DNA of 64,000 nucleotides. Origin: a virus. The notes below the pieces were generated by a model that saw only the letters and a program-made list of their open reading frames with translations, was not told the origin of the DNA and did not search any database. The stretch is from the IMG/VR virus record IMGVR_UViG_3300010885_050383, positions 1 through 64,000 of that record. One strand, written 5' to 3'. Positions 1-64,000 of the stretch are shown piece by piece. The position numbers and the translations under genes were made by a program. The stretch's first letter is position 1, and each line of letters starts with the position of its first letter.

Positions 1-3000
1 ATTATTAGGTGTTGCTGTACTACTTGTACTCCACATGAATGTACCTCCTCCATGATCCCCAACCTCATAATAACCTCCAACATGAACATAAGCATTTGGC
101 AATTGATAAATTACACTATTGTTTATTAAGTCACTAATAGTATAAACATAATAAGGAGGAAGAGGATTTCCTGTAGGTGTATAAATCCATCTTCCAATAT
201 TTCCGTCAACAGTTCCATAGGGGATAGTATTATCGTCACTTCTTTTTAAATTTAAAGGATTCAATGCAATAAAGCCGCTAGTAGCAATAATGGTTGTATT
301 ATTATCAGGTAGATAGCTAGAATAAGGATAGGCAGAAGCATTATTATCAAAGTAATAAGCACTTGTTCCAACATAAGCTACACTATTATTGTGGAATGTA
401 GGACTATTTCTTAAAGCCGATACACTATCAAAGTGAGTTCCAAAGTTTGGAATGAGGTTATTGTTACTATCATATACATTATTGCCACTTATAGTATTGT
501 ATACTAAGTTCAAAGGGAAATTTTTATTAGCAAATATAATTTGAGAAGCTTTATCAGGAATATTACAGATAATATTATTATCAATAATTGTTTGACCCTG
601 TGGGGGATATCCGACTGCTAAGTAAGGAACTTCTGGATTTGAATTCCAACTCCATCCATAATAAGCATAATCTGGATTTATACCAAAATAAGGATTTGGA
701 GTATAGGCAAGATCAGCATTTCCATATGTACTTAATGCATCAGCACTTAATAAAGAAAACCAGTAATCATTAACATAGTCTTGTCTATAATTTTGATTAA
801 CTTGTGTTGTTGGATTTCCATCTATATCTACCCAATAATGGAAATTATTATTTTTAATAACCGTATTTAAAGATGAGGAGGCTATGTCAAACCTTGAGGC
901 TTGGAAGTGGCTATTACCGGGAGAAGATGGTAACATATTATAGGAATAAAAATCATTATTTGTTATCGTATAATTAGTATAAGTGTCACTTTCAGTCATC
1001 GCAGCATAAATTCCATTTCCATAAAATTGATTACCACTAATAGATGTTGTACCATTATCACAACGTACACATGGATTGTGGGATAACAGTACAGTGTCAA
1101 CAGATGATAAAACAATTCCTGCTGTGAATGTATTGTCATAAACGTTTGTTGTTACGTTATTGTTGTGCCAAAAATTATAAGGATACAACCATACACTATT
1201 TGAATTAAAAGTAGTTCCTGTTGGGTAATTACGAGTACTTGCGTAATTGTATACTCCACTTACTGCACTTACTCTAGTCAGTGTACAGTAAGGAACAGAA
1301 GGATTTGTTAAATTATAATTTGTAATTTGGTATATACCATATGATAAACTACCTCCCTGATTAGGATCAGTTATTGTGACATAACTACCTACAGAAAAAC
1401 CACAATATGCTGTTAAGCATTGTAAACGTGTTGTAGGATTATTAAATGTTTTTAAATACTGTGTATCAATATAAAAATTAATAGATCCTCCTACTGGAGG
1501 ACTTGTTAAAATAGTGCTATATCCACCTGCTAATATAGGGCTCCCACTTCCTCCATATATTGACTCTACACCCATTCTTGCTAAGGTATTACCTTTAATG
1601 AGGTTATTAATACCTCCATAGAATACAAAACCATCTTTAGCATTTAATTGTGAATTTCTTGGAGGAACATATGTTGTACCTTCTGCATAATTTCCTATTA
1701 CATTATAGTTTAATACAGGAGAACCATTTCCTACATTCATTATCTGTCCTCCTCCTCCTTGAGGACGACCTTCATCACTTCCTCTTGGGTATAAGAAATT
1801 ATTATTAATAATGTTAAGGGTATTAACACCACTACCGGGAATCACACAATTGTTTACCGTTATTGCTCTATGTCCATTAATAAATGTATTGTTTGAAAGA
1901 GTAATAGTTCCTATGTTAACAGGATAATATGCTTGATTAGTTACGTTGCTATTTATAGAGATAATTTCTGCATTACCATTTCCGTGATCACCTGCACAAT
2001 AACCATCATTCCAAAACGTAAATCCACTTATTGTACATGTATTAGTATTATCAAAAATACCAATCATACTAGATCGATAACAACCATAATTAGTTATCGA
2101 AAGTTCATTTCCAGAGGATAGATATGGTACAACAGTACTCAATGTTGTACTTCCTGTTCCGTAAAGATTAATATTATATTTTGTACTTGTACTTTGAGAA
2201 GGATAATATCCAATGCTTAAATTATAACCGCTGTATACCTCACCACCTACACTAGAAAGACAAAACGAAGTTAGTAAATATGTACCTGTATTAAAATGCA
2301 AGTCAGTAACACCATTAACAGTGCAATAGTTAATAGCAGCCTGAATAGCTGGAGCATCGTCTGTTACTCCATCTCCTTTAGCACCCCACATTGCTACATT
2401 GGTAGAATTGTTTACAAAATGTCTAATCCAACGACCTGCACCAGTAACTGAATTTGGTTTAATAATAGCCCCTCCATCATCTGTTGCAGTGCTACTTGCA
2501 GACCATACAAATGTACCGCCTAAACCATCATTAGCTGAGTAATAACCTAATACATTTGCATTAATATTAGCAAACTTATTAGAATTAAATCCGCCATTGT
2601 AACTAACTCTTCTTAATTCATCTATTGTATTGAGATTTAAACTATTAATTGTGTTATTTTTATAAATTGGATAACGAGCAGGTAAATTATTAAGAGCATC
2701 TCCACTTAAGCCTGTGGTATTAATACCCATGTACAACACTGAACTAGAGGAAAGCCCCGGATTTATATTGAATGTATTGTTTGTTATAACAGAATTTAAA
2801 GATGCATTTTCAATACCAAAAAATTGTCCTCTAAATGCTGGATCATACTGAGTAGAGAATAATGGATTAAATGTATTTCCTTGCCAGAATTTAAATGTAT
2901 TATTTGTGATTGTAATACCACTTAAAGCATCATTTGATATTATTACTGGAGCATTTCCAATATTTGGAATTTTGCCTGTATATGTTCCATTTTTGTTCAA

Positions 3001-5262
3001 GAAACTATACCAAGCAATGCTAGGAGGGGTTTGGTTGTACATTTCAAAATAATTGTTGGAAGCAACTGATTGAGCATGTTGAATTGGGAAACTAAAGCTT
3101 GGTCTGTAGATAATTGCTTGATCAGGGGTATAAGCAGTGTTACTAATAAAGAAACTGGTTCCAGTACTAGATGCTAGACCGGGGTTATGTGAAAGACCTA
3201 AACATTCTACATTACCAAAATTTGTTCCACTGAGAACAAAATGAGTATGAGGATCAGGAAGGAAATTGCAATTTGTTACGAATGATATTGATGAGAATGT
3301 TTGAGTAAATGTATCATTTGTTAAAGCTACTTTTTTCATCCACCCACTTGAAACTGTTTTACCACTTGCACTTTGAGAAGAAAGATAGTTTGTGTAAGAG
3401 GTTTCTGGTATTCTAACAGCTGATATTTGCCAGTAAACATTTGGTGTATTAGAAGTTAGTAAGGCTAAAATTGTATATAACCCTGTATACTGACCAAAGT
3501 ACCCACTATCGGGCCCAGTAGCATTTGCTCCAGTAATCGTATCTCCAACTTTATAGAAATTTTGATAATTGTATGTTTGCTCCCATTGAGTTCCATTATA
3601 TCCATTATAACCAGCAGCAACAGTAAATGTAATTGTCTGTCCTACGTTAGGTATAGTAAAGGGGTTCTGAAGGTATAGCCCGCCTGATTGGTTTTGAGAA
3701 CCATCGATAATAGTTTCAACACCAAACTTACTAAATGTACAGTTTGTAACTAATGAACTTAGTCCTGTATAATAAAGGAAACCATCTTTTGGTTTAACAG
3801 ATGAGACAGTAATTGTATTTGTTGTACCTTCAGCATAACAATTGTTTACATAAAGGTTTGTTACATCTTTATCGAAGAAAGCAATCTGGCCTCCACCACC
3901 CGTTGAAGAAACTCCACCATTTGGGTAATAAAAATTACAGTTTGTTAATGATACATAACCAATTGTTTTTGGTATATAGCTTCTATTAATTGTAATAGCT
4001 CTATTACCTGATATAAAATCCACATTGTCAAATTTTATATAAGCTACTTTATTAGGGTAATCAAGAACACTTCTATCTGAATAACCTAAAAATGAGTTAG
4101 GAGAGCAATTAAAAATTTCAGTTGTAGAATTTCCATTTATATATTGACCATTTATAATTACTGGAGTATCATTACGAGCTAATCGTAAGTTATTTACTGA
4201 AAAAGCCGACAACGATTCAGCACCCCAAAGAAGAGCACTTGGGTTATTGGCAGGAGCTATAGGTGCTGAAAGATTGGTAAATATGGTAGTAGAGTTATTA
4301 CCCGCACCGTACAAATTGAGATTTACACTTACATTCGGATTATTAGGAAGATAACCAACAGCGAGAAGATAATTTTTGTAAAGATAAGAACGTGTCTCTG
4401 TTGCAGAATTTACTTGCCAAGAAGACAAATAATAACTACCCGAATTAAAATAAAGATTATTAATTCCACTTAACGAACAATAGTTAATGGCAGCTTGAAT
4501 AGCTATAGTATCGTCTGTCAATCCATCTCCTTTTGTACCCCACATTCTAACGTTAGCTGAATTGTTTACAAACTGTCTAATCCAGCGACCTGCACCAGTT
4601 ACATTAGAAGGTTGTAATACCGATCCATTATCTGGGGTTAATGTACTATTTGAATCATAGATAAAATTACCTCCTCCATTATCATTTGGAAAATAATATC
4701 CCGCAACAGAAATTAATTGATTATTCTTTTGATATGAAATACTATTATTAATAAGACTACTGATATTTAAGAATGGGAAATTATTGCTATATAGTGTTAT
4801 TAAAGAAGAATTTTGGTAGTTGTGGTAGTAACTATCCCTTGATAATAGTCCATACCCTGCTTCATTTTCTACGATTAGATCGAAATTAACATTATACTGA
4901 TATGGCAACCTATATATGTAATTAAATATTTGGGTTGGTATATCAAAAGATAGATAACTATTGTTTATTAATGTAAAAGTAGGAATTACAACTCCATAAA
5001 ACCCCGGATTTGATGGATATAAATTATTAGAAGTAGAGAATGGGTTAAAATATGAGTATTGTAAATCCCGAAACACACTTGGATCGGAAGCACTTAAATA
5101 TATATTCTTTAAACTCAAGAAACTTCTTCCTAAAACTTCTATGGTTGATACCTGAGATGCAGAAATCACCGCCGACTGAACATATAAATTAGTAGGTTGA
5201 GCATAAACAGCACTAGGCTTTGCACGAACTGTTACATATTCAGTGTAGGGAGAAAGGTTCAT
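1..5262 (-). CDS. Giant beta-helical tail fibre/tailspike-like protein (3' end beyond window)
   Basis: An open frame starts at ATG 5262 and runs without a stop through base 1, so at least 1754 codons are present and the C-terminus lies outside the window. The start overlaps the stop of the gp15-like gene as ATGA. The product is rich in Asn, Tyr, Ser and Gly with many N-N-x-I-type rungs, as in right-handed parallel beta-helices. Around residues 235-255 and 955-975 it carries the pectate-lyase-superfamily head motif (MWG-x-KGDG-x-TDD followed by AIQAAINYC), each preceded by GAGRWIR and by a GYY..ND..GG.F module. A third GYY module begins at the left edge (about 20-75). This is the family of phage fibres and spikes that bind or cut surface polysaccharide. 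No catalytic residues can be assigned. An adhesin role is inferred from the fold and from position next to tail genes. Confidence 0.85.
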   Translation of the reverse strand, partial: MNLSPYTEYVTVRAKPSAVYAQPTNLYVQSAVISASQVSTIEVLGRSFLSLKNIYLSASDPSVFRDLQYSYFNPFSTSNNLYPSNPGFYGVVIPTFTLINNSYLSFDIPTQIFNYIYRLPYQYNVNFDLIVENEAGYGLLSRDSYYHNYQNSSLITLYSNNFPFLNISSLINNSISYQKNNQLISVAGYYFPNDNGGGNFIYDSNSTLTPDNGSVLQPSNVTGAGRWIRQFVNNSANVRMWGTKGDGLTDDTIAIQAAINYCSLSGINNLYFNSGSYYLSSWQVNSATETRSYLYKNYLLAVGYLPNNPNVSVNLNLYGAGNNSTTIFTNLSAPIAPANNPSALLWGAESLSAFSVNNLRLARNDTPVIINGQYINGNSTTEIFNCSPNSFLGYSDRSVLDYPNKVAYIKFDNVDFISGNRAITINRSYIPKTIGYVSLTNCNFYYPNGGVSSTGGGGQIAFFDKDVTNLYVNNCYAEGTTNTITVSSVKPKDGFLYYTGLSSLVTNCTFSKFGVETIIDGSQNQSGGLYLQNPFTIPNVGQTITFTVAAGYNGYNGTQWEQTYNYQNFYKVGDTITGANATGPDSGYFGQYTGLYTILALLTSNTPNVYWQISAVRIPETSYTNYLSSQSASGKTVSSGWMKKVALTNDTFTQTFSSISFVTNCNFLPDPHTHFVLSGTNFGNVECLGLSHNPGLASSTGTSFFISNTAYTPDQAIIYRPSFSFPIQHAQSVASNNYFEMYNQTPPSIAWYSFLNKNGTYTGKIPNIGNAPVIISNDALSGITITNNTFKFWQGNTFNPLFSTQYDPAFRGQFFGIENASLNSVITNNTFNINPGLSSSSVLYMGINTTGLSGDALNNLPARYPIYKNNTINSLNLNTIDELRRVSYNGGFNSNKFANINANVLGYYSANDGLGGTFVWSASSTATDDGGAIIKPNSVTGAGRWIRHFVNNSTNVAMWGAKGDGVTDDAPAIQAAINYCTVNGVTDLHFNTGTYLLTSFCLSSVGGEVYSGYNLSIGYYPSQSTSTKYNINLYGTGSTTLSTVVPYLSSGNELSITNYGCYRSSMIGIFDNTNTCTISGFTFWNDGYCAGDHGNGNAEIISINSNVTNQAYYPVNIGTITLSNNTFINGHRAITVNNCVIPGSGVNTLNIINNNFLYPRGSDEGRPQGGGGQIMNVGNGSPVLNYNVIGNYAEGTTYVPPRNSQLNAKDGFVFYGGINNLIKGNTLARMGVESIYGGSGSPILAGGYSTILTSPPVGGSINFYIDTQYLKTFNNPTTRLQCLTAYCGFSVGSYVTITDPNQGGSLSYGIYQITNYNLTNPSVPYCTLTRVSAVSGVYNYASTRNYPTGTTFNSNSVWLYPYNFWHNNNVTTNVYDNTFTAGIVLSSVDTVLLSHNPCVRCDNGTTSISGNQFYGNGIYAAMTESDTYTNYTITNNDFYSYNMLPSSPGNSHFQASRFDIASSSLNTVIKNNNFHYWVDIDGNPTTQVNQNYRQDYVNDYWFSLLSADALSTYGNADLAYTPNPYFGINPDYAYYGWSWNSNPEVPYLAVGYPPQGQTIIDNNIICNIPDKASQIIFANKNFPLNLVYNTISGNNVYDSNNNLIPNFGTHFDSVSALRNSPTFHNNSVAYVGTSAYYFDNNASAYPYSSYLPDNNTTIIATSGFIALNPLNLKRSDDNTIPYGTVDGNIGRWIYTPTGNPLPPYYVYTISDLINNSVIYQLPNAYVHVGGYYEVGDHGGGTFMWSTSSTATPNN
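2490..4720 (-). repeat. Long in-frame internal duplication in the fibre gene (protein level)
   Basis: The translated segments near 4500-4720 and 2350-2560 align as copies: GYY..ND..GG.F, then ST.T.D.G, then GAGRWIR.FVNNS.NV, then MWG.KGDG.TDD and AIQAAINYC. The copies are about 2.16 kb (720 codons) apart. Later parts also correspond: NYAEGTT, then KDGF..Y, then a GVE.I segment, at about 3700-3850 and 1550-1700. A third GYY..GGG.F module begins at about 75 and runs off the window. The DNA itself has diverged, so the duplication is old. Confidence 0.8.
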
Positions 5263-5960
5263 AGTGTTATGAGGTTAATGGCATCCGATTCTGGATCATG
5301 AGATACTTCCATTTTTTCATTTATAGTATATATCTTACCAATAGGCTCTTGTTGATCTTTAAATATCCATCCTTTGATGGTAAAAGAAGTATCTGCCACT
5401 AATCTATAGGCAGCATTTGATGCCAAATTGTCTGGATATATTACAGTTATTTGCCCCGACCATAAAACTTCAGATCTAAGCTCATGATTATTGGCAAAAG
5501 GTAATTTCCAAGAGATTACAATATATGGATCACAATAAGGTATAAAATTAGAAAGAATCTGATCCATATCAGATTGAAATTTAGTAACAATATGCATATT
5601 AACTACAATATTGATAGGAACTGGTTGGAAAATATGGTTTAATGTGCTATAGTTTCCTCCGTTTGCATCATAAAAAGGTATTGTAAACCCAGTTATCTTA
5701 TTAAAAACCCTAGAATTATCTCTTTGAATAGAACCAAGACTTACTGCTACGGCGGGAACTGTAATACCACCGGGTGCAGGAGTGGTTAATGCATCATATA
5801 CTCTTTGTTTGGGTGCATAGACAAAACTAATAGGAATCCCGCTGGTTGGAGATTGCACAGTTTTAGTATTGTCGAATCTTTTGATAATAATATTACCAAA
5901 AGCTGCAACGAACTGTTCTAAAATGGTCTGAACTTCAAAATTAAAGGTATAATTCTTCAC
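5259..5960 (-). CDS. Tail sheath stabiliser / tail completion protein (gp15-like)
   Basis: A 233-residue protein resembling T4 gp15, the terminator that caps the tail tube and sheath and joins the tail to the head. Family-like features are an early IIIKRFD segment, a PISFVYAPKQRVYDAL segment matching the conserved 'PISYASKEH' region, and a central stretch in which an 'INI.V.MHIVTKF..DM.QIL..F.PY' pattern precedes the beta-strands. The start codon is GTG at 5960; the first ATG upstream is followed at once by a stop. The gene lies just downstream of the helicase gene and overlaps the fibre gene by ATGA, so fibre and completion protein are probably co-expressed late. Assignment is by pattern, not by alignment. 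Confidence 0.72.
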   Translation of the reverse strand: MKNYTFNFEVQTILEQFVAAFGNIIIKRFDNTKTVQSPTSGIPISFVYAPKQRVYDALTTPAPGGITVPAVAVSLGSIQRDNSRVFNKITGFTIPFYDANGGNYSTLNHIFQPVPINIVVNMHIVTKFQSDMDQILSNFIPYCDPYIVISWKLPFANNHELRSEVLWSGQITVIYPDNLASNAAYRLVADTSFTIKGWIFKDQQEPIGKIYTINEKMEVSHDPESDAINLITL

Positions 5961-5974
5961 CTTTAATATTTACA

Positions 5975-7645
5975 TCATACAAACCGATCTATGAAATGTT
6001 TGGGAAGTTTTTTACTGTTTTCTAAAATATTTCTATGAATAACACCATCCAAAATATATGTTGTAGCATGATCTGTTATAGATCTAGTGCATCTTCCACA
6101 CATCTGAACAAGCACATCTAACATTTTCATTGTGTAATATTTCTTATTTTTATCAAAAATCTTTTTAATTCTTTTTGAACCCAGTGGTAAGAATGGTGCT
6201 TTTAAGATTATTTGAAATCTTCCAAGGTTATCATCCAAACTAACACCTGTATCTAACGAAGGACTTACCAAAATAGTATCATCTTCTCGTTCTTTATGAT
6301 CTTTTAGAATATCTTCATTAGAAATACCTATATCACGGAACAAAAATCTTTTATTATTGCCAACTGCTCTTTTGAGTTCTTGTGTTATTTTATTTGTATG
6401 GGTATGAATTAGTCCCTTACTCCCCTTATGTTGCTCACAAATTTCCAATGCTGCTTTAATAACCTTTGGTAAATCTCTGTCAATTGTGTTAAATGACAAA
6501 TTATACTGATTTGAACACATAATGGGTGACTTTTTTGCATCAAACGCAGATGCTACTTCAATGTATTCATACTCATCAGGTTTAATACCAATGCTTTTTG
6601 CATATTCTTCTGGATTTGTGATTGTAGCAGACATTAAAAGAACTTTTTCTGCCCCACTAAATATAGTACGAGCAAATGGTCTAATGTCATACGGAACAAA
6701 AGTCACCTTTTCTACATCTTTATGTTCAACTAGGAACTCAGCTTCATCCCAATATGTAATTGCAACCCCCAGTGAGGTTACTAAATTCGTAAGCTTGTTA
6801 AGTCTTTGGGTTTGTTTAATTCTTACAGCGGAGAATTTTTCATTATTGGCATTTGATCTTATGAATTCTAACAGCTTTTCTCTTTCTGATGAAAGTTGTT
6901 CATAAATATTATTAAGCCATTGCCCAGCTTTTTTAGAATCATCTGTCAATAACTTATCAAAAGACACTTTTTCAGCTTTAAGTTGAGAGTAAAAAATAGT
7001 GACCGAATATTGACCTACCAATTCATCTTCTATTTCTCCTGCTTCATCACAAATGTAATACTCCCTCTTGCGTAAAAAAGGTATCAGCGAAAAGAATGAC
7101 CTATAATTTAAAACAGGGTCAGGAACCAAAAGAGCTTCTTTACGTTTTTCAAAATAAGGGCATCTTTTAAGATCAAAACATTTTTGTTTCATCTTTCTAT
7201 CATAAACACATGGTGCATGTTCGGTAGTTGCATCCGTATCAACTACACACTGGTAATTGCTTTTGCCTTTTAGACTAACCATATCTTTAAATAAATTGAT
7301 ATATTGGTCTTGAAGAGATTTTGTGACTGTTAAAACAAAGCTACCAAATGGATCTGCATTTAAAAAATCGTTCTCGTAAATAAATTCATTTCTCTGATCT
7401 TTTTTGTAAATCAAATATTCTTCAATAAGGCTTTTTCTGTGATCGTCAATTGGAGTTGCTGATCTAGCAATTGATGCAGCAATGTGGGATTTACCAGATC
7501 CTGTAGGCAAACAAGCAATTACATACTTTTTACCACTCGAAAATATTTCTGATATCTTCTCAAGAGCCTTTATCTGTTGAGGTCTAGGTTCAGAATCTTT
7601 GGGAAAGTATTCAAGATAATTAACCGACTTTGATGTTTTGTGCAT
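5975..7645 (-). CDS. Superfamily 2 helicase of the XPD/DinG type with putative Fe-S cluster
   Basis: A 556-residue ATP-dependent DNA helicase. Motif I is LPTGSGKS near residue 46. Motif II reads DEAG near residue 200 instead of the usual DEAH. Motif VI is QMCGRCTRS near residue 520. Four cysteines between motif I and motif II (QCVV, APCVY, KQKCF, KRCPYF; about residues 133-165) have the order expected of the 4Fe-4S cluster in XPD/DinG helicases, which unwind 5' to 3'. LSATITNP-like motif III wording (LMSATITNP) is also present. T4 itself uses Dda and UvsW rather than a DinG, so this is an accessory helicase, probably for recombination or replication-fork restart. Its 5' end overlaps the zinc-finger gene by 26 bases. 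Confidence 0.82.
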   Translation of the reverse strand: MHKTSKSVNYLEYFPKDSEPRPQQIKALEKISEIFSSGKKYVIACLPTGSGKSHIAASIARSATPIDDHRKSLIEEYLIYKKDQRNEFIYENDFLNADPFGSFVLTVTKSLQDQYINLFKDMVSLKGKSNYQCVVDTDATTEHAPCVYDRKMKQKCFDLKRCPYFEKRKEALLVPDPVLNYRSFFSLIPFLRKREYYICDEAGEIEDELVGQYSVTIFYSQLKAEKVSFDKLLTDDSKKAGQWLNNIYEQLSSEREKLLEFIRSNANNEKFSAVRIKQTQRLNKLTNLVTSLGVAITYWDEAEFLVEHKDVEKVTFVPYDIRPFARTIFSGAEKVLLMSATITNPEEYAKSIGIKPDEYEYIEVASAFDAKKSPIMCSNQYNLSFNTIDRDLPKVIKAALEICEQHKGSKGLIHTHTNKITQELKRAVGNNKRFLFRDIGISNEDILKDHKEREDDTILVSPSLDTGVSLDDNLGRFQIILKAPFLPLGSKRIKKIFDKNKKYYTMKMLDVLVQMCGRCTRSITDHATTYILDGVIHRNILENSKKLPKHFIDRFV

Positions 7646-7880
7646 TCTTTATTTTACTATGGTCTACAACTTTACGCAAGCAATTACATACAAAATATCC
7701 ATAATTTTCTGAATTTCTACCTACATGACCTCTGTTGTTGCATTTTTTGCAATTACTGGGCTTCCTCAATAAAGGAATTTGACCAGCATCCAACAATTTG
7801 AAATCTTCTTTGGTCACTTCATAAAAAGTACCAGAAAAAATACTATAAATTTGAATTGTATCGTTATTTTTTGTTTCCAT
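7620..7880 (-). CDS. Small zinc-finger protein, unknown function
   Basis: An 86-residue protein with a CKKCNNRGHVG cluster near residue 44 and a second half VCNC near residue 65. This is a CxxC...CxC arrangement like the Gly-rich DnaJ-type zinc ribbon. It sits directly upstream of the helicase gene and overlaps its start, which suggests translational coupling and perhaps a shared nucleic-acid role. No family is recognised with certainty. Confidence 0.6.
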   Translation of the reverse strand: METKNNDTIQIYSIFSGTFYEVTKEDFKLLDAGQIPLLRKPSNCKKCNNRGHVGRNSENYGYFVCNCLRKVVDHSKIKNAQNIKVG

Positions 7881-8223
7881 CGATTGTTAATATTGTGTTC
7901 CAAAATTTATTTGATGTTTTTTTAGATGAATACATTTTTAAATACATTTCTACTTCAGGGGCATGTTTAGCAAGAGTTTTTAATCTATAATCAAAATAAA
8001 CTAAATCATCTTTTTCATGTATCTCGACATCATATGGTATTGGAATTTCTACTTTCTCTCTTTGTTTTTTAGCAGTATCCATGAGAAATGTCAAGTAAAA
8101 ATTCTTTTGGTAGAAAAGAATCAACTTGCCTTGCTTAAAAGTTTTGTTATTAAGCTCTAAACTCAAGGTTTTCTGTAATAAAAATTTACAGGCATCTTCT
8201 ATTGGTGTTTTTGTAATTGTCAT
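7864..8223 (-). CDS. Hypothetical protein
   Basis: A 119-residue protein, rich in Lys and aromatic residues, with no signal peptide or membrane segment and no motif recognised. The ATG at 8223 overlaps the stop of the upstream gene (ATGA), and its 3' end overlaps the next gene by 17 bases. It therefore belongs to the tightly packed run 9037 to 5975. Reality is supported by these overlaps and by low-GC coding character like its neighbours. Confidence 0.65.
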   Translation of the reverse strand: MTITKTPIEDACKFLLQKTLSLELNNKTFKQGKLILFYQKNFYLTFLMDTAKKQREKVEIPIPYDVEIHEKDDLVYFDYRLKTLAKHAPEVEMYLKMYSSKKTSNKFWNTILTIDGNKK

Positions 8224-8600
8224 TGTTCCATAAATGCTGCTTTTTGGTTTGCAGACATTTTACTCAGTATTTTATTAAAATATTCCCAAAAAACTTCTGG
8301 TGGTCTCGTTTTTGTAACTGTTATAACCTCGCAATTACTTGCTGGTATGTTTCTATGATCTTGCATGAACAAATCCCATACAGGAAGAAGTCCACGAGAT
8401 CTAGCATCGTATGCTGGTGCACCAGTTGGTATTCTATAATTTAATATTTCTAATCCTTCTTTAGATTCTAATAAAGCAGAATCACATGTTGCAAGCATCC
8501 TTCTAGTAGTAGATTTACCTTTTGCATGTCTTCGTGTGAATTTTACTTCAACTACGTTTTCTCTGCAAAGTTGTTCTAATCCACCGAGAGTTAATCTCAC
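8220..8600 (-). CDS. WYL_2/DUF2693-like small protein
   Basis: A 126-residue protein starting at GTG 8600, which overlaps the upstream stop as GTGA. The N-terminal half contains a VVEVKFTRRH.KG..TTRRMLATCD pattern and ends with a GLLPVWDL segment. This layout resembles the SH3-like WYL_2 (DUF2693) domain seen in many phages, where a basic beta-strand core is followed by a 'WDL' region. Function is unknown; a nucleic-acid or regulatory role is only a guess. The family call is by eye. Confidence 0.6.
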   Translation of the reverse strand: MRLTLGGLEQLCRENVVEVKFTRRHAKGKSTTRRMLATCDSALLESKEGLEILNYRIPTGAPAYDARSRGLLPVWDLFMQDHRNIPASNCEVITVTKTRPPEVFWEYFNKILSKMSANQKAAFMEQ

Positions 8601-9037
8601 GTTGTGGTTGGCACTTTTTTAGGTCGAGGTGCTTTAACCTTTTTATCAAGCGAGGTTTGGTCTGCTTCGCAAACTCCAAACACTCTTGCTTCATTCAAAA
8701 ATACTATATTTTTCAAATTATTCAAATTAGCAACTTGAATCCCTTTATCATTTGGGAAAACAATATGATTGCCTTCCTTAACTGTCTTGCAATTTGGTCC
8801 AGCAAGAAGAACAACACCAACTCTCCAAGTATGCTGTACGGCATTGATGGGGAGCCAGATGTTTCCTCTTTTAATTTCAGTTCCTTCTTCGTTGATGTCA
8901 ACGTATTGAACCATTAATATATCATCCAGAACTTTAGTTAAATTCCATCCATTTAATTCAAAACTATTGCCTTTGTATTTGTCAATCTGAACTTTTCCAC
9001 CGATTAAATCTTCTTGTTGAGGTCTTGCTATTGTCAT
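8597..9037 (-). CDS. GroES-like co-chaperonin (gp31 analogue)
   Basis: A 146-residue protein whose residues about 35-125 follow the GroES pattern: a first strand (ILMVQYVD), a loop, GNIWLPINAV in place of the mobile 'GGI.IP' loop, then VGVVLLAGP, VKEGNHIVFPND and a final strand before FGVCEA. T4 gp31 replaces host GroES so that GroEL can fold the major capsid protein, so the likely role is capsid folding. The C-terminal 20 residues are basic and low-complexity. An A/T-rich AAATAAAATAT stretch precedes the ATG. An alternative is an unrelated OB/GroES-fold protein. Confidence 0.62.
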   Translation of the reverse strand: MTIARPQQEDLIGGKVQIDKYKGNSFELNGWNLTKVLDDILMVQYVDINEEGTEIKRGNIWLPINAVQHTWRVGVVLLAGPNCKTVKEGNHIVFPNDKGIQVANLNNLKNIVFLNEARVFGVCEADQTSLDKKVKAPRPKKVPTTT

Positions 9038-9042
9038 ATATT

Positions 9043-9438
9043 TTATTTAACAACCTCATTAATTTCTGCAAGTGTTTTTTCGTACAATTCTATTTCTTTT
9101 GTAGAGCATTCAAAAGCAGAAGCAAGACTTAAATAATCTTCGTTAGTTTTTGTTTTTGGTGGTGATTTTATATAAACAATCTTCTTATTAAATTTCGGAA
9201 GAATTGTTTTAAAAAAAATGCCCATAAAATCATTAGATGAAATAAAATCACTTTTACTCATTAGCCATCTATTTGTCGTAACATTAACCATTTGTGCTAT
9301 GTTGGGATCTGCCATAGAAAGCCACCTATTTATGATAAAAGGACTTACAGAATTTAAATCACCATTTCCTTTGGATTTTTTCTTTAAAATCCAATCTAAC
9401 AAGATGAATAAACTATCATTGTAAATCTTTTTTGTCAT
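9043..9438 (-). CDS. Sliding-clamp loader small subunit (gp62-like)
   Basis: A 131-residue protein from ATG 9438; an in-frame TTG at 9444 also exists. It has the short gp62 layout known from T4-like cyanophages: an N-terminal LDWILKKK, then the conserved SPFIINRWLSM motif, a middle FFKTILPKFNKK and a C-terminal helical segment of the SLASAFECSTKE type. With gp44 it would load the clamp gp45 at primer ends. No gp44 is in this window and gp45 is 35 kb away on the other strand, so the loader operon of T4 is broken up. It overlaps the upstream glycosyltransferase gene by 23 bases. Confidence 0.68.
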   Translation of the reverse strand: MTKKIYNDSLFILLDWILKKKSKGNGDLNSVSPFIINRWLSMADPNIAQMVNVTTNRWLMSKSDFISSNDFMGIFFKTILPKFNKKIVYIKSPPKTKTNEDYLSLASAFECSTKEIELYEKTLAEINEVVK

Positions 9439-10114
9439 TATCAATATTTCCGTATTTTTCTTTAAACTTAACAGAACTTTCTTGCCATTCTGGAGTGTTC
9501 ATACTATCACCTAATCCGAAATGTACAACTCTAATTGGGTATACTCCGATTTTAAGTTTGTTTTTGTTAGCATTGAGACAAAAGGTAATGTCATAGTGGT
9601 GGAAAGCAAAATCTTCATCAAATTTTGTATTGGTGTCTAACAATTTTGCAACATCAACAGCAATAAACAACCCATCAATAACCAAAACTCTATTTGGTGT
9701 CTTACCAAAAACAGTTGTCCAGTTGATACCACCTCGACTATGAGTTACTTCTCCCATTAAATCTTCTCTAGGAGCCATAAGATGCCATGCAGGGTGTTCT
9801 GAGGCTATATTACATGATTTAGCACCTGCCAATCCTACAATATCAAACTTTTCAAATGCTAAATTCATCTTATCAAAGAAAAAAAGATCTTCAATGAGAA
9901 CATCATCATGCACAAATATTATTTTTTTCCCTCTGTTTTCTTCGGTAAGATATTTATTATAGATTTTTGTCAGGGGTTCTTTGTTTTCGTAAACAATATC
10001 GTAGTCAGTACCAAATTTATAACCAATTTTATCTAAAAATATGGCTATTGCGGCTTTTTCTTGAAATTCATCCTGTTTTAATTGAGTTGCTACTACGATT
10101 TTATATTTATTCAT
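9416..10114 (-). CDS. Family 2-like (GT-A) glycosyltransferase
   Basis: A 232-residue single-domain protein. VHDDV near residue 70 is the metal-binding DxD-type motif and is followed by a GLAGAKS segment. FDEDFAFHHYDITFC near residue 180 is the acidic acceptor motif of the StrF-like GT2 subgroup (compare 'FDE.f..y..D.d'). It lies apart from the main glycan island and close to the divergent start at 10164. Substrate and acceptor are unknown; it may glycosylate the virion, DNA or host surface. Confidence 0.75.
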   Translation of the reverse strand: MNKYKIVVATQLKQDEFQEKAAIAIFLDKIGYKFGTDYDIVYENKEPLTKIYNKYLTEENRGKKIIFVHDDVLIEDLFFFDKMNLAFEKFDIVGLAGAKSCNIASEHPAWHLMAPREDLMGEVTHSRGGINWTTVFGKTPNRVLVIDGLFIAVDVAKLLDTNTKFDEDFAFHHYDITFCLNANKNKLKIGVYPIRVVHFGLGDSMNTPEWQESSVKFKEKYGNIDNDKKDLQ

Positions 10115-10163
10115 GTTGTTTTTTTTATTTTTTTACTAATTAAAGTGTAAATATACTATAGTC

Positions 10164-10841
10164 ATGTCTACCATAAAAATCAACAAGCAAAAGATGAAAA
10201 AAAATCCAAAATCTACTATTCCTAAACAATGTTGTTGTGCAAAAAAGGAAACTAAACGCATTTTAGGAGGAAATACGGGTGCATATCTTGATCCTAAAAA
10301 TAAAGCAGCCATTGACAATATTATAAGAGGTAATGCTCCTATGATTTCAGATAGTGCGGTTCCCTTTATGCGTAGTTTTTTCCATGCTCTTCTTTCCGAG
10401 GCGGAAGGAGACGAAATATCTGCTCCACCAGAGGCAGAAATCAAAGATCTTCCCGCTGCACCACAATCTCCAGATGAATTTACACCAGAAAGAACAAAAC
10501 AATCATTTGATAACTCTTTAGGAAGCCAGACACCAAAAGATGAATTTGATGTTGAAGGGGTTGATCCTAATGTTTCTGTTGAAAGTATTAAACAAATTAA
10601 AAAATGGTCTGAAAAACTTGATCAATTTGCTGAATTTTTAAATGATCCTTCTACGCAATCCTTACACAAGATTCTTGCTGATAATGATCGTGCTGGTAGC
10701 TTACTCCGTGGTGTAACTCGTAAAGCTTCCGACAGTATTACTCGTATTGCTGGTGAAATTGAAAAGTTAAAAGAAGTTCTTAACTCCTTCATCATCATGG
10801 CTCCTAAAAAGCTTCGTGATACTGAGCAATTAAAGGGATAG
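10164..10841 (+). CDS. Hypothetical protein with coiled-coil C-terminus
   Basis: A 225-residue protein divergent from the glycosyltransferase at 10114, with 49 bases between the starts. The N-terminus is basic with a CCC triplet (residues 23-25). The middle (80-135) is acidic and Pro-rich. Residues 135-215 are predicted helical with heptad-like spacing. Residues 69-80 (MRSFFHALLSEA) look like a T4 capsid-targeting peptide ending in L-x-E, so ATG 10368 could be an alternative start, but the longer frame is kept because it begins right after the intergenic region. No family recognised. Confidence 0.7.
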   Translation: MSTIKINKQKMKKNPKSTIPKQCCCAKKETKRILGGNTGAYLDPKNKAAIDNIIRGNAPMISDSAVPFMRSFFHALLSEAEGDEISAPPEAEIKDLPAAPQSPDEFTPERTKQSFDNSLGSQTPKDEFDVEGVDPNVSVESIKQIKKWSEKLDQFAEFLNDPSTQSLHKILADNDRAGSLLRGVTRKASDSITRIAGEIEKLKEVLNSFIIMAPKKLRDTEQLKG

Positions 10842-10845
10842 TTTT

Positions 10846-11343
10846 ATGGACAGAGATAGTGCTCTGTTAGAAGAAGCTTATTTAAAGATAGCTGAAGCGT
10901 ATTACGATAGGGAAGATGATCCTTATCATCAATACCGCCAAAATTTGTCTTTTTTTGTTAAAAAAAATGTTTTAAATACAACTTATATAGTACATTTTTA
11001 TTGTAACAGAGCAGAAGTTTCGGGAAAACCAAATAATAATAAAAAAGATTTGGATTATGAATATGAAAACGAAGAATTTTTAGTATGGGATGTTTCTAAA
11101 ACACCAGAGATATTAAAGTTTTATAATGAAGTAATGGAAGATGGTATAGATTTTGTAAGTAATTTAACAGACGAAATTATAAATAAAGCGATTATAAACT
11201 ATCCAAAAAAAAATCCAAATTTCATAGAAAAGTATCGAAGAAACCCAGTTTATGGAGTCTTGATCAGAGATGCATATGACATAGCTGATGATTTTTTATA
11301 TGCTGGTTTTCAATGGGATCTAAAGCATGGATTTAGCCCATAA
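10846..11343 (+). CDS. Hypothetical protein
   Basis: A 165-residue acidic protein, rich in Tyr, Asn and Asp, that follows the previous gene by 4 bases and converges on the primase gene 3 bases away. It has no membrane segment or recognised motif. The pair with 10164-10841 forms a short plus-strand island between minus-strand blocks. Confidence 0.68.
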   Translation: MDRDSALLEEAYLKIAEAYYDREDDPYHQYRQNLSFFVKKNVLNTTYIVHFYCNRAEVSGKPNNNKKDLDYEYENEEFLVWDVSKTPEILKFYNEVMEDGIDFVSNLTDEIINKAIINYPKKNPNFIEKYRRNPVYGVLIRDAYDIADDFLYAGFQWDLKHGFSP

Positions 11344-11346
11344 TAA

Positions 11347-12303
11347 TTAATATAAGTTATCTAAAATAAACTTATAGTCAATTTCATTCAAGTTTTCTGA
11401 TACTGCCCAATCATTAAAATCTTTATATGGCTTATCAGGCCACTTAAAAACCTTTTCCTTACGCTCCAAAAGCTTTATAATATTAACCTTTGCCGTCTCA
11501 TCCATCTTTGGATTGTCCAAGACCCAAATTTTATCATGAAAAGGAAACTGTGCTAGTTGTTTTTCCTGTGTTTCGGTTAGGTTAAGTCCTGCAACAGCAA
11601 CTCCATTACGCACCATAATGGCATCTAAGGCTCCTTCAAACAGAAAAAGGCTATCTATAGATGGCTCGGCTCTTTCTATACCAAAAACTGTCTTGTCGGC
11701 TCCACTTTTACCCAAATATCTAGGTTGAGAATCATCAAGTGCTCTGGTTTGATAGAAAACTATCTTTTTACCAAAATCATAATAAGGAATACACAATCTA
11801 TTTTTATGAATATTATCATTAAGACTAATGTAATAAGTAGAATTTTTATTTATTGCCGTGTTAAGCTTTCTTTTTTCTATGTATTCTAATGCTTTTTGAA
11901 AAAATTTATTAGTTCCGTAGAAACATTTTTGCTGATCATCATTCAAATTAATTGAATCATATGGCAGAACTGACATTTCTTTTTGTACAAATCTTTTTTT
12001 AGATATTTCTTGGGTAAGATCTCTAGAGAAATTACCAGAAAAAGCTTCTGAATTAACTTCTTCCCATGTCATACCACTATTTTCTTGAATCCATGCATAT
12101 GCACTCCAGTGTTGAGTACAATTAAAACAATAAAAACTATTGGATTCTGGATAAAAGTATAATCTTTTTTTCTTTAACCAACTTTTGCCCTCTCTACAGA
12201 TAGGACAAGAACCATTATAAATCTTATTGTATTTGTTATATGTAGGATCACCAGCATATGTGTAGAACTTTTCTAACACATAATTGGATGGCAATTGTTT
12301 CAT
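11347..12303 (-). CDS. DNA primase (gp61-like)
   Basis: A 318-residue primase of the DnaG/gp61 type, about the length of T4 gp61 (342). A zinc-binding domain is at the N-terminus (CPIC at 33-36 and CFNC at 59-62). A TOPRIM-like core follows with FLFEGALDAIM near residue 218 (catalytic Glu and Asp) and VLDNPKMDE near residue 262. The product would make RNA primers for the lagging strand with helicase gp41, which is encoded 27 kb away in the plus block. It is the last gene of the minus run 16395-11347. Confidence 0.88.
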   Translation of the reverse strand: MKQLPSNYVLEKFYTYAGDPTYNKYNKIYNGSCPICREGKSWLKKKRLYFYPESNSFYCFNCTQHWSAYAWIQENSGMTWEEVNSEAFSGNFSRDLTQEISKKRFVQKEMSVLPYDSINLNDDQQKCFYGTNKFFQKALEYIEKRKLNTAINKNSTYYISLNDNIHKNRLCIPYYDFGKKIVFYQTRALDDSQPRYLGKSGADKTVFGIERAEPSIDSLFLFEGALDAIMVRNGVAVAGLNLTETQEKQLAQFPFHDKIWVLDNPKMDETAKVNIIKLLERKEKVFKWPDKPYKDFNDWAVSENLNEIDYKFILDNLY

Positions 12304-12333
12304 GCCATTATTCTACTAAATATTTTCGTAGTG

Positions 12334-13182
12334 TCAATAACCTAAACGATAACCACTACCCGGATCACTCATATCTTCATCATTAAAATAATCCCTAGTT
12401 GCCATAGTTCTTTTAAATGTATCTCTTATATCACTACTTGCAGAAAGTGGATCGTAGTTGGCTTCGTCTTCTTCATCAGATTCTTCGGGAGGTCTAAGAA
12501 TAACAGAAAGTTTATTTTCAACATTTTTTCCAACATAATCTTTTTCAATTAACTTTGAAATTATCGCAGAAGCTTCTTCATCATGAAGATAAAGTTCATC
12601 TTCAATAAATCTAATGACTTCATCATAATCAACTGGTGTTTCATGTTCACCAATAAATTCTAACACTTTTTCTTCTTCGGGGGACAGGGTATGTTTATAT
12701 GATTTTTCGTCTGGGGTTTGTTCTGTGTCTTCTAACCCTTCGGTTTCAGAAGGGGGAGCAGCGACTTGTTTTACTGCATCAGTATGATCAATTATTACAT
12801 TAAGAAGAGCTTTTGAAAGATTAGCTACCAAAGTTTTACGATTTTCGCCTTTGTGTTTATAGGCTTCGTGTGCAGCAGTTTCGATAAGATCCATTAAATC
12901 TCTAAAAGTAGAAGGTTTATTTTCTGGCTCTTCGGCATAATCTGCAACTTCTGAAAGCATTGTTTTAAATTTTTCAATATCAATATTTGGATAACGTTCT
13001 CTTTGTCTTTCTCCTCTTCCAGCAAGAGTAGCATTGATAGCAGCATCTATTTCTCCAGATTCAATCTTTTGTTTGAGTGCATTTCCATCGACGGAAATAT
13101 ACGAAAACTTTTCAGATTTCTTTTTACGTCCTTCTTCAAGAATTGAAGAAATAATACTTTCTGCTAAAATATCAAATTTCAT
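12334..13182 (-). CDS. Acidic protein with putative winged helix; internal-head-protein-like N-terminus
   Basis: A 282-residue, strongly acidic protein. The first 17 residues form an amphipathic helix ending ILEE before a Gly and a basic stretch, like the capsid-targeting peptide of T4 internal proteins, where gp21 cuts after [LI]-x-E. Residues about 165-230 (EEEKVLEFIGEH, then VIRFIEDE, then ASAIISKLIEKDYV) have the shape of a winged helix-turn-helix. A GATAAATA late-promoter-like box lies at 13196-13203, 13 bases before ATG. Packaging in the head and a DNA-binding role are hypotheses. Confidence 0.68.
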   Translation of the reverse strand: MKFDILAESIISSILEEGRKKKSEKFSYISVDGNALKQKIESGEIDAAINATLAGRGERQRERYPNIDIEKFKTMLSEVADYAEEPENKPSTFRDLMDLIETAAHEAYKHKGENRKTLVANLSKALLNVIIDHTDAVKQVAAPPSETEGLEDTEQTPDEKSYKHTLSPEEEKVLEFIGEHETPVDYDEVIRFIEDELYLHDEEASAIISKLIEKDYVGKNVENKLSVILRPPEESDEEDEANYDPLSASSDIRDTFKRTMATRDYFNDEDMSDPGSGYRLGY

Positions 13183-13195
13183 ATATTGTATATTT

Positions 13196-13203
13196 TATTT
13201 ATC
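13196..13203 (-). promoter_or_regulatory. Late-promoter-like GATAAATA
   Basis: Differs from the T4 late core TATAAATA at one base. It is 13 bases before the start of the gene ending at 12334. Confidence 0.45.
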
Positions 13204-13213
13204 TTTTTATATG

Positions 13214-13897
13214 TTAAAAATCGGTAATTATTCTTTTATCTTCTCCTGCATTAGCTGCTTCTTCTAATGTAATGTCAGAAATCAAGCTAGTTTCTTCTCC
13301 AAAAGCATTTCCTTCTTTATCAAGGTACATCTCCATTAACTTAATTCTTTCTTGAGGATTTCCGAAAATTTCAATTATTGGTGGAGCATCCGAAGCATCA
13401 AACACCCTACCATCTTTTTGATTGTAAGAATGAACAAATATCTTAAAAATATTGTCAATTTCTTCTCTATAAATTAAATCCTCTTCACGAAGCTCATCTT
13501 TCTCAAAAGAAACGGGTGCTATGGGAGTAAGAGGAATGAAAAAAACAATATCAAGCATTTTTAATGCTTCTCTGACAATAATTCGTGTTTCGTCTAAAAA
13601 TTTATCAGACACTTTTCCGTTTAAATTTAACCAAGACGAATAAGCAAGGTTATCTAATACGCAACGATCAAAAATAACATTATCAGTTTTAGAGTATTTC
13701 TGCAATTGCTCACAGAGTGCATCAAGAATAAGTCTTTGTCCTTTTTCAGTCCCTTGTTTGGAATGAGGAAGTTTTTTTTTCTTTATAAGATTCCTATATG
13801 ACTCTTTTGGAGTTTCATAATTAGGCCAATTTTTAATAAAATCTCTTATGAATGTACTTTTTCCTGTGCAGTGGGTTCCAGATATTGCTATTTTCAT
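13214..13897 (-). CDS. P-loop ATPase/kinase, AAA_28-like
   Basis: A 227-residue protein with Walker A GTHCTGKST at residues 7-15, a DRCVLDNLAY segment near residue 78 that matches the DR.xxD motif of thymidylate-kinase/NadR-like enzymes, and EEDLIYREEID near residue 140. The family phosphorylates nucleotides or nicotinamide riboside, but the substrate here is unknown. The C-terminal 45 residues are acidic and extra. The gene is separated from its downstream neighbour by 31 bases and is followed upstream by an unknown gene 3 bases away. Confidence 0.75.
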   Translation of the reverse strand: MKIAISGTHCTGKSTFIRDFIKNWPNYETPKESYRNLIKKKKLPHSKQGTEKGQRLILDALCEQLQKYSKTDNVIFDRCVLDNLAYSSWLNLNGKVSDKFLDETRIIVREALKMLDIVFFIPLTPIAPVSFEKDELREEDLIYREEIDNIFKIFVHSYNQKDGRVFDASDAPPIIEIFGNPQERIKLMEMYLDKEGNAFGEETSLISDITLEEAANAGEDKRIITDF

Positions 13898-13900
13898 TTT

Positions 13901-14176
13901 TTAAATTTCTTCTTTTTCTATTTCGGGGAAGTATTCTAAAAGATTTTCGGTTAAGGGGTCTTCAAATGGGAGATCTTTGAGAATAAAAACATTTTTCAAT
14001 AAGATACTAGGATAGGTTTTTCTTATTTGCAAGGCTAATTTAGTCAATTCTTCGAGATTTTCTTTATACCAATTTGCATTTATATCAGAAGTTGATGAAA
14101 GTAACAGAGACTCAGTTATTAACTGGATCTGTTCTTCTGTTAAGTTATCAATAGAATATGTTTTCATATATTCCAT
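13901..14176 (-). CDS. Hypothetical protein
   Basis: A 91-residue acidic, Leu-rich, probably all-helical protein with no recognised motif. Two in-frame ATGs (14176 and 14167) could start it. It is 3 bases upstream of the kinase-like gene, suggesting co-expression. Confidence 0.6.
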   Translation of the reverse strand: MEYMKTYSIDNLTEEQIQLITESLLLSSTSDINANWYKENLEELTKLALQIRKTYPSILLKNVFILKDLPFEDPLTENLLEYFPEIEKEEI

Positions 14177-14210
14177 ATATTAACAACTTATGTTAATAAA
14201 TCAAGTTTTT

Positions 14211-14597
14211 TTATTCGTCTGACCAATCAGTATTTTCTGGTGTTTTTCCGTCATTCAAATAACCCATAAGAATATCTTCAATAAATTGAAGTTCTTCTTT
14301 AGAATTTTTACCATCAATATCTAATTTAGAAAGCTGATAACGTTCATTATCTTTTTTTGTAGATTTAGCTAAAGAATCTCGTAAAGACTTTAAAAGTGTC
14401 TTGTATTTGATGAGATCAATTCCATTAACATCTTCTTCGCTAGGAAGAGCAGATGAAGAATCTGAAACTTGAGTAGGTTCAGGTGCTACTGTATTTCCAG
14501 TACCAATAGGACTCTGGCTAGTTGGTGCTGGTAATTGGTTTTCACCACCAATGTCTTCAGTCAACACTTTGTTTACAAGTTTTAAGAATTTACTCAT
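14211..14597 (-). CDS. Small acidic protein, internal-head-protein-like N-terminus
   Basis: A 128-residue protein. Residues 1-14 (MSKFLKLVNKVLTE, then DIGG) match the T4 capsid-targeting pattern: a short basic amphipathic helix followed by an L-x-E cleavage site. Residues 20-55 are low-complexity (Pro, Ser, Thr); the rest is helical and charged. AGTAAATA at 14605-14612 lies 7 bases before ATG. It is a candidate for a scaffold-cavity protein cut during head maturation. Function otherwise unknown. Confidence 0.65.
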   Translation of the reverse strand: MSKFLKLVNKVLTEDIGGENQLPAPTSQSPIGTGNTVAPEPTQVSDSSSALPSEEDVNGIDLIKYKTLLKSLRDSLAKSTKKDNERYQLSKLDIDGKNSKEELQFIEDILMGYLNDGKTPENTDWSDE

Positions 14598-14613
14598 TGT
14601 TTATTATTTACTC

Positions 14614-15099
14614 TTATTTTATATATTTTGTAAAAAAATCTAAATCATCGCCATTTGGTATACCTATTCTTAGACCTTTATAAGTTCCTTCAACATTCTG
14701 AAAGAGTTTATTATTATTATTCTTTATACTTATGAAATACTTAGTTTTCTTCTTTTTATATAATTTCTTTATATTATTACCAAATTCTTCTGTATTAAGA
14801 AAATAATTAGAATATTCTGAAGATAATTTAGTATCTTTATAAATTGTTAATATTTTAATATTTAAATCCTTAAAAATTATAATAAACAAGTTTAGCAACA
14901 TGTCAAGTTCTTTTTCTAAAAAATATTTAAAATATTTTTCTTTCTGGGTGATTAGCTTGCCATCTAAAAGATCCCATTCTTCAAAATCCCTTATAATATT
15001 ATTAGCTAAAATGGGAAGATATTCGTCTAAAGGGAACACTATAACTCTTTGTGAGATATAGTATATCAAAAAATCTTTAATTTTCGTTTTCTCGGACAT
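14614..15099 (-). CDS. Hypothetical protein
   Basis: A 161-residue Lys-, Ile- and Tyr-rich protein with an unusually A/T-rich coding sequence. No signal peptide or motif is recognised. Its start overlaps the end of the zinc-ribbon gene by 23 bases, which favours translational coupling. Confidence 0.62.
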   Translation of the reverse strand: MSEKTKIKDFLIYYISQRVIVFPLDEYLPILANNIIRDFEEWDLLDGKLITQKEKYFKYFLEKELDMLLNLFIIIFKDLNIKILTIYKDTKLSSEYSNYFLNTEEFGNNIKKLYKKKKTKYFISIKNNNNKLFQNVEGTYKGLRIGIPNGDDLDFFTKYIK

Positions 15100-15640
15100 T
15101 AATATCCATTATAGCATCGACTAAAGCTTTTTCAACTATTTCTGGGGGCAATTCTAACGAAGCTTCTGTAACTAGTTTAGAAAATTCTTTAAGTTGTTTA
15201 GAAAATTTTTGTTTAAATTCGACAGTTTTTATTAATTCTGGTTTAGAAAGTTTACCATAGGTAGGAGTTTCTTGTAAAGAGAAGGTTTCCAGTAATGGTT
15301 CTGTGATAGAAGCAATAATTGCTGCTGTTCTCTTATAAACCCTATCTAATGGAGATTTATATAAAGTATTTTCTTTCAATAATTTACTAGCAACATTAAA
15401 AAGATAAGTCATAATAGCTGCTTTTTCGGTTTTAATTGCTGAAGAATTTAAAAATTCTGGCCCTCTTACATGAAAAGTTCCGTATGGGTTATACAAACAT
15501 CCACTCCCTTGATAAGGAGAACCACAATAAATACACCTTCCGGGTTCGTCCATGTGAACATGAGTATCAGTAGGAGAATAAAGGCAGGGTTTTCCGTAAG
15601 TTGATGAACCACAATATATACATGAAGTTTGATTAGACAT
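15077..15640 (-). CDS. Protein with two tandem zinc-ribbon-like repeats
   Basis: A 187-residue protein. Residues 7-30 and 36-60 are two copies of CIYCGS-x-Y-x-G-x-x-CLY followed by a His-containing tail (HVHM, FHVRG), so each copy offers three Cys and one or two His to bind zinc. The remaining 125 residues are helical. TATAAATA, the exact T4 late promoter core, lies at 15641-15648 immediately before ATG. The CxYCGS repeat is known from scattered phage and bacterial proteins; its function is unknown to me. Confidence 0.7.
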   Translation of the reverse strand: MSNQTSCIYCGSSTYGKPCLYSPTDTHVHMDEPGRCIYCGSPYQGSGCLYNPYGTFHVRGPEFLNSSAIKTEKAAIMTYLFNVASKLLKENTLYKSPLDRVYKRTAAIIASITEPLLETFSLQETPTYGKLSKPELIKTVEFKQKFSKQLKEFSKLVTEASLELPPEIVEKALVDAIMDINVRENEN

Positions 15641-15648
15641 TATTTATA
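15641..15648 (-). promoter_or_regulatory. Late-promoter-like TATAAATA
   Basis: Exact T4 late core, immediately before the ATG of the double zinc-ribbon gene. The closeness to ATG would give a leaderless transcript if used as in T4. Confidence 0.45.
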
Positions 15649-15649
15649 T

Positions 15650-16084
15650 TTAGTGAGGTTGGCGGTATTTTTCTAGTTCTGCTTTAGGAGCTTTACCAAT
15701 TCTGCAATTTATAATCCCATTGTGGTAATCGTCTCTGAATAAAACATCTTTATCTATCTGTTCTTTGATTTCAAAATAAGCCAATGCCCATTTAGAATCA
15801 CATATTCTTAAAATTTTAAATATAAATTTGTCCTTTCCATACTTTTTAATTTCTTCATTCAAATCATTTGAAGAACTTGTATATGTTTTCCAATCCGACT
15901 CTTTAAAATCAATTCGATTGCGAGTTTTACCCTTTAAAGGTTTTCTTTTGATACGAGAATGGCATTGTTTTTTACCAATATACTTTTTATTTGTGACTGA
16001 ATTGGTTATTTCGTAAATAAAACCAAAAGTATTTTCATCCACTACAACATTTTCTTCCAAAACCCAATGTCCAGTATCTTTCAT
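15650..16084 (-). CDS. GIY-YIG nuclease-domain protein (SegE-like)
   Basis: A 144-residue protein with a GIY-YIG-type core: FGFIYEITNSVTNKKYIGKK near residue 20 supplies the paired motifs, with a downstream Arg/Lys-rich region, a Tyr-containing WKTYTSSS segment and a possible metal-binding Glu near residue 106 (AYFEIKEQ). Such phage proteins are nicking or homing endonucleases. It sits between two small genes without an intron, so it would be a free-standing nuclease. Its ATG overlaps the preceding stop. Confidence 0.75.
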   Translation of the reverse strand: MKDTGHWVLEENVVVDENTFGFIYEITNSVTNKKYIGKKQCHSRIKRKPLKGKTRNRIDFKESDWKTYTSSSNDLNEEIKKYGKDKFIFKILRICDSKWALAYFEIKEQIDKDVLFRDDYHNGIINCRIGKAPKAELEKYRQPH

Positions 16085-16395
16085 GCTCCTAAGAAGGTTT
16101 CTGGAAATTTTCTAGTGATTGTAGGAAACATTTTCTTTGTAGCAACAGCTGGTCGTTTTTTCCCAATTTTTTTACCGGGTTTTTTGGCATTAGAAGGTTT
16201 TCTATCTGTTTTTTTTGTTTCATATGCTCCAAATAAATTGCGTCCATCATTAGGAGCATAGGTGTCTGCTGAATCAACATTGGATGGCGGATTGTACACA
16301 GCTTGTTGTGGAGTGCCAAACACACCACTAGACATATTACCAGCAGCAATATTTTCCATTATATTATTAAATAAAAGTTGAAATTTATTTGACAT
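16081..16395 (-). CDS. Small basic protein, internal-head-protein-like N-terminus
   Basis: A 104-residue protein. Residues 1-14 (MSNKFQLLFNNIME) resemble a capsid-targeting peptide ending in I-x-E. The C-terminal half is very basic (KKPGKKIGKKRP near residue 72), as in T4 internal proteins that enter the cell with the DNA. It starts the minus run and diverges from uvsY, with 24 bases between the starts. DNA-associated packaging is an inference. Confidence 0.65.
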   Translation of the reverse strand: MSNKFQLLFNNIMENIAAGNMSSGVFGTPQQAVYNPPSNVDSADTYAPNDGRNLFGAYETKKTDRKPSNAKKPGKKIGKKRPAVATKKMFPTITRKFPETFLGA

Positions 16396-16419
16396 ATGTT
16401 AATATTCTTAATATTACTT

Positions 16420-16818
16420 ATGGACAAGCTAGAAGAATTCAAAAAAGAATTGCAAGAAGACACTCAAATAGACGAGTTAAATCTTCTACAAAAGCAATTA
16501 ATGCTTCCTGCCATCAAACATAAATGGGTTGCTCGTTTGATTGATGAAAAAAGAAGGGTTAACAGATTAAAAACCCAAAAGAAAATTATTAGGGAAGGAG
16601 TTTTGACTTCTATGGAAACTAATGGTATTCCACCCGGAATACCTAAAGCTAAGATTGATAGAAAAATAGAAACTTCACAATCTATTATTAAAATAGACGA
16701 AGATATTCAAGAATGTGAAATTTTAATTGAATACCTTGAAAAGGTTGAAAGTATATTTCGATCCATGACCTTCGACTTAAAAAATATCGTTGAAATAACG
16801 AGAATGGAAACAACATAA
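16420..16818 (+). CDS. uvsY: Recombination mediator UvsY
   Basis: A 132-residue protein matching T4 UvsY in length (137) and pattern: MDKLEEFKKELQEDTQID at the start, a conserved HKWVARLIDEKRRV region near residue 36, a basic KTQKKIIREG region, and a helical C-terminus with an ECEILIEYLEK segment. UvsY helps UvsX displace gp32 from single-stranded DNA. ATG 16420 is preferred to the upstream in-frame ATG at 16396, because that one would abut the divergent start at 16395 and adds a hydrophobic MLIFLILL that UvsY proteins lack. Confidence 0.85.
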   Translation: MDKLEEFKKELQEDTQIDELNLLQKQLMLPAIKHKWVARLIDEKRRVNRLKTQKKIIREGVLTSMETNGIPPGIPKAKIDRKIETSQSIIKIDEDIQECEILIEYLEKVESIFRSMTFDLKNIVEITRMETT

Positions 16819-18233
16819 TGATTTATATAGATGTTAAAAATCAAAAAGGGCAAATAACTTCAGATTCAGATACTTTAAATCTGATTCGTGAAAAATTTTC
16901 TATTGCTAATCCTGCTTATAGAAAAAACACAAAATTTGTTTCTGCTAGATTATATTCAATAACCCCAAAAGGAAAATTTGAAGTTGGTTTGTTAAAAGAT
17001 ATTGTTACATATATTCAACTTAATGGATATGATTTTACGATAAGTGATGATTTAAAAAAAGAATTTTCGTGTGGGTTCAATGAACCAGTTGTAAAAGAAC
17101 TTTCCCTACCTTTTAGGGATTATCAAGAACAATCTATCATTGCTTCCTTAAAACAAGGCAGGGGAGTCGTTGTAATTCCTACGGCAGGTGGTAAGACTCT
17201 CATCTGTGCGGGACTTATTGAAAGCTTGAGAGAAAATCTCAAAGACCCTGAAGCACTTGTTTTAGTTACAGTTCCTTCCATCCAACTTGTAGAGCAAACT
17301 GCCAATGATTTTATTAACTATGGCATAGAAAAAGTAACCAAATGGTCAGGAAATAATAAACTTGACCCATCTGGACGAGTAATTGTTGCAGGAACACAAT
17401 TTTTATTGTCTGATAAAACAGATTTATCAATTTTGGCAGATGTAAAAATTTTATTAGTCGATGAATGTCATAATTTACGAAAGGGCAATGAAATTAACAA
17501 AGTGTTATCATTTATTAATTCACCGCATAAGTTTGGGTTTACAGGAACCCTACCAACTTCTTTGATAGATCAGTGGAATATTATCGGAAAGCTTGGTCCA
17601 ATAAACTTTGAACAAAAAACTGAAACTTTAAAAAATCAAGATTACATTTCAAACTTTAAAATAACAGTAGTAAAAATTAAACATTCTTCAATGCCAAATT
17701 TTACTGATTATAGTTCTCCGACTGCAACATATGAAAATGAGCTGACATATCTGATTCATAACAATAGAAGAAATGAAATTATTTGTAAAATTGCTGAAAA
17801 ATTAAAGCAAAATACTATTATAATGGTCGATAGAATTGATCATGGGTTAAATATAGAAGCTAAATTAAAAACAAATTGCCCGAAAGATCGACCGATTTTT
17901 TATATAAGCGGAGCAACTGAAGTAGAAGATAGAGAAAAAATAAGAGAATTGATGAAAGATAGGAATGATGTGGTTGTCATTGCTATATCTAAAATATTTA
18001 GTACTGGTATTAACATACCAAATCTTCATAACATTATTTTTGCATCTGCTGGAAAAGCAAAAATAAAGATTATGCAATCCATAGGTCGTGCATTACGTTT
18101 ACATCCCACTAAAAAGTTAGCTAATATATTTGATATTGCAGATAATACCAAATATGGTAAGATACACCTTACTGAACGCAAAAAGCTTTATGACTCAGAA
18201 AATTATGAATACACCGAAAAAGAAATATCGTAA
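16818..18233 (+). CDS. uvsW: ATP-dependent helicase UvsW
   Basis: A 471-residue superfamily 2 helicase, close to T4 UvsW (503). It has the Q-like FRDYQEQSI segment near residue 98, motif I PTAGGKT near residue 117, DECHN near residue 214, motif III GFTGT near residue 237, and motif VI QSIGRALRLHP near residue 424. UvsW remodels branched DNA and R-loops and ends early-origin initiation. The first base of its ATG is the last base of the uvsY stop, and its end overlaps the gp55-like gene. Confidence 0.88.
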   Translation: MIYIDVKNQKGQITSDSDTLNLIREKFSIANPAYRKNTKFVSARLYSITPKGKFEVGLLKDIVTYIQLNGYDFTISDDLKKEFSCGFNEPVVKELSLPFRDYQEQSIIASLKQGRGVVVIPTAGGKTLICAGLIESLRENLKDPEALVLVTVPSIQLVEQTANDFINYGIEKVTKWSGNNKLDPSGRVIVAGTQFLLSDKTDLSILADVKILLVDECHNLRKGNEINKVLSFINSPHKFGFTGTLPTSLIDQWNIIGKLGPINFEQKTETLKNQDYISNFKITVVKIKHSSMPNFTDYSSPTATYENELTYLIHNNRRNEIICKIAEKLKQNTIIMVDRIDHGLNIEAKLKTNCPKDRPIFYISGATEVEDREKIRELMKDRNDVVVIAISKIFSTGINIPNLHNIIFASAGKAKIKIMQSIGRALRLHPTKKLANIFDIADNTKYGKIHLTERKKLYDSENYEYTEKEIS

Positions 18234-18846
18234 AAAAAGTAAAATATCAGAAGATACTATAAATTATTCTCCAGAAGAAGCGGAGATTTTAGGTATTGAT
18301 CTTGAAGAAGATCTTCCAATTGAAGAAGACATCGAAGAAATCGAAGAAGAAGAAGATTTTGATGCGGAAGAAATTGAGAAAATTATCGTTGAGGATGATA
18401 CAAAACCTAAAAAAAGAGGCAAAAAACCAGATAAAACTAAATTTTATGTAGATCCGAAAGAATTTGATCAACAAATTATAGTTTATTACAACAGTGGAGT
18501 TTTAAACGACGAACTAGCTGAGATGGTGAGTAAGATTGCACACAAACTAAGCTATGCTCCCAACTTTATAAATTATTCGTATAGAGAAGAAATGGTAGGT
18601 GATGGTATTATTAGAATGTTTAAGGCTCTTATGTCTAAAAAGTACAATCATTCTAAGGGTAATAATCCATTTTCATACTTTACCCGAATAGCTTTTAATG
18701 CATTTAGGAATAGAATCAAGAAAGAAAAGCATATTCATGAGACACACGAAAGGTATCAGAATGAGTATTTAACATTTTCTGAAAACTATAACAATATGGT
18801 TAAAAACAACAGAACCAAAATGTATAAAAACAGTCAAGATAGCTAA
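18205..18846 (+). CDS. Late-transcription sigma factor gp55
   Basis: A 213-residue protein from ATG 18205 (MNTPKKKYRK); longer in-frame starts lie inside uvsW. The N-terminal 85 residues are an acidic/basic extension with a long Glu run. The rest resembles T4 gp55 and region 2 of sigma factors: FYVDPKEFDQQI, then ELAEMVSKIAHKL, then YREEMVGDGIIRMFKAL, then FSYFTRIAFNAFRNRI. gp55 directs host RNA polymerase to TATAAATA promoters with the clamp gp45. The order uvsY-uvsW-55-47 is compatible with the T4-type core cluster. Confidence 0.85.
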   Translation: MNTPKKKYRKKSKISEDTINYSPEEAEILGIDLEEDLPIEEDIEEIEEEEDFDAEEIEKIIVEDDTKPKKRGKKPDKTKFYVDPKEFDQQIIVYYNSGVLNDELAEMVSKIAHKLSYAPNFINYSYREEMVGDGIIRMFKALMSKKYNHSKGNNPFSYFTRIAFNAFRNRIKKEKHIHETHERYQNEYLTFSENYNNMVKNNRTKMYKNSQDS

Positions 18847-19898
18847 TGAGTTATTCAATAAAAAGTAATACTATAGGTATATTTTCTGATATTCATATTG
18901 GGCTAGGCCAAGATAGTGTCATGTGGCATGATATTGTTTTGGATTTTGCTAAATGGGCAGCGAAAAAATATATAAAAGCAGGAATCAATGATATAATAAT
19001 TCCGGGTGATATCTTTCATAATAGAAATGAAATTTCAGTTAATACCATAGCAGTTGCTACAGAATTTTTTGACATATTAAAGGATTTTAGAATTTTCATA
19101 TCTGCTGGAAATCATGACAGCTTCTATAAAGATAGATCTGATGTGAATTCTATAAGCATCCTTAAAGGATGGGACAATATTATTATCATTGATAAAAAAC
19201 CTTTGCTTATAAAGGCAGGAGATAAAACTATTTCCCTCATCCCTTGGGGAACTGATATAGCAGATATTCCAGATGCGGACATTTGTTTTGGTCATTTTGA
19301 AATAAACAATTTTTACATGAATAGTTTCAAAACATGTGATCATGGTTTGGAATCAAAAAGCCTTTTAAACATATCACCTCTTATTATTTCTGGACATTTC
19401 CATAAAATGGATCACAGGGTTTATAATAACGGAGAAATTATTTATGTAGGAAGCCCTTTTCAACATAATTTCGGTGATTGTGGTGATAAAAGAGGCATCC
19501 ACATCTTTAATATAAAAACCAATCAGTTTGAATTCATAGAAAACGACATATCACCAAAGCATATTAAAATTTATTTGAGTAAAATTAAAAAAGGAGAACA
19601 AAATTCCGATTTTTTACAATTCAATGTAAAAAATAATCTAATTTCTCTTGTCATAGACGAAGAACTCAGTAGTGAAAAAATAAATTTGCTGAGTTCAAAA
19701 ATAAATTCTTTCAATCCAAAGTTTTTAAGAATAGATTATAAAAATGTTAATAATGAACTTGAAAAAACCGAAGGAGTTGACTATAATACGGTAGACATCG
19801 AAAAAAACCTTGAAGATTTCATAGAATCATTGGATATCAAATATAAAACAGAAACTACCGAATACCTAACACAATTATACAAAAAATTAACATCATGA
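18846..19898 (+). CDS. Recombination endonuclease subunit gp47 (Mre11-like)
   Basis: A 350-residue calcineurin-like phosphoesterase with the Mre11 metal motifs in order: FSDIHIG near residue 13, PGDIFHNR near residue 48, AGNHDS near residue 81, and GHFE plus SGHFHKMD near residues 148 and 180. With gp46 it resects DNA ends for recombination and degrades host DNA. T4 gp47 is 339 residues. Its partner gene 46 is not adjacent but 11.8 kb downstream, beyond the glycan island, and the gp47 stop overlaps the first island gene as ATGA. Confidence 0.9.
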   Translation: MSYSIKSNTIGIFSDIHIGLGQDSVMWHDIVLDFAKWAAKKYIKAGINDIIIPGDIFHNRNEISVNTIAVATEFFDILKDFRIFISAGNHDSFYKDRSDVNSISILKGWDNIIIIDKKPLLIKAGDKTISLIPWGTDIADIPDADICFGHFEINNFYMNSFKTCDHGLESKSLLNISPLIISGHFHKMDHRVYNNGEIIYVGSPFQHNFGDCGDKRGIHIFNIKTNQFEFIENDISPKHIKIYLSKIKKGEQNSDFLQFNVKNNLISLVIDEELSSEKINLLSSKINSFNPKFLRIDYKNVNNELEKTEGVDYNTVDIEKNLEDFIESLDIKYKTETTEYLTQLYKKLTS

Positions 19899-20665
19899 AA
19901 GAAAAAATTTATATTATGGATGAAATTGGAATCGGAATACTTGATGTGTATAGCCAAACCGATTTAGAAAATTGTTATAATTCTATACCAGAAGAGTTCA
20001 GGAATGATGTTCTTGTAGCATCTGCTACAAATAACAAGATGGTAAATGAAAATTTTAAAAAATATGGTGAAGTTCCGTTTGCAACTCTTAGAAATTGGCT
20101 TATTTCTCAGTTCAGACTTAAAGGTTGCAAATATTATTTCCTCATAAGCTCCAATCAGATCATCCAAGATCCAAAAATTTTCTTTAAGACCATCCAGCTT
20201 GCCGAAACTTTTGGCACATGGTTTATTGTAGGAAACGGAAATAATATAACAGAGTTAGAAGATGATGTTTCTGGTATAACTTTGAATGTATCCCCCGATC
20301 TTAACACAGATTTTATTTTTACATTCTCTGGTATTGTTAAAAACAATGGGTTTTTTGATGAAAGATTTTTTAATACCAAAAATCTTGATGTTTTAGATTA
20401 TATAATTCGTTTAAGAGCTAGAGGGGTGTATCCTCCCAACCACTTCAATCCAACTGTTGGAAAAGGAGTAAAAACTGCAAAATCTTTTTTAGAAAAAATT
20501 AAGTTTAAGGATATTCCAGACCGAGATAAGAGTGTTGGACTTTCCTATGCATACTTCAACCATTTACACAAGTATATACCAACACAAAACGATCCTCCAG
20601 CAGTATCACAGGAAGAACTTTTGAAAAGTTTAGATATAATGCAACAAAAATATGCAAAAAAATAA
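19895..20665 (+). CDS. GT-A-fold glycosyltransferase-like protein, degenerate metal motif
   Basis: A 256-residue protein that follows the plan of the next two genes: an N-terminal strand-turn, a YYFLISSNQIIQDP segment where active relatives have EDDI.I.DP, and an FDERFFNTKN..LDY..R..ARGVYPPN segment corresponding to their FDE...EH.D region. The acidic DxD is replaced by SSN, so catalysis is doubtful and it may be an inactive partner. ATG 19895 overlaps the gp47 stop; ATG 19916 is an alternative. It overlaps the next gene by 14 bases. Confidence 0.7.
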   Translation: MKEKIYIMDEIGIGILDVYSQTDLENCYNSIPEEFRNDVLVASATNNKMVNENFKKYGEVPFATLRNWLISQFRLKGCKYYFLISSNQIIQDPKIFFKTIQLAETFGTWFIVGNGNNITELEDDVSGITLNVSPDLNTDFIFTFSGIVKNNGFFDERFFNTKNLDVLDYIIRLRARGVYPPNHFNPTVGKGVKTAKSFLEKIKFKDIPDRDKSVGLSYAYFNHLHKYIPTQNDPPAVSQEELLKSLDIMQQKYAKK

Positions 20666-21479
20666 AATTGGTGTTGGTATAATCACATGTGACCGAGAAG
20701 ATTTTTTTAAAAAAGCAGCAAAAAGTCTTCGTAATGCTTTAGAAAATTATTCAGACAGTGAGATAATCGTTGTGAATGATGGATATGAGAGGTTGGAAAC
20801 GCCAAATATTCATTGTGTTAAAACAACTGGTAAAATCGGAGTAGGTAAAGCTAAAAATATTGCTCTAGATTATCTTATTGATAAGGATTGCGAACATATT
20901 TTCTTGATGGAAGATGATATTGAAATTATAGATCCAAATGTTTTCAATGAATACATTAAAACCTCAAATGTAACAGGAGTTAAACACTTAAACTACGGAT
21001 TGCATGGTAATCATAATCAAGATGCTTATGGAAATCCAACAGTAAGAAAAACTGTTAACTATCCAGATAATACCAAGCTGGATTTATATCCTAATCTTCT
21101 TGGTGCTTTTAGTTATTTTCATGTTTCCGTTTTAGATGAGGTTGGTTTAATTGATGAAGAATTCTATAATGCTATGGAGCATGTAGATCATACATATAGA
21201 ATCATTAACGCTGGTTATCATCCACCATTTCGTTGGTTTGCAGATGTTCATGGTTCCAACAAGATGCTTAAAGACATTGTTCCAGACCACGAGCAAAGTA
21301 AAATTAGAAACGAAGCCAATTTCCAAGAAATCTTTAAGAAAGGACTTGATCTATTCATATGGAAATGGGGATTTAGTGTCGTTCATGGATATGGACCAAT
21401 AGAAAAGAAAATATCAGAACAAGAAACTTTAGAAAAATTAAAACAAATATGGAAATCTCACCAGCAGACATTGGAGTAG
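20652..21479 (+). CDS. Family 2 glycosyltransferase
   Basis: A 275-residue single-domain GT-A enzyme: IGVGIITCDRE at the start, IIVVNDGYE near residue 40, KAKNIALDYL near residue 77, and the metal-binding MEDDIEI near residue 95. A C-terminal FYNAMEHVDHTYRI near residue 170 is the acceptor/base motif. It is a close paralogue of the N-terminal domain of the next gene. Donor and acceptor cannot be read from sequence. Confidence 0.82.
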   Translation: MQKNKIGVGIITCDREDFFKKAAKSLRNALENYSDSEIIVVNDGYERLETPNIHCVKTTGKIGVGKAKNIALDYLIDKDCEHIFLMEDDIEIIDPNVFNEYIKTSNVTGVKHLNYGLHGNHNQDAYGNPTVRKTVNYPDNTKLDLYPNLLGAFSYFHVSVLDEVGLIDEEFYNAMEHVDHTYRIINAGYHPPFRWFADVHGSNKMLKDIVPDHEQSKIRNEANFQEIFKKGLDLFIWKWGFSVVHGYGPIEKKISEQETLEKLKQIWKSHQQTLE

Positions 21480-22939
21480 TGTTAGTAACCTATAACAGAC
21501 CAGAATATTATAAAAAAGTTCTGGAAAGTTTACCAAATGACAAGTTTGATACTCTTGTTGTTGTAAACGATGGGATTAATTCATATGCTAATGAAACAGA
21601 AGCTGAATTTGTTATATTAAACAAAGCTCAACTAGGCGTTGCAAAGAGCAAAAACATAGGAATCAAGACTCTTTTGAATCATGATGATCAGATAAAATAC
21701 GTTTTTATCATAGAGGATGATATTTTAATCAAAGATCCTAATGTATTTGAAGCATATATCAAAGCAGCAGAGTCTACTGGTATTCATCATTTATGTTATG
21801 AGAAAGTTGCTGGTAATGAAAAGACTCTAAAGTACACTTTAGAGCAACCAGATGGGGTTAAAATTGGTTTTTATACCAATCCTCAAGGTGCATTCATGTT
21901 TATCAATGCAAATATTATTAAAAAAGTTGGAATGTTTGATGAAGGCTATACGAATGCTTTTGAACATATTGATTTTGAGTATACTCTTGCCAAAAAAGTT
22001 ATTGCTCCCCCATTTTGGTATTTCCCTGATCTTTTAAACAGCGAAAATTATCTAACAGATATTGAAGGAAGCAGCGAAAACTCTTCAATTACCAATAAAG
22101 ATCAGTATAAAGAGAATTGGGATAAGTCTGCTGCTCATTTTGTTCAAAAGTGGGGTCATTTTACTAATACAATTCCAGATCCGGGTATTAAAATTTTTGA
22201 AAATACACTAATTCATCTTCAAAATTCTTATAGTAGAAAGACTTTGGTCAATAAAGGTCATAAACTCTCTGTTATAATACCCTATAGAAAGCGTGAGGAG
22301 GCTCTAAAAACGATTATTCCTGCTCTGGAGGCATATTTGCCCAAACAAGTGGATAATTATGAGATTTTGATCATGGAACAAGCAAATGAGAACCCTTTTA
22401 ATAAAGGATTATTGAATAATTTAGGATATTCTTTTTCTGCCAAAGATTCTGATTACTTTTGTTTTCATGACGTTGATTTAATTCCTCAATATTCAGATTA
22501 TAGTTATCCAGAAAGACCTTCTCATATAAGCAGTCATTGCAGTCAGTTTAATTATATTAATATACCAGATAAAATTATGGGGGGAGTTATATTATTTAAT
22601 AAAGATGATTATAAAAAAGTTAATGGATATAGCAATCAATTTAATGGTTGGGGAAAAGAAGACGATGATCTTTATGCTCGTTGTGAAAAAGAAAAATTAA
22701 CTCCTTATAAACATCCGTTTGGTAGATTTTATAGCGTTCCTCATCAACATAGGCTTACTTCGGCTTTAGAAAACGAACTTCATTTAAAGAATGGAGAAAG
22801 ATTTCGTGCATTTGAGTCTGGAAAATTAGGAGAGGAATATCATAAATTAGATGGAATTTCAGATTGCATGAGTTATTTGAAAAATATTAAACTAAAAGAA
22901 CAAAAGAATAAAGTTTCTCATTTTGTGGTTGATTTTTAA
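21449..22939 (+). CDS. Two-domain glycosyltransferase: GT2 fused to a beta-1,4-galactosyltransferase-like (GT7) domain
   Basis: A 496-residue fusion. Residues 1-255 are a GT2 domain with VVVNDG, KSKNIGIKTLL and IEDDILIKDP, paralogous to the preceding gene. Residues about 270-465 resemble family GT7: SVIIPYRKREE, then FHDVDLIPQ (DxD), then SHISSH, then GGVILFN, then VNGYSNQFNGWGKEDDD, then a His-rich SVPHQHR. These are the diagnostic landmarks of animal beta4GalT (DVDLIP, GGV, GWG.EDDD). The enzyme could add two successive sugars. It overlaps the previous gene by 31 bases. Confidence 0.85.
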   Translation: MEISPADIGVVLVTYNRPEYYKKVLESLPNDKFDTLVVVNDGINSYANETEAEFVILNKAQLGVAKSKNIGIKTLLNHDDQIKYVFIIEDDILIKDPNVFEAYIKAAESTGIHHLCYEKVAGNEKTLKYTLEQPDGVKIGFYTNPQGAFMFINANIIKKVGMFDEGYTNAFEHIDFEYTLAKKVIAPPFWYFPDLLNSENYLTDIEGSSENSSITNKDQYKENWDKSAAHFVQKWGHFTNTIPDPGIKIFENTLIHLQNSYSRKTLVNKGHKLSVIIPYRKREEALKTIIPALEAYLPKQVDNYEILIMEQANENPFNKGLLNNLGYSFSAKDSDYFCFHDVDLIPQYSDYSYPERPSHISSHCSQFNYINIPDKIMGGVILFNKDDYKKVNGYSNQFNGWGKEDDDLYARCEKEKLTPYKHPFGRFYSVPHQHRLTSALENELHLKNGERFRAFESGKLGEEYHKLDGISDCMSYLKNIKLKEQKNKVSHFVVDF

Positions 22940-22964
22940 TCAAAGTTAAATAATTTTTATACAT

Positions 22965-23510
22965 ATGTCTAAACGTTTATCAATTTTAACTGCTACAATG
23001 CACGAAAGGAACGGAATATTCCGAAATTTGGCAAAAGTATTAAAAGCACAATCTAATTCAAATGTAGAAATGCTTGCTATTTGTGATAATGGGGAATTAT
23101 CCATAGGGGCAAAGAGAAATCAATTGCTAGAAGCTGCCAAAGGCGATTATGTATGCTTTGTCGATGATGATGACATGATTTCACCGTTTTATATTCATGG
23201 TATCCTTACAGCATTAAAGGATAATCCAGACTGCGTAGGAATTGAAGGAATAATAACTAGTATTGGGGTTGGGCCTAAAAAATTTGTTCATTCTTTACAA
23301 TATGTAGATTGGTTTGAAAAAGATAATGTATATTATCGTTGCCCAAACCACTTAAATCCTATAAAAAGAGAAATAGCACTTGATGCAAAATTTCCAGAGA
23401 CATATTTTGGAGAAGATAAAGAATTTTCTCACAGACTTGCTGGAAAGCTTAAAACCGAAGTTTTTATCAAAGGACCCATTTACTTTTATTACCCTTCAAG
23501 AGATTGTTAA
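22965..23510 (+). CDS. Family 2 glycosyltransferase, short
   Basis: A 181-residue compact GT-A enzyme with LSILTATMHERN at the start, LAICDNGE near residue 36, IGAKRNQLLEAAKGDYV near residue 47 and a clear FVDDDDMIS metal motif near residue 65. FGEDKEFSHRL near residue 147 is the acceptor motif. It is shorter than typical GT2 (about 250) but has both key motifs. GTTAAATA at 22945-22952 precedes it, so the 25-base gap may hold an internal promoter. Confidence 0.8.
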   Translation: MSKRLSILTATMHERNGIFRNLAKVLKAQSNSNVEMLAICDNGELSIGAKRNQLLEAAKGDYVCFVDDDDMISPFYIHGILTALKDNPDCVGIEGIITSIGVGPKKFVHSLQYVDWFEKDNVYYRCPNHLNPIKREIALDAKFPETYFGEDKEFSHRLAGKLKTEVFIKGPIYFYYPSRDC

Positions 23511-23511
23511 A

Positions 23512-24855
23512 ATGAAAATTCTAATAAAATTTCCTACAAGGAGTAGGCCAGATAAATTTTTTGCTGTATTGGATCAATATTTAAACAAAGCATCCGATCC
23601 TTCTAAATTAGCATTTTTAATTTCTATGGATGATGACGATTCATCTATGAATAATAATGCAATTAAAATAAGACTCAATTCTTATAAAGAAAAAGTAAAG
23701 ATTGCATATTTTTTTGGAAACAGTAAAACCAAAATGCAGGCAATAAATGCTGATATGGAAAAAGTAAATGGTTGGGATATTGTACTTCTTGCCTCTGATG
23801 ATATGATTCCAATAGAAAAAGGGTATGATGAAGTTATACGTCAAGACATGACTAATAATTTTAATGATACTGATGGAGTCCTATGGTATTCGGACGGAGC
23901 ACAAAATAATATTAATACTCTTTCTATTTTAGGAAAAAAGTACTATGATCGTTTTGGATATATTTATAACCCAGAATACGTGAGTCTTTGGTGTGATAAT
24001 GAATTTACTGATGTTTCTTTAAAGCTTAAAAAATGTTATAAATCAGATAAAATTATTATTGAACATCAACATCCAGCATGGCAAAAAGCAGATTTTGATC
24101 CTTTGTATGCAAGGAATGAATCATACTATGGAGTAGATCAACAGACATATGAAAGAAGAAGTAAAAATAATTTTGACCTTCCTAAAAAGAAACTTATAAA
24201 TTTTTGTGTCTATGGAACACATCCTATGTATAGTATGGGTGCTATCAAAAATATAGAATTGGCTGCAAAAATATTTCCAGATTGGGTTTGTAGGTTTTAT
24301 GTATTCAAAGAATGTTTTGATTTAGTCCCTAAAATACGAGAATATCCTAATACTGAAGTTGTTTTATGCAAGAAAACAGGAAGTCACTATTCAATGTTGT
24401 ATAGATTTTTATCATTTGCTGAAACTGATACCAGTCATTTTATTTCAAGAGATACTGATTCTCGATTAAGCATTAGAGAAAAAGAAGCAGTAGATCAATG
24501 GTTAGAATCTGGAAAGTCGTTTCATATAATGAAAGATCATCCAAAATATCATAGAACTCCAGAATATCCTATTTTAGGAGGAATGTTTGGAGCGAAAGGC
24601 GGAATAGTTCCAGATATAGAAGATCATATAAAATATTACATTCAACATAATGAAAATATGCACGGTATGGATCAATACTTTTTACAATATATCTATGAAA
24701 ATTATGCAATCAATGACAATATTACTCATGACTGCAATTTTCCTTCCCCTAGAAATGTAGAAAGAGATGGTATATGGTTTGTTGGTCAGCCCATAGATGA
24801 AAATAATAAATTTTTTGGTCCTGCGGATCATTACATAGAAACTTTAAATCAATAA
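23512..24855 (+). CDS. Two-domain glycosyltransferase-like protein
   Basis: A 447-residue protein from ATG 23512, one base after the preceding stop; a longer in-frame start inside the previous gene is rejected. Residues 1-220 are GT-A-like (FPTRSRP, SMDDDDSS, LLASDDMIP, WCDNEF.DV). Residues 225-447 form a second domain with YGTHPMYSMGAIKN, SRDTDSRLSIREK, and an ILGGMFGAKGG segment. A domain of this kind with R-D-x-D-S-R occurs in bacterial polysaccharide glycosyltransferases. Both parts have metal-binding acidic motifs, so two transfers are possible. Confidence 0.75.
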   Translation: MKILIKFPTRSRPDKFFAVLDQYLNKASDPSKLAFLISMDDDDSSMNNNAIKIRLNSYKEKVKIAYFFGNSKTKMQAINADMEKVNGWDIVLLASDDMIPIEKGYDEVIRQDMTNNFNDTDGVLWYSDGAQNNINTLSILGKKYYDRFGYIYNPEYVSLWCDNEFTDVSLKLKKCYKSDKIIIEHQHPAWQKADFDPLYARNESYYGVDQQTYERRSKNNFDLPKKKLINFCVYGTHPMYSMGAIKNIELAAKIFPDWVCRFYVFKECFDLVPKIREYPNTEVVLCKKTGSHYSMLYRFLSFAETDTSHFISRDTDSRLSIREKEAVDQWLESGKSFHIMKDHPKYHRTPEYPILGGMFGAKGGIVPDIEDHIKYYIQHNENMHGMDQYFLQYIYENYAINDNITHDCNFPSPRNVERDGIWFVGQPIDENNKFFGPADHYIETLNQ

Positions 24856-24858
24856 ATT

Positions 24859-25485
24859 ATGTATTTTAGTCAACAACAAGAAGATTATATTTTATCACAA
24901 AAATATTTAAATTATAGAAATGGTACATTTGTTGAATTAGGAGCTATGAATGGAGTAACATACTCCAATACTTTATTTTTTGAACAACAATTAGGTTGGT
25001 CTGGCGTTTTAATAGAACCAACAAATCAATTTGAAGAATTGAAAGTTAATAGAAAAAATTGTAAAAACTATAATGTTGCTGTTTCTATTACAGAAGGAGA
25101 AGTAGAATTTTTAGGGTCTGGAGCCGTAGGTGGAATGTTGCACACAATGCCTTCCTTTCATAGAGAAGGTAATGGTTTAAACTCTCATGTACCATTTCGT
25201 GTAAAAACTATGCCTATATCTAAAATTTTAAAAGATGCTGAAATAAAAAAAATAGATTTTTTTTCTATTGATACCGAAGGAGGTGAATTAGAAGTATTAA
25301 GTTCATTTGATTGGAAAATTCCAGTTTATATAATGTTGGTAGAATTTGCAACAGATAGAGAAAGCGATCCTTTTGTTTATAAAAAAAATAAAAAATGTAG
25401 AGATATGCTTGTAGAAAATGGTTTTACTTTTGATATGATTATAGGTTGTAATGAAGTGTGGATTAATAATAATTTTAATAAATGA
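24859..25485 (+). CDS. FkbM-family methyltransferase (first copy)
   Basis: A 208-residue SAM-dependent methyltransferase of the FkbM type: FVELGAMNGVTYSNT near residue 24 (motif I), VLIEPTNQ near residue 51, VAVSITEGEVEF near residue 73, and the family-typical DFFSIDTEGGELEVLSSFDW near residue 133. FkbM enzymes O-methylate sugars or polyketides, so a role in capping a glycan fits the neighbours. It overlaps the next gene by ATGA. Confidence 0.87.
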   Translation: MYFSQQQEDYILSQKYLNYRNGTFVELGAMNGVTYSNTLFFEQQLGWSGVLIEPTNQFEELKVNRKNCKNYNVAVSITEGEVEFLGSGAVGGMLHTMPSFHREGNGLNSHVPFRVKTMPISKILKDAEIKKIDFFSIDTEGGELEVLSSFDWKIPVYIMLVEFATDRESDPFVYKKNKKCRDMLVENGFTFDMIIGCNEVWINNNFNK

Positions 25486-26372
25486 AAAGTATAGTAACAG
25501 GAGGAAAGGGATTTATTGGTAGTAATCTTGTAAAAAAATTAGTCGAGCTTGGAGATACTGTAATTGTTATAGATAATAATAGCTCCAACAACAAAAACAA
25601 CCATATTATAGATGGAGCAATCTACTATGATTATGATTTAAATGAGTTTGATAAAATACTAGGATTATTTGGAGCCGTTGACAGATGTTTTCATCTTGCA
25701 GCAGATATATCAATAGATTATTGTAATAAATTTCCAAGAAAAAGTGGTTTAAATAATACAAATATTACATTGAATGTATTAGAAGCTTGTAGATTGATGA
25801 AAGTAAAAAAATTTATATTCTCTTCTACTTCAGCAGTATATAAACAAATAGATAATAAAAAGATATATAGCGAAACAGATGAAACCAATCCTTTAAATTT
25901 ATATTCGGCATCTAAATTATATGGAGAAAATCTTTGTAAAATTTATTATAACCTTTATGGATTAGAAACAATTGTTTTAAGATATTTTAATGTATATGGT
26001 GAGAATAATTCTATTAGTCCATATTCATCAGTACTTGTAAATTTTCTAAACAATAAAAATCAAGATAAACCATTGTTAATTTATGGAGATGGAAATCAAA
26101 CACGAGATTTTATTAATGTAAATGATGTCGTAAAAATGAATATCATTGCATCAGAATCTAAATTAGAAACATATGGAGATGTTTACAATATAGGAACAGG
26201 GAAATCTATTTCTATTTTAAAATTAGCTTCATTAATATCATCGAATATACAGTTCATGCAACCTAAAATAGGGGAATTAAAGCATAGTTGTGCAGATATA
26301 AATAAAGTTATTAAAAATTTTGCTTGGAAATCTACTATTAGTATTGAAAATTGGTTGAATGCTTGTAGATAA
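25482..26372 (+). CDS. NAD-dependent nucleotide-sugar epimerase/dehydratase (GalE-type SDR)
   Basis: A 296-residue extended SDR. The NAD-binding TGGKGFIGSN is at residues 6-15, VIDNNSS follows the second strand, FSSTSAVY is near residue 114, and the catalytic YSASK motif (Tyr, Lys) is near residue 145. RYFNVYG and GDGNQTRDFINVND are the substrate-side motifs of UDP-sugar epimerases. It probably supplies an activated sugar to the surrounding transferases; the exact sugar cannot be told. Confidence 0.87.
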   Translation: MKSIVTGGKGFIGSNLVKKLVELGDTVIVIDNNSSNNKNNHIIDGAIYYDYDLNEFDKILGLFGAVDRCFHLAADISIDYCNKFPRKSGLNNTNITLNVLEACRLMKVKKFIFSSTSAVYKQIDNKKIYSETDETNPLNLYSASKLYGENLCKIYYNLYGLETIVLRYFNVYGENNSISPYSSVLVNFLNNKNQDKPLLIYGDGNQTRDFINVNDVVKMNIIASESKLETYGDVYNIGTGKSISILKLASLISSNIQFMQPKIGELKHSCADINKVIKNFAWKSTISIENWLNACR

Positions 26373-26375
26373 TAT

Positions 26376-27446
26376 ATGAAATTTTTTAATATTGATCTTC
26401 ATATCTCTATTATTGCTGATATGAAAAAAATTTTTTCGGATCTTGGTCATGAGGTATATGATAAATCTTTATCCGAACATACATGGGTTTTTAATAGAAA
26501 AAAAGACAGTGTACCCATGTTGGATAACGGAAGATGGATGCACCTTTCACCACAACAGTTTTCTGATGAATTCTATAATTCATACAAAAATATGTTTGAT
26601 GATAAGATAGATGCTTTTATAGTAACATATCCACCAGTATTTTCATTATTGTATAAGCATTTTAATAGACCGATTATTATTAATAATCCAATCAGATATG
26701 AATGGCCTTTTTCATTTAGAAAAGATGATTGGGAACAATTTAATGTTTTTTTAAGAGAAGGCGTTGATAACAAGAAAATTTTTCTTGTAGCAAATAATTT
26801 ACACGATAAAAAATATATGGAAGATTTTATCGAAAGAGAAGTAGAACATATTCCAAGTATTTGTGATTACTATGGAGATTATTACGAACCAAACGACAAT
26901 CATTTTATTTATTACTCCAGAAACAAAATATCAGAAATAACAAATGATAAAATTAAATATAAAGATGATATATTTAAATCACATAAACATAGTGATTTAG
27001 TAAATTGTAAAGGAATAATACATATTCCATATCAAATTTCTTATATGTCTATATTTGAGCAATATACAGCAAATATACCATTATTCTTACCCACAAAAGA
27101 ATTTTTAATGGAGATATACAAAGAAAATAAATACAGTGTTCTTAAAGAAGTATCTTGGAACAATTATTGTGGAGAAAAAAGCCATTCCTTTATACAGTAT
27201 AATGGAAAGCATGATCCTAATGATTATAATAATTACGAAGCAGTTGAAGAATGGTTAAAATATGCAGATTTTTATGATCAAGAGTGGATGCCACATATCA
27301 CTTATTTTTCTTCTTTTGAAGAATTAAATAAACTTGTAAATGAAATTGATACTAAAGAAATTTCAAATAAAATGAAAATTTTTAATGAAAAAAGAAAAAT
27401 ATTGATATACAATAAATGGAAAAATCTTATAAACAAAATAAAATGA
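26376..27446 (+). CDS. Unknown protein, possibly a GT-B glycosyltransferase
   Basis: A 356-residue protein starting with FFNIDLHISIIADMKKIFSDLGHEV, a pattern often seen at the N-terminus of GT-B transferases (first beta-strand and helix). FEQYTANIPLFLPTKEFLMEI near residue 228 resembles the C-terminal donor-site region of such enzymes, where a Glu contacts the nucleotide sugar. No classical motif is decisive. It stands between two epimerase genes and ends in an ATGA overlap with the second. Confidence 0.65.
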   Translation: MKFFNIDLHISIIADMKKIFSDLGHEVYDKSLSEHTWVFNRKKDSVPMLDNGRWMHLSPQQFSDEFYNSYKNMFDDKIDAFIVTYPPVFSLLYKHFNRPIIINNPIRYEWPFSFRKDDWEQFNVFLREGVDNKKIFLVANNLHDKKYMEDFIEREVEHIPSICDYYGDYYEPNDNHFIYYSRNKISEITNDKIKYKDDIFKSHKHSDLVNCKGIIHIPYQISYMSIFEQYTANIPLFLPTKEFLMEIYKENKYSVLKEVSWNNYCGEKSHSFIQYNGKHDPNDYNNYEAVEEWLKYADFYDQEWMPHITYFSSFEELNKLVNEIDTKEISNKMKIFNEKRKILIYNKWKNLINKIK

Positions 27447-28468
27447 AAATATTAATAACAGGAGGATTGGGGTTTATAGGAATAAATACAGCATTAACTT
27501 TAGGTAATGAACATGAAATATTTGTTATAGATAATCTTAGTAGAAAAGGAAATATAGAAAATTATATAAACTTAAGAAATAATATTAATTTTACTTTTTA
27601 TAATAAAGATATAAGAAATTATTTTGATTTGGAGGAAATTTTTAAAAGTAATAGTTTTGATGCTATAATACATCTAGCAGGACAAGTTGCTGTTACAAGT
27701 TCTTTTAAAAATCCTAGAGAAGATTTTGAAATAAATTGCCTTGGTACTTTTAATATATTAGAATGTATAAGAAAATACTGTTCTAATGCAGTTTTACTAT
27801 ACTCTTCTACAAATAAAGTTTATGGAGATTTTAAATCAGAAATAGAAGAAAAGGAAAATAGATATATTTATGGTAATGAAATAAATGGCATTAGCGAAAA
27901 CCAACGTTTAGATTTTCATTCTCCATATGGTTGTTCAAAAGGATCTGCCGATCAATATGTCAGAGATTATCATAGAATGTATGGTTTAAAAACTGTTGTA
28001 TTGAGACAATCTTGTATCTATGGTCCAAATCAATTTGGTATTGAAGATCAAGGATGGGTTTCTTGGTTTAGTATAGCTTCTTTATTTGATAAAAATATTA
28101 CTATATATGGAAATGGTAAACAAGTTAGAGATGTACTTCATGTAAAAGATTTAATTGATCTTTATATGAGTGTTATTATTAATATAGATATTTGTAATGG
28201 TAAAATTTATAATGTTGGTGGTGGACCAGACAATACACTTTCATTATTAGAACTATTAGATATTTTAAAAATTAAATTGGGCAAAAATATACAATATAAC
28301 TTTTCTCAATGGAGACCCGGTGATCAAAAAATTTATATAAGCGATATTGAAAAAATAAAAAATGATATTAACTGGCAACCTAAAATTGATGTAAATGCAG
28401 GTTTGACTATAATGTTAGATTGGATTTTAGAAAATAAAGAAGTATTTAAAAAATTAAATTTAATATGA
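27443..28468 (+). CDS. CDP-paratose/CDP-tyvelose 2-epimerase-like SDR
   Basis: A 341-residue extended SDR from ATG 27443, which overlaps the previous stop as ATGA; ATG 27416 upstream is rejected. Motifs are TGGLGFIGINT, YSSTNKVYGD near residue 120, LDFHSPYGCSKGSADQY with the catalytic Tyr-x3-Lys, and RQSCIYGPNQFGIEDQGWV. The last two match the RfbE-type CDP-tyvelose epimerase, which interconverts 3,6-dideoxyhexoses of O-antigens. No CDP-glucose dehydratase or RfbH-type enzyme is in the window, so the substrate is unproved. Confidence 0.85.
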   Translation: MKILITGGLGFIGINTALTLGNEHEIFVIDNLSRKGNIENYINLRNNINFTFYNKDIRNYFDLEEIFKSNSFDAIIHLAGQVAVTSSFKNPREDFEINCLGTFNILECIRKYCSNAVLLYSSTNKVYGDFKSEIEEKENRYIYGNEINGISENQRLDFHSPYGCSKGSADQYVRDYHRMYGLKTVVLRQSCIYGPNQFGIEDQGWVSWFSIASLFDKNITIYGNGKQVRDVLHVKDLIDLYMSVIINIDICNGKIYNVGGGPDNTLSLLELLDILKIKLGKNIQYNFSQWRPGDQKIYISDIEKIKNDINWQPKIDVNAGLTIMLDWILENKEVFKKLNLI

Positions 28469-29088
28469 TTACAATTCAAGAGCATAGTATAGAAGAATCA
28501 ATTATAGATAAAAATGGTTGGGTATTAGATTTGGGATGTATTAACTTTTCTTTTGCTAAAGATTTAAAAGAATATTGTAATAATATTATCTGTGTAGACC
28601 CAAACCCAAACATCGATAAAAATTTAATTCCAGAGGGTGTTATATATGAAAGCGTAGCAGTAACTCATGATGAAAGTTTATCAGAACAAACTTTTTACAT
28701 TTATAATGATGTACAGGGCTATTCTTTATTAAATCCTCCCAAAGATTGGTGTGTTTTACAAAAGACAATAACTGTTCCAGTAACAACCATTAAAAAAATA
28801 ATGGAAAAATACAGTATTAAAAAATTTGAATTGATTAAATTTGATATTGAAGGTGCAGAATATGAGATATTAAAAAATCTAGATTGGTCTTTATCTAAAC
28901 AATATTCTATTGAATTTCATGATTTTAGATTTATGAATCCATACTATCCAGATAATGAAAAATATTATAGTGAAGTTTTTAATAAAATTAAAAATATTAA
29001 ATCTATTAAACATGAAAATACAGATCACCCCGGATTTCCAAATGGAATGGGTAAAAATTACTGGGATACATTAATTGTAATGATTTAA
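28465..29088 (+). CDS. FkbM-family methyltransferase (second copy)
   Basis: A 207-residue SAM methyltransferase. VLDLGCINFSFAKDL near residue 18 is motif I, ICVDPNPN near residue 46 the acidic motif II, VAVTHDES near residue 61, and LIKFDIEGAEYEILKNLDW near residue 128 the FkbM signature. It differs clearly from the copy at 24859, so it is a distant paralogue or a separate acquisition. It overlaps the preceding stop by ATGA and abuts the next ATG. Confidence 0.85.
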   Translation: MITIQEHSIEESIIDKNGWVLDLGCINFSFAKDLKEYCNNIICVDPNPNIDKNLIPEGVIYESVAVTHDESLSEQTFYIYNDVQGYSLLNPPKDWCVLQKTITVPVTTIKKIMEKYSIKKFELIKFDIEGAEYEILKNLDWSLSKQYSIEFHDFRFMNPYYPDNEKYYSEVFNKIKNIKSIKHENTDHPGFPNGMGKNYWDTLIVMI

Positions 29089-30012
29089 ATGAATATATAT
29101 CATAATACAGAAATAGAAGAATTAAACAATATAGATTTATATTCTGAGGGTATAGAAGCAACTGAAAATGCTTTAAAAATAAGCAGGAAAATTAATGAAT
29201 CTATAGATGAAAAGTATAATATATTTGTTTATTGGATAGGATCTAATGTAAATTATAAACATTCGGTAGTATTAAAGTCCTTTTTAGCCACACAAAATTT
29301 AAAGAATGCAACATTAAAAATTTATTCAGATATGGATATATCTAAAAATCCAATATTTGATAGATATAAAAATTTTAAAGAAATAGAATTTAATATTTTT
29401 AATATAGAAGAAGAAATTAAAGGAACTGTTTATGAAAACTTTAAATATATTCAAGAAATAAAAAATCATAATTTTAATCCAGCATATGAATCTGATTTTT
29501 TCAGACTTCTTATACTTCATAAATATGGTGGTTTTTATATAGATTTTGACATTTTATTACTTAGAGATCTTTCTCCTTTACTAAAATATGATTTCTTTTA
29601 TCAATGGGGATCTACTACAAAAAGCATTAATATGCTCAATGGTGCTATAATGCATTTAAAAAAAGATAGCAATGCAAACAACCTTGCTACTCAATATATT
29701 CTAAATAGTTATGCTCGTCCGGGTGCGGGTAGTTTACAGTGGGCATCTGATTTATATTTACAGATTAAAAATCAATGTCCAAATGTTGTGATATTCCCTG
29801 CGGCTTTTTTTAACTCAGAATGGCAACATAACCAACACACAGTAGATGAAGATGGTTTTGTTAAACATAAATTCAGCGAAAACATATTTGATGGAGCATT
29901 TTCTTGGCATTGGCATAATAGATGGGATAAAAATATAGAAGAGGAATCCAAATTTGATATTTTAGATAAAATTTTAGAAAAAAAATTTATTGAAAAGTTT
30001 GAAATTAAATGA
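29089..30012 (+). CDS. GT32-like glycosyltransferase (Gly_transf_sug / DXD family)
   Basis: A 307-residue protein with the GT32 centre: SDFFRLLILHKYGGFYIDFDILLLRDLSP near residue 138, where the DFD is the metal-binding DxD, preceded by a variable N-terminal domain beginning IFVYWIGS near residue 46. A C-terminal AFSWHWHNRWDKN supplies His residues typical of the alpha-1,4-galactosyl/mannosyl group. This family adds hexoses with retention of configuration. Confidence 0.85.
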   Translation: MNIYHNTEIEELNNIDLYSEGIEATENALKISRKINESIDEKYNIFVYWIGSNVNYKHSVVLKSFLATQNLKNATLKIYSDMDISKNPIFDRYKNFKEIEFNIFNIEEEIKGTVYENFKYIQEIKNHNFNPAYESDFFRLLILHKYGGFYIDFDILLLRDLSPLLKYDFFYQWGSTTKSINMLNGAIMHLKKDSNANNLATQYILNSYARPGAGSLQWASDLYLQIKNQCPNVVIFPAAFFNSEWQHNQHTVDEDGFVKHKFSENIFDGAFSWHWHNRWDKNIEEESKFDILDKILEKKFIEKFEIK

Positions 30013-30863
30013 AAATATTAACATCAGATATTTTTTTAGCAGGACAAGATAATTGTGATTGGAAAGAAGGGTGTGAATTTACATATGCTTTTAGAAATTT
30101 AGGACATATATGTCATATAGCAGGAAAAAACTGTAAAATACCAGAATATCAAATACCAAATATTGCACATAAATATGATTTTGCATTAATTACAGAAAAT
30201 TATCCACAACATTCCAATTGGGCATGGTGGGATTGGAGAAGTATAAAAATTCCTAAAGTTTTTTGGGCAATAGATACTCATATAGAAAATTTTTTACCTT
30301 GGATAAAACATGCAAATATAGATTATGTAGCATTTAATAACCCTCAAGACTTAGAAAAATATCAATTACCAAATTCTTTCTGGATGCCATATGCAATATC
30401 AAAGTTACATTACTTGAAACAATATACAGATAAAAAAACAAAAGATTTGGTTTTTATAGGAAAAATGCTTCCAGAAAGAAAACGTATATGTGAAAAATTC
30501 AACATAGAATGTTTAAATGTATATGGACCAAACTATGTAAAAGAAATGCAAGAATCTAAAATCTGCTTCAATCAATCTATGTCTTATGATATCAATGCAA
30601 AGTATTTTGAAATTTTAGGAAGTGGATCATTTATGTTGACCAATTATAATGAACATTTCCATAAATTTGTTGATTATAATGAAGATATAGGTAAAATGTT
30701 TTATTCTTCAGAAGAAGAATTGGAGAAAAAAATAAAATATTATCTAGCAAACGATCAAGAAAGAGAAGAAATTGCTGCTAGAGCAAGAAAATACATAGCA
30801 GAAAACCATACATACGAAAATAGAGCACAATTAATATTAAATAAAATTAATTTATTAAAATGA
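30009..30863 (+). CDS. CgeB-like GT-B glycosyltransferase
   Basis: A 284-residue protein. The N-terminal half has FLAGQDNCDWKEGCEFTYAFRNLGH and VFWAIDTHIENF; the C-terminal half has LVFIGKMLPERK, then YGPNYVKEMQESKICFNQS, then YFEILGSGSFMLTNYNEHF. The last matches the CgeB/Glyco_trans_1_2 donor-site motif (K.fE..a.G...Lt). ATGA overlaps link it to both neighbours. Sugar unknown. Confidence 0.8.
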   Translation: MKILTSDIFLAGQDNCDWKEGCEFTYAFRNLGHICHIAGKNCKIPEYQIPNIAHKYDFALITENYPQHSNWAWWDWRSIKIPKVFWAIDTHIENFLPWIKHANIDYVAFNNPQDLEKYQLPNSFWMPYAISKLHYLKQYTDKKTKDLVFIGKMLPERKRICEKFNIECLNVYGPNYVKEMQESKICFNQSMSYDINAKYFEILGSGSFMLTNYNEHFHKFVDYNEDIGKMFYSSEEELEKKIKYYLANDQEREEIAARARKYIAENHTYENRAQLILNKINLLK

Positions 30864-31678
30864 ATGAAAGAAGATTACATTACGCAATTTATAATTCAGA
30901 AGAAAATTCTTTGATAGGAATACACCAATCTGGATTTTATTCTTGCATAAATTGTTTAAGAATTTCTCTTTATAAATTAATATCTGAAGGAATTTTACCA
31001 AAAAAAATATCTTTAGAAAATACTTTAGATTGGTATAAAGATCATCTCAATCAAGACCTTTATCCTATTTTATACAAAACAGATTTTTCTAAAATAGACA
31101 AAATAAACAAAAACTTTCAATATGAAATGTTTTGTGCAACAGCAGTTAGACATCTTGATCTTGATTTAAAAAATTTTATTCCTATAGAAGAAGTTTACTT
31201 TTTACCTTCAGATATCATTGTACAAAATATATCTACTCTAGAAAAAAAATATAATATAGATTACACAAAAACTCTAGCAGTATTGCATCGTGGTACTGAT
31301 AAACATAAAGAAACCAAACTTTCACCAGTAAATGATTGGATTGAAACAATTGAAAAGTATTATGAAGAAGGACATAAGATTTTAATTCAGACTGATGATG
31401 AAAATGCAAAAAAACAATTTATAGAACATTTTAAAGATCGTTGTTTTACTCTTGAAGAGATGATATATGGAAGCGATCAAAATTCTAATGTAAAACCCCA
31501 TTTCAATAAAACTCAGTGGTCTATAAACTTTGAAAGCGTTATGCATATCATATCTAAATGTAATCGTATGATAAATCATGCAGGAAATGTTGCTATGATA
31601 CCAATTTTATATAGAAAAAGTTTAGTTAAAACGATACAATTTTACAACGGAGAAATTATTGATCACGATAAATTATAA
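30860..31678 (+). CDS. Fucosyltransferase-like protein (GT11/GT23 type)
   Basis: A 272-residue protein, last of the island. LAVLHRGTDKHKE near residue 135 resembles the Hx(R/G)(R/G)-TDK motif of alpha-1,6- and alpha-1,2-fucosyltransferases and NodZ, which bind GDP-fucose. ILIQTDDENAKKQF near residue 172 and FESVMHIISKCNRMINHAGNVAM near residue 226 match motifs II and III. No GDP-fucose synthesis gene is present, so the donor would come from the host. Confidence 0.68.
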   Translation: MNERRLHYAIYNSEENSLIGIHQSGFYSCINCLRISLYKLISEGILPKKISLENTLDWYKDHLNQDLYPILYKTDFSKIDKINKNFQYEMFCATAVRHLDLDLKNFIPIEEVYFLPSDIIVQNISTLEKKYNIDYTKTLAVLHRGTDKHKETKLSPVNDWIETIEKYYEEGHKILIQTDDENAKKQFIEHFKDRCFTLEEMIYGSDQNSNVKPHFNKTQWSINFESVMHIISKCNRMINHAGNVAMIPILYRKSLVKTIQFYNGEIIDHDKL

Positions 31679-31715
31679 TTTGATAATTCTGTGATAGATA
31701 TTATACTTCAAAGAA

Positions 31716-33524
31716 ATGAAAAAAATAATCTTTACGCAAATAAAAATTAAAAACTTCCTATCTATAGGAAAAAATGAAGTTGTATTAGATTTTTCTTCTG
31801 GTATTAACCTCATAACTGGAGAAAATTACGATAAAGGTGGAAGAAATGGAGTGGGTAAAAGTTCTTTGATCGAATCCATATATTGGTGTTTGTTTGGTAA
31901 TACTATCCGAGATATCAAGAAAGATAGAGTGCTTCACAATCAAAGCAAGAAAGGATGTGAAGTCATCTTGGATTTTGAGATCGAAACAGGAAAGAATAAA
32001 AACGTTTATAGGATCACGAGAAGCCTTGAACCCAGTAAACTCGTTCTAGAGGCTTTCACGGCTCTGCATTCGGATGATATATCACTCTCATCGATGCCTA
32101 AAACAGATGAATATATCAGAGAATTAATCGGAGCAAACGAAGAAGTCTTCCAAAACTCTGTAATCATGACAGCAAACGGAACTATTCCGTTTATGGCACA
32201 AAAGAAAATAGACAAAAGAAAATTCATCGAAGGTATTTTAGACCTTGGCATTTTTGGTGAGATGTTACTGAAAGTAAGAGGAGAATATAATGACAAGAAG
32301 AAAGAAAATGATCTCGTTGGTAAAGATTTTGTGAATGAACAGAGGGTGCTGGAGATACTAAAAGAAAACGAAGAAGGATTTGACGAGAGTAAAGCCAATA
32401 GAATAAAAGTTATTTCTTCTAAAATAGAAGCATCTTCAATAGATCTTCAAAATTTAACCGATAAAAATATTGAAAACGTTTCTTTACTCAAAGACAAGAT
32501 AAAAACTCACGAAGAAGAGATAGAAGTCCTTGAAGAACTTATAGATAAGGCAAATAAAAAAGCAGTAAACTTTAGAGATAAGAAAATAGAATTACAAAAT
32601 ACTATTACGCAAGCAAAAAAAGAAAAACAAAAAATTTTAGATAAAGGAAATACATGTCCTACCTGCAACAGAGATTATTGCGAAGATGATTTAAGTCATA
32701 TTGAAGCCGAAATTAAAAGACTTGATGATATAATCAGTACTAACACTCCTGTTTACGAAGATTATGTCAAAAAAACCGACCAAACAATTGAACTTGGTCT
32801 AGAAAACAAAGAAAAGTTAGAGTCTACGAAGAAAGAAATAAAAAAAATCAATCAAAGTATATCAGAAGCATCTTTACATGAGCAAAAAATGAAAACTTTG
32901 ATGGATAAGATCGAAGAATATAAAGAAAATATTAAAGATATTGAAAATGAATCATTCAAAGATGATAAGAAAATAGAAAATTCAGAAGAAAAAATTGAAA
33001 ATTTAGAAACCAAGATAGAATCTTTACAAAAAGAGTTATTGATTCTTGAAAATGCAAAGTTTGTTGTTTCTGAAGAAGGTGTGAAGACTTTTATTGTCAA
33101 AAAAATGCTTAATGTTTTAAATTCGCAACTGAATTATTATCTTAAAGCATTGGAAGCTCCTTGTAGTTGTTATTTCGACGAAATGTTTGAAGAAACTATC
33201 TACAATGATGCAGGGAAAGAGTGTTCTTATTTTAATTTTAGTGGAGGAGAACGAAAAAGAATAGATGTGGCAGTGCTTTTTACCTTTCAAGACATTTTGA
33301 GAAGCCAATCAGGGACTTCGTTTAATCTTAACATGTATGACGAGCTTTTAGATGCTGGTTTGGATGATAAAGGAATTGAAAAAACGTTAGATATACTCCG
33401 TGAAAAGGTCAATAAATACAACGATGCAATTTATATTGTAAGTCACAAGACTTCTACCAAAAACAATATAGATAATGTGATTTTATTGAAAAAAATTAAG
33501 GGAACTACGAGTATAGCTAGTTGA
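31716..33524 (+). CDS. Recombination endonuclease subunit gp46 (Rad50-like)
   Basis: A 602-residue SMC-like ATPase. Walker A GGRNGVGKSSLIE is near residue 42, a central coiled coil spans about 180-450 with a zinc hook CPTC near residue 311, the ABC signature NFSGGERKRID is near residue 508, and Walker B-like NLNMYDELLDAGLD near residue 538. It pairs with gp47 to process DNA ends. T4 gp46 is 560 residues. It lies on the far side of the glycan island from gp47. A 37-base gap separates it from the island. Confidence 0.92.
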   Translation: MKKIIFTQIKIKNFLSIGKNEVVLDFSSGINLITGENYDKGGRNGVGKSSLIESIYWCLFGNTIRDIKKDRVLHNQSKKGCEVILDFEIETGKNKNVYRITRSLEPSKLVLEAFTALHSDDISLSSMPKTDEYIRELIGANEEVFQNSVIMTANGTIPFMAQKKIDKRKFIEGILDLGIFGEMLLKVRGEYNDKKKENDLVGKDFVNEQRVLEILKENEEGFDESKANRIKVISSKIEASSIDLQNLTDKNIENVSLLKDKIKTHEEEIEVLEELIDKANKKAVNFRDKKIELQNTITQAKKEKQKILDKGNTCPTCNRDYCEDDLSHIEAEIKRLDDIISTNTPVYEDYVKKTDQTIELGLENKEKLESTKKEIKKINQSISEASLHEQKMKTLMDKIEEYKENIKDIENESFKDDKKIENSEEKIENLETKIESLQKELLILENAKFVVSEEGVKTFIVKKMLNVLNSQLNYYLKALEAPCSCYFDEMFEETIYNDAGKECSYFNFSGGERKRIDVAVLFTFQDILRSQSGTSFNLNMYDELLDAGLDDKGIEKTLDILREKVNKYNDAIYIVSHKTSTKNNIDNVILLKKIKGTTSIAS

Positions 33525-33560
33525 AAATTTAATGTATAGTTATTAGTATAAAAAATTGCT

Positions 33561-34883
33561 ATGATTAAAATTAAAAACGCACCAAAAGTTCCTGAAAAAA
33601 ATACATCTAATAGCATTGTATACGAGTATAGACCTGTAGCAACCAATATTCCTAATGCTCCACAAGGTTTACCAATTGGAACTCCTACCTATAGCTATGT
33701 TTCTCCTGTACCAGTAAGCATTCCAACCCCTCCAGCAGTAGAAATGCCCGAATTAAGCCTTCCTAGAGCTATCAATTACTATGCTGACTATGGTGGTTGT
33801 GGTTACTGGAGAATGATTTGGCCTGAATATGTACTCAATAGTTATCAGAAAATGTGTATTTCAGGGTTAACTGCAATGGTAATGGATGTAAGATTTTACC
33901 AAGGCATCTCTGCAATAAGAATGCAGAGACAAGCAACCCCAATTCAAAATGCTTTTATCAAAGAATTGAAGAAAGCACAAAAGGATTTTGGTTTCAGACT
34001 GCTTTATGAGGTAGATGATATTGTTTTCAAGGATGATATTCCAGATTACAATCGTTGTAAGGAAGCATTCGTAAGCCAAGAGATCATCGATAATATTCTA
34101 GACATCATGTCCAACATGGATGAGATAACTGTGACATGTCAATACATGAAAGATTACTATATCAATAAAACAGGTAATAAAAATATTACAGTTATTCCCA
34201 ATTACGCACCAAAATTCTGGCTTGATAGGTTTTATGACAGAAAACGTGTGGAAGAACTCTATGATAGGCATAAAAAGCGTCCTAGAATCCTTTATTGCGG
34301 TTCTGGAACCCATGTGGATTACATTAACAAGACAGGAATGAACGATGATTTTGCTCATGTTATTGAAGACATCATCAAAGCAAGAAAGAAATTCAAATTT
34401 GTATGGAAAGGTTGCTTCCCCCTTGCTGTAAAACCATTTATCGACAATGGAGAAATGGAATTTATTGATTGGTCACAGCTTATGGATCTTCCACAGGACA
34501 TTTATAAGATTGGAGCCAATGCAACATTTGCTTCATTACAAGATAATATCTTTAATAAGTCCAAGAGCAACATCAAAATGGTTGAGTCTGGAGCATTTGG
34601 TATGCCCGGAGCCTATCAAGATCTCTGTACATATGATGGAGCAGATTTTAAGTTTAAATCTGGCAAAGATTTAATCGATCAACTCGAATATATCACATCT
34701 GATTTTGATAGATACATGAAATTCTCTGATAAATCTCGTAAATTTACCGAAGGTCTTTGGTTAGAAGACCATATGGACGAATACCAAGCATTATATACAA
34801 CAGCATGGGGATCAAAAGAAAGAAAAGAAATGGCTCCCTTGTTGATTGCAAACAATTTAGATCAAGATTTAATTGACGATTAA
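33561..34883 (+). CDS. GT-B-type glycosyltransferase of phage replication region
   Basis: A 440-residue protein with a Pro-rich N-terminal 75 residues, then YGGCGYWRMIWPEYVLN, LLYEVDDIVF near residue 157, TVTCQYMKDYY, VIPNYAPKFW near residue 211, and a C-terminal domain beginning RILYCGSGTHVD near residue 246, with FKFVWKGCFP, and KSNIKMVESGAFGMPGAY near residue 336. This is the two-Rossmann-fold plan of GT4 enzymes with the Glu-containing donor motif. Target unknown. It stands between genes 46 and 43. Confidence 0.78.
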   Translation: MIKIKNAPKVPEKNTSNSIVYEYRPVATNIPNAPQGLPIGTPTYSYVSPVPVSIPTPPAVEMPELSLPRAINYYADYGGCGYWRMIWPEYVLNSYQKMCISGLTAMVMDVRFYQGISAIRMQRQATPIQNAFIKELKKAQKDFGFRLLYEVDDIVFKDDIPDYNRCKEAFVSQEIIDNILDIMSNMDEITVTCQYMKDYYINKTGNKNITVIPNYAPKFWLDRFYDRKRVEELYDRHKKRPRILYCGSGTHVDYINKTGMNDDFAHVIEDIIKARKKFKFVWKGCFPLAVKPFIDNGEMEFIDWSQLMDLPQDIYKIGANATFASLQDNIFNKSKSNIKMVESGAFGMPGAYQDLCTYDGADFKFKSGKDLIDQLEYITSDFDRYMKFSDKSRKFTEGLWLEDHMDEYQALYTTAWGSKERKEMAPLLIANNLDQDLIDD

Positions 34884-34907
34884 TACATATACTGCTACTA
34901 TTGGGTA

Positions 34908-37478
34908 ATGGCATGGCGAAACATCTACTACTGTAATAAAACACAGTCTATTCATCTCTGGACTTGGGATGAAAATGGTAATCGTGTGAAGTACGAAACT
35001 TCATACGAGCCATATCTTTATATAGAGTCATCTACAGGTACGGATGGTGTTTCAATTTTTAATACTCCACTAAAGAAAAAAACTTTTCGATCAAATTATG
35101 ATCGAAGCAAGTTTGCAGCAGAAACTCCTCTCAAAATTTTTCATAATCTTGCATGTGAACAGCAATTTTTACTTGATACATACAAAAATGACATAACAAA
35201 ATTAGGTTTTGGAACACAACCATTGAAAGTTTTCTTATTTGACATTGAAACATATAGTAAAGGAGCCTTTCCTGTCCCAGAAAAAGCAGAAGACCCAATT
35301 AATTTGATTACTATCTTTGATAGTCTCACAAAAAAATATTATACATGGGGATTAAAGCAGTATAACCCAAAAGATTCGGATGTAACATATTTTTATTGCA
35401 AAAGTGAATATGATCTGATCAAAAAGTTTTTAGAATTTTGGGAAAATGACCCTCCAGACATGATTTCTGGTTGGAATTCCGAAGGTTTTGATGTTCCTTA
35501 TGTTGTGAGACGAATAGTAAATTTAATGGGAGGCGAAGAAGCCGCAAGATTGTCTCCTGTTAGGAATATCTACTATCGGGAGAATGCCGAAACCGATAAA
35601 TACGGAAAAACAATTAATAAATGGATTATCGATGGTATTAGTCATATCGATTATATGAAAGCATATAGAGCATTTGCTCGTAGTGATCGTGAATCTTACT
35701 CGTTGGGTTACATTGGACAATATGAACTCGGAGAAACCAAAATAAACATTGGTGCAACCAATCTTGCAGATCTTTCTGATAAAGATTGGGATAAATTTGT
35801 TGACTATAATATCCAAGATGTTCGTTTGTTGGTTAAATTGGACGAAAAACTCAAATATATTAAGCTTATCCGTACTCTTTCTTATAAAGGATTCATTAAA
35901 TTTGAGCAATCACTCAAAAAAGTAGCCATGATTAGTGGTGCAGTTGCCTATCAAGCAGCTATGGATGGTAAAATCATTCCAACATTTAAACAAGAAACCG
36001 AAAGAAAAAAGTTTGAAGGTGGTTATGTACATGAACCAGTACGAGGCATGGCTAATTCTATTGTCAGTTACGATGCAAATAGTCTTTATCCGAACACAAT
36101 TATCACTTTAAACGTCTCTCCAGAGACAAAAATTGGTAAAATCACCCACACAGAAGGGGAAAATTATCATTTATTGCTTACCAATAACAAAACAGTGGTG
36201 CTTCCTAAAGAAAAATTTGATAGACTTGTCGAAAAAGAAAAACTTTCTATATCAAAGTATAATGTTTTATACACACAAAAAATAAAAGGAGTAGTTCCAA
36301 AACTTATTGATCGTATATATTCGGAAAGAGTTGAGGCAAAAAACAAAATGTTAGGGCTTCAAAGGACATTGGATCAAATTACAGATAAAAAAGAACGAGA
36401 AAAAACCGAAGAGTTAATTCTTGATCTTGATACTCAGCAATATGTTTACAAAATTGTTCTTAATTCCATCTACGGAGTTTTTGCACAAGTACATTCTCCG
36501 CTTTTTGATATTGATCACGCCGCAAGTATTACTTTAACTGGTCAATCAAGTAGTAAAGAAGCTGCAAATATTGTAATGCAATATACAAATTCTAAGGGAT
36601 TTGATTTTAAGAAAGATGATATCTACAAATATGGTGATACAGATAGTGCTTATATTTCCATCCAACCAATTTTAGATCATTATAAAATTAAATTATCTGA
36701 AAATGGCAAGATTACAGACGAAGCTCGTAAGATTATTAAAGAACTTGGGCTATTCCTCAACAAAGGAATCAATGAATGGGCAATTAATGAATTGAAATCT
36801 ACTGATCCTCGGTTTGTTTTCAAGCAAGAAGCCATTTCAGATGTTTCTGTATTCATGGAAAAGAAAAGATATATATTACATCTGTTAGAATTAGATGGAA
36901 TGGTTCCCAACAAGCCTTTTAAATACGTTGGGGTTGAAGTTGTTCGATCAACTTTCTCCGATTCTATTAAAAAACTTATTAAACAAGTGTTGGAATCCGC
37001 AATTTTGGCACAAGATAAGCAAAAAGCCGATAAAATTTTCATTGATGCTTACGAAACAGTTAAGAATATGCCTATAGAAGATCTTTCTTTCCGAACTAGT
37101 ATATCGAATTATGAGAAATATGAAAGAAAAGTCGATAGTTTTGGAAAATTTGGTAAAGGAATAACAATCCAAGGCAAAAGTTCCATAGGATTTAATAGAA
37201 TGCTTAAACATTTTAATTTAGATTCCAAATACGAGTCTATTAAAAGTGGTATGAAAATAAAATTCTTTTATTTAGCAAAAAATAAATTTAATTATGATAC
37301 TATAGGTTTTATTGATGTGTTTCCTAATGAATTAAAACCAGTTTTTGAAGTAGATTATAAAGAAATGTTTGATAAAACCGTTGTTCCACCAATTGATAGA
37401 TTGTATGAGTGCTTGGGTTGGATTATTCCTCAAGTTACTTCTGCAAGAACTACAGATTTATTTGAATTACTTTCATGA
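34908..37478 (+). CDS. Family B DNA polymerase (gp43)
   Basis: An 856-residue replicative polymerase with 3'-5' exonuclease (T4 gp43 is 898). Exo I FDIETY places Asp112 and Glu114 at the same residue numbers as in T4; Exo II has a WNSEGFDVPY segment; Exo III has NIQDVRLLVKL. Polymerase motif A is SYDANSLYPNTI near residue 386, motif B ending in NSIYGVFAQ near residue 523, and motif C KYGDTDSAYIS near residue 574, followed by MEKKRYI. No intein or intron is seen. The C-terminus is the usual clamp-binding tail. Confidence 0.95.
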   Translation: MAWRNIYYCNKTQSIHLWTWDENGNRVKYETSYEPYLYIESSTGTDGVSIFNTPLKKKTFRSNYDRSKFAAETPLKIFHNLACEQQFLLDTYKNDITKLGFGTQPLKVFLFDIETYSKGAFPVPEKAEDPINLITIFDSLTKKYYTWGLKQYNPKDSDVTYFYCKSEYDLIKKFLEFWENDPPDMISGWNSEGFDVPYVVRRIVNLMGGEEAARLSPVRNIYYRENAETDKYGKTINKWIIDGISHIDYMKAYRAFARSDRESYSLGYIGQYELGETKINIGATNLADLSDKDWDKFVDYNIQDVRLLVKLDEKLKYIKLIRTLSYKGFIKFEQSLKKVAMISGAVAYQAAMDGKIIPTFKQETERKKFEGGYVHEPVRGMANSIVSYDANSLYPNTIITLNVSPETKIGKITHTEGENYHLLLTNNKTVVLPKEKFDRLVEKEKLSISKYNVLYTQKIKGVVPKLIDRIYSERVEAKNKMLGLQRTLDQITDKKEREKTEELILDLDTQQYVYKIVLNSIYGVFAQVHSPLFDIDHAASITLTGQSSSKEAANIVMQYTNSKGFDFKKDDIYKYGDTDSAYISIQPILDHYKIKLSENGKITDEARKIIKELGLFLNKGINEWAINELKSTDPRFVFKQEAISDVSVFMEKKRYILHLLELDGMVPNKPFKYVGVEVVRSTFSDSIKKLIKQVLESAILAQDKQKADKIFIDAYETVKNMPIEDLSFRTSISNYEKYERKVDSFGKFGKGITIQGKSSIGFNRMLKHFNLDSKYESIKSGMKIKFFYLAKNKFNYDTIGFIDVFPNELKPVFEVDYKEMFDKTVVPPIDRLYECLGWIIPQVTSARTTDLFELLS

Positions 37479-37544
37479 AAATAAAAGCATTAAATTTTTA
37501 ATAAAAAGCTATTGACATATGATGATGATTTTATAAATCTTATC

Positions 37545-37961
37545 ATGAGTGATACAACAAACCCAACAACAAACCCAACAATAACAACCTTTCTTGATGC
37601 TGTAGGTCGTACCATAGTAGGTACACTTATCGCAGAAAAGTCAACGGATACAACCCTAGCAATACAAAACCCCGTTGTTTTGCATGTAGTTCCACAAGAT
37701 CAATCAGGAAGAATGTCGGTTCAACTCCTTCCAATTTTCTTCCGTGAGTTCTTGGCAGACAAGACAGCAGACGTAACTTTCTTCTACAAGAAAAATACAA
37801 TTACGGAAACCAGTATTGAAGAATTTGATTTCCGCCTCCAAGCCCAGTATACACAGATGTTTAATAAGAGTAACATCTTTGTTCCACCTTCGGCTGGAGA
37901 AGTAGCACCCGCTACTGCTGCACAAGCCCCCAATTCAGTAATTAATCTTTTTGATGAGTAA
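37545..37961 (+). CDS. Conserved hypothetical protein, possibly Sm-like
   Basis: A 138-residue protein from ATG 37545; an in-frame TTG 33 bases upstream is not needed. A Thr-rich N-terminus precedes RTIVGTLIAEK, NPVVLHVVPQD and SVQLLPIFFREF, an arrangement of short strands like the Sm/Hfq-like proteins often found near polymerase and uvsX in T4-like phages. That comparison is weak. The C-terminus is Ala/Pro-rich and acidic. It lies between gp43 and uvsX and is followed by a strong hairpin. Confidence 0.7.
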   Translation: MSDTTNPTTNPTITTFLDAVGRTIVGTLIAEKSTDTTLAIQNPVVLHVVPQDQSGRMSVQLLPIFFREFLADKTADVTFFYKKNTITETSIEEFDFRLQAQYTQMFNKSNIFVPPSAGEVAPATAAQAPNSVINLFDE

Positions 37962-37990
37962 ATCGTAATCTGCTCTCAAAGAAACCAGTA

Positions 37991-38026
37991 AAAACCCCAG
38001 ATTGTCATTTGACGATCTGGGGTTTT
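37991..38026. terminator. Strong bidirectional-looking hairpin terminator
   Basis: A 16-base stem beginning AAAACCCCAG (37991-38006), a 4-base ATTT loop and the matching arm 38011-38026 ending in GGGGTTTT, with a single G-U pair. The A-run and T-run flank the GC-rich centre, so it could stop transcription in both directions. It sits after the gene ending at 37961 and 17 bases before uvsX. It is the only hairpin of this strength seen in the window and should separate the gp43 and uvsX transcripts. Confidence 0.85.
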
Positions 38027-38042
38027 GTGCTAATATATTAAT

Positions 38043-39149
38043 ATGGCTAAAAGCAAACCCAATACCGAAGAAATTATTGAATCCACCCCAGACGTTAAAG
38101 ATGCATTTGATGTTTTAGATTCCTTAAATCCAGAAGCTACCTTTTTAGATGAAAATTCGCTATCTAATGTTTCTGAGTGGATTGATACTGGATCTTATGC
38201 ATTAAATGCAATAATTTCTGGATCTTTATTTGGTGGAATCCCTATGGGAAGATTAACAGGATTTATTGGGCCAGAGTCTTGTGGAAAGACTCTCATGTGT
38301 AGCAAAATTATGGCTAATGCACAAGCTTTTAGAAACATGCACATTGCTTATTTTGATACAGAGAATGCATTAGATGAGGATACTGCAAAACGTCTCGGTT
38401 GTAACCCCTCAAAAATTAAACACATCCCTTCTGAAGTTACCGAACAATGTAGAAATCAAATTGTAAAATTTTTAACAACTGTAATTGAAAAGGGATTACA
38501 AGGAAAAGTCATGGTTGTAATTGATTCTTTGGGTAATCTTATAACTACTCAAGAGAAAAAGAAAATTGATGAAGGAAGTGATACTCCTGATATGGGGAAT
38601 CGTGCAAAATCATTGAAAGCAATGTTAAGATCAATTACTCATGTTGCCTCAAAAGCTAATTGTCCTGTGATATTTACGAATCATATTTACGATGATCCAT
38701 CACAACTACATCCTTCTGCCTTAAAGAAGCAAGCAGGAGGTTCTGGGCCTCTTTATATGTCTTCTGTAATCGTTCAGATGGCAAAGAAGACTGAAAGATC
38801 AAGTGATAGTAAAAACAAAGATTCCAACGATGCTATTACCCCCTTGTCAAAAGACATTAATGGTCTTACTTTAAGAGCATTTACAACTAAAAATCGTTTT
38901 GTTCCACCATTCCTTGAGATAGAAATGTATTTGAATTTCCGAACTGGGCTTAACAAATATTCGGGTCTTCTTGAAATGGCAGAGGGTTATGGGGTTCTTA
39001 CCAAGTCTGGGCATCGTTATGTCCTTGGAGAGGAAACACTCGGTTTTTATAAAGATTGGAAAGATGACGAAAATACTTGGAATAAAATTTTGCCTTTATT
39101 GGAAGAGAAGTTAAAATCAGAACTTACTTTTAAAAACGAAAATAGCTGA
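38043..39149 (+). CDS. uvsX: RecA-like recombinase UvsX
   Basis: A 368-residue recombinase (T4 UvsX is 391). Walker A GPESCGKTLM is near residue 78, preceded by GGIPMGRLTGFI; HIAYFDTENALDED near residue 100 and VMVVIDSLGNL near residue 157 (Walker B) follow, then the DNA-binding-loop region MGNRAKSLKAMLR. The C-terminus is charged. UvsX drives strand exchange, loaded by UvsY. Its start follows the terminator at 37991-38026, so it must have its own promoter. Its stop overlaps the gp41 ATG. Confidence 0.93.
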   Translation: MAKSKPNTEEIIESTPDVKDAFDVLDSLNPEATFLDENSLSNVSEWIDTGSYALNAIISGSLFGGIPMGRLTGFIGPESCGKTLMCSKIMANAQAFRNMHIAYFDTENALDEDTAKRLGCNPSKIKHIPSEVTEQCRNQIVKFLTTVIEKGLQGKVMVVIDSLGNLITTQEKKKIDEGSDTPDMGNRAKSLKAMLRSITHVASKANCPVIFTNHIYDDPSQLHPSALKKQAGGSGPLYMSSVIVQMAKKTERSSDSKNKDSNDAITPLSKDINGLTLRAFTTKNRFVPPFLEIEMYLNFRTGLNKYSGLLEMAEGYGVLTKSGHRYVLGEETLGFYKDWKDDENTWNKILPLLEEKLKSELTFKNENS

Positions 39150-40543
39150 TGTCTAAGAATTCCATACCAATTGATTTTGACTTATTAGAAAAAGTAATTA
39201 TTTTTAATGCACTTTCTGATAGTCTGTATTTAGAAAACATAATTGAGCATATAAGTCCTAGTTACTTTAAAGATAAACACATTAAAAATGTTATTGAATC
39301 TTTATTGCAATTTTTCAATGCTTTTAATAAAATTCCAAAAAACATAACGGAATTTAAAACTCACATAACAGATCCTGAAAAAAGAGATTCTCTCAAACAA
39401 GTTGCACAAAGTGTTTCTGACATTGATAAAAATTACGATAGAGAAATTCTTCTTAAGAACACAGAAAGATTTTTAAGAGAAAAAGCGGTTTTAAGCACTG
39501 TAATAAGAACTAATGTCGAAGTACAATCGGGTAGTATTAATACTGAAAAAATTTTAGAAGATTTTGATCAAGCATGTAATATTTCTTTAATCGAAAGCAT
39601 GGGTCATGATTACCTTGAAGAGATAGATAAACATTGCGAAGAGCTTCAAAAGACTACAAAGGTTATTTCTACGGGATGGAAATGGCTGAATGACAATATT
39701 GGAGGAGGATTTGCTGCTGAAGGTAAGGCTTTATATGTGTTTTATGGCGTTACAAACGTAGGTAAATCAATCTTTCTCGGTAATATTGCCACAAATATTT
39801 TGGCACAAGACAAAACAGTTGTTCTCTTAACTCTTGAAATGTCGGAACAAATGTATGCAGGTAGAATAAGTTCTCAACTATCGCAGATTCCTAGAAACGA
39901 TCTACCTCATAGCATTCAAGAATTAAAGAATAAAATCAATTCTTATAAAACGATACATAAGGATTCAAAACTTATTATTAAAGAATTTCCTCCTCAGATG
40001 GTAACACCACTGCAAATTAAGGTTTATCTTGAAAAATTAGTCAGAAAGGATGTTAAACCAGATGCGATTGTAATTGACTATTTAAATTTAATTGCACCTC
40101 CAGAAAGAGGTATGAATTCTTACGAATCTATCAAAAAAATTACTGAGTATATTAGAGCATTGTCTTATAAATTCGAGTGTCCAATCATTTCTGCCACTCA
40201 AACAAATCGTAGTGCTTACAACGAAGCAAAACCGGGGTTAGAAACTACTAGTGAGTCTATGGGTCTGGCACACACTGCGGATGCTCAATTTGCTATTTGG
40301 CAAGAAGCTGATGATATTGATCTAGGAATTATACGTTTATCTATTTCTAAAAATAGATTTGGAAAAAAGGGTGGGATCACAGAACTTTGTTTAGATTATC
40401 CCACTTTAACAATCAAAGATCCTTCAAATTCAATAGGACATTTTCCTTCAATGATTAAATCAGATCAAGTTATTAATGCCCCCCATACAATAGCTGATAC
40501 CTTAAATGCAATTGAAAATTTAGATATAAATAGTGACAAATGA
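39149..40543 (+). CDS. Replicative helicase (gp41, DnaB-type)
   Basis: A 464-residue hexameric 5'-3' helicase (T4 gp41 is 475). Walker A FYGVTNVGKSIFLG is near residue 197, VVLLTLEMSEQM near residue 224 is motif H1a, AIVIDYLNLI near residue 307 is Walker B, and ISATQTNRSAY near residue 347 is motif H3. It opens the fork and recruits primase gp61. Immediately downstream of uvsX by a one-base overlap. Confidence 0.93.
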   Translation: MSKNSIPIDFDLLEKVIIFNALSDSLYLENIIEHISPSYFKDKHIKNVIESLLQFFNAFNKIPKNITEFKTHITDPEKRDSLKQVAQSVSDIDKNYDREILLKNTERFLREKAVLSTVIRTNVEVQSGSINTEKILEDFDQACNISLIESMGHDYLEEIDKHCEELQKTTKVISTGWKWLNDNIGGGFAAEGKALYVFYGVTNVGKSIFLGNIATNILAQDKTVVLLTLEMSEQMYAGRISSQLSQIPRNDLPHSIQELKNKINSYKTIHKDSKLIIKEFPPQMVTPLQIKVYLEKLVRKDVKPDAIVIDYLNLIAPPERGMNSYESIKKITEYIRALSYKFECPIISATQTNRSAYNEAKPGLETTSESMGLAHTADAQFAIWQEADDIDLGIIRLSISKNRFGKKGGITELCLDYPTLTIKDPSNSIGHFPSMIKSDQVINAPHTIADTLNAIENLDINSDK

Positions 40544-40552
40544 CACTATCTT

Positions 40553-40560
40553 AATAAATA
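40553..40560 (+). promoter_or_regulatory. Late-promoter-like AATAAATA before DHH gene
   Basis: One change from TATAAATA, 7 bases before ATG of the DHH phosphoesterase. It may instead be an A-rich translation-initiation stretch. Confidence 0.3.
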
Positions 40561-40567
40561 AAATACT

Positions 40568-41455
40568 ATGTCAGATTGTTATCATATTTATACCCACAAT
40601 GATTTAGATGGTGCGGTTAGTCTATTAACCTTCATGTGGAGCAAACCAAAAGATAGTTCATTTCAATATACTTCTATAACAAATTTAGGAATTGATAAAC
40701 TCAAAAAAGATATTGCTAATTCTCACAACCTTTCAAACATATATATCCTTGATTTAGGGTTAAGGGAAGATTTTTTACCAGAACTTGATCAACCCAATAT
40801 AACTATAATAGATCATCATAAATCATCTGAAAAATTTATAGATAGATTCAAACATGCAAAAATCTTATATAAAGAATACACTTCAAATGCTCTTTTTACC
40901 TACACTCTTTTTAAAGATACACTTAATTTAACCAAAGAACAAAAAACTTTAATTGCACTTGCAGATGATTTTGATTGTAATCGTTTAAAGTATGCAGATT
41001 CTCATTCTCTAAACCTTATTTTTTGGAATTTATACCAAAGTAATTTTAATGGTTTTATAAAAGATTATTATAATGGCTTTAAGCCCATCACACCACACCA
41101 ACAAAAAGCTATTAATTTTCTTAAAAAAGAAGCTGCTGCCGAAGCAGAAAAGGTTTCAATGTATTTTGGAAAAGTAGAAATAGATGGGAAAGATAAAATT
41201 GTGTATGCTGCGATGATGGATAAATCAGTAACCCAAGTGATGGAATTATTGATGGATAAATACAAGCCAGACATTTTTTTTGCTATAAATCCCAAGAGTC
41301 AAAAAGTTTCTATACGTCAATATAATACTGAAAATCCGATTGATCTTGGGAAGTTTGCTGAAAAATATTGCAAAGGTGGTGGTCATCCTAATGCCTCTGC
41401 TGGGATAATCACTCCTCTTTTCATGGAATTTACCAAAAATTTAAAACCTATATGA
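40568..41455 (+). CDS. DHH-family phosphoesterase (nanoRNase/Orn-like)
   Basis: A 295-residue DHH/DHHA1 protein. THNDLDGAVS near residue 9, ILDLGLREDF near residue 58, TIIDHHKSSE near residue 77 (DHH) and ADDFDCNR near residue 138 are the metal motifs. GGGHPNASAG near residue 275 is the DHHA1 substrate loop. The family includes NrnA/NrnB nanoRNases and RecJ-like nucleases; the length favours the short-oligonucleotide class. AATAAATA at 40553-40560 lies 7 bases before ATG. T4 has no counterpart at this place. Confidence 0.85.
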   Translation: MSDCYHIYTHNDLDGAVSLLTFMWSKPKDSSFQYTSITNLGIDKLKKDIANSHNLSNIYILDLGLREDFLPELDQPNITIIDHHKSSEKFIDRFKHAKILYKEYTSNALFTYTLFKDTLNLTKEQKTLIALADDFDCNRLKYADSHSLNLIFWNLYQSNFNGFIKDYYNGFKPITPHQQKAINFLKKEAAAEAEKVSMYFGKVEIDGKDKIVYAAMMDKSVTQVMELLMDKYKPDIFFAINPKSQKVSIRQYNTENPIDLGKFAEKYCKGGGHPNASAGIITPLFMEFTKNLKPI

Positions 41456-41763
41456 TTATAACTTCTTCTCAACAAATTCAAGATTCTGTCAACCCCTCAA
41501 ATGTTTTTGATTTGTCGGAATTTGAAGATATTACACTTAAATTCGGAGCTTTTGTGTGCATTTCAAAAAAGAAAAAATTTAATTTCTTGAATTTTTTAAA
41601 ACTTCTTATAGAAGATACAAGAACACAAAAAATTTATTTTGAATTGTTGGGAGAAAATAATTTACAAATGATAATTCGAGCTTATCTTGGAAGTACTCCG
41701 AATATTTACAAAAAGATTTTTAGATCAAAACACAATAAACAAACGAAAAAAACTAGTGAATAA
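41452..41763 (+). CDS. Hypothetical protein
   Basis: A 103-residue basic protein, ATGA-coupled to the DHH gene. Its end overlaps the next gene (GTGAATAA). No motif is recognised; the position between gp41 and gp32 suggests a replication accessory role, an inference from context only. Confidence 0.6.
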   Translation: MIITSSQQIQDSVNPSNVFDLSEFEDITLKFGAFVCISKKKKFNFLNFLKLLIEDTRTQKIYFELLGENNLQMIIRAYLGSTPNIYKKIFRSKHNKQTKKTSE

Positions 41764-42406
41764 TTTAACAAGACAAGAAGAAGCCATTTATAATGCTTTT
41801 CTCAAAGCTTACAGAAAAGGGCAACCCTTCCAACCAAGAAAAGATTTTTCTAAAATAAGTCCAACAATTTTGTTGTCTTTGAAAAAATTAAATGCTTTTT
41901 TTGGTAAGTTTAAACACATTACACCGAATGATTTTTTTTCTGCTCCTAATGTATTACATCCAGACGAGCCATGTCCTCCTATAGATTTTTTTATTACCAG
42001 AGCAGCTATAAGAGCATACTCTTTATCCATGAAAAAAAAGGAAGATGAATCGCCAGAAAAGCAAATGGATAAGATAAAAGAAAGTTTTCAGTTCCTCGCA
42101 AAATTTTGTTTTGACAATAAAATTCCACTGGAAAAATATTTGCAGTTTAAAATTTCAAACATGCCAATATGGATGCAACACTACAGGGAACATAAAGTAA
42201 ATCCTTACAGCCTCATGGAACTTGGTTCATTAGATACTTTTAAACTCCTTGCAGAAGATGAGAAGGCTCTTTGGGCAGGAAATTTTTTTGAAAATATCGA
42301 TTCTTATAAGATTAGATATTTTAATAGCCCAAAAACTAAAAATTTCGTAAGAGAAGCAACAAAAAAAGTTAAAGAATTTTTAAAAAAAGAGTTGCATTCT
42401 AAATAA
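41756..42406 (+). CDS. Hypothetical helical protein, possible gp59-like helicase loader
   Basis: A 216-residue protein. The start chosen is GTG 41756, which overlaps the upstream stop; a TTG at 41687 would extend it by 23 residues. It is Lys-rich and mostly helical, with FQFLAKFCFDNKIPLEKYL near residue 110 and a MPIWMQHYREHKVNPYSLMELG stretch after it. T4 gene 59 (loader of gp41) lies next to gene 32, as this gene does, and is also about 217 residues and helical. No diagnostic match is visible, so the role is a suggestion. Confidence 0.62.
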   Translation: MNNLTRQEEAIYNAFLKAYRKGQPFQPRKDFSKISPTILLSLKKLNAFFGKFKHITPNDFFSAPNVLHPDEPCPPIDFFITRAAIRAYSLSMKKKEDESPEKQMDKIKESFQFLAKFCFDNKIPLEKYLQFKISNMPIWMQHYREHKVNPYSLMELGSLDTFKLLAEDEKALWAGNFFENIDSYKIRYFNSPKTKNFVREATKKVKEFLKKELHSK

Positions 42407-42419
42407 TTTAGATTAGTAT

Positions 42420-43307
42420 ATGAAAACTATGAGTAAATACACAAACAACCTGTTCGAGTCTATTAAAGAAGCTCTTAACAAACAAACCAGTAACGATAAT
42501 TCATCTTATAAAGATGTTCTAAAGCTAGAAATTGGTAAGACCTATGTAGTAAGATTTGTGCCAAATGTAGCTAATCCAAATAGCACTATTGTTCATTACT
42601 TCAATCATATTTGGAAGAGTGTTTTAACCAATCAATTGGTTTCTACCCTTTGCCCATCTACATATGGTGAGCGTTGCCCCATTGATGAGTATCGTTCCAA
42701 GGTTTATAACACAAAAGATCAAAATAAGATTGATGCAATTAAACCTATTCGTCGTGATGAAAAGTGGCTTGCCAATGTTTATGTTGTCAAAGACCCATCA
42801 AATCCAGAAAATCAGGGTCAGGTAAAAATTCTCCGTTTTGGTAAACAGATTTTCAACATTATCCAAGAAGCAATTGCTGGAGAAGATGCTGAAGAGCTTG
42901 GTGCTAGGATTTTTGACCTTTCTGACAAAGGATGCAACCTTCGTATCAAGGTTGAAGAGAACGATGGTGGATATGCAAAGTATACTATGTCGAGGTTTAT
43001 GTCCCCTTCAGCACTTGAGGGAGCACCAGATGTAGATGAAATCTATGCGGCTTGTAAGAATCTTGAATCTCTTCAAGAGCACAAGAGTTACGATGAGATT
43101 AAAAAACTTCTCAATGTCCACTTTTTGGGCGAAGAAGAAGAAGCTCCTGTTGCTCATAATCATACTGTAGATGAGGATCTTGAGGAAGATTATGTTGCCC
43201 CACAAAAACCAAAAGGTCTTCTTTCTGAAGAAGAAGATGATGTTTTTACAGATGTTAAATTATCTGATATTGACACCGATCTCGAAGATATTTTCAAATC
43301 TGCCTAA
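42420..43307 (+). CDS. Single-stranded DNA-binding protein gp32
   Basis: A 295-residue protein (T4 gp32 is 301). The basic N-terminus gives cooperativity, the core has YVVRFVPNV near residue 41 and a zinc-site region with HYFNHIWK followed by LCPSTYGERCPI near residue 77, plus the WLANVYVVKDP strand near residue 116. The C-terminal 60 residues are acidic (EEEEAP, DVKLSDIDTDLEDIF), the tail that binds partner proteins. Two in-frame ATGs (42420, 42429) exist; MSKYTNN at 42429 may be the true start. Confidence 0.92.
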   Translation: MKTMSKYTNNLFESIKEALNKQTSNDNSSYKDVLKLEIGKTYVVRFVPNVANPNSTIVHYFNHIWKSVLTNQLVSTLCPSTYGERCPIDEYRSKVYNTKDQNKIDAIKPIRRDEKWLANVYVVKDPSNPENQGQVKILRFGKQIFNIIQEAIAGEDAEELGARIFDLSDKGCNLRIKVEENDGGYAKYTMSRFMSPSALEGAPDVDEIYAACKNLESLQEHKSYDEIKKLLNVHFLGEEEEAPVAHNHTVDEDLEEDYVAPQKPKGLLSEEEDDVFTDVKLSDIDTDLEDIFKSA

Positions 43308-43311
43308 AAAA

Positions 43312-44139
43312 ATGCCAAGGATTAAATCAGAAGAGGAATTGCCAGACTCCAGAAATATTCTGGACACCTTTCCCAAGGATCTTGTTCCAAGCATTGGTTA
43401 TAAGAATATTGTAATTCCTCTTTTGATTCCTAGTGCAATCAAAGGAAAAGGTATTCCCACGATAGGAAAAGTTAGTGTATCTTGTGATATGACACAAGAT
43501 ATGAAAGGATCATTAATAAATCATCAGCGTTCTGCAATTGAAGGTCTTAAAGATTCGGAAGGAACCATACCTACTTTTGTAAACAATATTTTAGAGCATA
43601 TTGAAAATCAATTTGGTGCTAGAAACGGAGAAGTTACTGTAGAATATACTCTTCTACGGAAGAAAACTTCTCCAGTTTCCAAAACTGAATCTTGGGTAGA
43701 AAGTAATGCTTCTTATATAGGAAAACTTGTAAATGGTAACAAAAGATTTTATACTTCAGTTACTGGGTATTATACTTCTCTCTGTCCTAGATCAAAGGAG
43801 ATTAGTGATTATGGAGCACATAGCCAACTTTCTTCTGCTACGATTACAGTAGAACATGGTTCTGAAGACATTATTCATAATGTTCTTTTTGATTTAATCG
43901 ATAAAGCAGGATCATCTGAAATTTATAATGTAATTTCAGATTTAGATGAGTCATATATTACAGAGCAAATGTATGAAAATCCTGTATATGTCGAAGATGT
44001 CGTTCGTAAAATTGCAGTTGACTTAATCGGAACTTTAAGTAATATAGTTAAAGATTATTTGATTGAAGCAAATCACTATGAATCCGTTCATACTAATGTT
44101 GCAACAGCAAGTATCAACGCAGGAAAAGAACTTAAATAA
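43312..44139 (+). CDS. folE2: GTP cyclohydrolase I type B (FolE2-like)
   Basis: A 275-residue protein from ATG 43312, 4 bases after gp32; a longer in-frame frame inside gp32 is rejected. Family features are GKVSVSCDMTQDMKGS near residue 52, VEYTLLRKK near residue 108, YYTSLCPRSKEISDYGAHSQLS near residue 150 (the Cys and His that bind metal), and TVEHGSEDI near residue 177. FolE2 turns GTP into dihydroneopterin triphosphate, the first step to folate or to 7-deazaguanine bases such as preQ0. No queD, queE or queC is in the window. Confidence 0.85.
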   Translation: MPRIKSEEELPDSRNILDTFPKDLVPSIGYKNIVIPLLIPSAIKGKGIPTIGKVSVSCDMTQDMKGSLINHQRSAIEGLKDSEGTIPTFVNNILEHIENQFGARNGEVTVEYTLLRKKTSPVSKTESWVESNASYIGKLVNGNKRFYTSVTGYYTSLCPRSKEISDYGAHSQLSSATITVEHGSEDIIHNVLFDLIDKAGSSEIYNVISDLDESYITEQMYENPVYVEDVVRKIAVDLIGTLSNIVKDYLIEANHYESVHTNVATASINAGKELK

Positions 44140-44141
44140 TT

Positions 44142-44651
44142 ATGAGCAATAAATCAGAAGCATATGATGTAGCAATGTTGGCTGGCCTTGTCAGTTCAAA
44201 TCTTAGCCATGTTGAAAAAAACATGGTAGATCCTACTCGTGCGGTCAATAAAATCGATATGAATAGGTTTGTAGCACCCTTGGTTGGAACTGGTCAGCAA
44301 CCCCAACGTTTTGGTAATTCGTATGAAGAAGGAGTTACACCATTAATGCGTAAAGCTATGGAAGATTCTTTAAGGGAGGCATCAATGATACCAGAGCCTA
44401 TAAACCCCAATAAGCCAAACATTATTCCTCAAATACCAACTCATTTACCTCCACAAATGGAAGCTCCAATTCCTCCAATGTTACCAAAACTTGGTACACA
44501 ACCTGTTGCTGCTTCTATTTCAAATGAAGATATTCAGATTATCAAAAGTCAACTGGAAAAAATTAATACAAATCTTACCAAGATGGCTGGTATGTTTGGC
44601 AAAGTATTTGCATCACTGACAACCCAAACTACAGTTAAAAATGGAAAATAA
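44142..44651 (+). CDS. Hypothetical protein with Pro-rich linker and coiled coil
   Basis: A 169-residue protein. An N-terminal helical region, a Pro/Asn-rich middle (about residues 83-122) and a C-terminal helix NEDIQIIKSQLEKINTNL with heptad character. It overlaps the gp45 start by 11 bases, suggesting coupling with the clamp. No family recognised. Confidence 0.68.
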   Translation: MSNKSEAYDVAMLAGLVSSNLSHVEKNMVDPTRAVNKIDMNRFVAPLVGTGQQPQRFGNSYEEGVTPLMRKAMEDSLREASMIPEPINPNKPNIIPQIPTHLPPQMEAPIPPMLPKLGTQPVAASISNEDIQIIKSQLEKINTNLTKMAGMFGKVFASLTTQTTVKNGK

Positions 44652-45396
44652 TCTTATTAAGGTTCCAAAACAATATTTAGAAAAAATTTTAAAACCAGTT
44701 AATAGATTAACCGAAAGTTGTGTTTTAAAAATTAAATCTGAAAGCCTATACAGTATTTGTTCTTCTGCTGATAATACTGTTATTTTATATGCAAGCGTAA
44801 AACTTCCAGAAAAAACTGAAACTCTTGCAAGGCTTAATATTATTAGCATTAAAAAACTTCTTTCTGGTTTGCATTGTTTGGGTGATAGGGATGATTTTTC
44901 CATAGAACATCATACAAATCATATTATTTGTTCAAACATAGATCAAAAAGGTAATAAAGCACACTTCAAATATCATCTAGTGGATGATACAATTGTTCGT
45001 GAATGCCCTGTAAATATTAATAAAATATCAAATCTTAATTTTGATACAATATTTGTTTTAACAAAAGATAAAATTAAGCAAATCTTGTCTGGATATGCTT
45101 TTGCTTCTGATACTTCAAAGGTATATTTTTCTACCAAAGATGGAAACGTATATGTAGAACTTGATGATAAAACATTACAGAACGTGGATAATATTACTAT
45201 TCATGTAAATGATTCTTTCGAGGGAGAACCTATTTCTATTGCCATACCAATTCCTTCTGAAATATTTAAAAATCTTGCAACATGCAAGACTGATGTACTT
45301 GTAAAAGTAAACTCTAAACATAAAGTTTTTATTTTTCAGAATAAAGAAGATAGTGATGTAGAATTAAAATATATTATATCAGCACTTGTAAAATAG
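44641..45396 (+). CDS. Sliding clamp (gp45)
   Basis: A 251-residue protein, near T4 gp45 (228) in length and plan. Two repeats of the clamp fold are apparent: IKVPKQYLEKILKPV and later FDTIFVLTKDKIKQIL; the C-terminus VELKYIISALVK ends on a strand. gp45 tethers the polymerase and, with gp55, activates late promoters. The identification rests on pattern, length, and gp32/gp55/gp43 context rather than on a sharp motif. Confidence 0.82.
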   Translation: MENNLIKVPKQYLEKILKPVNRLTESCVLKIKSESLYSICSSADNTVILYASVKLPEKTETLARLNIISIKKLLSGLHCLGDRDDFSIEHHTNHIICSNIDQKGNKAHFKYHLVDDTIVRECPVNINKISNLNFDTIFVLTKDKIKQILSGYAFASDTSKVYFSTKDGNVYVELDDKTLQNVDNITIHVNDSFEGEPISIAIPIPSEIFKNLATCKTDVLVKVNSKHKVFIFQNKEDSDVELKYIISALVK

Positions 45397-45404
45397 AAAC
45401 CTCA

Positions 45405-45412
45405 AATAAATA
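45405..45412 (+). promoter_or_regulatory. Late-promoter-like AATAAATA downstream of the clamp gene
   Basis: One change from TATAAATA, 5 bases before the gene at 45418, in the 21-base gap after gp45. Confidence 0.3.
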
Positions 45413-45417
45413 GTTGC

Positions 45418-45741
45418 ATGGCAAAGAATAAAATAACAACTAGTAGCTATTTCATCAAACGTTTAAGAGACAGTGGATATGTAGCAGATAAAGTATTCAA
45501 TGACTTTTCTTATACAGATCCGAGAAGTTGGGTAGTCGTAGTAGACCCCACGGTTTCTTCTGTTCTTATCACTTGCTTCAACAATCATAATGAAATGGGA
45601 GAAGAATATTTTGAAATGCATGATGGTGGTCAATTTATTCCAGAAAGATTTAAAATTAAAACTAGTTCTATCGAAGTTATTATCGAATATTTGGTAAAAT
45701 TTGGTATTAATAATAAAGCTTCAACCTATGTCGGAGCCTAA
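45418..45741 (+). CDS. Conserved hypothetical phage protein
   Basis: A 107-residue protein. SSYFIKRLRDSGYVADKVFN at the start, SWVVVVDP, then EYFEMHDGGQFIPERF and SIEVIIEYLVKFGI. This looks like a small alpha/beta protein common in T4-like phages, of unknown function. AATAAATA at 45405-45412 lies 5 bases before ATG, so it may be separately transcribed from gp45. Confidence 0.7.
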   Translation: MAKNKITTSSYFIKRLRDSGYVADKVFNDFSYTDPRSWVVVVDPTVSSVLITCFNNHNEMGEEYFEMHDGGQFIPERFKIKTSSIEVIIEYLVKFGINNKASTYVGA

Positions 45742-46123
45742 AAAAAAATCTAGAAAAAATAATACTGTTCCCTCTTTATCTTCTGTAAAAGTACAGAGTA
45801 ATAATGAAGAACAAGAAGCTTTGGATAAAATAAAAGCTACTATTTTTTCTGCTATAAACAACAACGAACTCGAAAAAGCAATGGATTCTTGGTTGAAAAA
45901 CCAAAACACAGAAAACAAAATTGCTTTGAGAGATTTATCTATTTTAAAAACTTCTATATTAGAGTTTTTGGATGCTTTTTTGTTGTTTGGTTATGATTTG
46001 AAAGGTAATCGTATATTGATACAGAATTTTAACAATGCAAGAGATAGAGATGCTGTTATGGAATTCTTAAAAACTATCTTCATAAAACAACAACAAGATA
46101 GTTTTTTAGATGGTGACGAATAA
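45728..46123 (+). CDS. Conserved hypothetical protein
   Basis: A 131-residue protein from ATG 45728 (MSEPKKKSRK); an earlier start at 45701 lies in the upstream gene. A basic N-terminus is followed by helical SAINNNELEKAMDSWLKN and a core LKTSILEFLDAFLLFGYDLKGNRI. It overlaps the previous gene by 14 bases. No function can be assigned. Confidence 0.66.
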   Translation: MSEPKKKSRKNNTVPSLSSVKVQSNNEEQEALDKIKATIFSAINNNELEKAMDSWLKNQNTENKIALRDLSILKTSILEFLDAFLLFGYDLKGNRILIQNFNNARDRDAVMEFLKTIFIKQQQDSFLDGDE

Positions 46124-46131
46124 TTAGTTAT

Positions 46132-46947
46132 ATGAATAATATAACAACTAATCCAGATGGAAGCGTAGCATCTGTTAATGGATTTGATTTTAATCAAAAT
46201 TTAATTCAATCGGATTTTTTAGGTTTAAATAGTAGTTTCCCTACTGTAACTTCAAACCCTGCAACATTTGATTCTAATAAATTAGTAGCAGATCTAGCAT
46301 ATGCAGTAGGACAAGACAATTGGAATGGCTTTATAAGAAACGATCCTCTTACTATTCCAGAAGTTAATGTTCCCCCATCTTATTTTGCTGGAAGTGGAGA
46401 TCCTAGATACCCTATGGATGTAGCCATGCAAGATGTATATAATGTATTTTTACCTCGTTTACAGGCTTATACAGAGTTATTAAATGCAGGGGGCTGTCAG
46501 ATAATAAACAACTATATCTGTGATTCCGATGGAGTACCGATAGTTCAAACTTCTTCCACATGCAGCCTTTCAGGATCGATAGAAACTCTTAAAATACAAC
46601 CACAGCAAGTATTAGATTTTGTTAAAACCTCAATTTCTGCCAACAGACAATCACAGTCAGATGCTTTTGTAGATTATTTAAATAGTACTTATGTAGACAA
46701 AGGATTCACAATAACATTGTTGGAATATGATTATCTTTTTAATTTCGTAGTAAAAGTATCAAAACCTCAAAATCCTACTGTTTATTTAAAGTATTTTTAT
46801 GATCAGAAAGATTATATTTCCTCACAATTAAATATTGCTTTGACATTAAAGAATCTTGGTGATCCTGTTATAGATAGTGGAGAAAGTTCGATAGATTTTA
46901 TAAAAGCCATGCAACAACAGCCAATGCTTTTTACACTTAACAGTTAA
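46132..46947 (+). CDS. Hypothetical protein, possibly structural
   Basis: A 271-residue protein, last of the plus block; rich in Asn, Ser and Pro, like the virion proteins encoded opposite. It carries three or four Cys in the middle (CQIINNYIC, STCSLSG). It is convergent with, and overlaps by 11 bases, the spike-like gene on the minus strand. No motif is recognised. Confidence 0.7.
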   Translation: MNNITTNPDGSVASVNGFDFNQNLIQSDFLGLNSSFPTVTSNPATFDSNKLVADLAYAVGQDNWNGFIRNDPLTIPEVNVPPSYFAGSGDPRYPMDVAMQDVYNVFLPRLQAYTELLNAGGCQIINNYICDSDGVPIVQTSSTCSLSGSIETLKIQPQQVLDFVKTSISANRQSQSDAFVDYLNSTYVDKGFTITLLEYDYLFNFVVKVSKPQNPTVYLKYFYDQKDYISSQLNIALTLKNLGDPVIDSGESSIDFIKAMQQQPMLFTLNS

Positions 46948-48937
46948 TACTGCTGAGACTAGGAACATGATTTCCTGTATCTTTGGCAACTCTATAACTT
47001 AAATCTGGAGCTGGATAAATTGAACCATCTGGATTTCTTGTAACTGTGGTTGTCACGAAATTTCCTCCATTAAAAGCATCATCACTATTAATTCCATATT
47101 TTTCGTTACGTTGTTTAGTAAATAAACCACCACCACCACAACCACCAGCCCAAGACTTTGCTCCGGGGCTGTACCATGTACCATTTGTAGGTGCTGGTGT
47201 AGGTGAAGGATTTCCACAAGACCTACCCTGCCCTGCTCCTGAAGCTTGTTTATAATAACCACCTCTTGGAACATCAGCCTCGTGCGTGTGATCCATAGGA
47301 GGAATTGTATGATTATGGGGATAATTCCAAATAACACCAGTGCATACTCCACCATAACTATCCAGCCCATAAAATATTCCAGTACTACCAAGAGGAGTTA
47401 ATCCAATATCTATTGGTAATGACATCATTGCCAAATTATAAGCTTCCATAGCAAGAGTAGTTATTCCATATTTTGTTGCCACTAAATTAAGCTGGCAAGC
47501 CATGTTTAAAACTTTTAAATCAAGGTTTGAAGCATTTAATGCATCTGCACCATAACTCCAATTTGCATGATGAGTCATGAAACTATCTGTTCCATTTAAA
47601 GTAACGGGTGCTCTCATACTTGGACAGTTTATATAGTTTACATTTAATGCACCATCAAGAGTTAAAGACCCCAACATGGCAGAATCTCCATTAACATTAA
47701 AAGATCCACGCACATAGGTATGCTTGGAATCAATGCAAACTCCACTTTCTCCAGTTTTTGGATCAGCAGAAATTAAAACATTAGACCCTCCGATAGTTGT
47801 TAAATTACTGGAAGTCAGAGAAACCTCTCCCTGCGAACCATTGATATGAACAGACCCACCTTTCATAGCAATTTCTCCAGTAGACATGAAATCCATTCCA
47901 TTATTACCAGAAGTAATCATAAGATTATTTTGGATATTCATCATTAAGTTTCCTAAATGAGATTGTGGAGGAGGGTGATATGTTACAACCTGACAATTTC
48001 CTTCGGTAGTGACTCTAAGTTTATTCCTTAAAGAATCTGAAGGTCTTAAATTCATTGGAAATGAATGATATGTATTTTCATGTTTTACATAAGGAATTTG
48101 AGAAGGAACTCCTTGGGGATCACCAAAAACATAGTGCTGACCATGTGCATTTATTATGGGACTTGATGAATTTTCTTTAAGAGTTTTAGTAAGATTATTC
48201 ATTGTCTCTGCAATACTATCCATTTCTCTTTTTATAGCTTCTTCACCCGCAGCCATTTTTGTAGCTAATCCATTTTTTAAACCACCATCACAGCCCGGAC
48301 CACAACCTTTGCCATTGTTTAAATCTAAATTAGTTTTTACTCCCATTAAAGGAACATAAATTTTCGTAACTGCAAATCTTAAAACTCCTAGTGGCCCTTG
48401 CATCCAAGGAATATTACTAAATGTTGATATTATTCTGTCTAAAATAACATTCCAAGGGTCGCTTTTATCATCAACCAAATGTTTTTGAGCACAATTTGGA
48501 CATGTTACTTTTTCAGCGGGTGTTTTTTTAATAGCATCTAATGATGAATTATATGCTTGATTTAAAAGATTGGTATATTGTTGATTTTTTTCGGTTTCAT
48601 CACTATCAATATTTCCATTTATTTCAGTTTTACCATTTTGGTTATATGTGGCATTACCATCTGAAGTGGTAGTCTGTATTCTGTGTGCAGTTGTATGAAT
48701 TTCATTGGTAGCATTTATAGTAACATTACCATGCCCAGACAAAGTAATATTACCATGCATTATTCTAATCAAAGTTTTCCATGCATTTTGCCAGATAGAA
48801 TATGATCTATCATCTGGAGTTGTTGCTCCATTAGGATTTCCGACTTTGCTATCAACAAAAGCAATACCACTATCTCTGGATGCAATTACATTGGTGCTTT
48901 GTTGAGAATTTTTAGTAATTTCTTGACTACTTGGCAT
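46937..48937 (-). CDS. Baseplate spike/tail-tip beta-structured protein
   Basis: A 666-residue protein encoded just downstream of the gp5-like hub gene, separated by 17 bases. Residues 60-75 (GNITLSGHGNVTINATNEI) and 340-430 (VSLTSSNLTTIGGSN, YVRGSFNVNGDSAML) are repetitive beta-strand patterns like the spike of gp5/VgrG. CPNCAQKH near residue 143 and CGPGCDGG near residue 211 are Cys clusters. PHNHTIPPMDHTHEADVP near residue 545 has two HxH sites, like the metal-binding ends of phage fibres. AGTAAATA at 48944-48951 precedes the start. A tail-tip puncturing or adhesion role is inferred. Confidence 0.7.
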   Translation of the reverse strand: MPSSQEITKNSQQSTNVIASRDSGIAFVDSKVGNPNGATTPDDRSYSIWQNAWKTLIRIMHGNITLSGHGNVTINATNEIHTTAHRIQTTTSDGNATYNQNGKTEINGNIDSDETEKNQQYTNLLNQAYNSSLDAIKKTPAEKVTCPNCAQKHLVDDKSDPWNVILDRIISTFSNIPWMQGPLGVLRFAVTKIYVPLMGVKTNLDLNNGKGCGPGCDGGLKNGLATKMAAGEEAIKREMDSIAETMNNLTKTLKENSSSPIINAHGQHYVFGDPQGVPSQIPYVKHENTYHSFPMNLRPSDSLRNKLRVTTEGNCQVVTYHPPPQSHLGNLMMNIQNNLMITSGNNGMDFMSTGEIAMKGGSVHINGSQGEVSLTSSNLTTIGGSNVLISADPKTGESGVCIDSKHTYVRGSFNVNGDSAMLGSLTLDGALNVNYINCPSMRAPVTLNGTDSFMTHHANWSYGADALNASNLDLKVLNMACQLNLVATKYGITTLAMEAYNLAMMSLPIDIGLTPLGSTGIFYGLDSYGGVCTGVIWNYPHNHTIPPMDHTHEADVPRGGYYKQASGAGQGRSCGNPSPTPAPTNGTWYSPGAKSWAGGCGGGGLFTKQRNEKYGINSDDAFNGGNFVTTTVTRNPDGSIYPAPDLSYRVAKDTGNHVPSLSSINC

Positions 48938-48954
48938 ATATTTTATTTACTTGA

Positions 48955-50094
48955 TTACCCATGCATTGCAGCAATATCTGCTGGATTAGGTGCTTGTGCA
49001 AAATAAACAGGCTTTTGAACATCCCCGCCCATAAAAAATACAAAAACTTTTGAATCTGGATTTGGCACTGAAAAAGTACCAACACCAGACCCTGCTAAAC
49101 CTATATTAGTATTTGGAAGAACAGTCGCAGCAACACGATTTAAATATTGTATTACACGTTTTCCAACAGATTGTGTGTTAGGTTGTGCAACAGATGCAGG
49201 GCTATTAACAAGTACAGACCCACCCCCCGCTGCATTAACAGCATAATTATAATTATTACTATTCCAGTAAGAAGTACGACCCGTTTGTATTGCTTTGACT
49301 GCTGCGGCTGCTTGTGCAGCAGGATCATAAACATTTTGTGAGTTTATTCCATAAAATGCATCAGTCGATCCGTCTGGTTTTACCCCACCAGTAAAACTAA
49401 ATAATCCTTCAGAAATCGTACCATTTGGTTCTCTAAATTTTTCGTTAATTGCAACATAACCATTTTTAATTGTGGATTCTCTTGACATTAAAGCATCTAA
49501 TAAATTTGCAGTTTGTTCGGGATTTTCCACACCACCCGCTTTAGCAGCTTGTAAATTAATAGCATGTGCATCGGCTACCGTTATCCACTGTGTATTACAT
49601 ACTGATTGCATTACATCTTGATTTCCTAACATTTGACTACAATCAAACCCTAATTCTGCTCCATTATAACTCTGTGCATTTTGACCCATTTTTGTATCTG
49701 TTGGTTTTTTTGCACAAAGAGTTTGATTAAACGTAGTTTGAGGCCATGATGGAGGATAATTGGTCGATCCTGTTATTGTAGATCCTTTTGTGTTGGCAGT
49801 TGTATTGGTAGCTGTATTGTATAATCCACTCGAACCACCAAAAACTGGAGCAGCACATTCTGCCCACGGTAAAATTTTTTGTAATGTTGCTAATAAATTC
49901 GTATCAATGTTATTTAAATCCTGACAACCTTTTATAACAGGATCTGTAAAATTACTTTGTTGTACTTTAGCATTTAAACTATTGAAAATAGTGCTGGTTA
50001 AATGAGGAACCCATACCTGAATCCTATTTCTTTTTTCTGGATCTGCAATTCCATTAACAACCAATCCTAAATGTATTCCGTAAACTGGTTCCAT
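48955..50094 (-). CDS. Baseplate hub protein gp5-like with lysin-like insertion
   Basis: A 379-residue protein. Residues 1-90 begin the OB-fold of gp5/VgrG: YGIHLGLVVNGIADPEKRNRIQVWVP, then LPWAECAAPVFGG. Residues about 205-290 (LLDALMSRESTIKNG, then ISEGLFSFTGG, then NVYDPAAQAAAAVKAIQ) resemble a lytic-transglycosylase/goose-lysozyme fold with a candidate catalytic Glu in SRES. The end (KVFVFFMGGDVQKPVYFAQAPN) returns to an OB-like edge. It would pierce peptidoglycan from the baseplate centre. The enzymatic insertion is an inference. Confidence 0.72.
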   Translation of the reverse strand: MEPVYGIHLGLVVNGIADPEKRNRIQVWVPHLTSTIFNSLNAKVQQSNFTDPVIKGCQDLNNIDTNLLATLQKILPWAECAAPVFGGSSGLYNTATNTTANTKGSTITGSTNYPPSWPQTTFNQTLCAKKPTDTKMGQNAQSYNGAELGFDCSQMLGNQDVMQSVCNTQWITVADAHAINLQAAKAGGVENPEQTANLLDALMSRESTIKNGYVAINEKFREPNGTISEGLFSFTGGVKPDGSTDAFYGINSQNVYDPAAQAAAAVKAIQTGRTSYWNSNNYNYAVNAAGGGSVLVNSPASVAQPNTQSVGKRVIQYLNRVAATVLPNTNIGLAGSGVGTFSVPNPDSKVFVFFMGGDVQKPVYFAQAPNPADIAAMHG

Positions 50095-50102
50095 AATATT
50101 TT

Positions 50103-51434
50103 TTATGCTAAAGGATTTGTTATAAAATCTGTAAATGCTTTTGGTATATCAGAAGCATTGGTTGTAAACTGACCCAGATCTGTTTTTGCTTGATTAAAAT
50201 ATGGATTTGAATTTGTATCTAAAAATGCAAGTGGATTATTCGGATCAAAAAAGCCCGGATTTGCAAGTATGGGACTTTCTGCATAATTTCCAAAAGATCC
50301 AGTTCCAAGATTTCCTGTTCTATACCACTGACTATTATTTCCTGCAACACCAGCAGTAAGAAGTACTGATCCAAGAGGACCTAACTGACTTTCCAAACCA
50401 TAATGTAAAATTATTGCATTTGCTATTTGTAATGCTTTATTATGAGCAGCAACCCCAAGACCATAGTGACTAATTAAGTGTCCCATGAATGCTTCGGCAT
50501 CTCCTGCTAATTGATTTAAATCTGTAAGAATATTGTTAAGACCGGGAACCAAACTAAGAAGAGCTACTGGATTATAACAATAATTGAGTCCTTCTGCTGC
50601 ATAGTTAATAACAGTTTGAATGGAATTAATAGCATTAAACATTGCATCTCCTCCATCAAATAATTGGGCAAAAAAAGCAACATCATCAAGTAATGATTGA
50701 AAAGCACCAAGAACTGCACAGATTAAATCTAGTGGAATAATTGAATTAATAAAATTATATACCAGTTGTCCCATTGCTTGAAGAAGACCATTTACCATGT
50801 TTGCAAATCTTTGTAACATTAAAATAACACCATGATAGACATTATACATAGTTTGAATGAATCCTTGAATTGCACCCTGTGCTTTATAAAGAAAGTTTTG
50901 TAAATTTCCAAATGCACTAGGAGGTAAACTAAAATAAGATCTAGTACGAATTATATTACAAATATTTTCTATTTTTGTAACCATATTTGGATCTATACTG
51001 TTCAATGCGTCTGCTGCTAATGAATGTGTGTTTTGTGCAGGCCCTGTTAATGGATTTTGAAGCATTTGTGAGGTTGCTAATGTACCAATTCCTAAAAGAC
51101 CTCCTGTTACAAGTTGTCCACTCTTTCCTGCTGGAGTAAGTTTTTGACAAGCTTCTAAAAGATGATTATCATGCAATTGTCTAATAAAACTTTTATAATA
51201 TCCTTTAGGCCCATCAGTTATACTAAATGGAAGATATGGAGATTGTATAGACCAAGTATGTCCTATAGCGTTAAAACCATTTACCAAAATATCTAAATTA
51301 GCAGCATATTGATTATTATCTCCCAAACATCTAAAGGTATCTAAATTTGGTACAGTAAAAGCAGTTAGACCACAACTTTTCTGAAGATTAATTAATGCTT
51401 TTGAATCTGTGATTGTTATTTGACTAGCAGCCAT
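50103..51434 (-). CDS. Putative baseplate/tail structural protein
   Basis: A 443-residue protein with long hydrophobic helical stretches between residues 180 and 320 (FIQTMYNVYHGVILMLQRF, LLQAMGQLVYNFINSIIPL) and a Gly/Asn-rich beginning and end. It lies directly upstream of the gp5-like gene by 8 bases. No known family is recognised. It may be a hub-associated or membrane-interacting protein; tape-measure-like helicity is present but the length is short. Confidence 0.7.
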   Translation of the reverse strand: MAASQITITDSKALINLQKSCGLTAFTVPNLDTFRCLGDNNQYAANLDILVNGFNAIGHTWSIQSPYLPFSITDGPKGYYKSFIRQLHDNHLLEACQKLTPAGKSGQLVTGGLLGIGTLATSQMLQNPLTGPAQNTHSLAADALNSIDPNMVTKIENICNIIRTRSYFSLPPSAFGNLQNFLYKAQGAIQGFIQTMYNVYHGVILMLQRFANMVNGLLQAMGQLVYNFINSIIPLDLICAVLGAFQSLLDDVAFFAQLFDGGDAMFNAINSIQTVINYAAEGLNYCYNPVALLSLVPGLNNILTDLNQLAGDAEAFMGHLISHYGLGVAAHNKALQIANAIILHYGLESQLGPLGSVLLTAGVAGNNSQWYRTGNLGTGSFGNYAESPILANPGFFDPNNPLAFLDTNSNPYFNQAKTDLGQFTTNASDIPKAFTDFITNPLA

Positions 51435-51455
51435 AATATGTTACTATAATAACTT

Positions 51456-52061
51456 ATGCCTAAAACACATTTTTACGAACCAATTGGAATAGCTGGGAAT
51501 GCTTTTGTAGGAAAAGATACTCTTTGCAATTATTTAATCCAAGAATTTAAAAATAAACATAAAATAAAAGCAAAAAGATGCTCAATTGCGGGGGATACAA
51601 TTAGAAAAGACTTAAAATCCCTTCTTTTAAAAAAAGCTTCTATAGATATATATCACAATTATCCAGAAGAAAAAGAACTTATACGTCCTATTATGGTCGA
51701 ATATGGACGTTTAATGAGAAAACTAACGCAAGGAAGATATTTTATCAATCAAATAGAAACTAAAAAAAATTTTGGGGCTAATTTTATTCCAATTATTCCA
51801 GATATTAGGTATTCAGAATACCCATTTGACGAAGATCATTGGTTATTAAATGAAAAAAATGGACTTTTAATATATTTGGAAAGAAAAGATATTAAACCAG
51901 CTAATTTCTTTGAAAAAAATAACAATAAAGTTTTAAAACAACGTGCAAATATTGTTATCAACGTCCCAAATTTTAATAATATGAATGACTATCTACCAAA
52001 AATGCAAAAAAATATAGATAAGATTGTTACCACCTACCTATCGGGCATTTTTCAGCCTTAA
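51456..52061 (+). CDS. Deoxynucleoside monophosphate kinase-like P-loop protein
   Basis: A 201-residue protein. GNAFVGKDTL near residue 13 is the P-loop, RCSIAGDTIRKDL near residue 43 a substrate region, and PIIPDIRYSEYPF near residue 109 the D-x-R step seen in T4 gene 1-type dNMP kinases. It would phosphorylate dNMPs to dNDPs for phage DNA synthesis. It is the only plus-strand gene in the 46937-64000 structural block, divergent from 51434 and overlapping the zinc-ribbon gene's end by 35 bases. Confidence 0.75.
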   Translation: MPKTHFYEPIGIAGNAFVGKDTLCNYLIQEFKNKHKIKAKRCSIAGDTIRKDLKSLLLKKASIDIYHNYPEEKELIRPIMVEYGRLMRKLTQGRYFINQIETKKNFGANFIPIIPDIRYSEYPFDEDHWLLNEKNGLLIYLERKDIKPANFFEKNNNKVLKQRANIVINVPNFNNMNDYLPKMQKNIDKIVTTYLSGIFQP

Positions 52062-52338
52062 GATAAGTTTTAATAGCCATAAAACAACCGCATTTATTAC
52101 ATCTCTGTTGGATAGAATTAAAAAATTCACATTTTTTACACACTTCCAAACGAGCATTTGCGTCTTGTTCGGTTAATTTTAATGCATTTCCAGAAGCTAC
52201 GCTTTGAATATTACGCACAACACTTTGGGAAAATGTTTTTGCCATAGTACCTAAAGAAGGTTTTTGGGGTTTATTAGAAGCTTGCAAACTTGCTATTCTA
52301 GCATTTTGTAAGCTTTGTTTTAGTGCATTTTTATCCAT
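52027..52338 (-). CDS. Small C-terminal zinc-ribbon protein
   Basis: A 103-residue protein. The last 35 residues hold a zinc ribbon: CKKCEFF, then CNKCGCFMAIKTYLKAEKCPIGRW, a signature (CxxC...CxxCGCF...K..CP.g.W) widely seen in T4-like phages of aquatic hosts. The N-terminal part is a basic, helical region. It follows the gp27-like gene by one base. Function unknown. Confidence 0.72.
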   Translation of the reverse strand: MDKNALKQSLQNARIASLQASNKPQKPSLGTMAKTFSQSVVRNIQSVASGNALKLTEQDANARLEVCKKCEFFNSIQQRCNKCGCFMAIKTYLKAEKCPIGRW

Positions 52339-52339
52339 A

Positions 52340-54034
52340 TTAATAATTATTCGTACCTTGTATTGTTGATACTGGATCTAATACATCCCACCAATTATTA
52401 AAGGCATCTACTTTTACAGCAATGATATTATTTATATAGTAGTTTTTTGAAAATACATGACTTACTTTAGTTATCATCCACTGTCCGAGTGCTTTATCAT
52501 CAAATGGATTTTTTTCATGCGTTGATGCATCACGATCAATAAACACAAAATTTCCGGGCGATCTAAAAGTAAGACCCGCAGAAGTAAATGAAATTGCTTG
52601 ATTTAATAATAAGAATCTATGCATCATCTCAACTCCTGCCATACCTTTTGGACGAAAGTTTTTGGGAACAAATTTATTGTTAAAGCTAAGACCTTTTTGT
52701 TTTGTTTGGTTTATGTTCAATAACAATTGTTTGCTATTTTTATAACCATATAATCCATCCGTGTATTTTTTTAAATTGGTATATAAATCTGTAACTTTAT
52801 TGTTTGTAAATTCTATATTAAATTGAGAACTCGAAAAATCAAAATTATGAAGAATGTTGTTATTAAGACTAAAATCATCTGCTGTAGTCATTGGAACAAA
52901 TTCATAGTTAGAAATTCTAGATGCTAAAGGAGATTCTAAATTTACCACTAAGGTTTTATCTGGATTATTATATCCAATTGGTGCTCTATTTAAATAGGGG
53001 GGTGACGCAGAATTGTCTACGCCATCTTGAATTATCAATCTTTCTATCTGATTTCCTTGTGCATTTTGAAAATAAAAACTTAAAGGTATGAGTGAAAATT
53101 CTTTGCCATTTGTATTATCATATCTATCAAGTCTTAAAAATAAAGGACTTCCATCGGATGCTTTTATACATCCCATAACATATTCCAAATCATCCAAAAC
53201 ACATGAATTTGCGGGAGCTGTATATTGAACATAGCTATCACTAGATCCTTTATCCCAGTTAGTAGTGCTAAAAGTACTGATAGGATATATTGGAGTATTT
53301 AAATTTTTGGGACCAAGAGCACCACCTACTTTTATTTGAGTCCCCAAAGGATTAGAATTATCAGAACCTGCGGTTGTTATTATGGACTTTATAGCATCAG
53401 ATGTTAGCATTGCTTTTGATCCATCTGAATTTGGTTTTGAATTTGGAATTCCCTGCCCTTTGTTGTATAAAGCTGTTGACCATTCTATATTTCTTTCAAG
53501 AAATATTTGATATCTTTCATCCACAAAATTAAGTTTCTTTAACTTTTTTTGTGGGTTTTCGGTTTTCAAATCTTCCATTTCATAAACGACACAATCATAA
53601 GACATTTGCCATTGTTTATCGGATAAAACTTCATCAATCCTTGATGGTAAAGGCTTTATTCTTATTGCTATTTTATTTCTGCCATCAGACCTAAAAAGAA
53701 ATGGAGCTTGTTTTTGGGGTAAATTTACAGATTTTTTTTTACCCAAATTAGAATTTTTTTTATCCGAATTGAAAACTTGCGATAATGCTCCTCTTTCAAG
53801 TATTTCATAATCATTTTTTAAAGTTATACTGCCAGAAATATACCAATTATGTAATTCTTCTTCTATGACAATTTCTTCAATGAAAAAAACTGGTATACCG
53901 AATGGTTCAAATCTTTCTAACTGATTATACATCCACACCTCCACTAGATATGGTTGATCTCTTATTAAAAGAATATTATTTTGGTCATGGTTTGACCAAA
54001 TACCGAGACTTTCTTGAATACCTAGATTTGCCAT
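52340..54034 (-). CDS. Baseplate hub protein (gp27-like)
   Basis: A 564-residue structural protein. The C-terminal domain has FRSPGNFVFIDRD near residue 495 and DKALGQWMITKVSHVFSKNYYINNI near residue 516, matching the gp27/gpD hub fold, in which a strand 'GQW.I..V.H' ends the ring domain. The N-terminus includes IEEIVIEEELHNWYISGSITLKNDYE, strands of the same hub class. It would form the trimer under the gp5 spike. Order gp48-like, gp53-like, gp17, tube-like, this, gp5 is compatible with a baseplate cluster. Confidence 0.68.
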   Translation of the reverse strand: MANLGIQESLGIWSNHDQNNILLIRDQPYLVEVWMYNQLERFEPFGIPVFFIEEIVIEEELHNWYISGSITLKNDYEILERGALSQVFNSDKKNSNLGKKKSVNLPQKQAPFLFRSDGRNKIAIRIKPLPSRIDEVLSDKQWQMSYDCVVYEMEDLKTENPQKKLKKLNFVDERYQIFLERNIEWSTALYNKGQGIPNSKPNSDGSKAMLTSDAIKSIITTAGSDNSNPLGTQIKVGGALGPKNLNTPIYPISTFSTTNWDKGSSDSYVQYTAPANSCVLDDLEYVMGCIKASDGSPLFLRLDRYDNTNGKEFSLIPLSFYFQNAQGNQIERLIIQDGVDNSASPPYLNRAPIGYNNPDKTLVVNLESPLASRISNYEFVPMTTADDFSLNNNILHNFDFSSSQFNIEFTNNKVTDLYTNLKKYTDGLYGYKNSKQLLLNINQTKQKGLSFNNKFVPKNFRPKGMAGVEMMHRFLLLNQAISFTSAGLTFRSPGNFVFIDRDASTHEKNPFDDKALGQWMITKVSHVFSKNYYINNIIAVKVDAFNNWWDVLDPVSTIQGTNNY

Positions 54035-54036
54035 AA

Positions 54037-54621
54037 TTAACAGGAAGGAATATTAACATTATTCAGCAGTTTAACTTCTAGCTGATTGAATATAAATGTT
54101 GCAGTACAAGAAATTTCGCCCGGTTCTTGATATGAAAATTCAAATTCACTCAATGCGGTTATGTGTGCTAATGTGTATGTAAAAGACATTATTTTATTAT
54201 TAAATTCATCAAGACTATAAACTGTAAAATTTGTGGCATAATCTGTCGTTGGATTTAATACTAAATTATTGTTTATGGTGTTTAAAGGACTTATACTTGT
54301 AGTGGCATTGTTAAAAAGATTAAGCCAATTCCACAAAATCCAATAATTTTGAAAACCATTATCAAGCAAAAATTTTACATTATAAGGCCCATAACTCGGA
54401 CGAGAGAAACTTGATGTGTTATATACTTGCCCACCAAAAGCAACTTCTTTTGAAGGAACAGATATCTTCGGCACAGGCGATCCTATGATTGTAAATTGGA
54501 TTGGGTCTGCATTATAACTTTCTCTTAAAATAGGATCTTGTATATTTTTTAATGCATTAGGAATATCCATAACGAATAAAAATTTGTCTTTCCTTGCTCT
54601 GTTTAATACGGTTTGATTCAT
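54037..54621 (-). CDS. Tail-tube-fold protein (gp19/gp54 superfamily-like)
   Basis: A 194-residue protein with FTIIGSPVPKISVPSKEVAFGGQ, YGPYNVKFLLDNGFQNYWILWNWLNLF near residue 80 and FTYTLAHITALSEFEFSYQEPGEI near residue 147. The pattern of a VP strand, 'F.lD..f.NYW.LW.W.N' helix and a terminal beta-sheet is that of tail-tube and tube-initiator proteins. It could be a baseplate tube initiator. Two bases separate it from the gp27-like gene. Confidence 0.65.
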   Translation of the reverse strand: MNQTVLNRARKDKFLFVMDIPNALKNIQDPILRESYNADPIQFTIIGSPVPKISVPSKEVAFGGQVYNTSSFSRPSYGPYNVKFLLDNGFQNYWILWNWLNLFNNATTSISPLNTINNNLVLNPTTDYATNFTVYSLDEFNNKIMSFTYTLAHITALSEFEFSYQEPGEISCTATFIFNQLEVKLLNNVNIPSC

Positions 54622-54632
54622 TATATTAATAT

Positions 54633-56489
54633 TTAGAATAAAATCGTAGGATAATAAGATGATTCTGAAAAAGATTTATCTGAACTATTATGTTCTATGG
54701 GGGGTTTCATACGATCTTCTTCCATAGAATTTAACCACATTCTTAATGATTCTCTATCTTCTGATAACAAATCATTTTCTTGCATAAAAGGCTCTCCACC
54801 AACATCCGTATAAGGAACTGCTACTCCAGTTCTTCTGGCTATCGTGGATGCTGCACCCCCTATTAAAAGAGGACTTGCTTTTAAAAGATCACTATTATCT
54901 GAAAATGGATGTATTTTTAAAGGTCTTCCTTGGTCATCAAATTCATTTATAACAAAATATTTTGATACTAAATTAGGATCTAACATAAAAAGACCCCATA
55001 TCATAGCAAAGACTCTATCATCTAAATCCTTATCGTTCTTTTTTGTAAATGTAAAATTAGGCAAACGAATAAAATTGCCCATTTCTAAAACAGTTTCTTT
55101 ATCAAAAAACCTTACTGCTTTTAAACTATCAGTCCAATATCTAAAATTAGTTATCCCTTTATATTTTGTATTTGTATGGTTATGGATTCCAAAACGATTT
55201 GCATTGTTATAATGTTTACTAAATCCTTCAAAGTGATAGGAAACCACATTCTCATAATTATGCGTTTGACAAAGGACATCCAAAACTTGTTGTCCATTAT
55301 TGTTATTTTCAATAAGAATTGGAGGTCTTCCCCAATCATTAAGCACACTCAAAAGTTTTGTACCGAAGTGATAAGGACTCATTGTATTAGTTGCGTATAC
55401 AGCAACCTGTTCAATATTTTGAAGGTTGGATACATCCAAAATTTGAGCAACTGTATTACTTCTTCCAATACCTTCTCCAACATCAACACCTATTACATAA
55501 AAAGATTGGGGGTTGGGTAATTTGTAAATCCTATAATTTCCATCATCATTGACTAAAATAGGATCGGTACAGTTTATCAATAATTCTTTAAGATATTCCG
55601 AATCAATTACAGTTTTTCCGGGTTCGTGGAAAACGCAACCATATTCTTGATCGAAATCTTCTTTTGATCCGATAGTCCTTATTTCCTTTTCTTTCCAAAC
55701 TTCGTCTCTACCGGGTACATCCCACCAATTAACAATTTCCAAATGCCATTCACTATTTGGTTTTTGAGTTTCTAAATATAAATCATGAAATTTATTACCC
55801 ACGCCATTAGGTGTACTAATGACCACAACCTGTGATCTCTTCATGGAAGAGATAATTGGAAGTGCGGACTTCCAAAGTTCTTTCATAAGATCATTTGGGC
55901 AGTGAGCCATCTCATCAATGATAAGAAGATTACTCGTAGTACCACGAGGACCACTAGAAGAAGTCGTACTGATTGTTATTGCTGAATCATTTCCAAGAAC
56001 CAAACCATTGTTTCTCCAAGATTTGATGTGTGGTTTAAGGTAAACAGGAAGTTGTTCATATGCCATTTTAATTCTGGTAAAGATTTCTTTGGCAGTAGAT
56101 TCTTTATTAGCCACAATAGTAACTCTCTTGTCTGATTGAAAACACACCATCCAAAGAGCATAAATGGTTATTGTAGTCGTTTTTCCGCTTTGACGGCTAG
56201 AAAGTACCACATTGAACCTATTAGCTTTAAAAGCCTTTAAAAGCTTCTTTTGATATTTGTACAATTCAATTCTTCTTTTACCATCTTCTGTAATGATATA
56301 AAAATGTTTTTCAGCAAAATGTAAAATGCTTTTGGCACAGAGTTTAACCTCGTCCATCATCTCATCCGTCCACTTAAATGTGGCATCTTTACGAAGAATA
56401 TTTTCGTTTCCTTGGTAGAATTTTCCATCTACCAAGATGTCTTCATTGTCGTATTCTTCTATATTTTCGTTTTTTGGTTTTCTAGGCAT
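54633..56489 (-). CDS. Terminase large subunit (gp17)
   Basis: A 618-residue packaging ATPase/nuclease (T4 gp17 is 610). Walker A VLSSRQSGKTTT is near residue 95, Walker B LLIIDEMAHCPND near residue 190, coupling motif VVISTPNGVG near residue 222. The RNase-H-like nuclease has VIGVDVGEG near residue 332, IENNN near residue 400 and DDRVFAMIWG near residue 490. TATAAGTA at 56501-56508 lies 11 bases before ATG. It is unusual that gene 17 lies among baseplate/tube genes and not directly upstream of the sheath. Confidence 0.92.
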   Translation of the reverse strand: MPRKPKNENIEEYDNEDILVDGKFYQGNENILRKDATFKWTDEMMDEVKLCAKSILHFAEKHFYIITEDGKRRIELYKYQKKLLKAFKANRFNVVLSSRQSGKTTTITIYALWMVCFQSDKRVTIVANKESTAKEIFTRIKMAYEQLPVYLKPHIKSWRNNGLVLGNDSAITISTTSSSGPRGTTSNLLIIDEMAHCPNDLMKELWKSALPIISSMKRSQVVVISTPNGVGNKFHDLYLETQKPNSEWHLEIVNWWDVPGRDEVWKEKEIRTIGSKEDFDQEYGCVFHEPGKTVIDSEYLKELLINCTDPILVNDDGNYRIYKLPNPQSFYVIGVDVGEGIGRSNTVAQILDVSNLQNIEQVAVYATNTMSPYHFGTKLLSVLNDWGRPPILIENNNNGQQVLDVLCQTHNYENVVSYHFEGFSKHYNNANRFGIHNHTNTKYKGITNFRYWTDSLKAVRFFDKETVLEMGNFIRLPNFTFTKKNDKDLDDRVFAMIWGLFMLDPNLVSKYFVINEFDDQGRPLKIHPFSDNSDLLKASPLLIGGAASTIARRTGVAVPYTDVGGEPFMQENDLLSEDRESLRMWLNSMEEDRMKPPIEHNSSDKSFSESSYYPTILF

Positions 56490-56500
56490 TGCTATTCAAA

Positions 56501-56508
56501 TACTTATA
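56501..56508 (-). promoter_or_regulatory. Late-promoter-like TATAAGTA before terminase gene
   Basis: One change from TATAAATA, 11 bases before the gp17 ATG. Confidence 0.4.
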
Positions 56509-56529
56509 AAATATACTTAAAAGTATATA

Positions 56530-56886
56530 TTACTGAGATAGTTGTTGGTTTATTTGAGAAATAACAGTAGAAACGTAATTTGATTTTAAAAGTTTTAAAG
56601 TAGATCCCGGTGTCGGTCTTATTACGGGATTTTGAATTTGGTTGTATGCACAAACCAACCACCAAAGATCCATAGTATTATAATAATTATAAGAAATTAA
56701 AGCCCATGTATCGTTAAATTTAACAATATAACTATCTTCTGCATTTGAATTGGTAGATGGAAATAAATTTACAGAGCATAGTAAATTATAAAACTTGAAC
56801 CCATTATCATCCTTATAGATATTAAAAAAATTTTCATATCTATAACCCGAAATCATTGGTAAATCTGGAAAATTATCTTGTTTCAT
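56530..56886 (-). CDS. Baseplate wedge protein gp53-like (LysM-like)
   Basis: A 118-residue protein. DTWALISYNYYNTMDLWWLVCAYN near residue 58 is the conserved centre of gp53/LysM-type wedge proteins (compare 'D.w..ls..yY.....wW.i...N'). It would join the wedge to the hub. Its start overlaps the stop of the gp48-like gene by ATGA. Confidence 0.7.
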   Translation of the reverse strand: MKQDNFPDLPMISGYRYENFFNIYKDDNGFKFYNLLCSVNLFPSTNSNAEDSYIVKFNDTWALISYNYYNTMDLWWLVCAYNQIQNPVIRPTPGSTLKLLKSNYVSTVISQINQQLSQ

Positions 56887-58034
56887 TTTGATGGTTTATA
56901 ATTTGGGTTAGGTACAGATACTTCTTTTCCAAGCATTACTGAAACTCCCTGTTTGGCATTTTTTGATGATGCTGAAGTATTGTCAATAACACTGACTTTA
57001 TTACCACCTATAGAACCAAGCATAATATTGGAAGATTCGGGTACTATTTCTTCAAATGTAATACTAACCTTATAAGCTTCTGGTATTATTCTTCCGTATG
57101 TTGAATTATTTAAAGTACCAGCATTACCTGCATATGAACCTGTATGCATAAATCTCGTAGTTCCTATAGATTGAACATCAAAACTACTTACAAAAGCTGC
57201 TGGCATATAAATACCTCCCCTACCCGGAGATTCTATTGTATAAATTTTAGGAGGTATAAAACTTAAAAATGATGTTCTCATTTTTAAGTTTTGTAGTTGA
57301 AATAAATTAACAAAATCAAAGTTTTCAATTGCACTTTTTTCATCTAAAGTATTATATAACGGAAAAGAAATTGTTAGTGTTTTGGCATTTGTACTAGAAT
57401 ATGTGACAATATCTTCCAAACCAAGCCCAGAACCTACAATTTCGTTTTGAAAAAACTTTCCAGTTTTATTTAATCCGCCAAAATTTATTTTCTTTTTCTC
57501 TTTATCTTTATCTTTTGTGGTTGGATCTTTTTTTGAATGAAAATCTATTATTGATCCTGCTGTTTCTATTAGACCTTCGACAGCACCCGTAAAATCCGTG
57601 AAAGCAGATGCAATATTATTTCTTTTCCAAACATTTGTTGTTTTTCCCCTTATACTAGCACCAGAATTTATTAAATGTGGAAAAACATATGTAAAACCTG
57701 TTTCATGTGCTCCATATATTTTTGCATACGGATCATTAGGATCTAGGTCATTTGTAAAATTATTATTTCCAGCAAAATTAAAAAACTTGTCCATTAATGC
57801 AACGGTATTAGAAATTATCTGACCGAAATTTAATTCCCATTCCTTTGCTATAACATAAGGAACTTCATCAACATATCCTCCCGCTGCATTCCAGTTAAAT
57901 TTTTCTAATATATCAACATATCCACCATTAGAACCGGGTGTTACGGATACATAGACAAACCCAGCAGAACCATTTGGATCTTTTCCGTTTATTATTTCTG
58001 CACTATATAAACTTGTATTAACTGTATTACTCAT
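56883..58034 (-). CDS. Baseplate tail-tube cap/initiator (gp48/gp54-like)
   Basis: A 383-residue structural protein. Near its end, IIPEAYKVSITFEEIVPESSNIML matches the strand pattern of gp48/gp54 in T4-like phages. KTLTISFPLYNTLDEKSAIEN near residue 222 and a Lys-rich loop (KDKDKEKKK, about residue 177) are other features. It would cap the baseplate and nucleate the tail tube. Its place between gp53-like and the PAPI-repeat gene is consistent. Confidence 0.7.
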   Translation of the reverse strand: MSNTVNTSLYSAEIINGKDPNGSAGFVYVSVTPGSNGGYVDILEKFNWNAAGGYVDEVPYVIAKEWELNFGQIISNTVALMDKFFNFAGNNNFTNDLDPNDPYAKIYGAHETGFTYVFPHLINSGASIRGKTTNVWKRNNIASAFTDFTGAVEGLIETAGSIIDFHSKKDPTTKDKDKEKKKINFGGLNKTGKFFQNEIVGSGLGLEDIVTYSSTNAKTLTISFPLYNTLDEKSAIENFDFVNLFQLQNLKMRTSFLSFIPPKIYTIESPGRGGIYMPAAFVSSFDVQSIGTTRFMHTGSYAGNAGTLNNSTYGRIIPEAYKVSITFEEIVPESSNIMLGSIGGNKVSVIDNTSASSKNAKQGVSVMLGKEVSVPNPNYKPSK

Positions 58035-58039
58035 AAAAA

Positions 58040-59536
58040 TTAAAAACGGGTTCCTCCTCTTAGTTTATGTCTAAAGCTTTCTATATTAGAACCACCAGTA
58101 ACATAAATGTGTTGCGTAGAGGAAGAAGACGAAGAACCACCATCTATTATATTTACATCACCGCCACCCGCACCACCTTGATTTTGTATAATTTCTTTCA
58201 AGTCCTTTAAATGTTGATTAGTTTCATTATTATTTTGATTCTGAATCGGTGTAGGAATCGGAGGAGGTATGATTGGACTTGGCGTAGGTTTTAAAATTAT
58301 AGGTTTCGGGGGTTGTATTTTGGGAATTTGTGTTGGTGTTGGTGGAATAACCGAAGGAATAACAGAATATTTAGGTGCTGTTACGTTAGGAGGGGTAGTT
58401 TTTGGACCCAAATGTATGTTATATCCACCAAATTCTGGGTTATATGATTTATCTTTTGTATAACCTAAAGTAGCAGGATTTTTTGATTCGTCTCCCAAAA
58501 CATATAATTTATTTGTTTCTGAATCTTGAACTATACCTGTTCCAGACGATAAATTCTGTGAATCATTTGGATTAATTTCTTCTGGAATATTAAAAGATCC
58601 ATCTGAATTTTGAGTTGTATTATTTTGTTCTGGTGTTGGTGCAGGAATTGGTGCAGGAATTGGTGCAGGAATTGGTGCAGGTAAATTGGAACCTTCTTTT
58701 CCCTTATCTTTATTTTCTCCTGTTTTATTTCCTTTTCCAGCCCCCTCTTTCCTATGTTCTGCAATCATATGATCAATGATACTTTGAGCAGCTAAATCAC
58801 CAGCTATAGCTAATGGATTATCTCCTGATAATAGTGTTGCAAAATCTATCCCCGCTTCAAGTCCTTTAAATCCCATAGAATAATAATCCCCCTTCATTCC
58901 ATAATAACCAGCCTGAATTAAATCCAAAGTACCCCCCACACCGGGTATTTTTTTTAAAGCAGTTTTATAACCACCTTTTATTGCAGCTTTAAGACCTTTT
59001 TTTGACGAAGTTTTACCAAAATTCCAAGCTTCACTAATATATTTATAAATATCAAATTGGGAAACAAAACCTTCTGGAGAATTTACTTTATAACCAATTT
59101 TATCTCCTTGTCCACTCGTAATTCCCTTAGCATCTGTATATTCTGCCCCTAAAGATTCTGCCATAGAAAAAGTCATTGGACCACCTAAAAAAGCTTTTGA
59201 AAGCATACCACCTCCACCAGACATAAAAGATGCTAATTTATTTGCTGCGATTAAAACAGTTAAAGCCTCTGCTGCGGATTCTATATAAGGATTGTTTATT
59301 TTGCCAAATACTTTGTCGGCAGACTTATAAACAGTCTGTGGTACTATTTTAGGATTTTCTGTAAAAAAATTTGTAAAATTGCTTGTATCACTTACACCTT
59401 CTTTTTTGTTAGAAGGTTTGAGATTTGAATTATCTCCATTAACATTCGATGCCAATAAAGGTTCATCTTTTTTTAAAGTTGGATCTTTTGCTGGTAAAAT
59501 TTTTAAGTATTCTAATTGTTCTGGAGTGAATTCCAT
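58040..59536 (-). CDS. Tail/baseplate structural protein, possible short tape-measure protein
   Basis: A 498-residue protein. Residues 95-260 are Gly/Ala-rich and helical (FMSGGGGMLSKAF, GGYKTALKKIPGVGGTLDLI). Residues 285-305 are a PAPI tandem repeat, and 385-440 are Pro-rich (PPTPTQIP, PIIPPPIPTP). The C-terminus has SSSSSTQHIYVTGGSNIESF. Position after the tube and gp26-type genes suits a gp29 tape measure (590 residues in T4), but the proline content is unusual, so the assignment is open. ATTAAGTA at 59542-59549 precedes ATG. Confidence 0.6.
   Translation of the reverse strand: MEFTPEQLEYLKILPAKDPTLKKDEPLLASNVNGDNSNLKPSNKKEGVSDTSNFTNFFTENPKIVPQTVYKSADKVFGKINNPYIESAAEALTVLIAANKLASFMSGGGGMLSKAFLGGPMTFSMAESLGAEYTDAKGITSGQGDKIGYKVNSPEGFVSQFDIYKYISEAWNFGKTSSKKGLKAAIKGGYKTALKKIPGVGGTLDLIQAGYYGMKGDYYSMGFKGLEAGIDFATLLSGDNPLAIAGDLAAQSIIDHMIAEHRKEGAGKGNKTGENKDKGKEGSNLPAPIPAPIPAPIPAPTPEQNNTTQNSDGSFNIPEEINPNDSQNLSSGTGIVQDSETNKLYVLGDESKNPATLGYTKDKSYNPEFGGYNIHLGPKTTPPNVTAPKYSVIPSVIPPTPTQIPKIQPPKPIILKPTPSPIIPPPIPTPIQNQNNNETNQHLKDLKEIIQNQGGAGGGDVNIIDGGSSSSSSTQHIYVTGGSNIESFRHKLRGGTRF
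58638..58681. repeat. 12-base tandem repeat coding for PAPI units
   Basis: Three and two-thirds perfect copies of GGTGCAGGAATT (plus strand), giving Pro-Ala-Pro-Ile repeats on the minus strand. The frame is kept by the unit length (multiple of three), so copy number could vary without breaking the gene. Confidence 0.85.
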
Positions 59537-59541
59537 ACAGA

Positions 59542-59549
59542 TACTTAAT
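59542..59549 (-). promoter_or_regulatory. Late-promoter-like ATTAAGTA
   Basis: Weaker match, 5 bases before the start of the 59536 gene. Confidence 0.3.
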
Positions 59550-59568
59550 CTATATACATTCTTTTAAA

Positions 59569-60369
59569 TCAATTAATCAAAAACAAAAAAGCATCAATTT
59601 TTATAATTTTTTCTATATTTTCAAAGTTTACAGTACAAATTTTCTCTATCTTGGATTTCCAATCCATTGTCTTGTCTAAAATATTTTTAATCAAAGAAGC
59701 TGGCAATTTTTCAACTACTTTTATTTTGTTATCAATACTTAAATCGTTATAATTAAACAAGTTATCATTAATTTTTATTTCTTTTATATTTTTTGCAACT
59801 TCATTTAAAAAAGCACTACCTACTATATTTTTATATTTTTCAAGCTCATCAGTTTCTTTATTCGATTTAAAAATTGAAATATCAAAATTAGAATCTTCTT
59901 GTATTGTAGCAGGTTTTATATCAACCTCTATCTTCACAGAATCTAATACATGAGTTATTGTTTCTTCTTCTGGATGTTCAAAACTTTTAAATTTTTCTAA
60001 TATATCATCGATATTTATATCAGCCTCAATTTTTGGGGTCTCCTGAAAAACTATTTTTATTGTATCTGAAAGTTGTTTCCTTATATAAAAAGCCAAACAA
60101 ACTTTATCAATGACTGTTAAATGTTTTACAACATTGGGTTCCTCTAAACAATTTTCAGAAATTATATCAAATAAAGTTTTTGAAAATGGACTTTTTTCTT
60201 CAATTACATCGAAAACACTTTCTATAATATTTCTTTGTTGTTTCGTATTTAGTTCTTTTAATTTTATAGTTTTATTTAAAGAAGGAACCCAAGCATCTGT
60301 CAAAAATACTTCTTTCGACAAAGTGTCCAAAATAGATAAAGCATCATTAAAGTTTAAATTTTCTGTCAT
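59569..60369 (-). CDS. Baseplate hub assembly protein (gp26/gp51 type)
   Basis: A 266-residue protein. VPSLNKTIKLKELNTKQQRNIIESV near residue 28 is the core motif of the T4_baseplate (gp26) family, followed by helical FDIISENCLEEPNV and KVCLAFYIRKQL. The family members assist hub assembly and are usually not in the virion. TATAAATA at 60372-60379 lies 2 bases before ATG, an exact T4 late core. Confidence 0.72.
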   Translation of the reverse strand: MTENLNFNDALSILDTLSKEVFLTDAWVPSLNKTIKLKELNTKQQRNIIESVFDVIEEKSPFSKTLFDIISENCLEEPNVVKHLTVIDKVCLAFYIRKQLSDTIKIVFQETPKIEADINIDDILEKFKSFEHPEEETITHVLDSVKIEVDIKPATIQEDSNFDISIFKSNKETDELEKYKNIVGSAFLNEVAKNIKEIKINDNLFNYNDLSIDNKIKVVEKLPASLIKNILDKTMDWKSKIEKICTVNFENIEKIIKIDAFLFLIN

Positions 60370-60371
60370 GT

Positions 60372-60379
60372 TATTTATA
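60372..60379 (-). promoter_or_regulatory. Late-promoter-like TATAAATA before gp26-type gene
   Basis: Exact T4 late core, 2 bases before the ATG at 60369. Confidence 0.45.
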
Positions 60380-60388
60380 ATTACTCAC

Positions 60389-61330
60389 CTATCCACCAAA
60401 TTCATGCATTAGTTTTTCTAACGAAGTACTACCTACTGGTATGTCTATAGAATCATTACTTTTTGTGTTTATTTTAAATTCCTCTTCTACCATTGAACAA
60501 TAAACTGTTTTGTCAGAGACCGACATATTATCAACATACGAAAGATTTATACCCTTTGAAGCAAGTAAATAATAATTTTGGTATATAGATTTTAAATCAT
60601 TAGAAAATATCAATCTCAAAAAATGAAAATATGAAGAATCATAAAAACTAAATCTAAACCAATTCATATTTTCTATATTAAAAAGATTTTTATCTACTAG
60701 TATTTTTAAAGTAGATAAAATTTTATTTTGTATTTTTGTTTGTATACTAATAGGTAATTTTTTAAAAATTTCTTCTTTTTCATTTATATTAAAATTTTTG
60801 AAATCTATAAATGTATTTTCATTTATTATTATGTTTTCTATAAATTCGGATATCGTTGGTAAAATATTTTTTTTACTTTCCAACAAAAGAAATTTTGTTT
60901 TTATATTAGGCCAGTTTAATTTTATTTTTAGATTTTTATTTTTTATTACACTATCAAATTTTGTTTCGATAATAGTTTCATATAAATTTTTCATAAAATT
61001 TTCTAAATTTACAGTATTTTTAATTTTCATTCCATCTTCTGAAACTTCATTAAATTCTAATTCTAAATTATTTCCAATACTTAAAATTCTTAATTTAGTT
61101 AAAAACAAAATATAATCTACTAAATTTAATTTATAAAAATCTTCTTTGTTTTCTACACAATTTATTATTATTTTTTCCATTGCGGTTATGAAATCTTCAT
61201 TATTATCTTCACCAAAAGGATAAAGAACTGCAATTTTAGACAGCAAGAGTTCTTCTTTTGTATTAATTTCCCTATAAAATAATTTTATTTTAGAAAAAGG
61301 AAGTTCTACTGAATGTAAAAAATATTCCAT
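60389..61330 (-). CDS. Baseplate hub assembly protein, second gp26/gp51-type protein
   Basis: A 313-residue protein, very A/T-rich, beginning MEYFLHSVELPFSKIKLFYREINTKEELLLSKI, close to the motif of the gp26/gp51 family, and KLNLVDYILFLTKLRILSIGNNL near residue 84. C-terminal SSYFHFLRLIFSNDLKSIYQNYYLLASKG near residue 232 is helical. It adjoins the other gp26-type gene, separated by 19 bases; both may act as tail-assembly chaperones. Confidence 0.66.
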   Translation of the reverse strand: MEYFLHSVELPFSKIKLFYREINTKEELLLSKIAVLYPFGEDNNEDFITAMEKIIINCVENKEDFYKLNLVDYILFLTKLRILSIGNNLELEFNEVSEDGMKIKNTVNLENFMKNLYETIIETKFDSVIKNKNLKIKLNWPNIKTKFLLLESKKNILPTISEFIENIIINENTFIDFKNFNINEKEEIFKKLPISIQTKIQNKILSTLKILVDKNLFNIENMNWFRFSFYDSSYFHFLRLIFSNDLKSIYQNYYLLASKGINLSYVDNMSVSDKTVYCSMVEEEFKINTKSNDSIDIPVGSTSLEKLMHEFGG

Positions 61331-61361
61331 TATTATATCTTACCAAAAGAAACAATTTATT

Positions 61362-62078
61362 CTATGAAATTACTACATCGTTTATCTGTGGTGGATTTCT
61401 GACCACATATCTATCGTAGATAAAATCTACTTTAGAATATTGTAAATCTTCTGACTGATAACGATTTTCCATACCTTGAACATTTACAGGGGCAACATTA
61501 AAAAATCTAAATACTTTTCTTACTATGGAAGGACTAACTGGACCAGTTCTTCCTAAATAGTATATATCTACCCAATCTGCTTTGACCGCCCTATCACCAG
61601 AATCTCTTGCTATTAAACCAAAATAACCAACATTTACTATCCAAGGTCTAATTATAAAATCTATAAAAGAACTATTAGTTTCATTAAATGTCATAGAAAA
61701 ATTTTTATATTTATTTCTTGTATTAGCTGTTGCAGGAGCTTGATACCCACCGTAATCTAAACCATTATTACCAGCATTTATTCCATCTGAAGGAACAGTT
61801 ACATTTCTTAAAAAAACACAACCTATTAAATTTTCTATACCATCTTGGTTTGTTTTTGAAACTAAGTTTTCTACAATATTATTTGGTAAATTCCAATCAC
61901 TAGATGATGTATTTTCACTTCCAGAACCCGTGTCATATTTGTTGATGTTTTTAAAATTATTTTTGATAACCCCAACACTATCAAAATTTATAACAGCAAA
62001 CCATTGACTTTGAGGAGCAATGGCAGTAGGCCAATTGCTTAATATTTGGTTATAATACTGATAAGGACTTGTTGCCAT
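61362..62078 (-). CDS. Tail-tube-superfamily protein (gp54/gp19-like)
   Basis: A 238-residue protein. FAVINFDSV near residue 27, FMSMTFNE-like strand NFSMTFNETNSSFIDFIIRP near residue 125, and VRKVFRFFNVAPVNVQGMENRYQSEDL near residue 185 fit the tube/initiator fold. Directly downstream of gp19. AATAAGTA at 62085-62092 lies within an inverted repeat (62078-62097), 6 bases before ATG. Confidence 0.7.
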   Translation of the reverse strand: MATSPYQYYNQILSNWPTAIAPQSQWFAVINFDSVGVIKNNFKNINKYDTGSGSENTSSSDWNLPNNIVENLVSKTNQDGIENLIGCVFLRNVTVPSDGINAGNNGLDYGGYQAPATANTRNKYKNFSMTFNETNSSFIDFIIRPWIVNVGYFGLIARDSGDRAVKADWVDIYYLGRTGPVSPSIVRKVFRFFNVAPVNVQGMENRYQSEDLQYSKVDFIYDRYVVRNPPQINDVVIS

Positions 62079-62097
62079 TTAGAATACTTATTCTAAA
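62078..62097. repeat. Inverted repeat TTTAGAATA-CT-TATTCTAAA at a gene start
   Basis: Two perfect 9-base arms with a 2-base spacer. It starts on the first base of the 62078 start codon and covers the late-promoter-like element, so it may be a protein-binding site or chance in A/T-rich DNA. A similar 8-base palindrome (ATATACTT-AA-AAGTATAT, 56511-56528) lies before the terminase gene. Confidence 0.6.
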
Positions 62098-62112
62098 CAG
62101 AGGCTTTAACCT

Positions 62113-62658
62113 TTAGGGAATTAAGAAATTTGTCCAATATTGATAAGCAATGGTAGCTGTTGTTTCGACAAGCTTGCCATCCTCTGTTGTATTAAGTTCA
62201 AAAGTTCCAAGTTTTTGGAGATAAGCACCAACCAATGTATATCCAGAAATTACCCCACCTGTTTTATCCATAAGAGCAAGGTTTACAGTTCCTAAACTTC
62301 CTGCTCCGTATGATCCTGTACTGGTAGCATCATCAAATATAGAACGTGACCATACTTCAAGTTTATTACGAACTTGAAGATCTTGACCAACTCTAAATTT
62401 GACTTGCCACCCTTCACTACCGGGGTAGGTTGCTGTTCCGGGTATATTAAATTTAAGACCCATAAAAGGAGTTGAAATATTACTAATTTCTCTACTTGGA
62501 AGTGTTGTAGATGTGATATAAACCAAGTCCGTCGGATCGAACGTTACTACTGGTGTTGTAATGTTAACAACACGAAATAGATTAGTACGAGCGAAGTCTT
62601 TATTAATTGCATTCTGAAAAAATGCATTGATGTCTTGGTTTGCGAATAAGTTTCCCAT
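62113..62658 (-). CDS. Tail tube protein gp19
   Basis: A 181-residue protein (T4 gp19 is 163). TNLFRVVNITTPV near residue 25, STTLPSREISNISTPFMGLKFNIPG near residue 50 and GWQVKFRVGQDLQVRNKLEVWSRSIFDD near residue 83 match the tube protein plan, followed by LVGAYLQKLGTFELN and a final TIAYQYWTNF strand. GATAAATA at 62669-62676 lies 10 bases before ATG. Located just downstream of the sheath gene, as in T4 (18-19). Confidence 0.85.
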   Translation of the reverse strand: MGNLFANQDINAFFQNAINKDFARTNLFRVVNITTPVVTFDPTDLVYITSTTLPSREISNISTPFMGLKFNIPGTATYPGSEGWQVKFRVGQDLQVRNKLEVWSRSIFDDATSTGSYGAGSLGTVNLALMDKTGGVISGYTLVGAYLQKLGTFELNTTEDGKLVETTATIAYQYWTNFLIP

Positions 62659-62668
62659 ATGTTTTAAA

Positions 62669-62676
62669 TATTTATC
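62669..62676 (-). promoter_or_regulatory. Late-promoter-like GATAAATA before tail tube gene
   Basis: One change from TATAAATA, 10 bases before the gp19 ATG. Tail tube is a highly expressed late gene, which fits. Confidence 0.5.
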
Positions 62677-62698
62677 TTAGTGTTGATCAATTGATTCA

Positions 62699-64000
62699 TT
62701 AAAATGTACCTTGTGCGATAATTTCATTGAAGTTTACTCCAGTTTGTGTTGCGATGAAGTCACAGAGAATAAATTCTGCGGTTCTTACTGGCTGGATATA
62801 AATTGATACGTTAAGTTGATTATTATCAACAACTGCTGGTGGGTTGTTACGACCATCACAGACAATTTGATAAGCATAGCAACCATTAGTATTCAATGCT
62901 TGATTGAAGATCGGTGTTAATACATTAATCAAACGAGTTTGTGTTGTGTAATTGTTAGGCTCAAACACAAAATATTGAAGAGCACGTTTTGTAGCTTTTT
63001 CAAGAACCAAGAATAGTCTTCTTACATTAATTCTGTCGAATGCAGAAGGGAAGGTATATAAGGTTTTTTGACCATATACTACGATTCCTTCTCCGGGGAA
63101 TACTGCAATTGGGTTCTGATTAATCTTGTAAAGAAGATCTCTTTGCTTCTGTGTTGGATTAATTGCAATATCAAGAACATTTGTAAGAGTTCCACGGCTA
63201 TATCCTGCTGGTGCATCCCAAGGATTACCATTTTGAGCACCACTTGCAATTAATGATCCTATCCATGCAGAAGATGGAACCCATACATTCTGGTTTGACC
63301 ATGCATCATTAATGAGCAACCAGTTAGCATACGATGCAGCATAGCTAGTTGTGTTAGCAGCATAGAGGTTCTGTAAAGGCCAATAAACTTGCTGTGAGAA
63401 GTTATAATTAGGTGTTGAAGATACTTTTGTATTAGGCCCTTGAATAAAAATACTACGAATAGGATCGGCAATGAAAATGTGATCTTGTCTTGTATTTTGT
63501 GCAAATGCAATAAACTGAGTAGCAATAGCCTGATAGTTATTGTAAGTTGATCCTCCTACAATTCCTTGTTGTTGTGTTTGTAGCACACTTGTATCAATAG
63601 GAAGAGTTTCATCAAACAAGTATGCACCATTCCATGAACTGTTTGCAGATTGTGAAGCAGCATATGTATTCGCTCCAGCCCAAATAGTTCCAAGACCTGC
63701 CTCACAAACTACATCAAGTGATTGATTAAGATTGTCTAGGTTAGTAAGAATATTTTGAAGCTTGAGAGGAATATTTCCAACATCATTAGCTGTTGTGCTT
63801 GTAGTAGGAATATAAACACCTTCGGAGTAAAGGTTATAAGCAGATTGATCTACTCTTACAGTTTTTGCTGTTGATCCATCTGGATTTGTCCATGTTCCTA
63901 ATGTAGAAATGTAAGGATTTACAATAACTTTAATGTCACTGGATTGTTGATTAGCTATATTTTGTAAGCTAAATGTAACAGGGGTTCCTCCGAGTGGGTT
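62699..64000 (-). CDS. Tail sheath protein gp18 (5' end beyond window)
   Basis: The frame is open from base 64000 to the stop at 62699 with no credible start inside; the first internal Met at 63619 is not the start, since coding continues upstream (EAGLGTIWAGANTY, YSEGVYIP). The C-terminal sheath domain is plain: RGTLTNVLDIAINPTQKQRDLLYKI, then NPIAVFPGEGIVVYGQKTL near 63060-63130, INVRRLFLVLEKATKRAL, FEPNN and ending with an EFILCDF strand. 434 codons are visible; T4 gp18 has 659, so about a third is outside. Confidence 0.92.
   Translation of the reverse strand, partial: NPLGGTPVTFSLQNIANQQSSDIKVIVNPYISTLGTWTNPDGSTAKTVRVDQSAYNLYSEGVYIPTTSTTANDVGNIPLKLQNILTNLDNLNQSLDVVCEAGLGTIWAGANTYAASQSANSSWNGAYLFDETLPIDTSVLQTQQQGIVGGSTYNNYQAIATQFIAFAQNTRQDHIFIADPIRSIFIQGPNTKVSSTPNYNFSQQVYWPLQNLYAANTTSYAASYANWLLINDAWSNQNVWVPSSAWIGSLIASGAQNGNPWDAPAGYSRGTLTNVLDIAINPTQKQRDLLYKINQNPIAVFPGEGIVVYGQKTLYTFPSAFDRINVRRLFLVLEKATKRALQYFVFEPNNYTTQTRLINVLTPIFNQALNTNGCYAYQIVCDGRNNPPAVVDNNQLNVSIYIQPVRTAEFILCDFIATQTGVNFNEIIAQGTF

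Follow-up and report, generated by a model that had tools for sequence, protein, structure and literature searches.

A lineage-wide polymorphic glycan-gene locus between genes 47 and 46 of divergent T4-type phages

In an uncultured T4-type myovirus, represented by a 73.9-kb IMG/VR contig (IMGVR_UViG_3300010885_050383), and in its relatives, genes 47 and 46 are separated by an island of glycan genes; its gp46-proximal part (cargo) differs between phages through the replacement of entire cassettes, while the gp47-proximal part (core) stays. We narrowly favor, at a little better than an even chance, a reading in which this lineage-wide polymorphic locus specifies a glycan whose inner sugars are conserved and whose outer sugars can be swapped, attached to an acceptor that the phage itself encodes and that is most likely a protein of the virion; the inner and outer roles of core and cargo are predicted, and the acceptor is putative. 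The window referred to below is the whole stretch that was analyzed, positions 1 to 64,000 of the contig.

The 13 ORFs found in the 47-46 gap of the window are all on the + strand (Table 1), and nearly all of them encode glycosyltransferases, sugar-nucleotide epimerases, or FkbM methyltransferases. With the flanks identified as gp47 and gp46, the same-strand glycan island described by an earlier inspection of the DNA (the sequence-only reading) was confirmed, as was the order uvsY-uvsW-55-47-island-46-43 on one strand. The order uvsY-uvsW-55-47-46 is the same in the cyanophages P-TIM68 and S-SRM01. The gp46 of the window has matches in 3519 cultured-phage records, and clear homologues of its gp47 are present in the relatives. 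The joints had been described as mostly ATGA overlaps, but a 4-nt ATGA occurs at just 5 of 14, the others being longer overlaps (14, 31, and 31 nt) or gaps of 0–37 nt; the inference that the island is part of a single operon with 47 and 46 survives this corrected count. The T4 late promoter motif TATAAATA was uninformative (13 occurrences in the window, where 16 are expected by chance).

Table 1 Genes of the 47-46 region of the window.
Feature	Position	Strand	Annotation
gp47 (Mre11/SbcD-type), left flank	18846..19898	+	Overlaps gene 1 by 4 nt; weak metallophosphatase match
Gene 1 (core, 37/38 intervals)	19895..20665	+	GT-A fold; Ser-Asn replaces the acidic EDD of paralogues
Gene 2 (core, 36/38 intervals)	20652..21479	+	GT2-like glycosyltransferase, EDD motif
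Gene 3 (core, 19/38 intervals)	21449..22939	+	GT2 domain fused to a GT7 (beta-4-Gal/GalNAc-transferase type) domain
Gene 4 (core, 15/38 intervals)	22965..23510	+	Short GT2-like glycosyltransferase, DDDD motif
Gene 5	23512..24855	+	Two-domain glycosyltransferase: core domain fused to cargo domain
Gene 6 (cargo)	24859..25485	+	FkbM-type O-methyltransferase
Gene 7 (cargo)	25482..26372	+	NAD-dependent sugar-nucleotide epimerase/dehydratase
Gene 8 (cargo)	26376..27446	+	Unassigned; probably a glycosyltransferase, by context; found in other phage lineages too
Gene 9 (cargo)	27416..28468	+	CDP-tyvelose 2-epimerase-type enzyme
Gene 10 (cargo)	28465..29088	+	FkbM-type O-methyltransferase
Gene 11 (cargo)	29089..30012	+	GT32-like glycosyltransferase (DXD sugar-binding region)
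Gene 12 (cargo)	30009..30863	+	GT-B type glycosyltransferase (PF13524)
Gene 13 (cargo)	30860..31678	+	Fucosyltransferase-like, from the invariant HRGxDK motif only
gp46 (Rad50/SbcC-type), right flank	31716..33524	+	AAA_23/SMC_N match
Enzyme after gp46	33561..34883	+	Conserved GT-B/GT4-type glycosyltransferase, PHROG 7162; between gp46 and gp43

The sequence-only reading had counted six or seven glycosyltransferases and ended the island at 31678. As many as nine of the 13 genes resemble glycosyltransferases, and another one lies beyond gp46, which it follows in every relative covering the site. The AlphaFold model of this last enzyme has low confidence (pLDDT 58), and Foldseek consistently gives GT-B matches with it, mostly GT4; a PDB sequence search returned nothing usable, either for this enzyme or for gene 13, which also had no family match above the cut-off. 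The earlier prediction of a multi-sugar, methylated product was right, judged from gene content alone.

Among the core proteins, gene 1 was modeled with high confidence (pLDDT 93.5) as a GT-A fold, with Foldseek matches to GT-A enzymes from 5e-7. It lacks the acidic DXD/EDD metal-binding motif, and Ser86-Asn87 occupy this position in 37 homologues (each residue at least 85% conserved), where its paralogue, gene 2, has EDD. Catalytic motifs are retained in genes 2–4, including intact HDVD and GWGKEDDD motifs in gene 3. The two glycosyltransferase domains of gene 5 are separate genes in relatives. Its ORF is open from 23383, but the 128-nt overlap with gene 4 that this start implies was rejected as a mis-set start; 23512, directly after gene 4, fits and is the likely start, and we read a tblastn match upstream of it as a frame echo from gene 4, whose end is conserved.

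The distribution of the locus was analyzed in 38 complete 47-46 intervals, from the window and 37 relatives with gp46 42–71% identical. All 38 are filled by glycan genes over 5.7–16.7 kb (11.8 kb in the window), so an insertion peculiar to the window phage, as the sequence-only reading had supposed, is ruled out, as is a recent one. Cyanophages and T4 have one or two tiny genes in the gap. For cultured phages, 3827 records had a match and only 25 extra places were found, which means that few cultured phages can have 47 and 46 far apart. The same genes in all close relatives would speak against the sequence-only reading, and this applies to genes 1 and 2, which are shared and nearly universal, but clearly not to the cargo. 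Genes 3–5 are common. The islands contain 443 ORFs, 434 of them on the operon strand, and the cargo families include FkbM and other methyltransferases, GT2, GT47, GT10, GT11, GT25, GT6, GT61, and epimerases, with 106 of the 167 families being singletons. A few relatives also carry endonuclease-like and unknown inserts on the opposite strand.

Cassette exchange is most evident in closely related phages. Two pairs whose gp46 and gp47 are 97.7% and 97.6% identical share just two and one cargo families, respectively. In such swapped pairs, the DNA is 91–96% identical on either side of a sharp break and essentially unrelated in between; the breakpoints fall within core genes on one side and, on the other, at or close to the gp46 start, where homology resumes. 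Over larger distances, the window has six cargo families in common with L125 (56% backbone identity), in which six genes are 68–85% identical to those of the window and their order is changed, but none with the complete relative closest to it (71%). Core families are clustered when placed on the gp46+gp47 tree, whereas cargo families fit it no more closely than shuffled labels. L138, a phage record of 183 kb in which the window gp46 has no match, also carries homologues of genes 8, 9, and 12.

Gene 9 illustrates the cargo further. Its closest solved homologues are CDP-tyvelose 2-epimerases (4.3e-104 and 3.5e-93, vs 5e-40 for the next family), but this homology leaves the substrate predicted only, because the T. 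atlanticus enzyme converts CDP-glucose to CDP-mannose (PMC13098431). Copies in phages are up to 84% identical to gene 9. Among the matches listed, the best cellular relatives reach no more than 57% identity (a Pelagibacter MAG), and thus no recent cassette donor is seen.

In the proposed mechanism, a conserved inner glycan would be made in the cytosol by the enzyme after gp46 together with those of the core, and the cargo would extend it with outer sugars that vary and are in part methylated. The phage would encode the acceptor, for which a virion protein is the most likely candidate. With expression from the replication/recombination operon, this machinery would accumulate in the cell ahead of virion assembly. 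Selection for new outer sugars, together with recombination in the conserved flanks during co-infection, could then produce glycan "serotypes" within a phage species. A more specific version, which we hold tentatively and at somewhat less than an even chance, is a serotype-like locus of lytic phages, in which complete outer-glycan alleles recombine between the core and gp46 and gene 1 acts as a scaffold or acceptor-binding partner. Some of the exchanged alleles would carry whole sugar-nucleotide pathways, and phages of the same species would differ in their virion glycan as bacteria differ in O-antigen.

The enzymes might instead alter, in the course of infection, the LPS/LOS core or another surface glycan of the host, blocking the adsorption of competitors, with alleles varying since competitors and receptors vary. 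Such a role was proposed for pelagimyophage glycosyltransferases (PMC7029224), and GT25, GT10, and GT11, all present in the cargo, are families often found in LOS/O-antigen synthesis. The location in the replication operon also suggests early or middle expression, which fits modification of the host surface equally well. However, hydropathy analysis detected no transmembrane segment in the window island, whose glycosyltransferases thus come without membrane export, and no flippase, polymerase, Gtr-type, or other protein clearly embedded in a membrane in any island; the strongly hydrophobic stretches found in five of the 443 island proteins are weak candidates. These missing membrane proteins are compatible with a host-surface target because soluble transferases can also act on the lipid A-core at the inner membrane. 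The inner enzymes, on the other hand, are kept in phages that are very divergent and whose hosts presumably differ, which is unexpected for a host-specific acceptor, and their retention over such gp46 distances suggests that the acceptor is the phage's own. We therefore regard host-surface remodeling as rather unlikely.

Glycosylation of modified bases in the phage DNA as a protection against restriction, with alleles varying in an arms race with modification-dependent nucleases, appears improbable to us. It would suit the location among replication genes and the diversifying selection to be expected, and DNA hypermodification with diverse glycans is a known activity of phage glycosyltransferases (literature cited in PMC12619734). 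However, PF00303 (thymidylate-synthase/dCMP-hydroxymethylase) had no match in 26 records, several of them 163–227 kb long, though records may be incomplete; the control search gave matches in nine genomes. Tet/JBP dioxygenase (PF12851) had no match in 19 records, and none in the control genomes either. No known DNA-glucosyltransferase family was found among the window proteins, and 13 genes with sugar-nucleotide synthesis and methyl capping exceed the needs of known DNA glycans. A plastic site without a single function, that is, an insertion-tolerant gap that gathers unrelated accessory genes and in which glycan genes are frequent by chance or supply, is very improbable: the many singleton families and the opposite-strand inserts would be consistent with it, but nearly all ORFs follow the operon strand, the recognizable content is almost wholly glycan chemistry, the conserved core adjoins gp47 in 37 of the 38 intervals, and the catalytic motifs of genes 2–4 persist. 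Taken together, the evidence favors a phage-encoded acceptor and disfavors T-even-type DNA glucosylation and a flippase/polymerase-type surface polysaccharide.

Virion glycosylation in mycobacteriophages involves few enzymes per phage, compared with the many genes (13 in the window) found here inside the 47-46 operon, with sugar-nucleotide synthesis and methyl capping. The mycobacteriophage glycans are located on capsid and tail-tube subunits (Freeman et al. 2023, as reported in PMC12619734), the type of acceptor proposed for the present locus. In the chloroviruses, virus-encoded enzymes make the capsid N-glycans with a conserved five-sugar core (PMC7826918), and the major capsid protein of PBCV-1 carries an elaborate virus-made glycan with a core shared among viruses and antigenic variants (PMC7826918, PMC9614988). 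Unlike the present phage locus with its putative acceptor, chloroviruses infect eukaryotic algae, and their acceptor is known.

Two groups of aquatic phages with T4-type genes offer further comparisons. Moraphages, as described in the accessible part of PMC12619734, are jumbo phages with T4-type structural and replication genes, four core glycosyltransferases, and Bacteroidota as predicted hosts; the authors suspect islands of variable composition, which they leave for future work, and this part of the text gives no 47-46 location for the glycosyltransferases. Shine-Dalgarno sites are lacking in the window, which would fit such hosts. Neither HSP70 nor glutamine synthetase, both of which moraphages are reported to have, was found in 17 partial records of the present lineage, though not all moraphages need have them. 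Pelagimyophages also possess many variable glycosyltransferase genes, but 63 of their 162 LPS-related proteins lie in a host-recognition cluster with tail fibers and the others in small clusters (PMC7029224), whereas the present locus has a fixed site in the recombination operon, a conserved core, and clean cassette replacement. A literature search, with most subscription papers outside its scope, yielded no account of a glycan locus between 47 and 46. Bacterial O-antigen and capsule loci resemble it in having conserved flanks, a central glycan block exchanged as alleles, and a variable part of lower GC content (here 25% in genes 6–13 vs 31% in genes 1–4 and in gp46). However, the present locus is in a phage genome and is without export or initiating membrane proteins, so the likeness is one of behavior, not of membership.

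Phage-encoded glycosyltransferases are common, and discussions usually treat them singly or in small numbers; to our knowledge, their targets are mostly unknown. Here, a divergent lineage appears to reserve a fixed site in its recombination operon for a glycan locus in which the inner part is conserved and the outer part exchangeable. The islands point to many uncharacterized sugar-transferring and sugar-methylating enzymes. Near-identical backbones with quite different alleles make selection for phage-made sugars testable, and allele pairs such as L125 and L127 may serve as natural experiments.

The virus record is 73,875 bases long, the window covering its bases 1-64000, and holds the T4-type myovirus markers uvsY, uvsW, a gp55-like sigma factor, gp47, gp46 and gp43 in the window, along with gp32, terminase and baseplate-hub genes, RecA/UvsX and DnaB-type genes (from homology in relatives and reading of the sequence) and, farther along, a tail-sheath-like gene found by reading. 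A nucleotide search with the 47-46 region found no match among cultured phages; among the best matches listed, their gp46 proteins reach about 30% identity at the most, and gp43 is ~31% identical to cyanophage gp43. Judged by sequence comparison, the phage is without a close cultured relative. Shine-Dalgarno sites precede 2% of window genes of at least 100 aa (4% in shuffles), compared with 19-23% (8-10% shuffled) in two cyanophage stretches. Near-absence of such sites is typical of Bacteroidota, and a Bacteroidota host would fit. Bacteroidota are also the predicted hosts of moraphages (PMC12619734). One reading frame continues past the contig start; very long already at 1754 aa or more, it holds repeated tailspike-like stretches, e.g. 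WGTKGDGLTDDT and WGAKGDGVTDDA. Minus-strand genes under a second low-GC stretch (24-25%, strong negative GC skew) include a baseplate-hub gene.

The same-strand gene block that the sequence-only reading placed between gp47 and gp46 was confirmed, with 13 genes. Neighbouring genes overlap or lie no more than 37 nt apart at every joint, although the ATGA type, thought to prevail, occurs at just five. Glycan genes do not stop at the gp46 edge: a conserved GT4-type enzyme lies beyond it, between gp46 and gp43. Within the lineage this enzyme is kept better than gp46 (62-78% among those sampled, 89% for virus record L002), and tblastn against cultured phages gave 0 matches. Gene 1, adjoining gp47, had no match in the family search; its model has a GT-A fold (pLDDT 93.5), with a conserved Ser-Asn at the place of the Glu-Asp-Asp of its paralogue, and it could act as a partner without catalysis of its own or as an enzyme that needs no metal. 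Gene 8 received no assignment. Gene 5 resembles an in-frame fusion of a core glycosyltransferase domain and a cargo glycosyltransferase, with ~0.6 kb lost relative to L098, and looks like a core/cargo recombination joint preserved within one gene.

Features of the window and of the related records compared with it.
Feature	Coordinates	Assignment	Basis
Reading frame, minus strand	1-5262		
gp47	18846-19898		
Island, + strand	19895-31678		
Gene 2		GT2	family search
Gene 3		GT2+GT7	family search
Gene 4		GT2	family search
Gene 5	23512-24855	two-domain glycosyltransferase	family search
Genes 6 and 10		FkbM methyltransferase	family search
Gene 7		epimerase	family search
Gene 9		CDP-tyvelose 2-epimerase-type enzyme	closest solved structures
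Gene 11		GT32	family search
Gene 12		GT-B enzyme	family search
Gene 13		fucosyltransferase-like	motif only
gp46	31716-33524		
Gene after gp46	33561-34883	GT4-type glycosyltransferase	
Second low-GC stretch	59001-62000		
Shared gene set	L043:11109-15694	apparent heptose-nucleotide route	
Opposite-strand gene	L039:7262-7825	endonuclease VII-like	
Opposite-strand genes	L045:1910-7508	no recognised family	
Opposite-strand genes	L127:5053-6366	no recognised family	

Two cyanophages have the same gene order with one small gene between 47 and 46 (a DUF3110 domain in one of them). A tblastn survey of cultured phages, with gp47 and gp46 concatenated into one query, gave 3852 places in 3827 records, so that few records can hold 47 and 46 far apart, a count limited by poor sensitivity to divergent gp47. 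Among the IMG/VR relatives (the best 80 of 448 by gp46 match), the interval was 5.7-16.7 kb wherever gp47 could be located, and the GT4-type gene followed gp46 in all those covering that site. The idea of a single insertion in one phage therefore fails; the 47-46 gap is home to a polymorphic glycan locus that is established throughout the lineage and exchanges cassettes.

Its content was compared in 38 complete intervals, with families defined at 35% identity and 60% coverage. The 443 ORFs, 434 of them on the operon strand, fell into 167 families, 106 of which were singletons; these absolute numbers depend on the thresholds, which define the families, while the sharp DNA breaks are independent of them. 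Core families lie at the gp47 side and variation at the gp46 side: gene 1 is near-universal (37/38), followed by gene 2 (36/38), gene 3 (19/38), the gene 5 N-domain family (16/38) and gene 4 (15/38). Among 146 family representatives, the commonest Pfam assignments were FkbM methyltransferase (13), GT2 (11) and Methyltransf_24 (10), then epimerase and exostosin GT47 (7 each), then GT10, GT11, GT25, GT6, GT61 and others.

L043, L134 and L136 share a gene set that, as read in L043, apparently encodes a route to a heptose nucleotide (transaldolase, SIS isomerase, GHMP kinase, cytidylyltransferase-like enzyme and epimerase). The endonuclease VII-like gene within the G003 island (L039; 19% GC), missing from near relative G002, is possibly a mobile endonuclease. 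The opposite-strand genes of L045 and L127 also lie within the islands; two of the L045 genes have 37-39% GC, well over that of neighbouring DNA.

Exchange is seen directly in close pairs. L125 and L127, 97.7% identical in gp46+gp47 (the backbone), share 93% DNA identity over 5.4 kb (47 and the core), are essentially unrelated for ~5-6.5 kb, then match at 95%. L105 and L044 (97.6%) show the same pattern, homology returning at the gp46 start, and in L043 and L129 (89%) homology stops within gene 2 and returns at gp46. With L051, its closest complete relative, the window has 0 cargo families in common, but it has six in common with L125, whose backbone is 56% identical and whose counterparts of genes 7-12 stand in a changed order at 68-85% identity. 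Backbone identity says almost nothing about how much cargo two phages share (Spearman 0.08 over all pairs). Core families F2-F4 needed 5-8 changes on the gp46+gp47 tree versus 12-13 with shuffled labels; no cargo family was clearly unlike shuffled labels, in a test with little power for small families. Relatives of gene 8 occur in L138-L142, phage records without a match to the window gp46, as do those of gene 9 (L138 and L139) and gene 12 (L138), which indicates that cassette genes cross phage lineages.

As to the acceptor, a search of 26 records, several of them 163-227 kb long, found no PF00303 enzyme, which counts against T-even-type DNA glucosylation. Hydropathy gave no transmembrane segment in the window island proteins, and across all islands 5 of the 443 proteins contain a strongly hydrophobic stretch. 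The main rival is remodelling of the host surface by the island enzymes, the reading preferred for pelagimyophages (PMC7029224). The nearest precedents are the capsid N-glycans of chloroviruses, which combine a conserved core with variants (PMC7826918), and mycobacteriophage virion glycans (as told in PMC12619734). Because the inner enzymes are kept among phages with 42-71% identical gp46 while the outer ones differ at near-identical backbones, the explanation that fits best is a phage-encoded acceptor with selected variation at the outer glycan end, and the target of the glycan is probably the virion.
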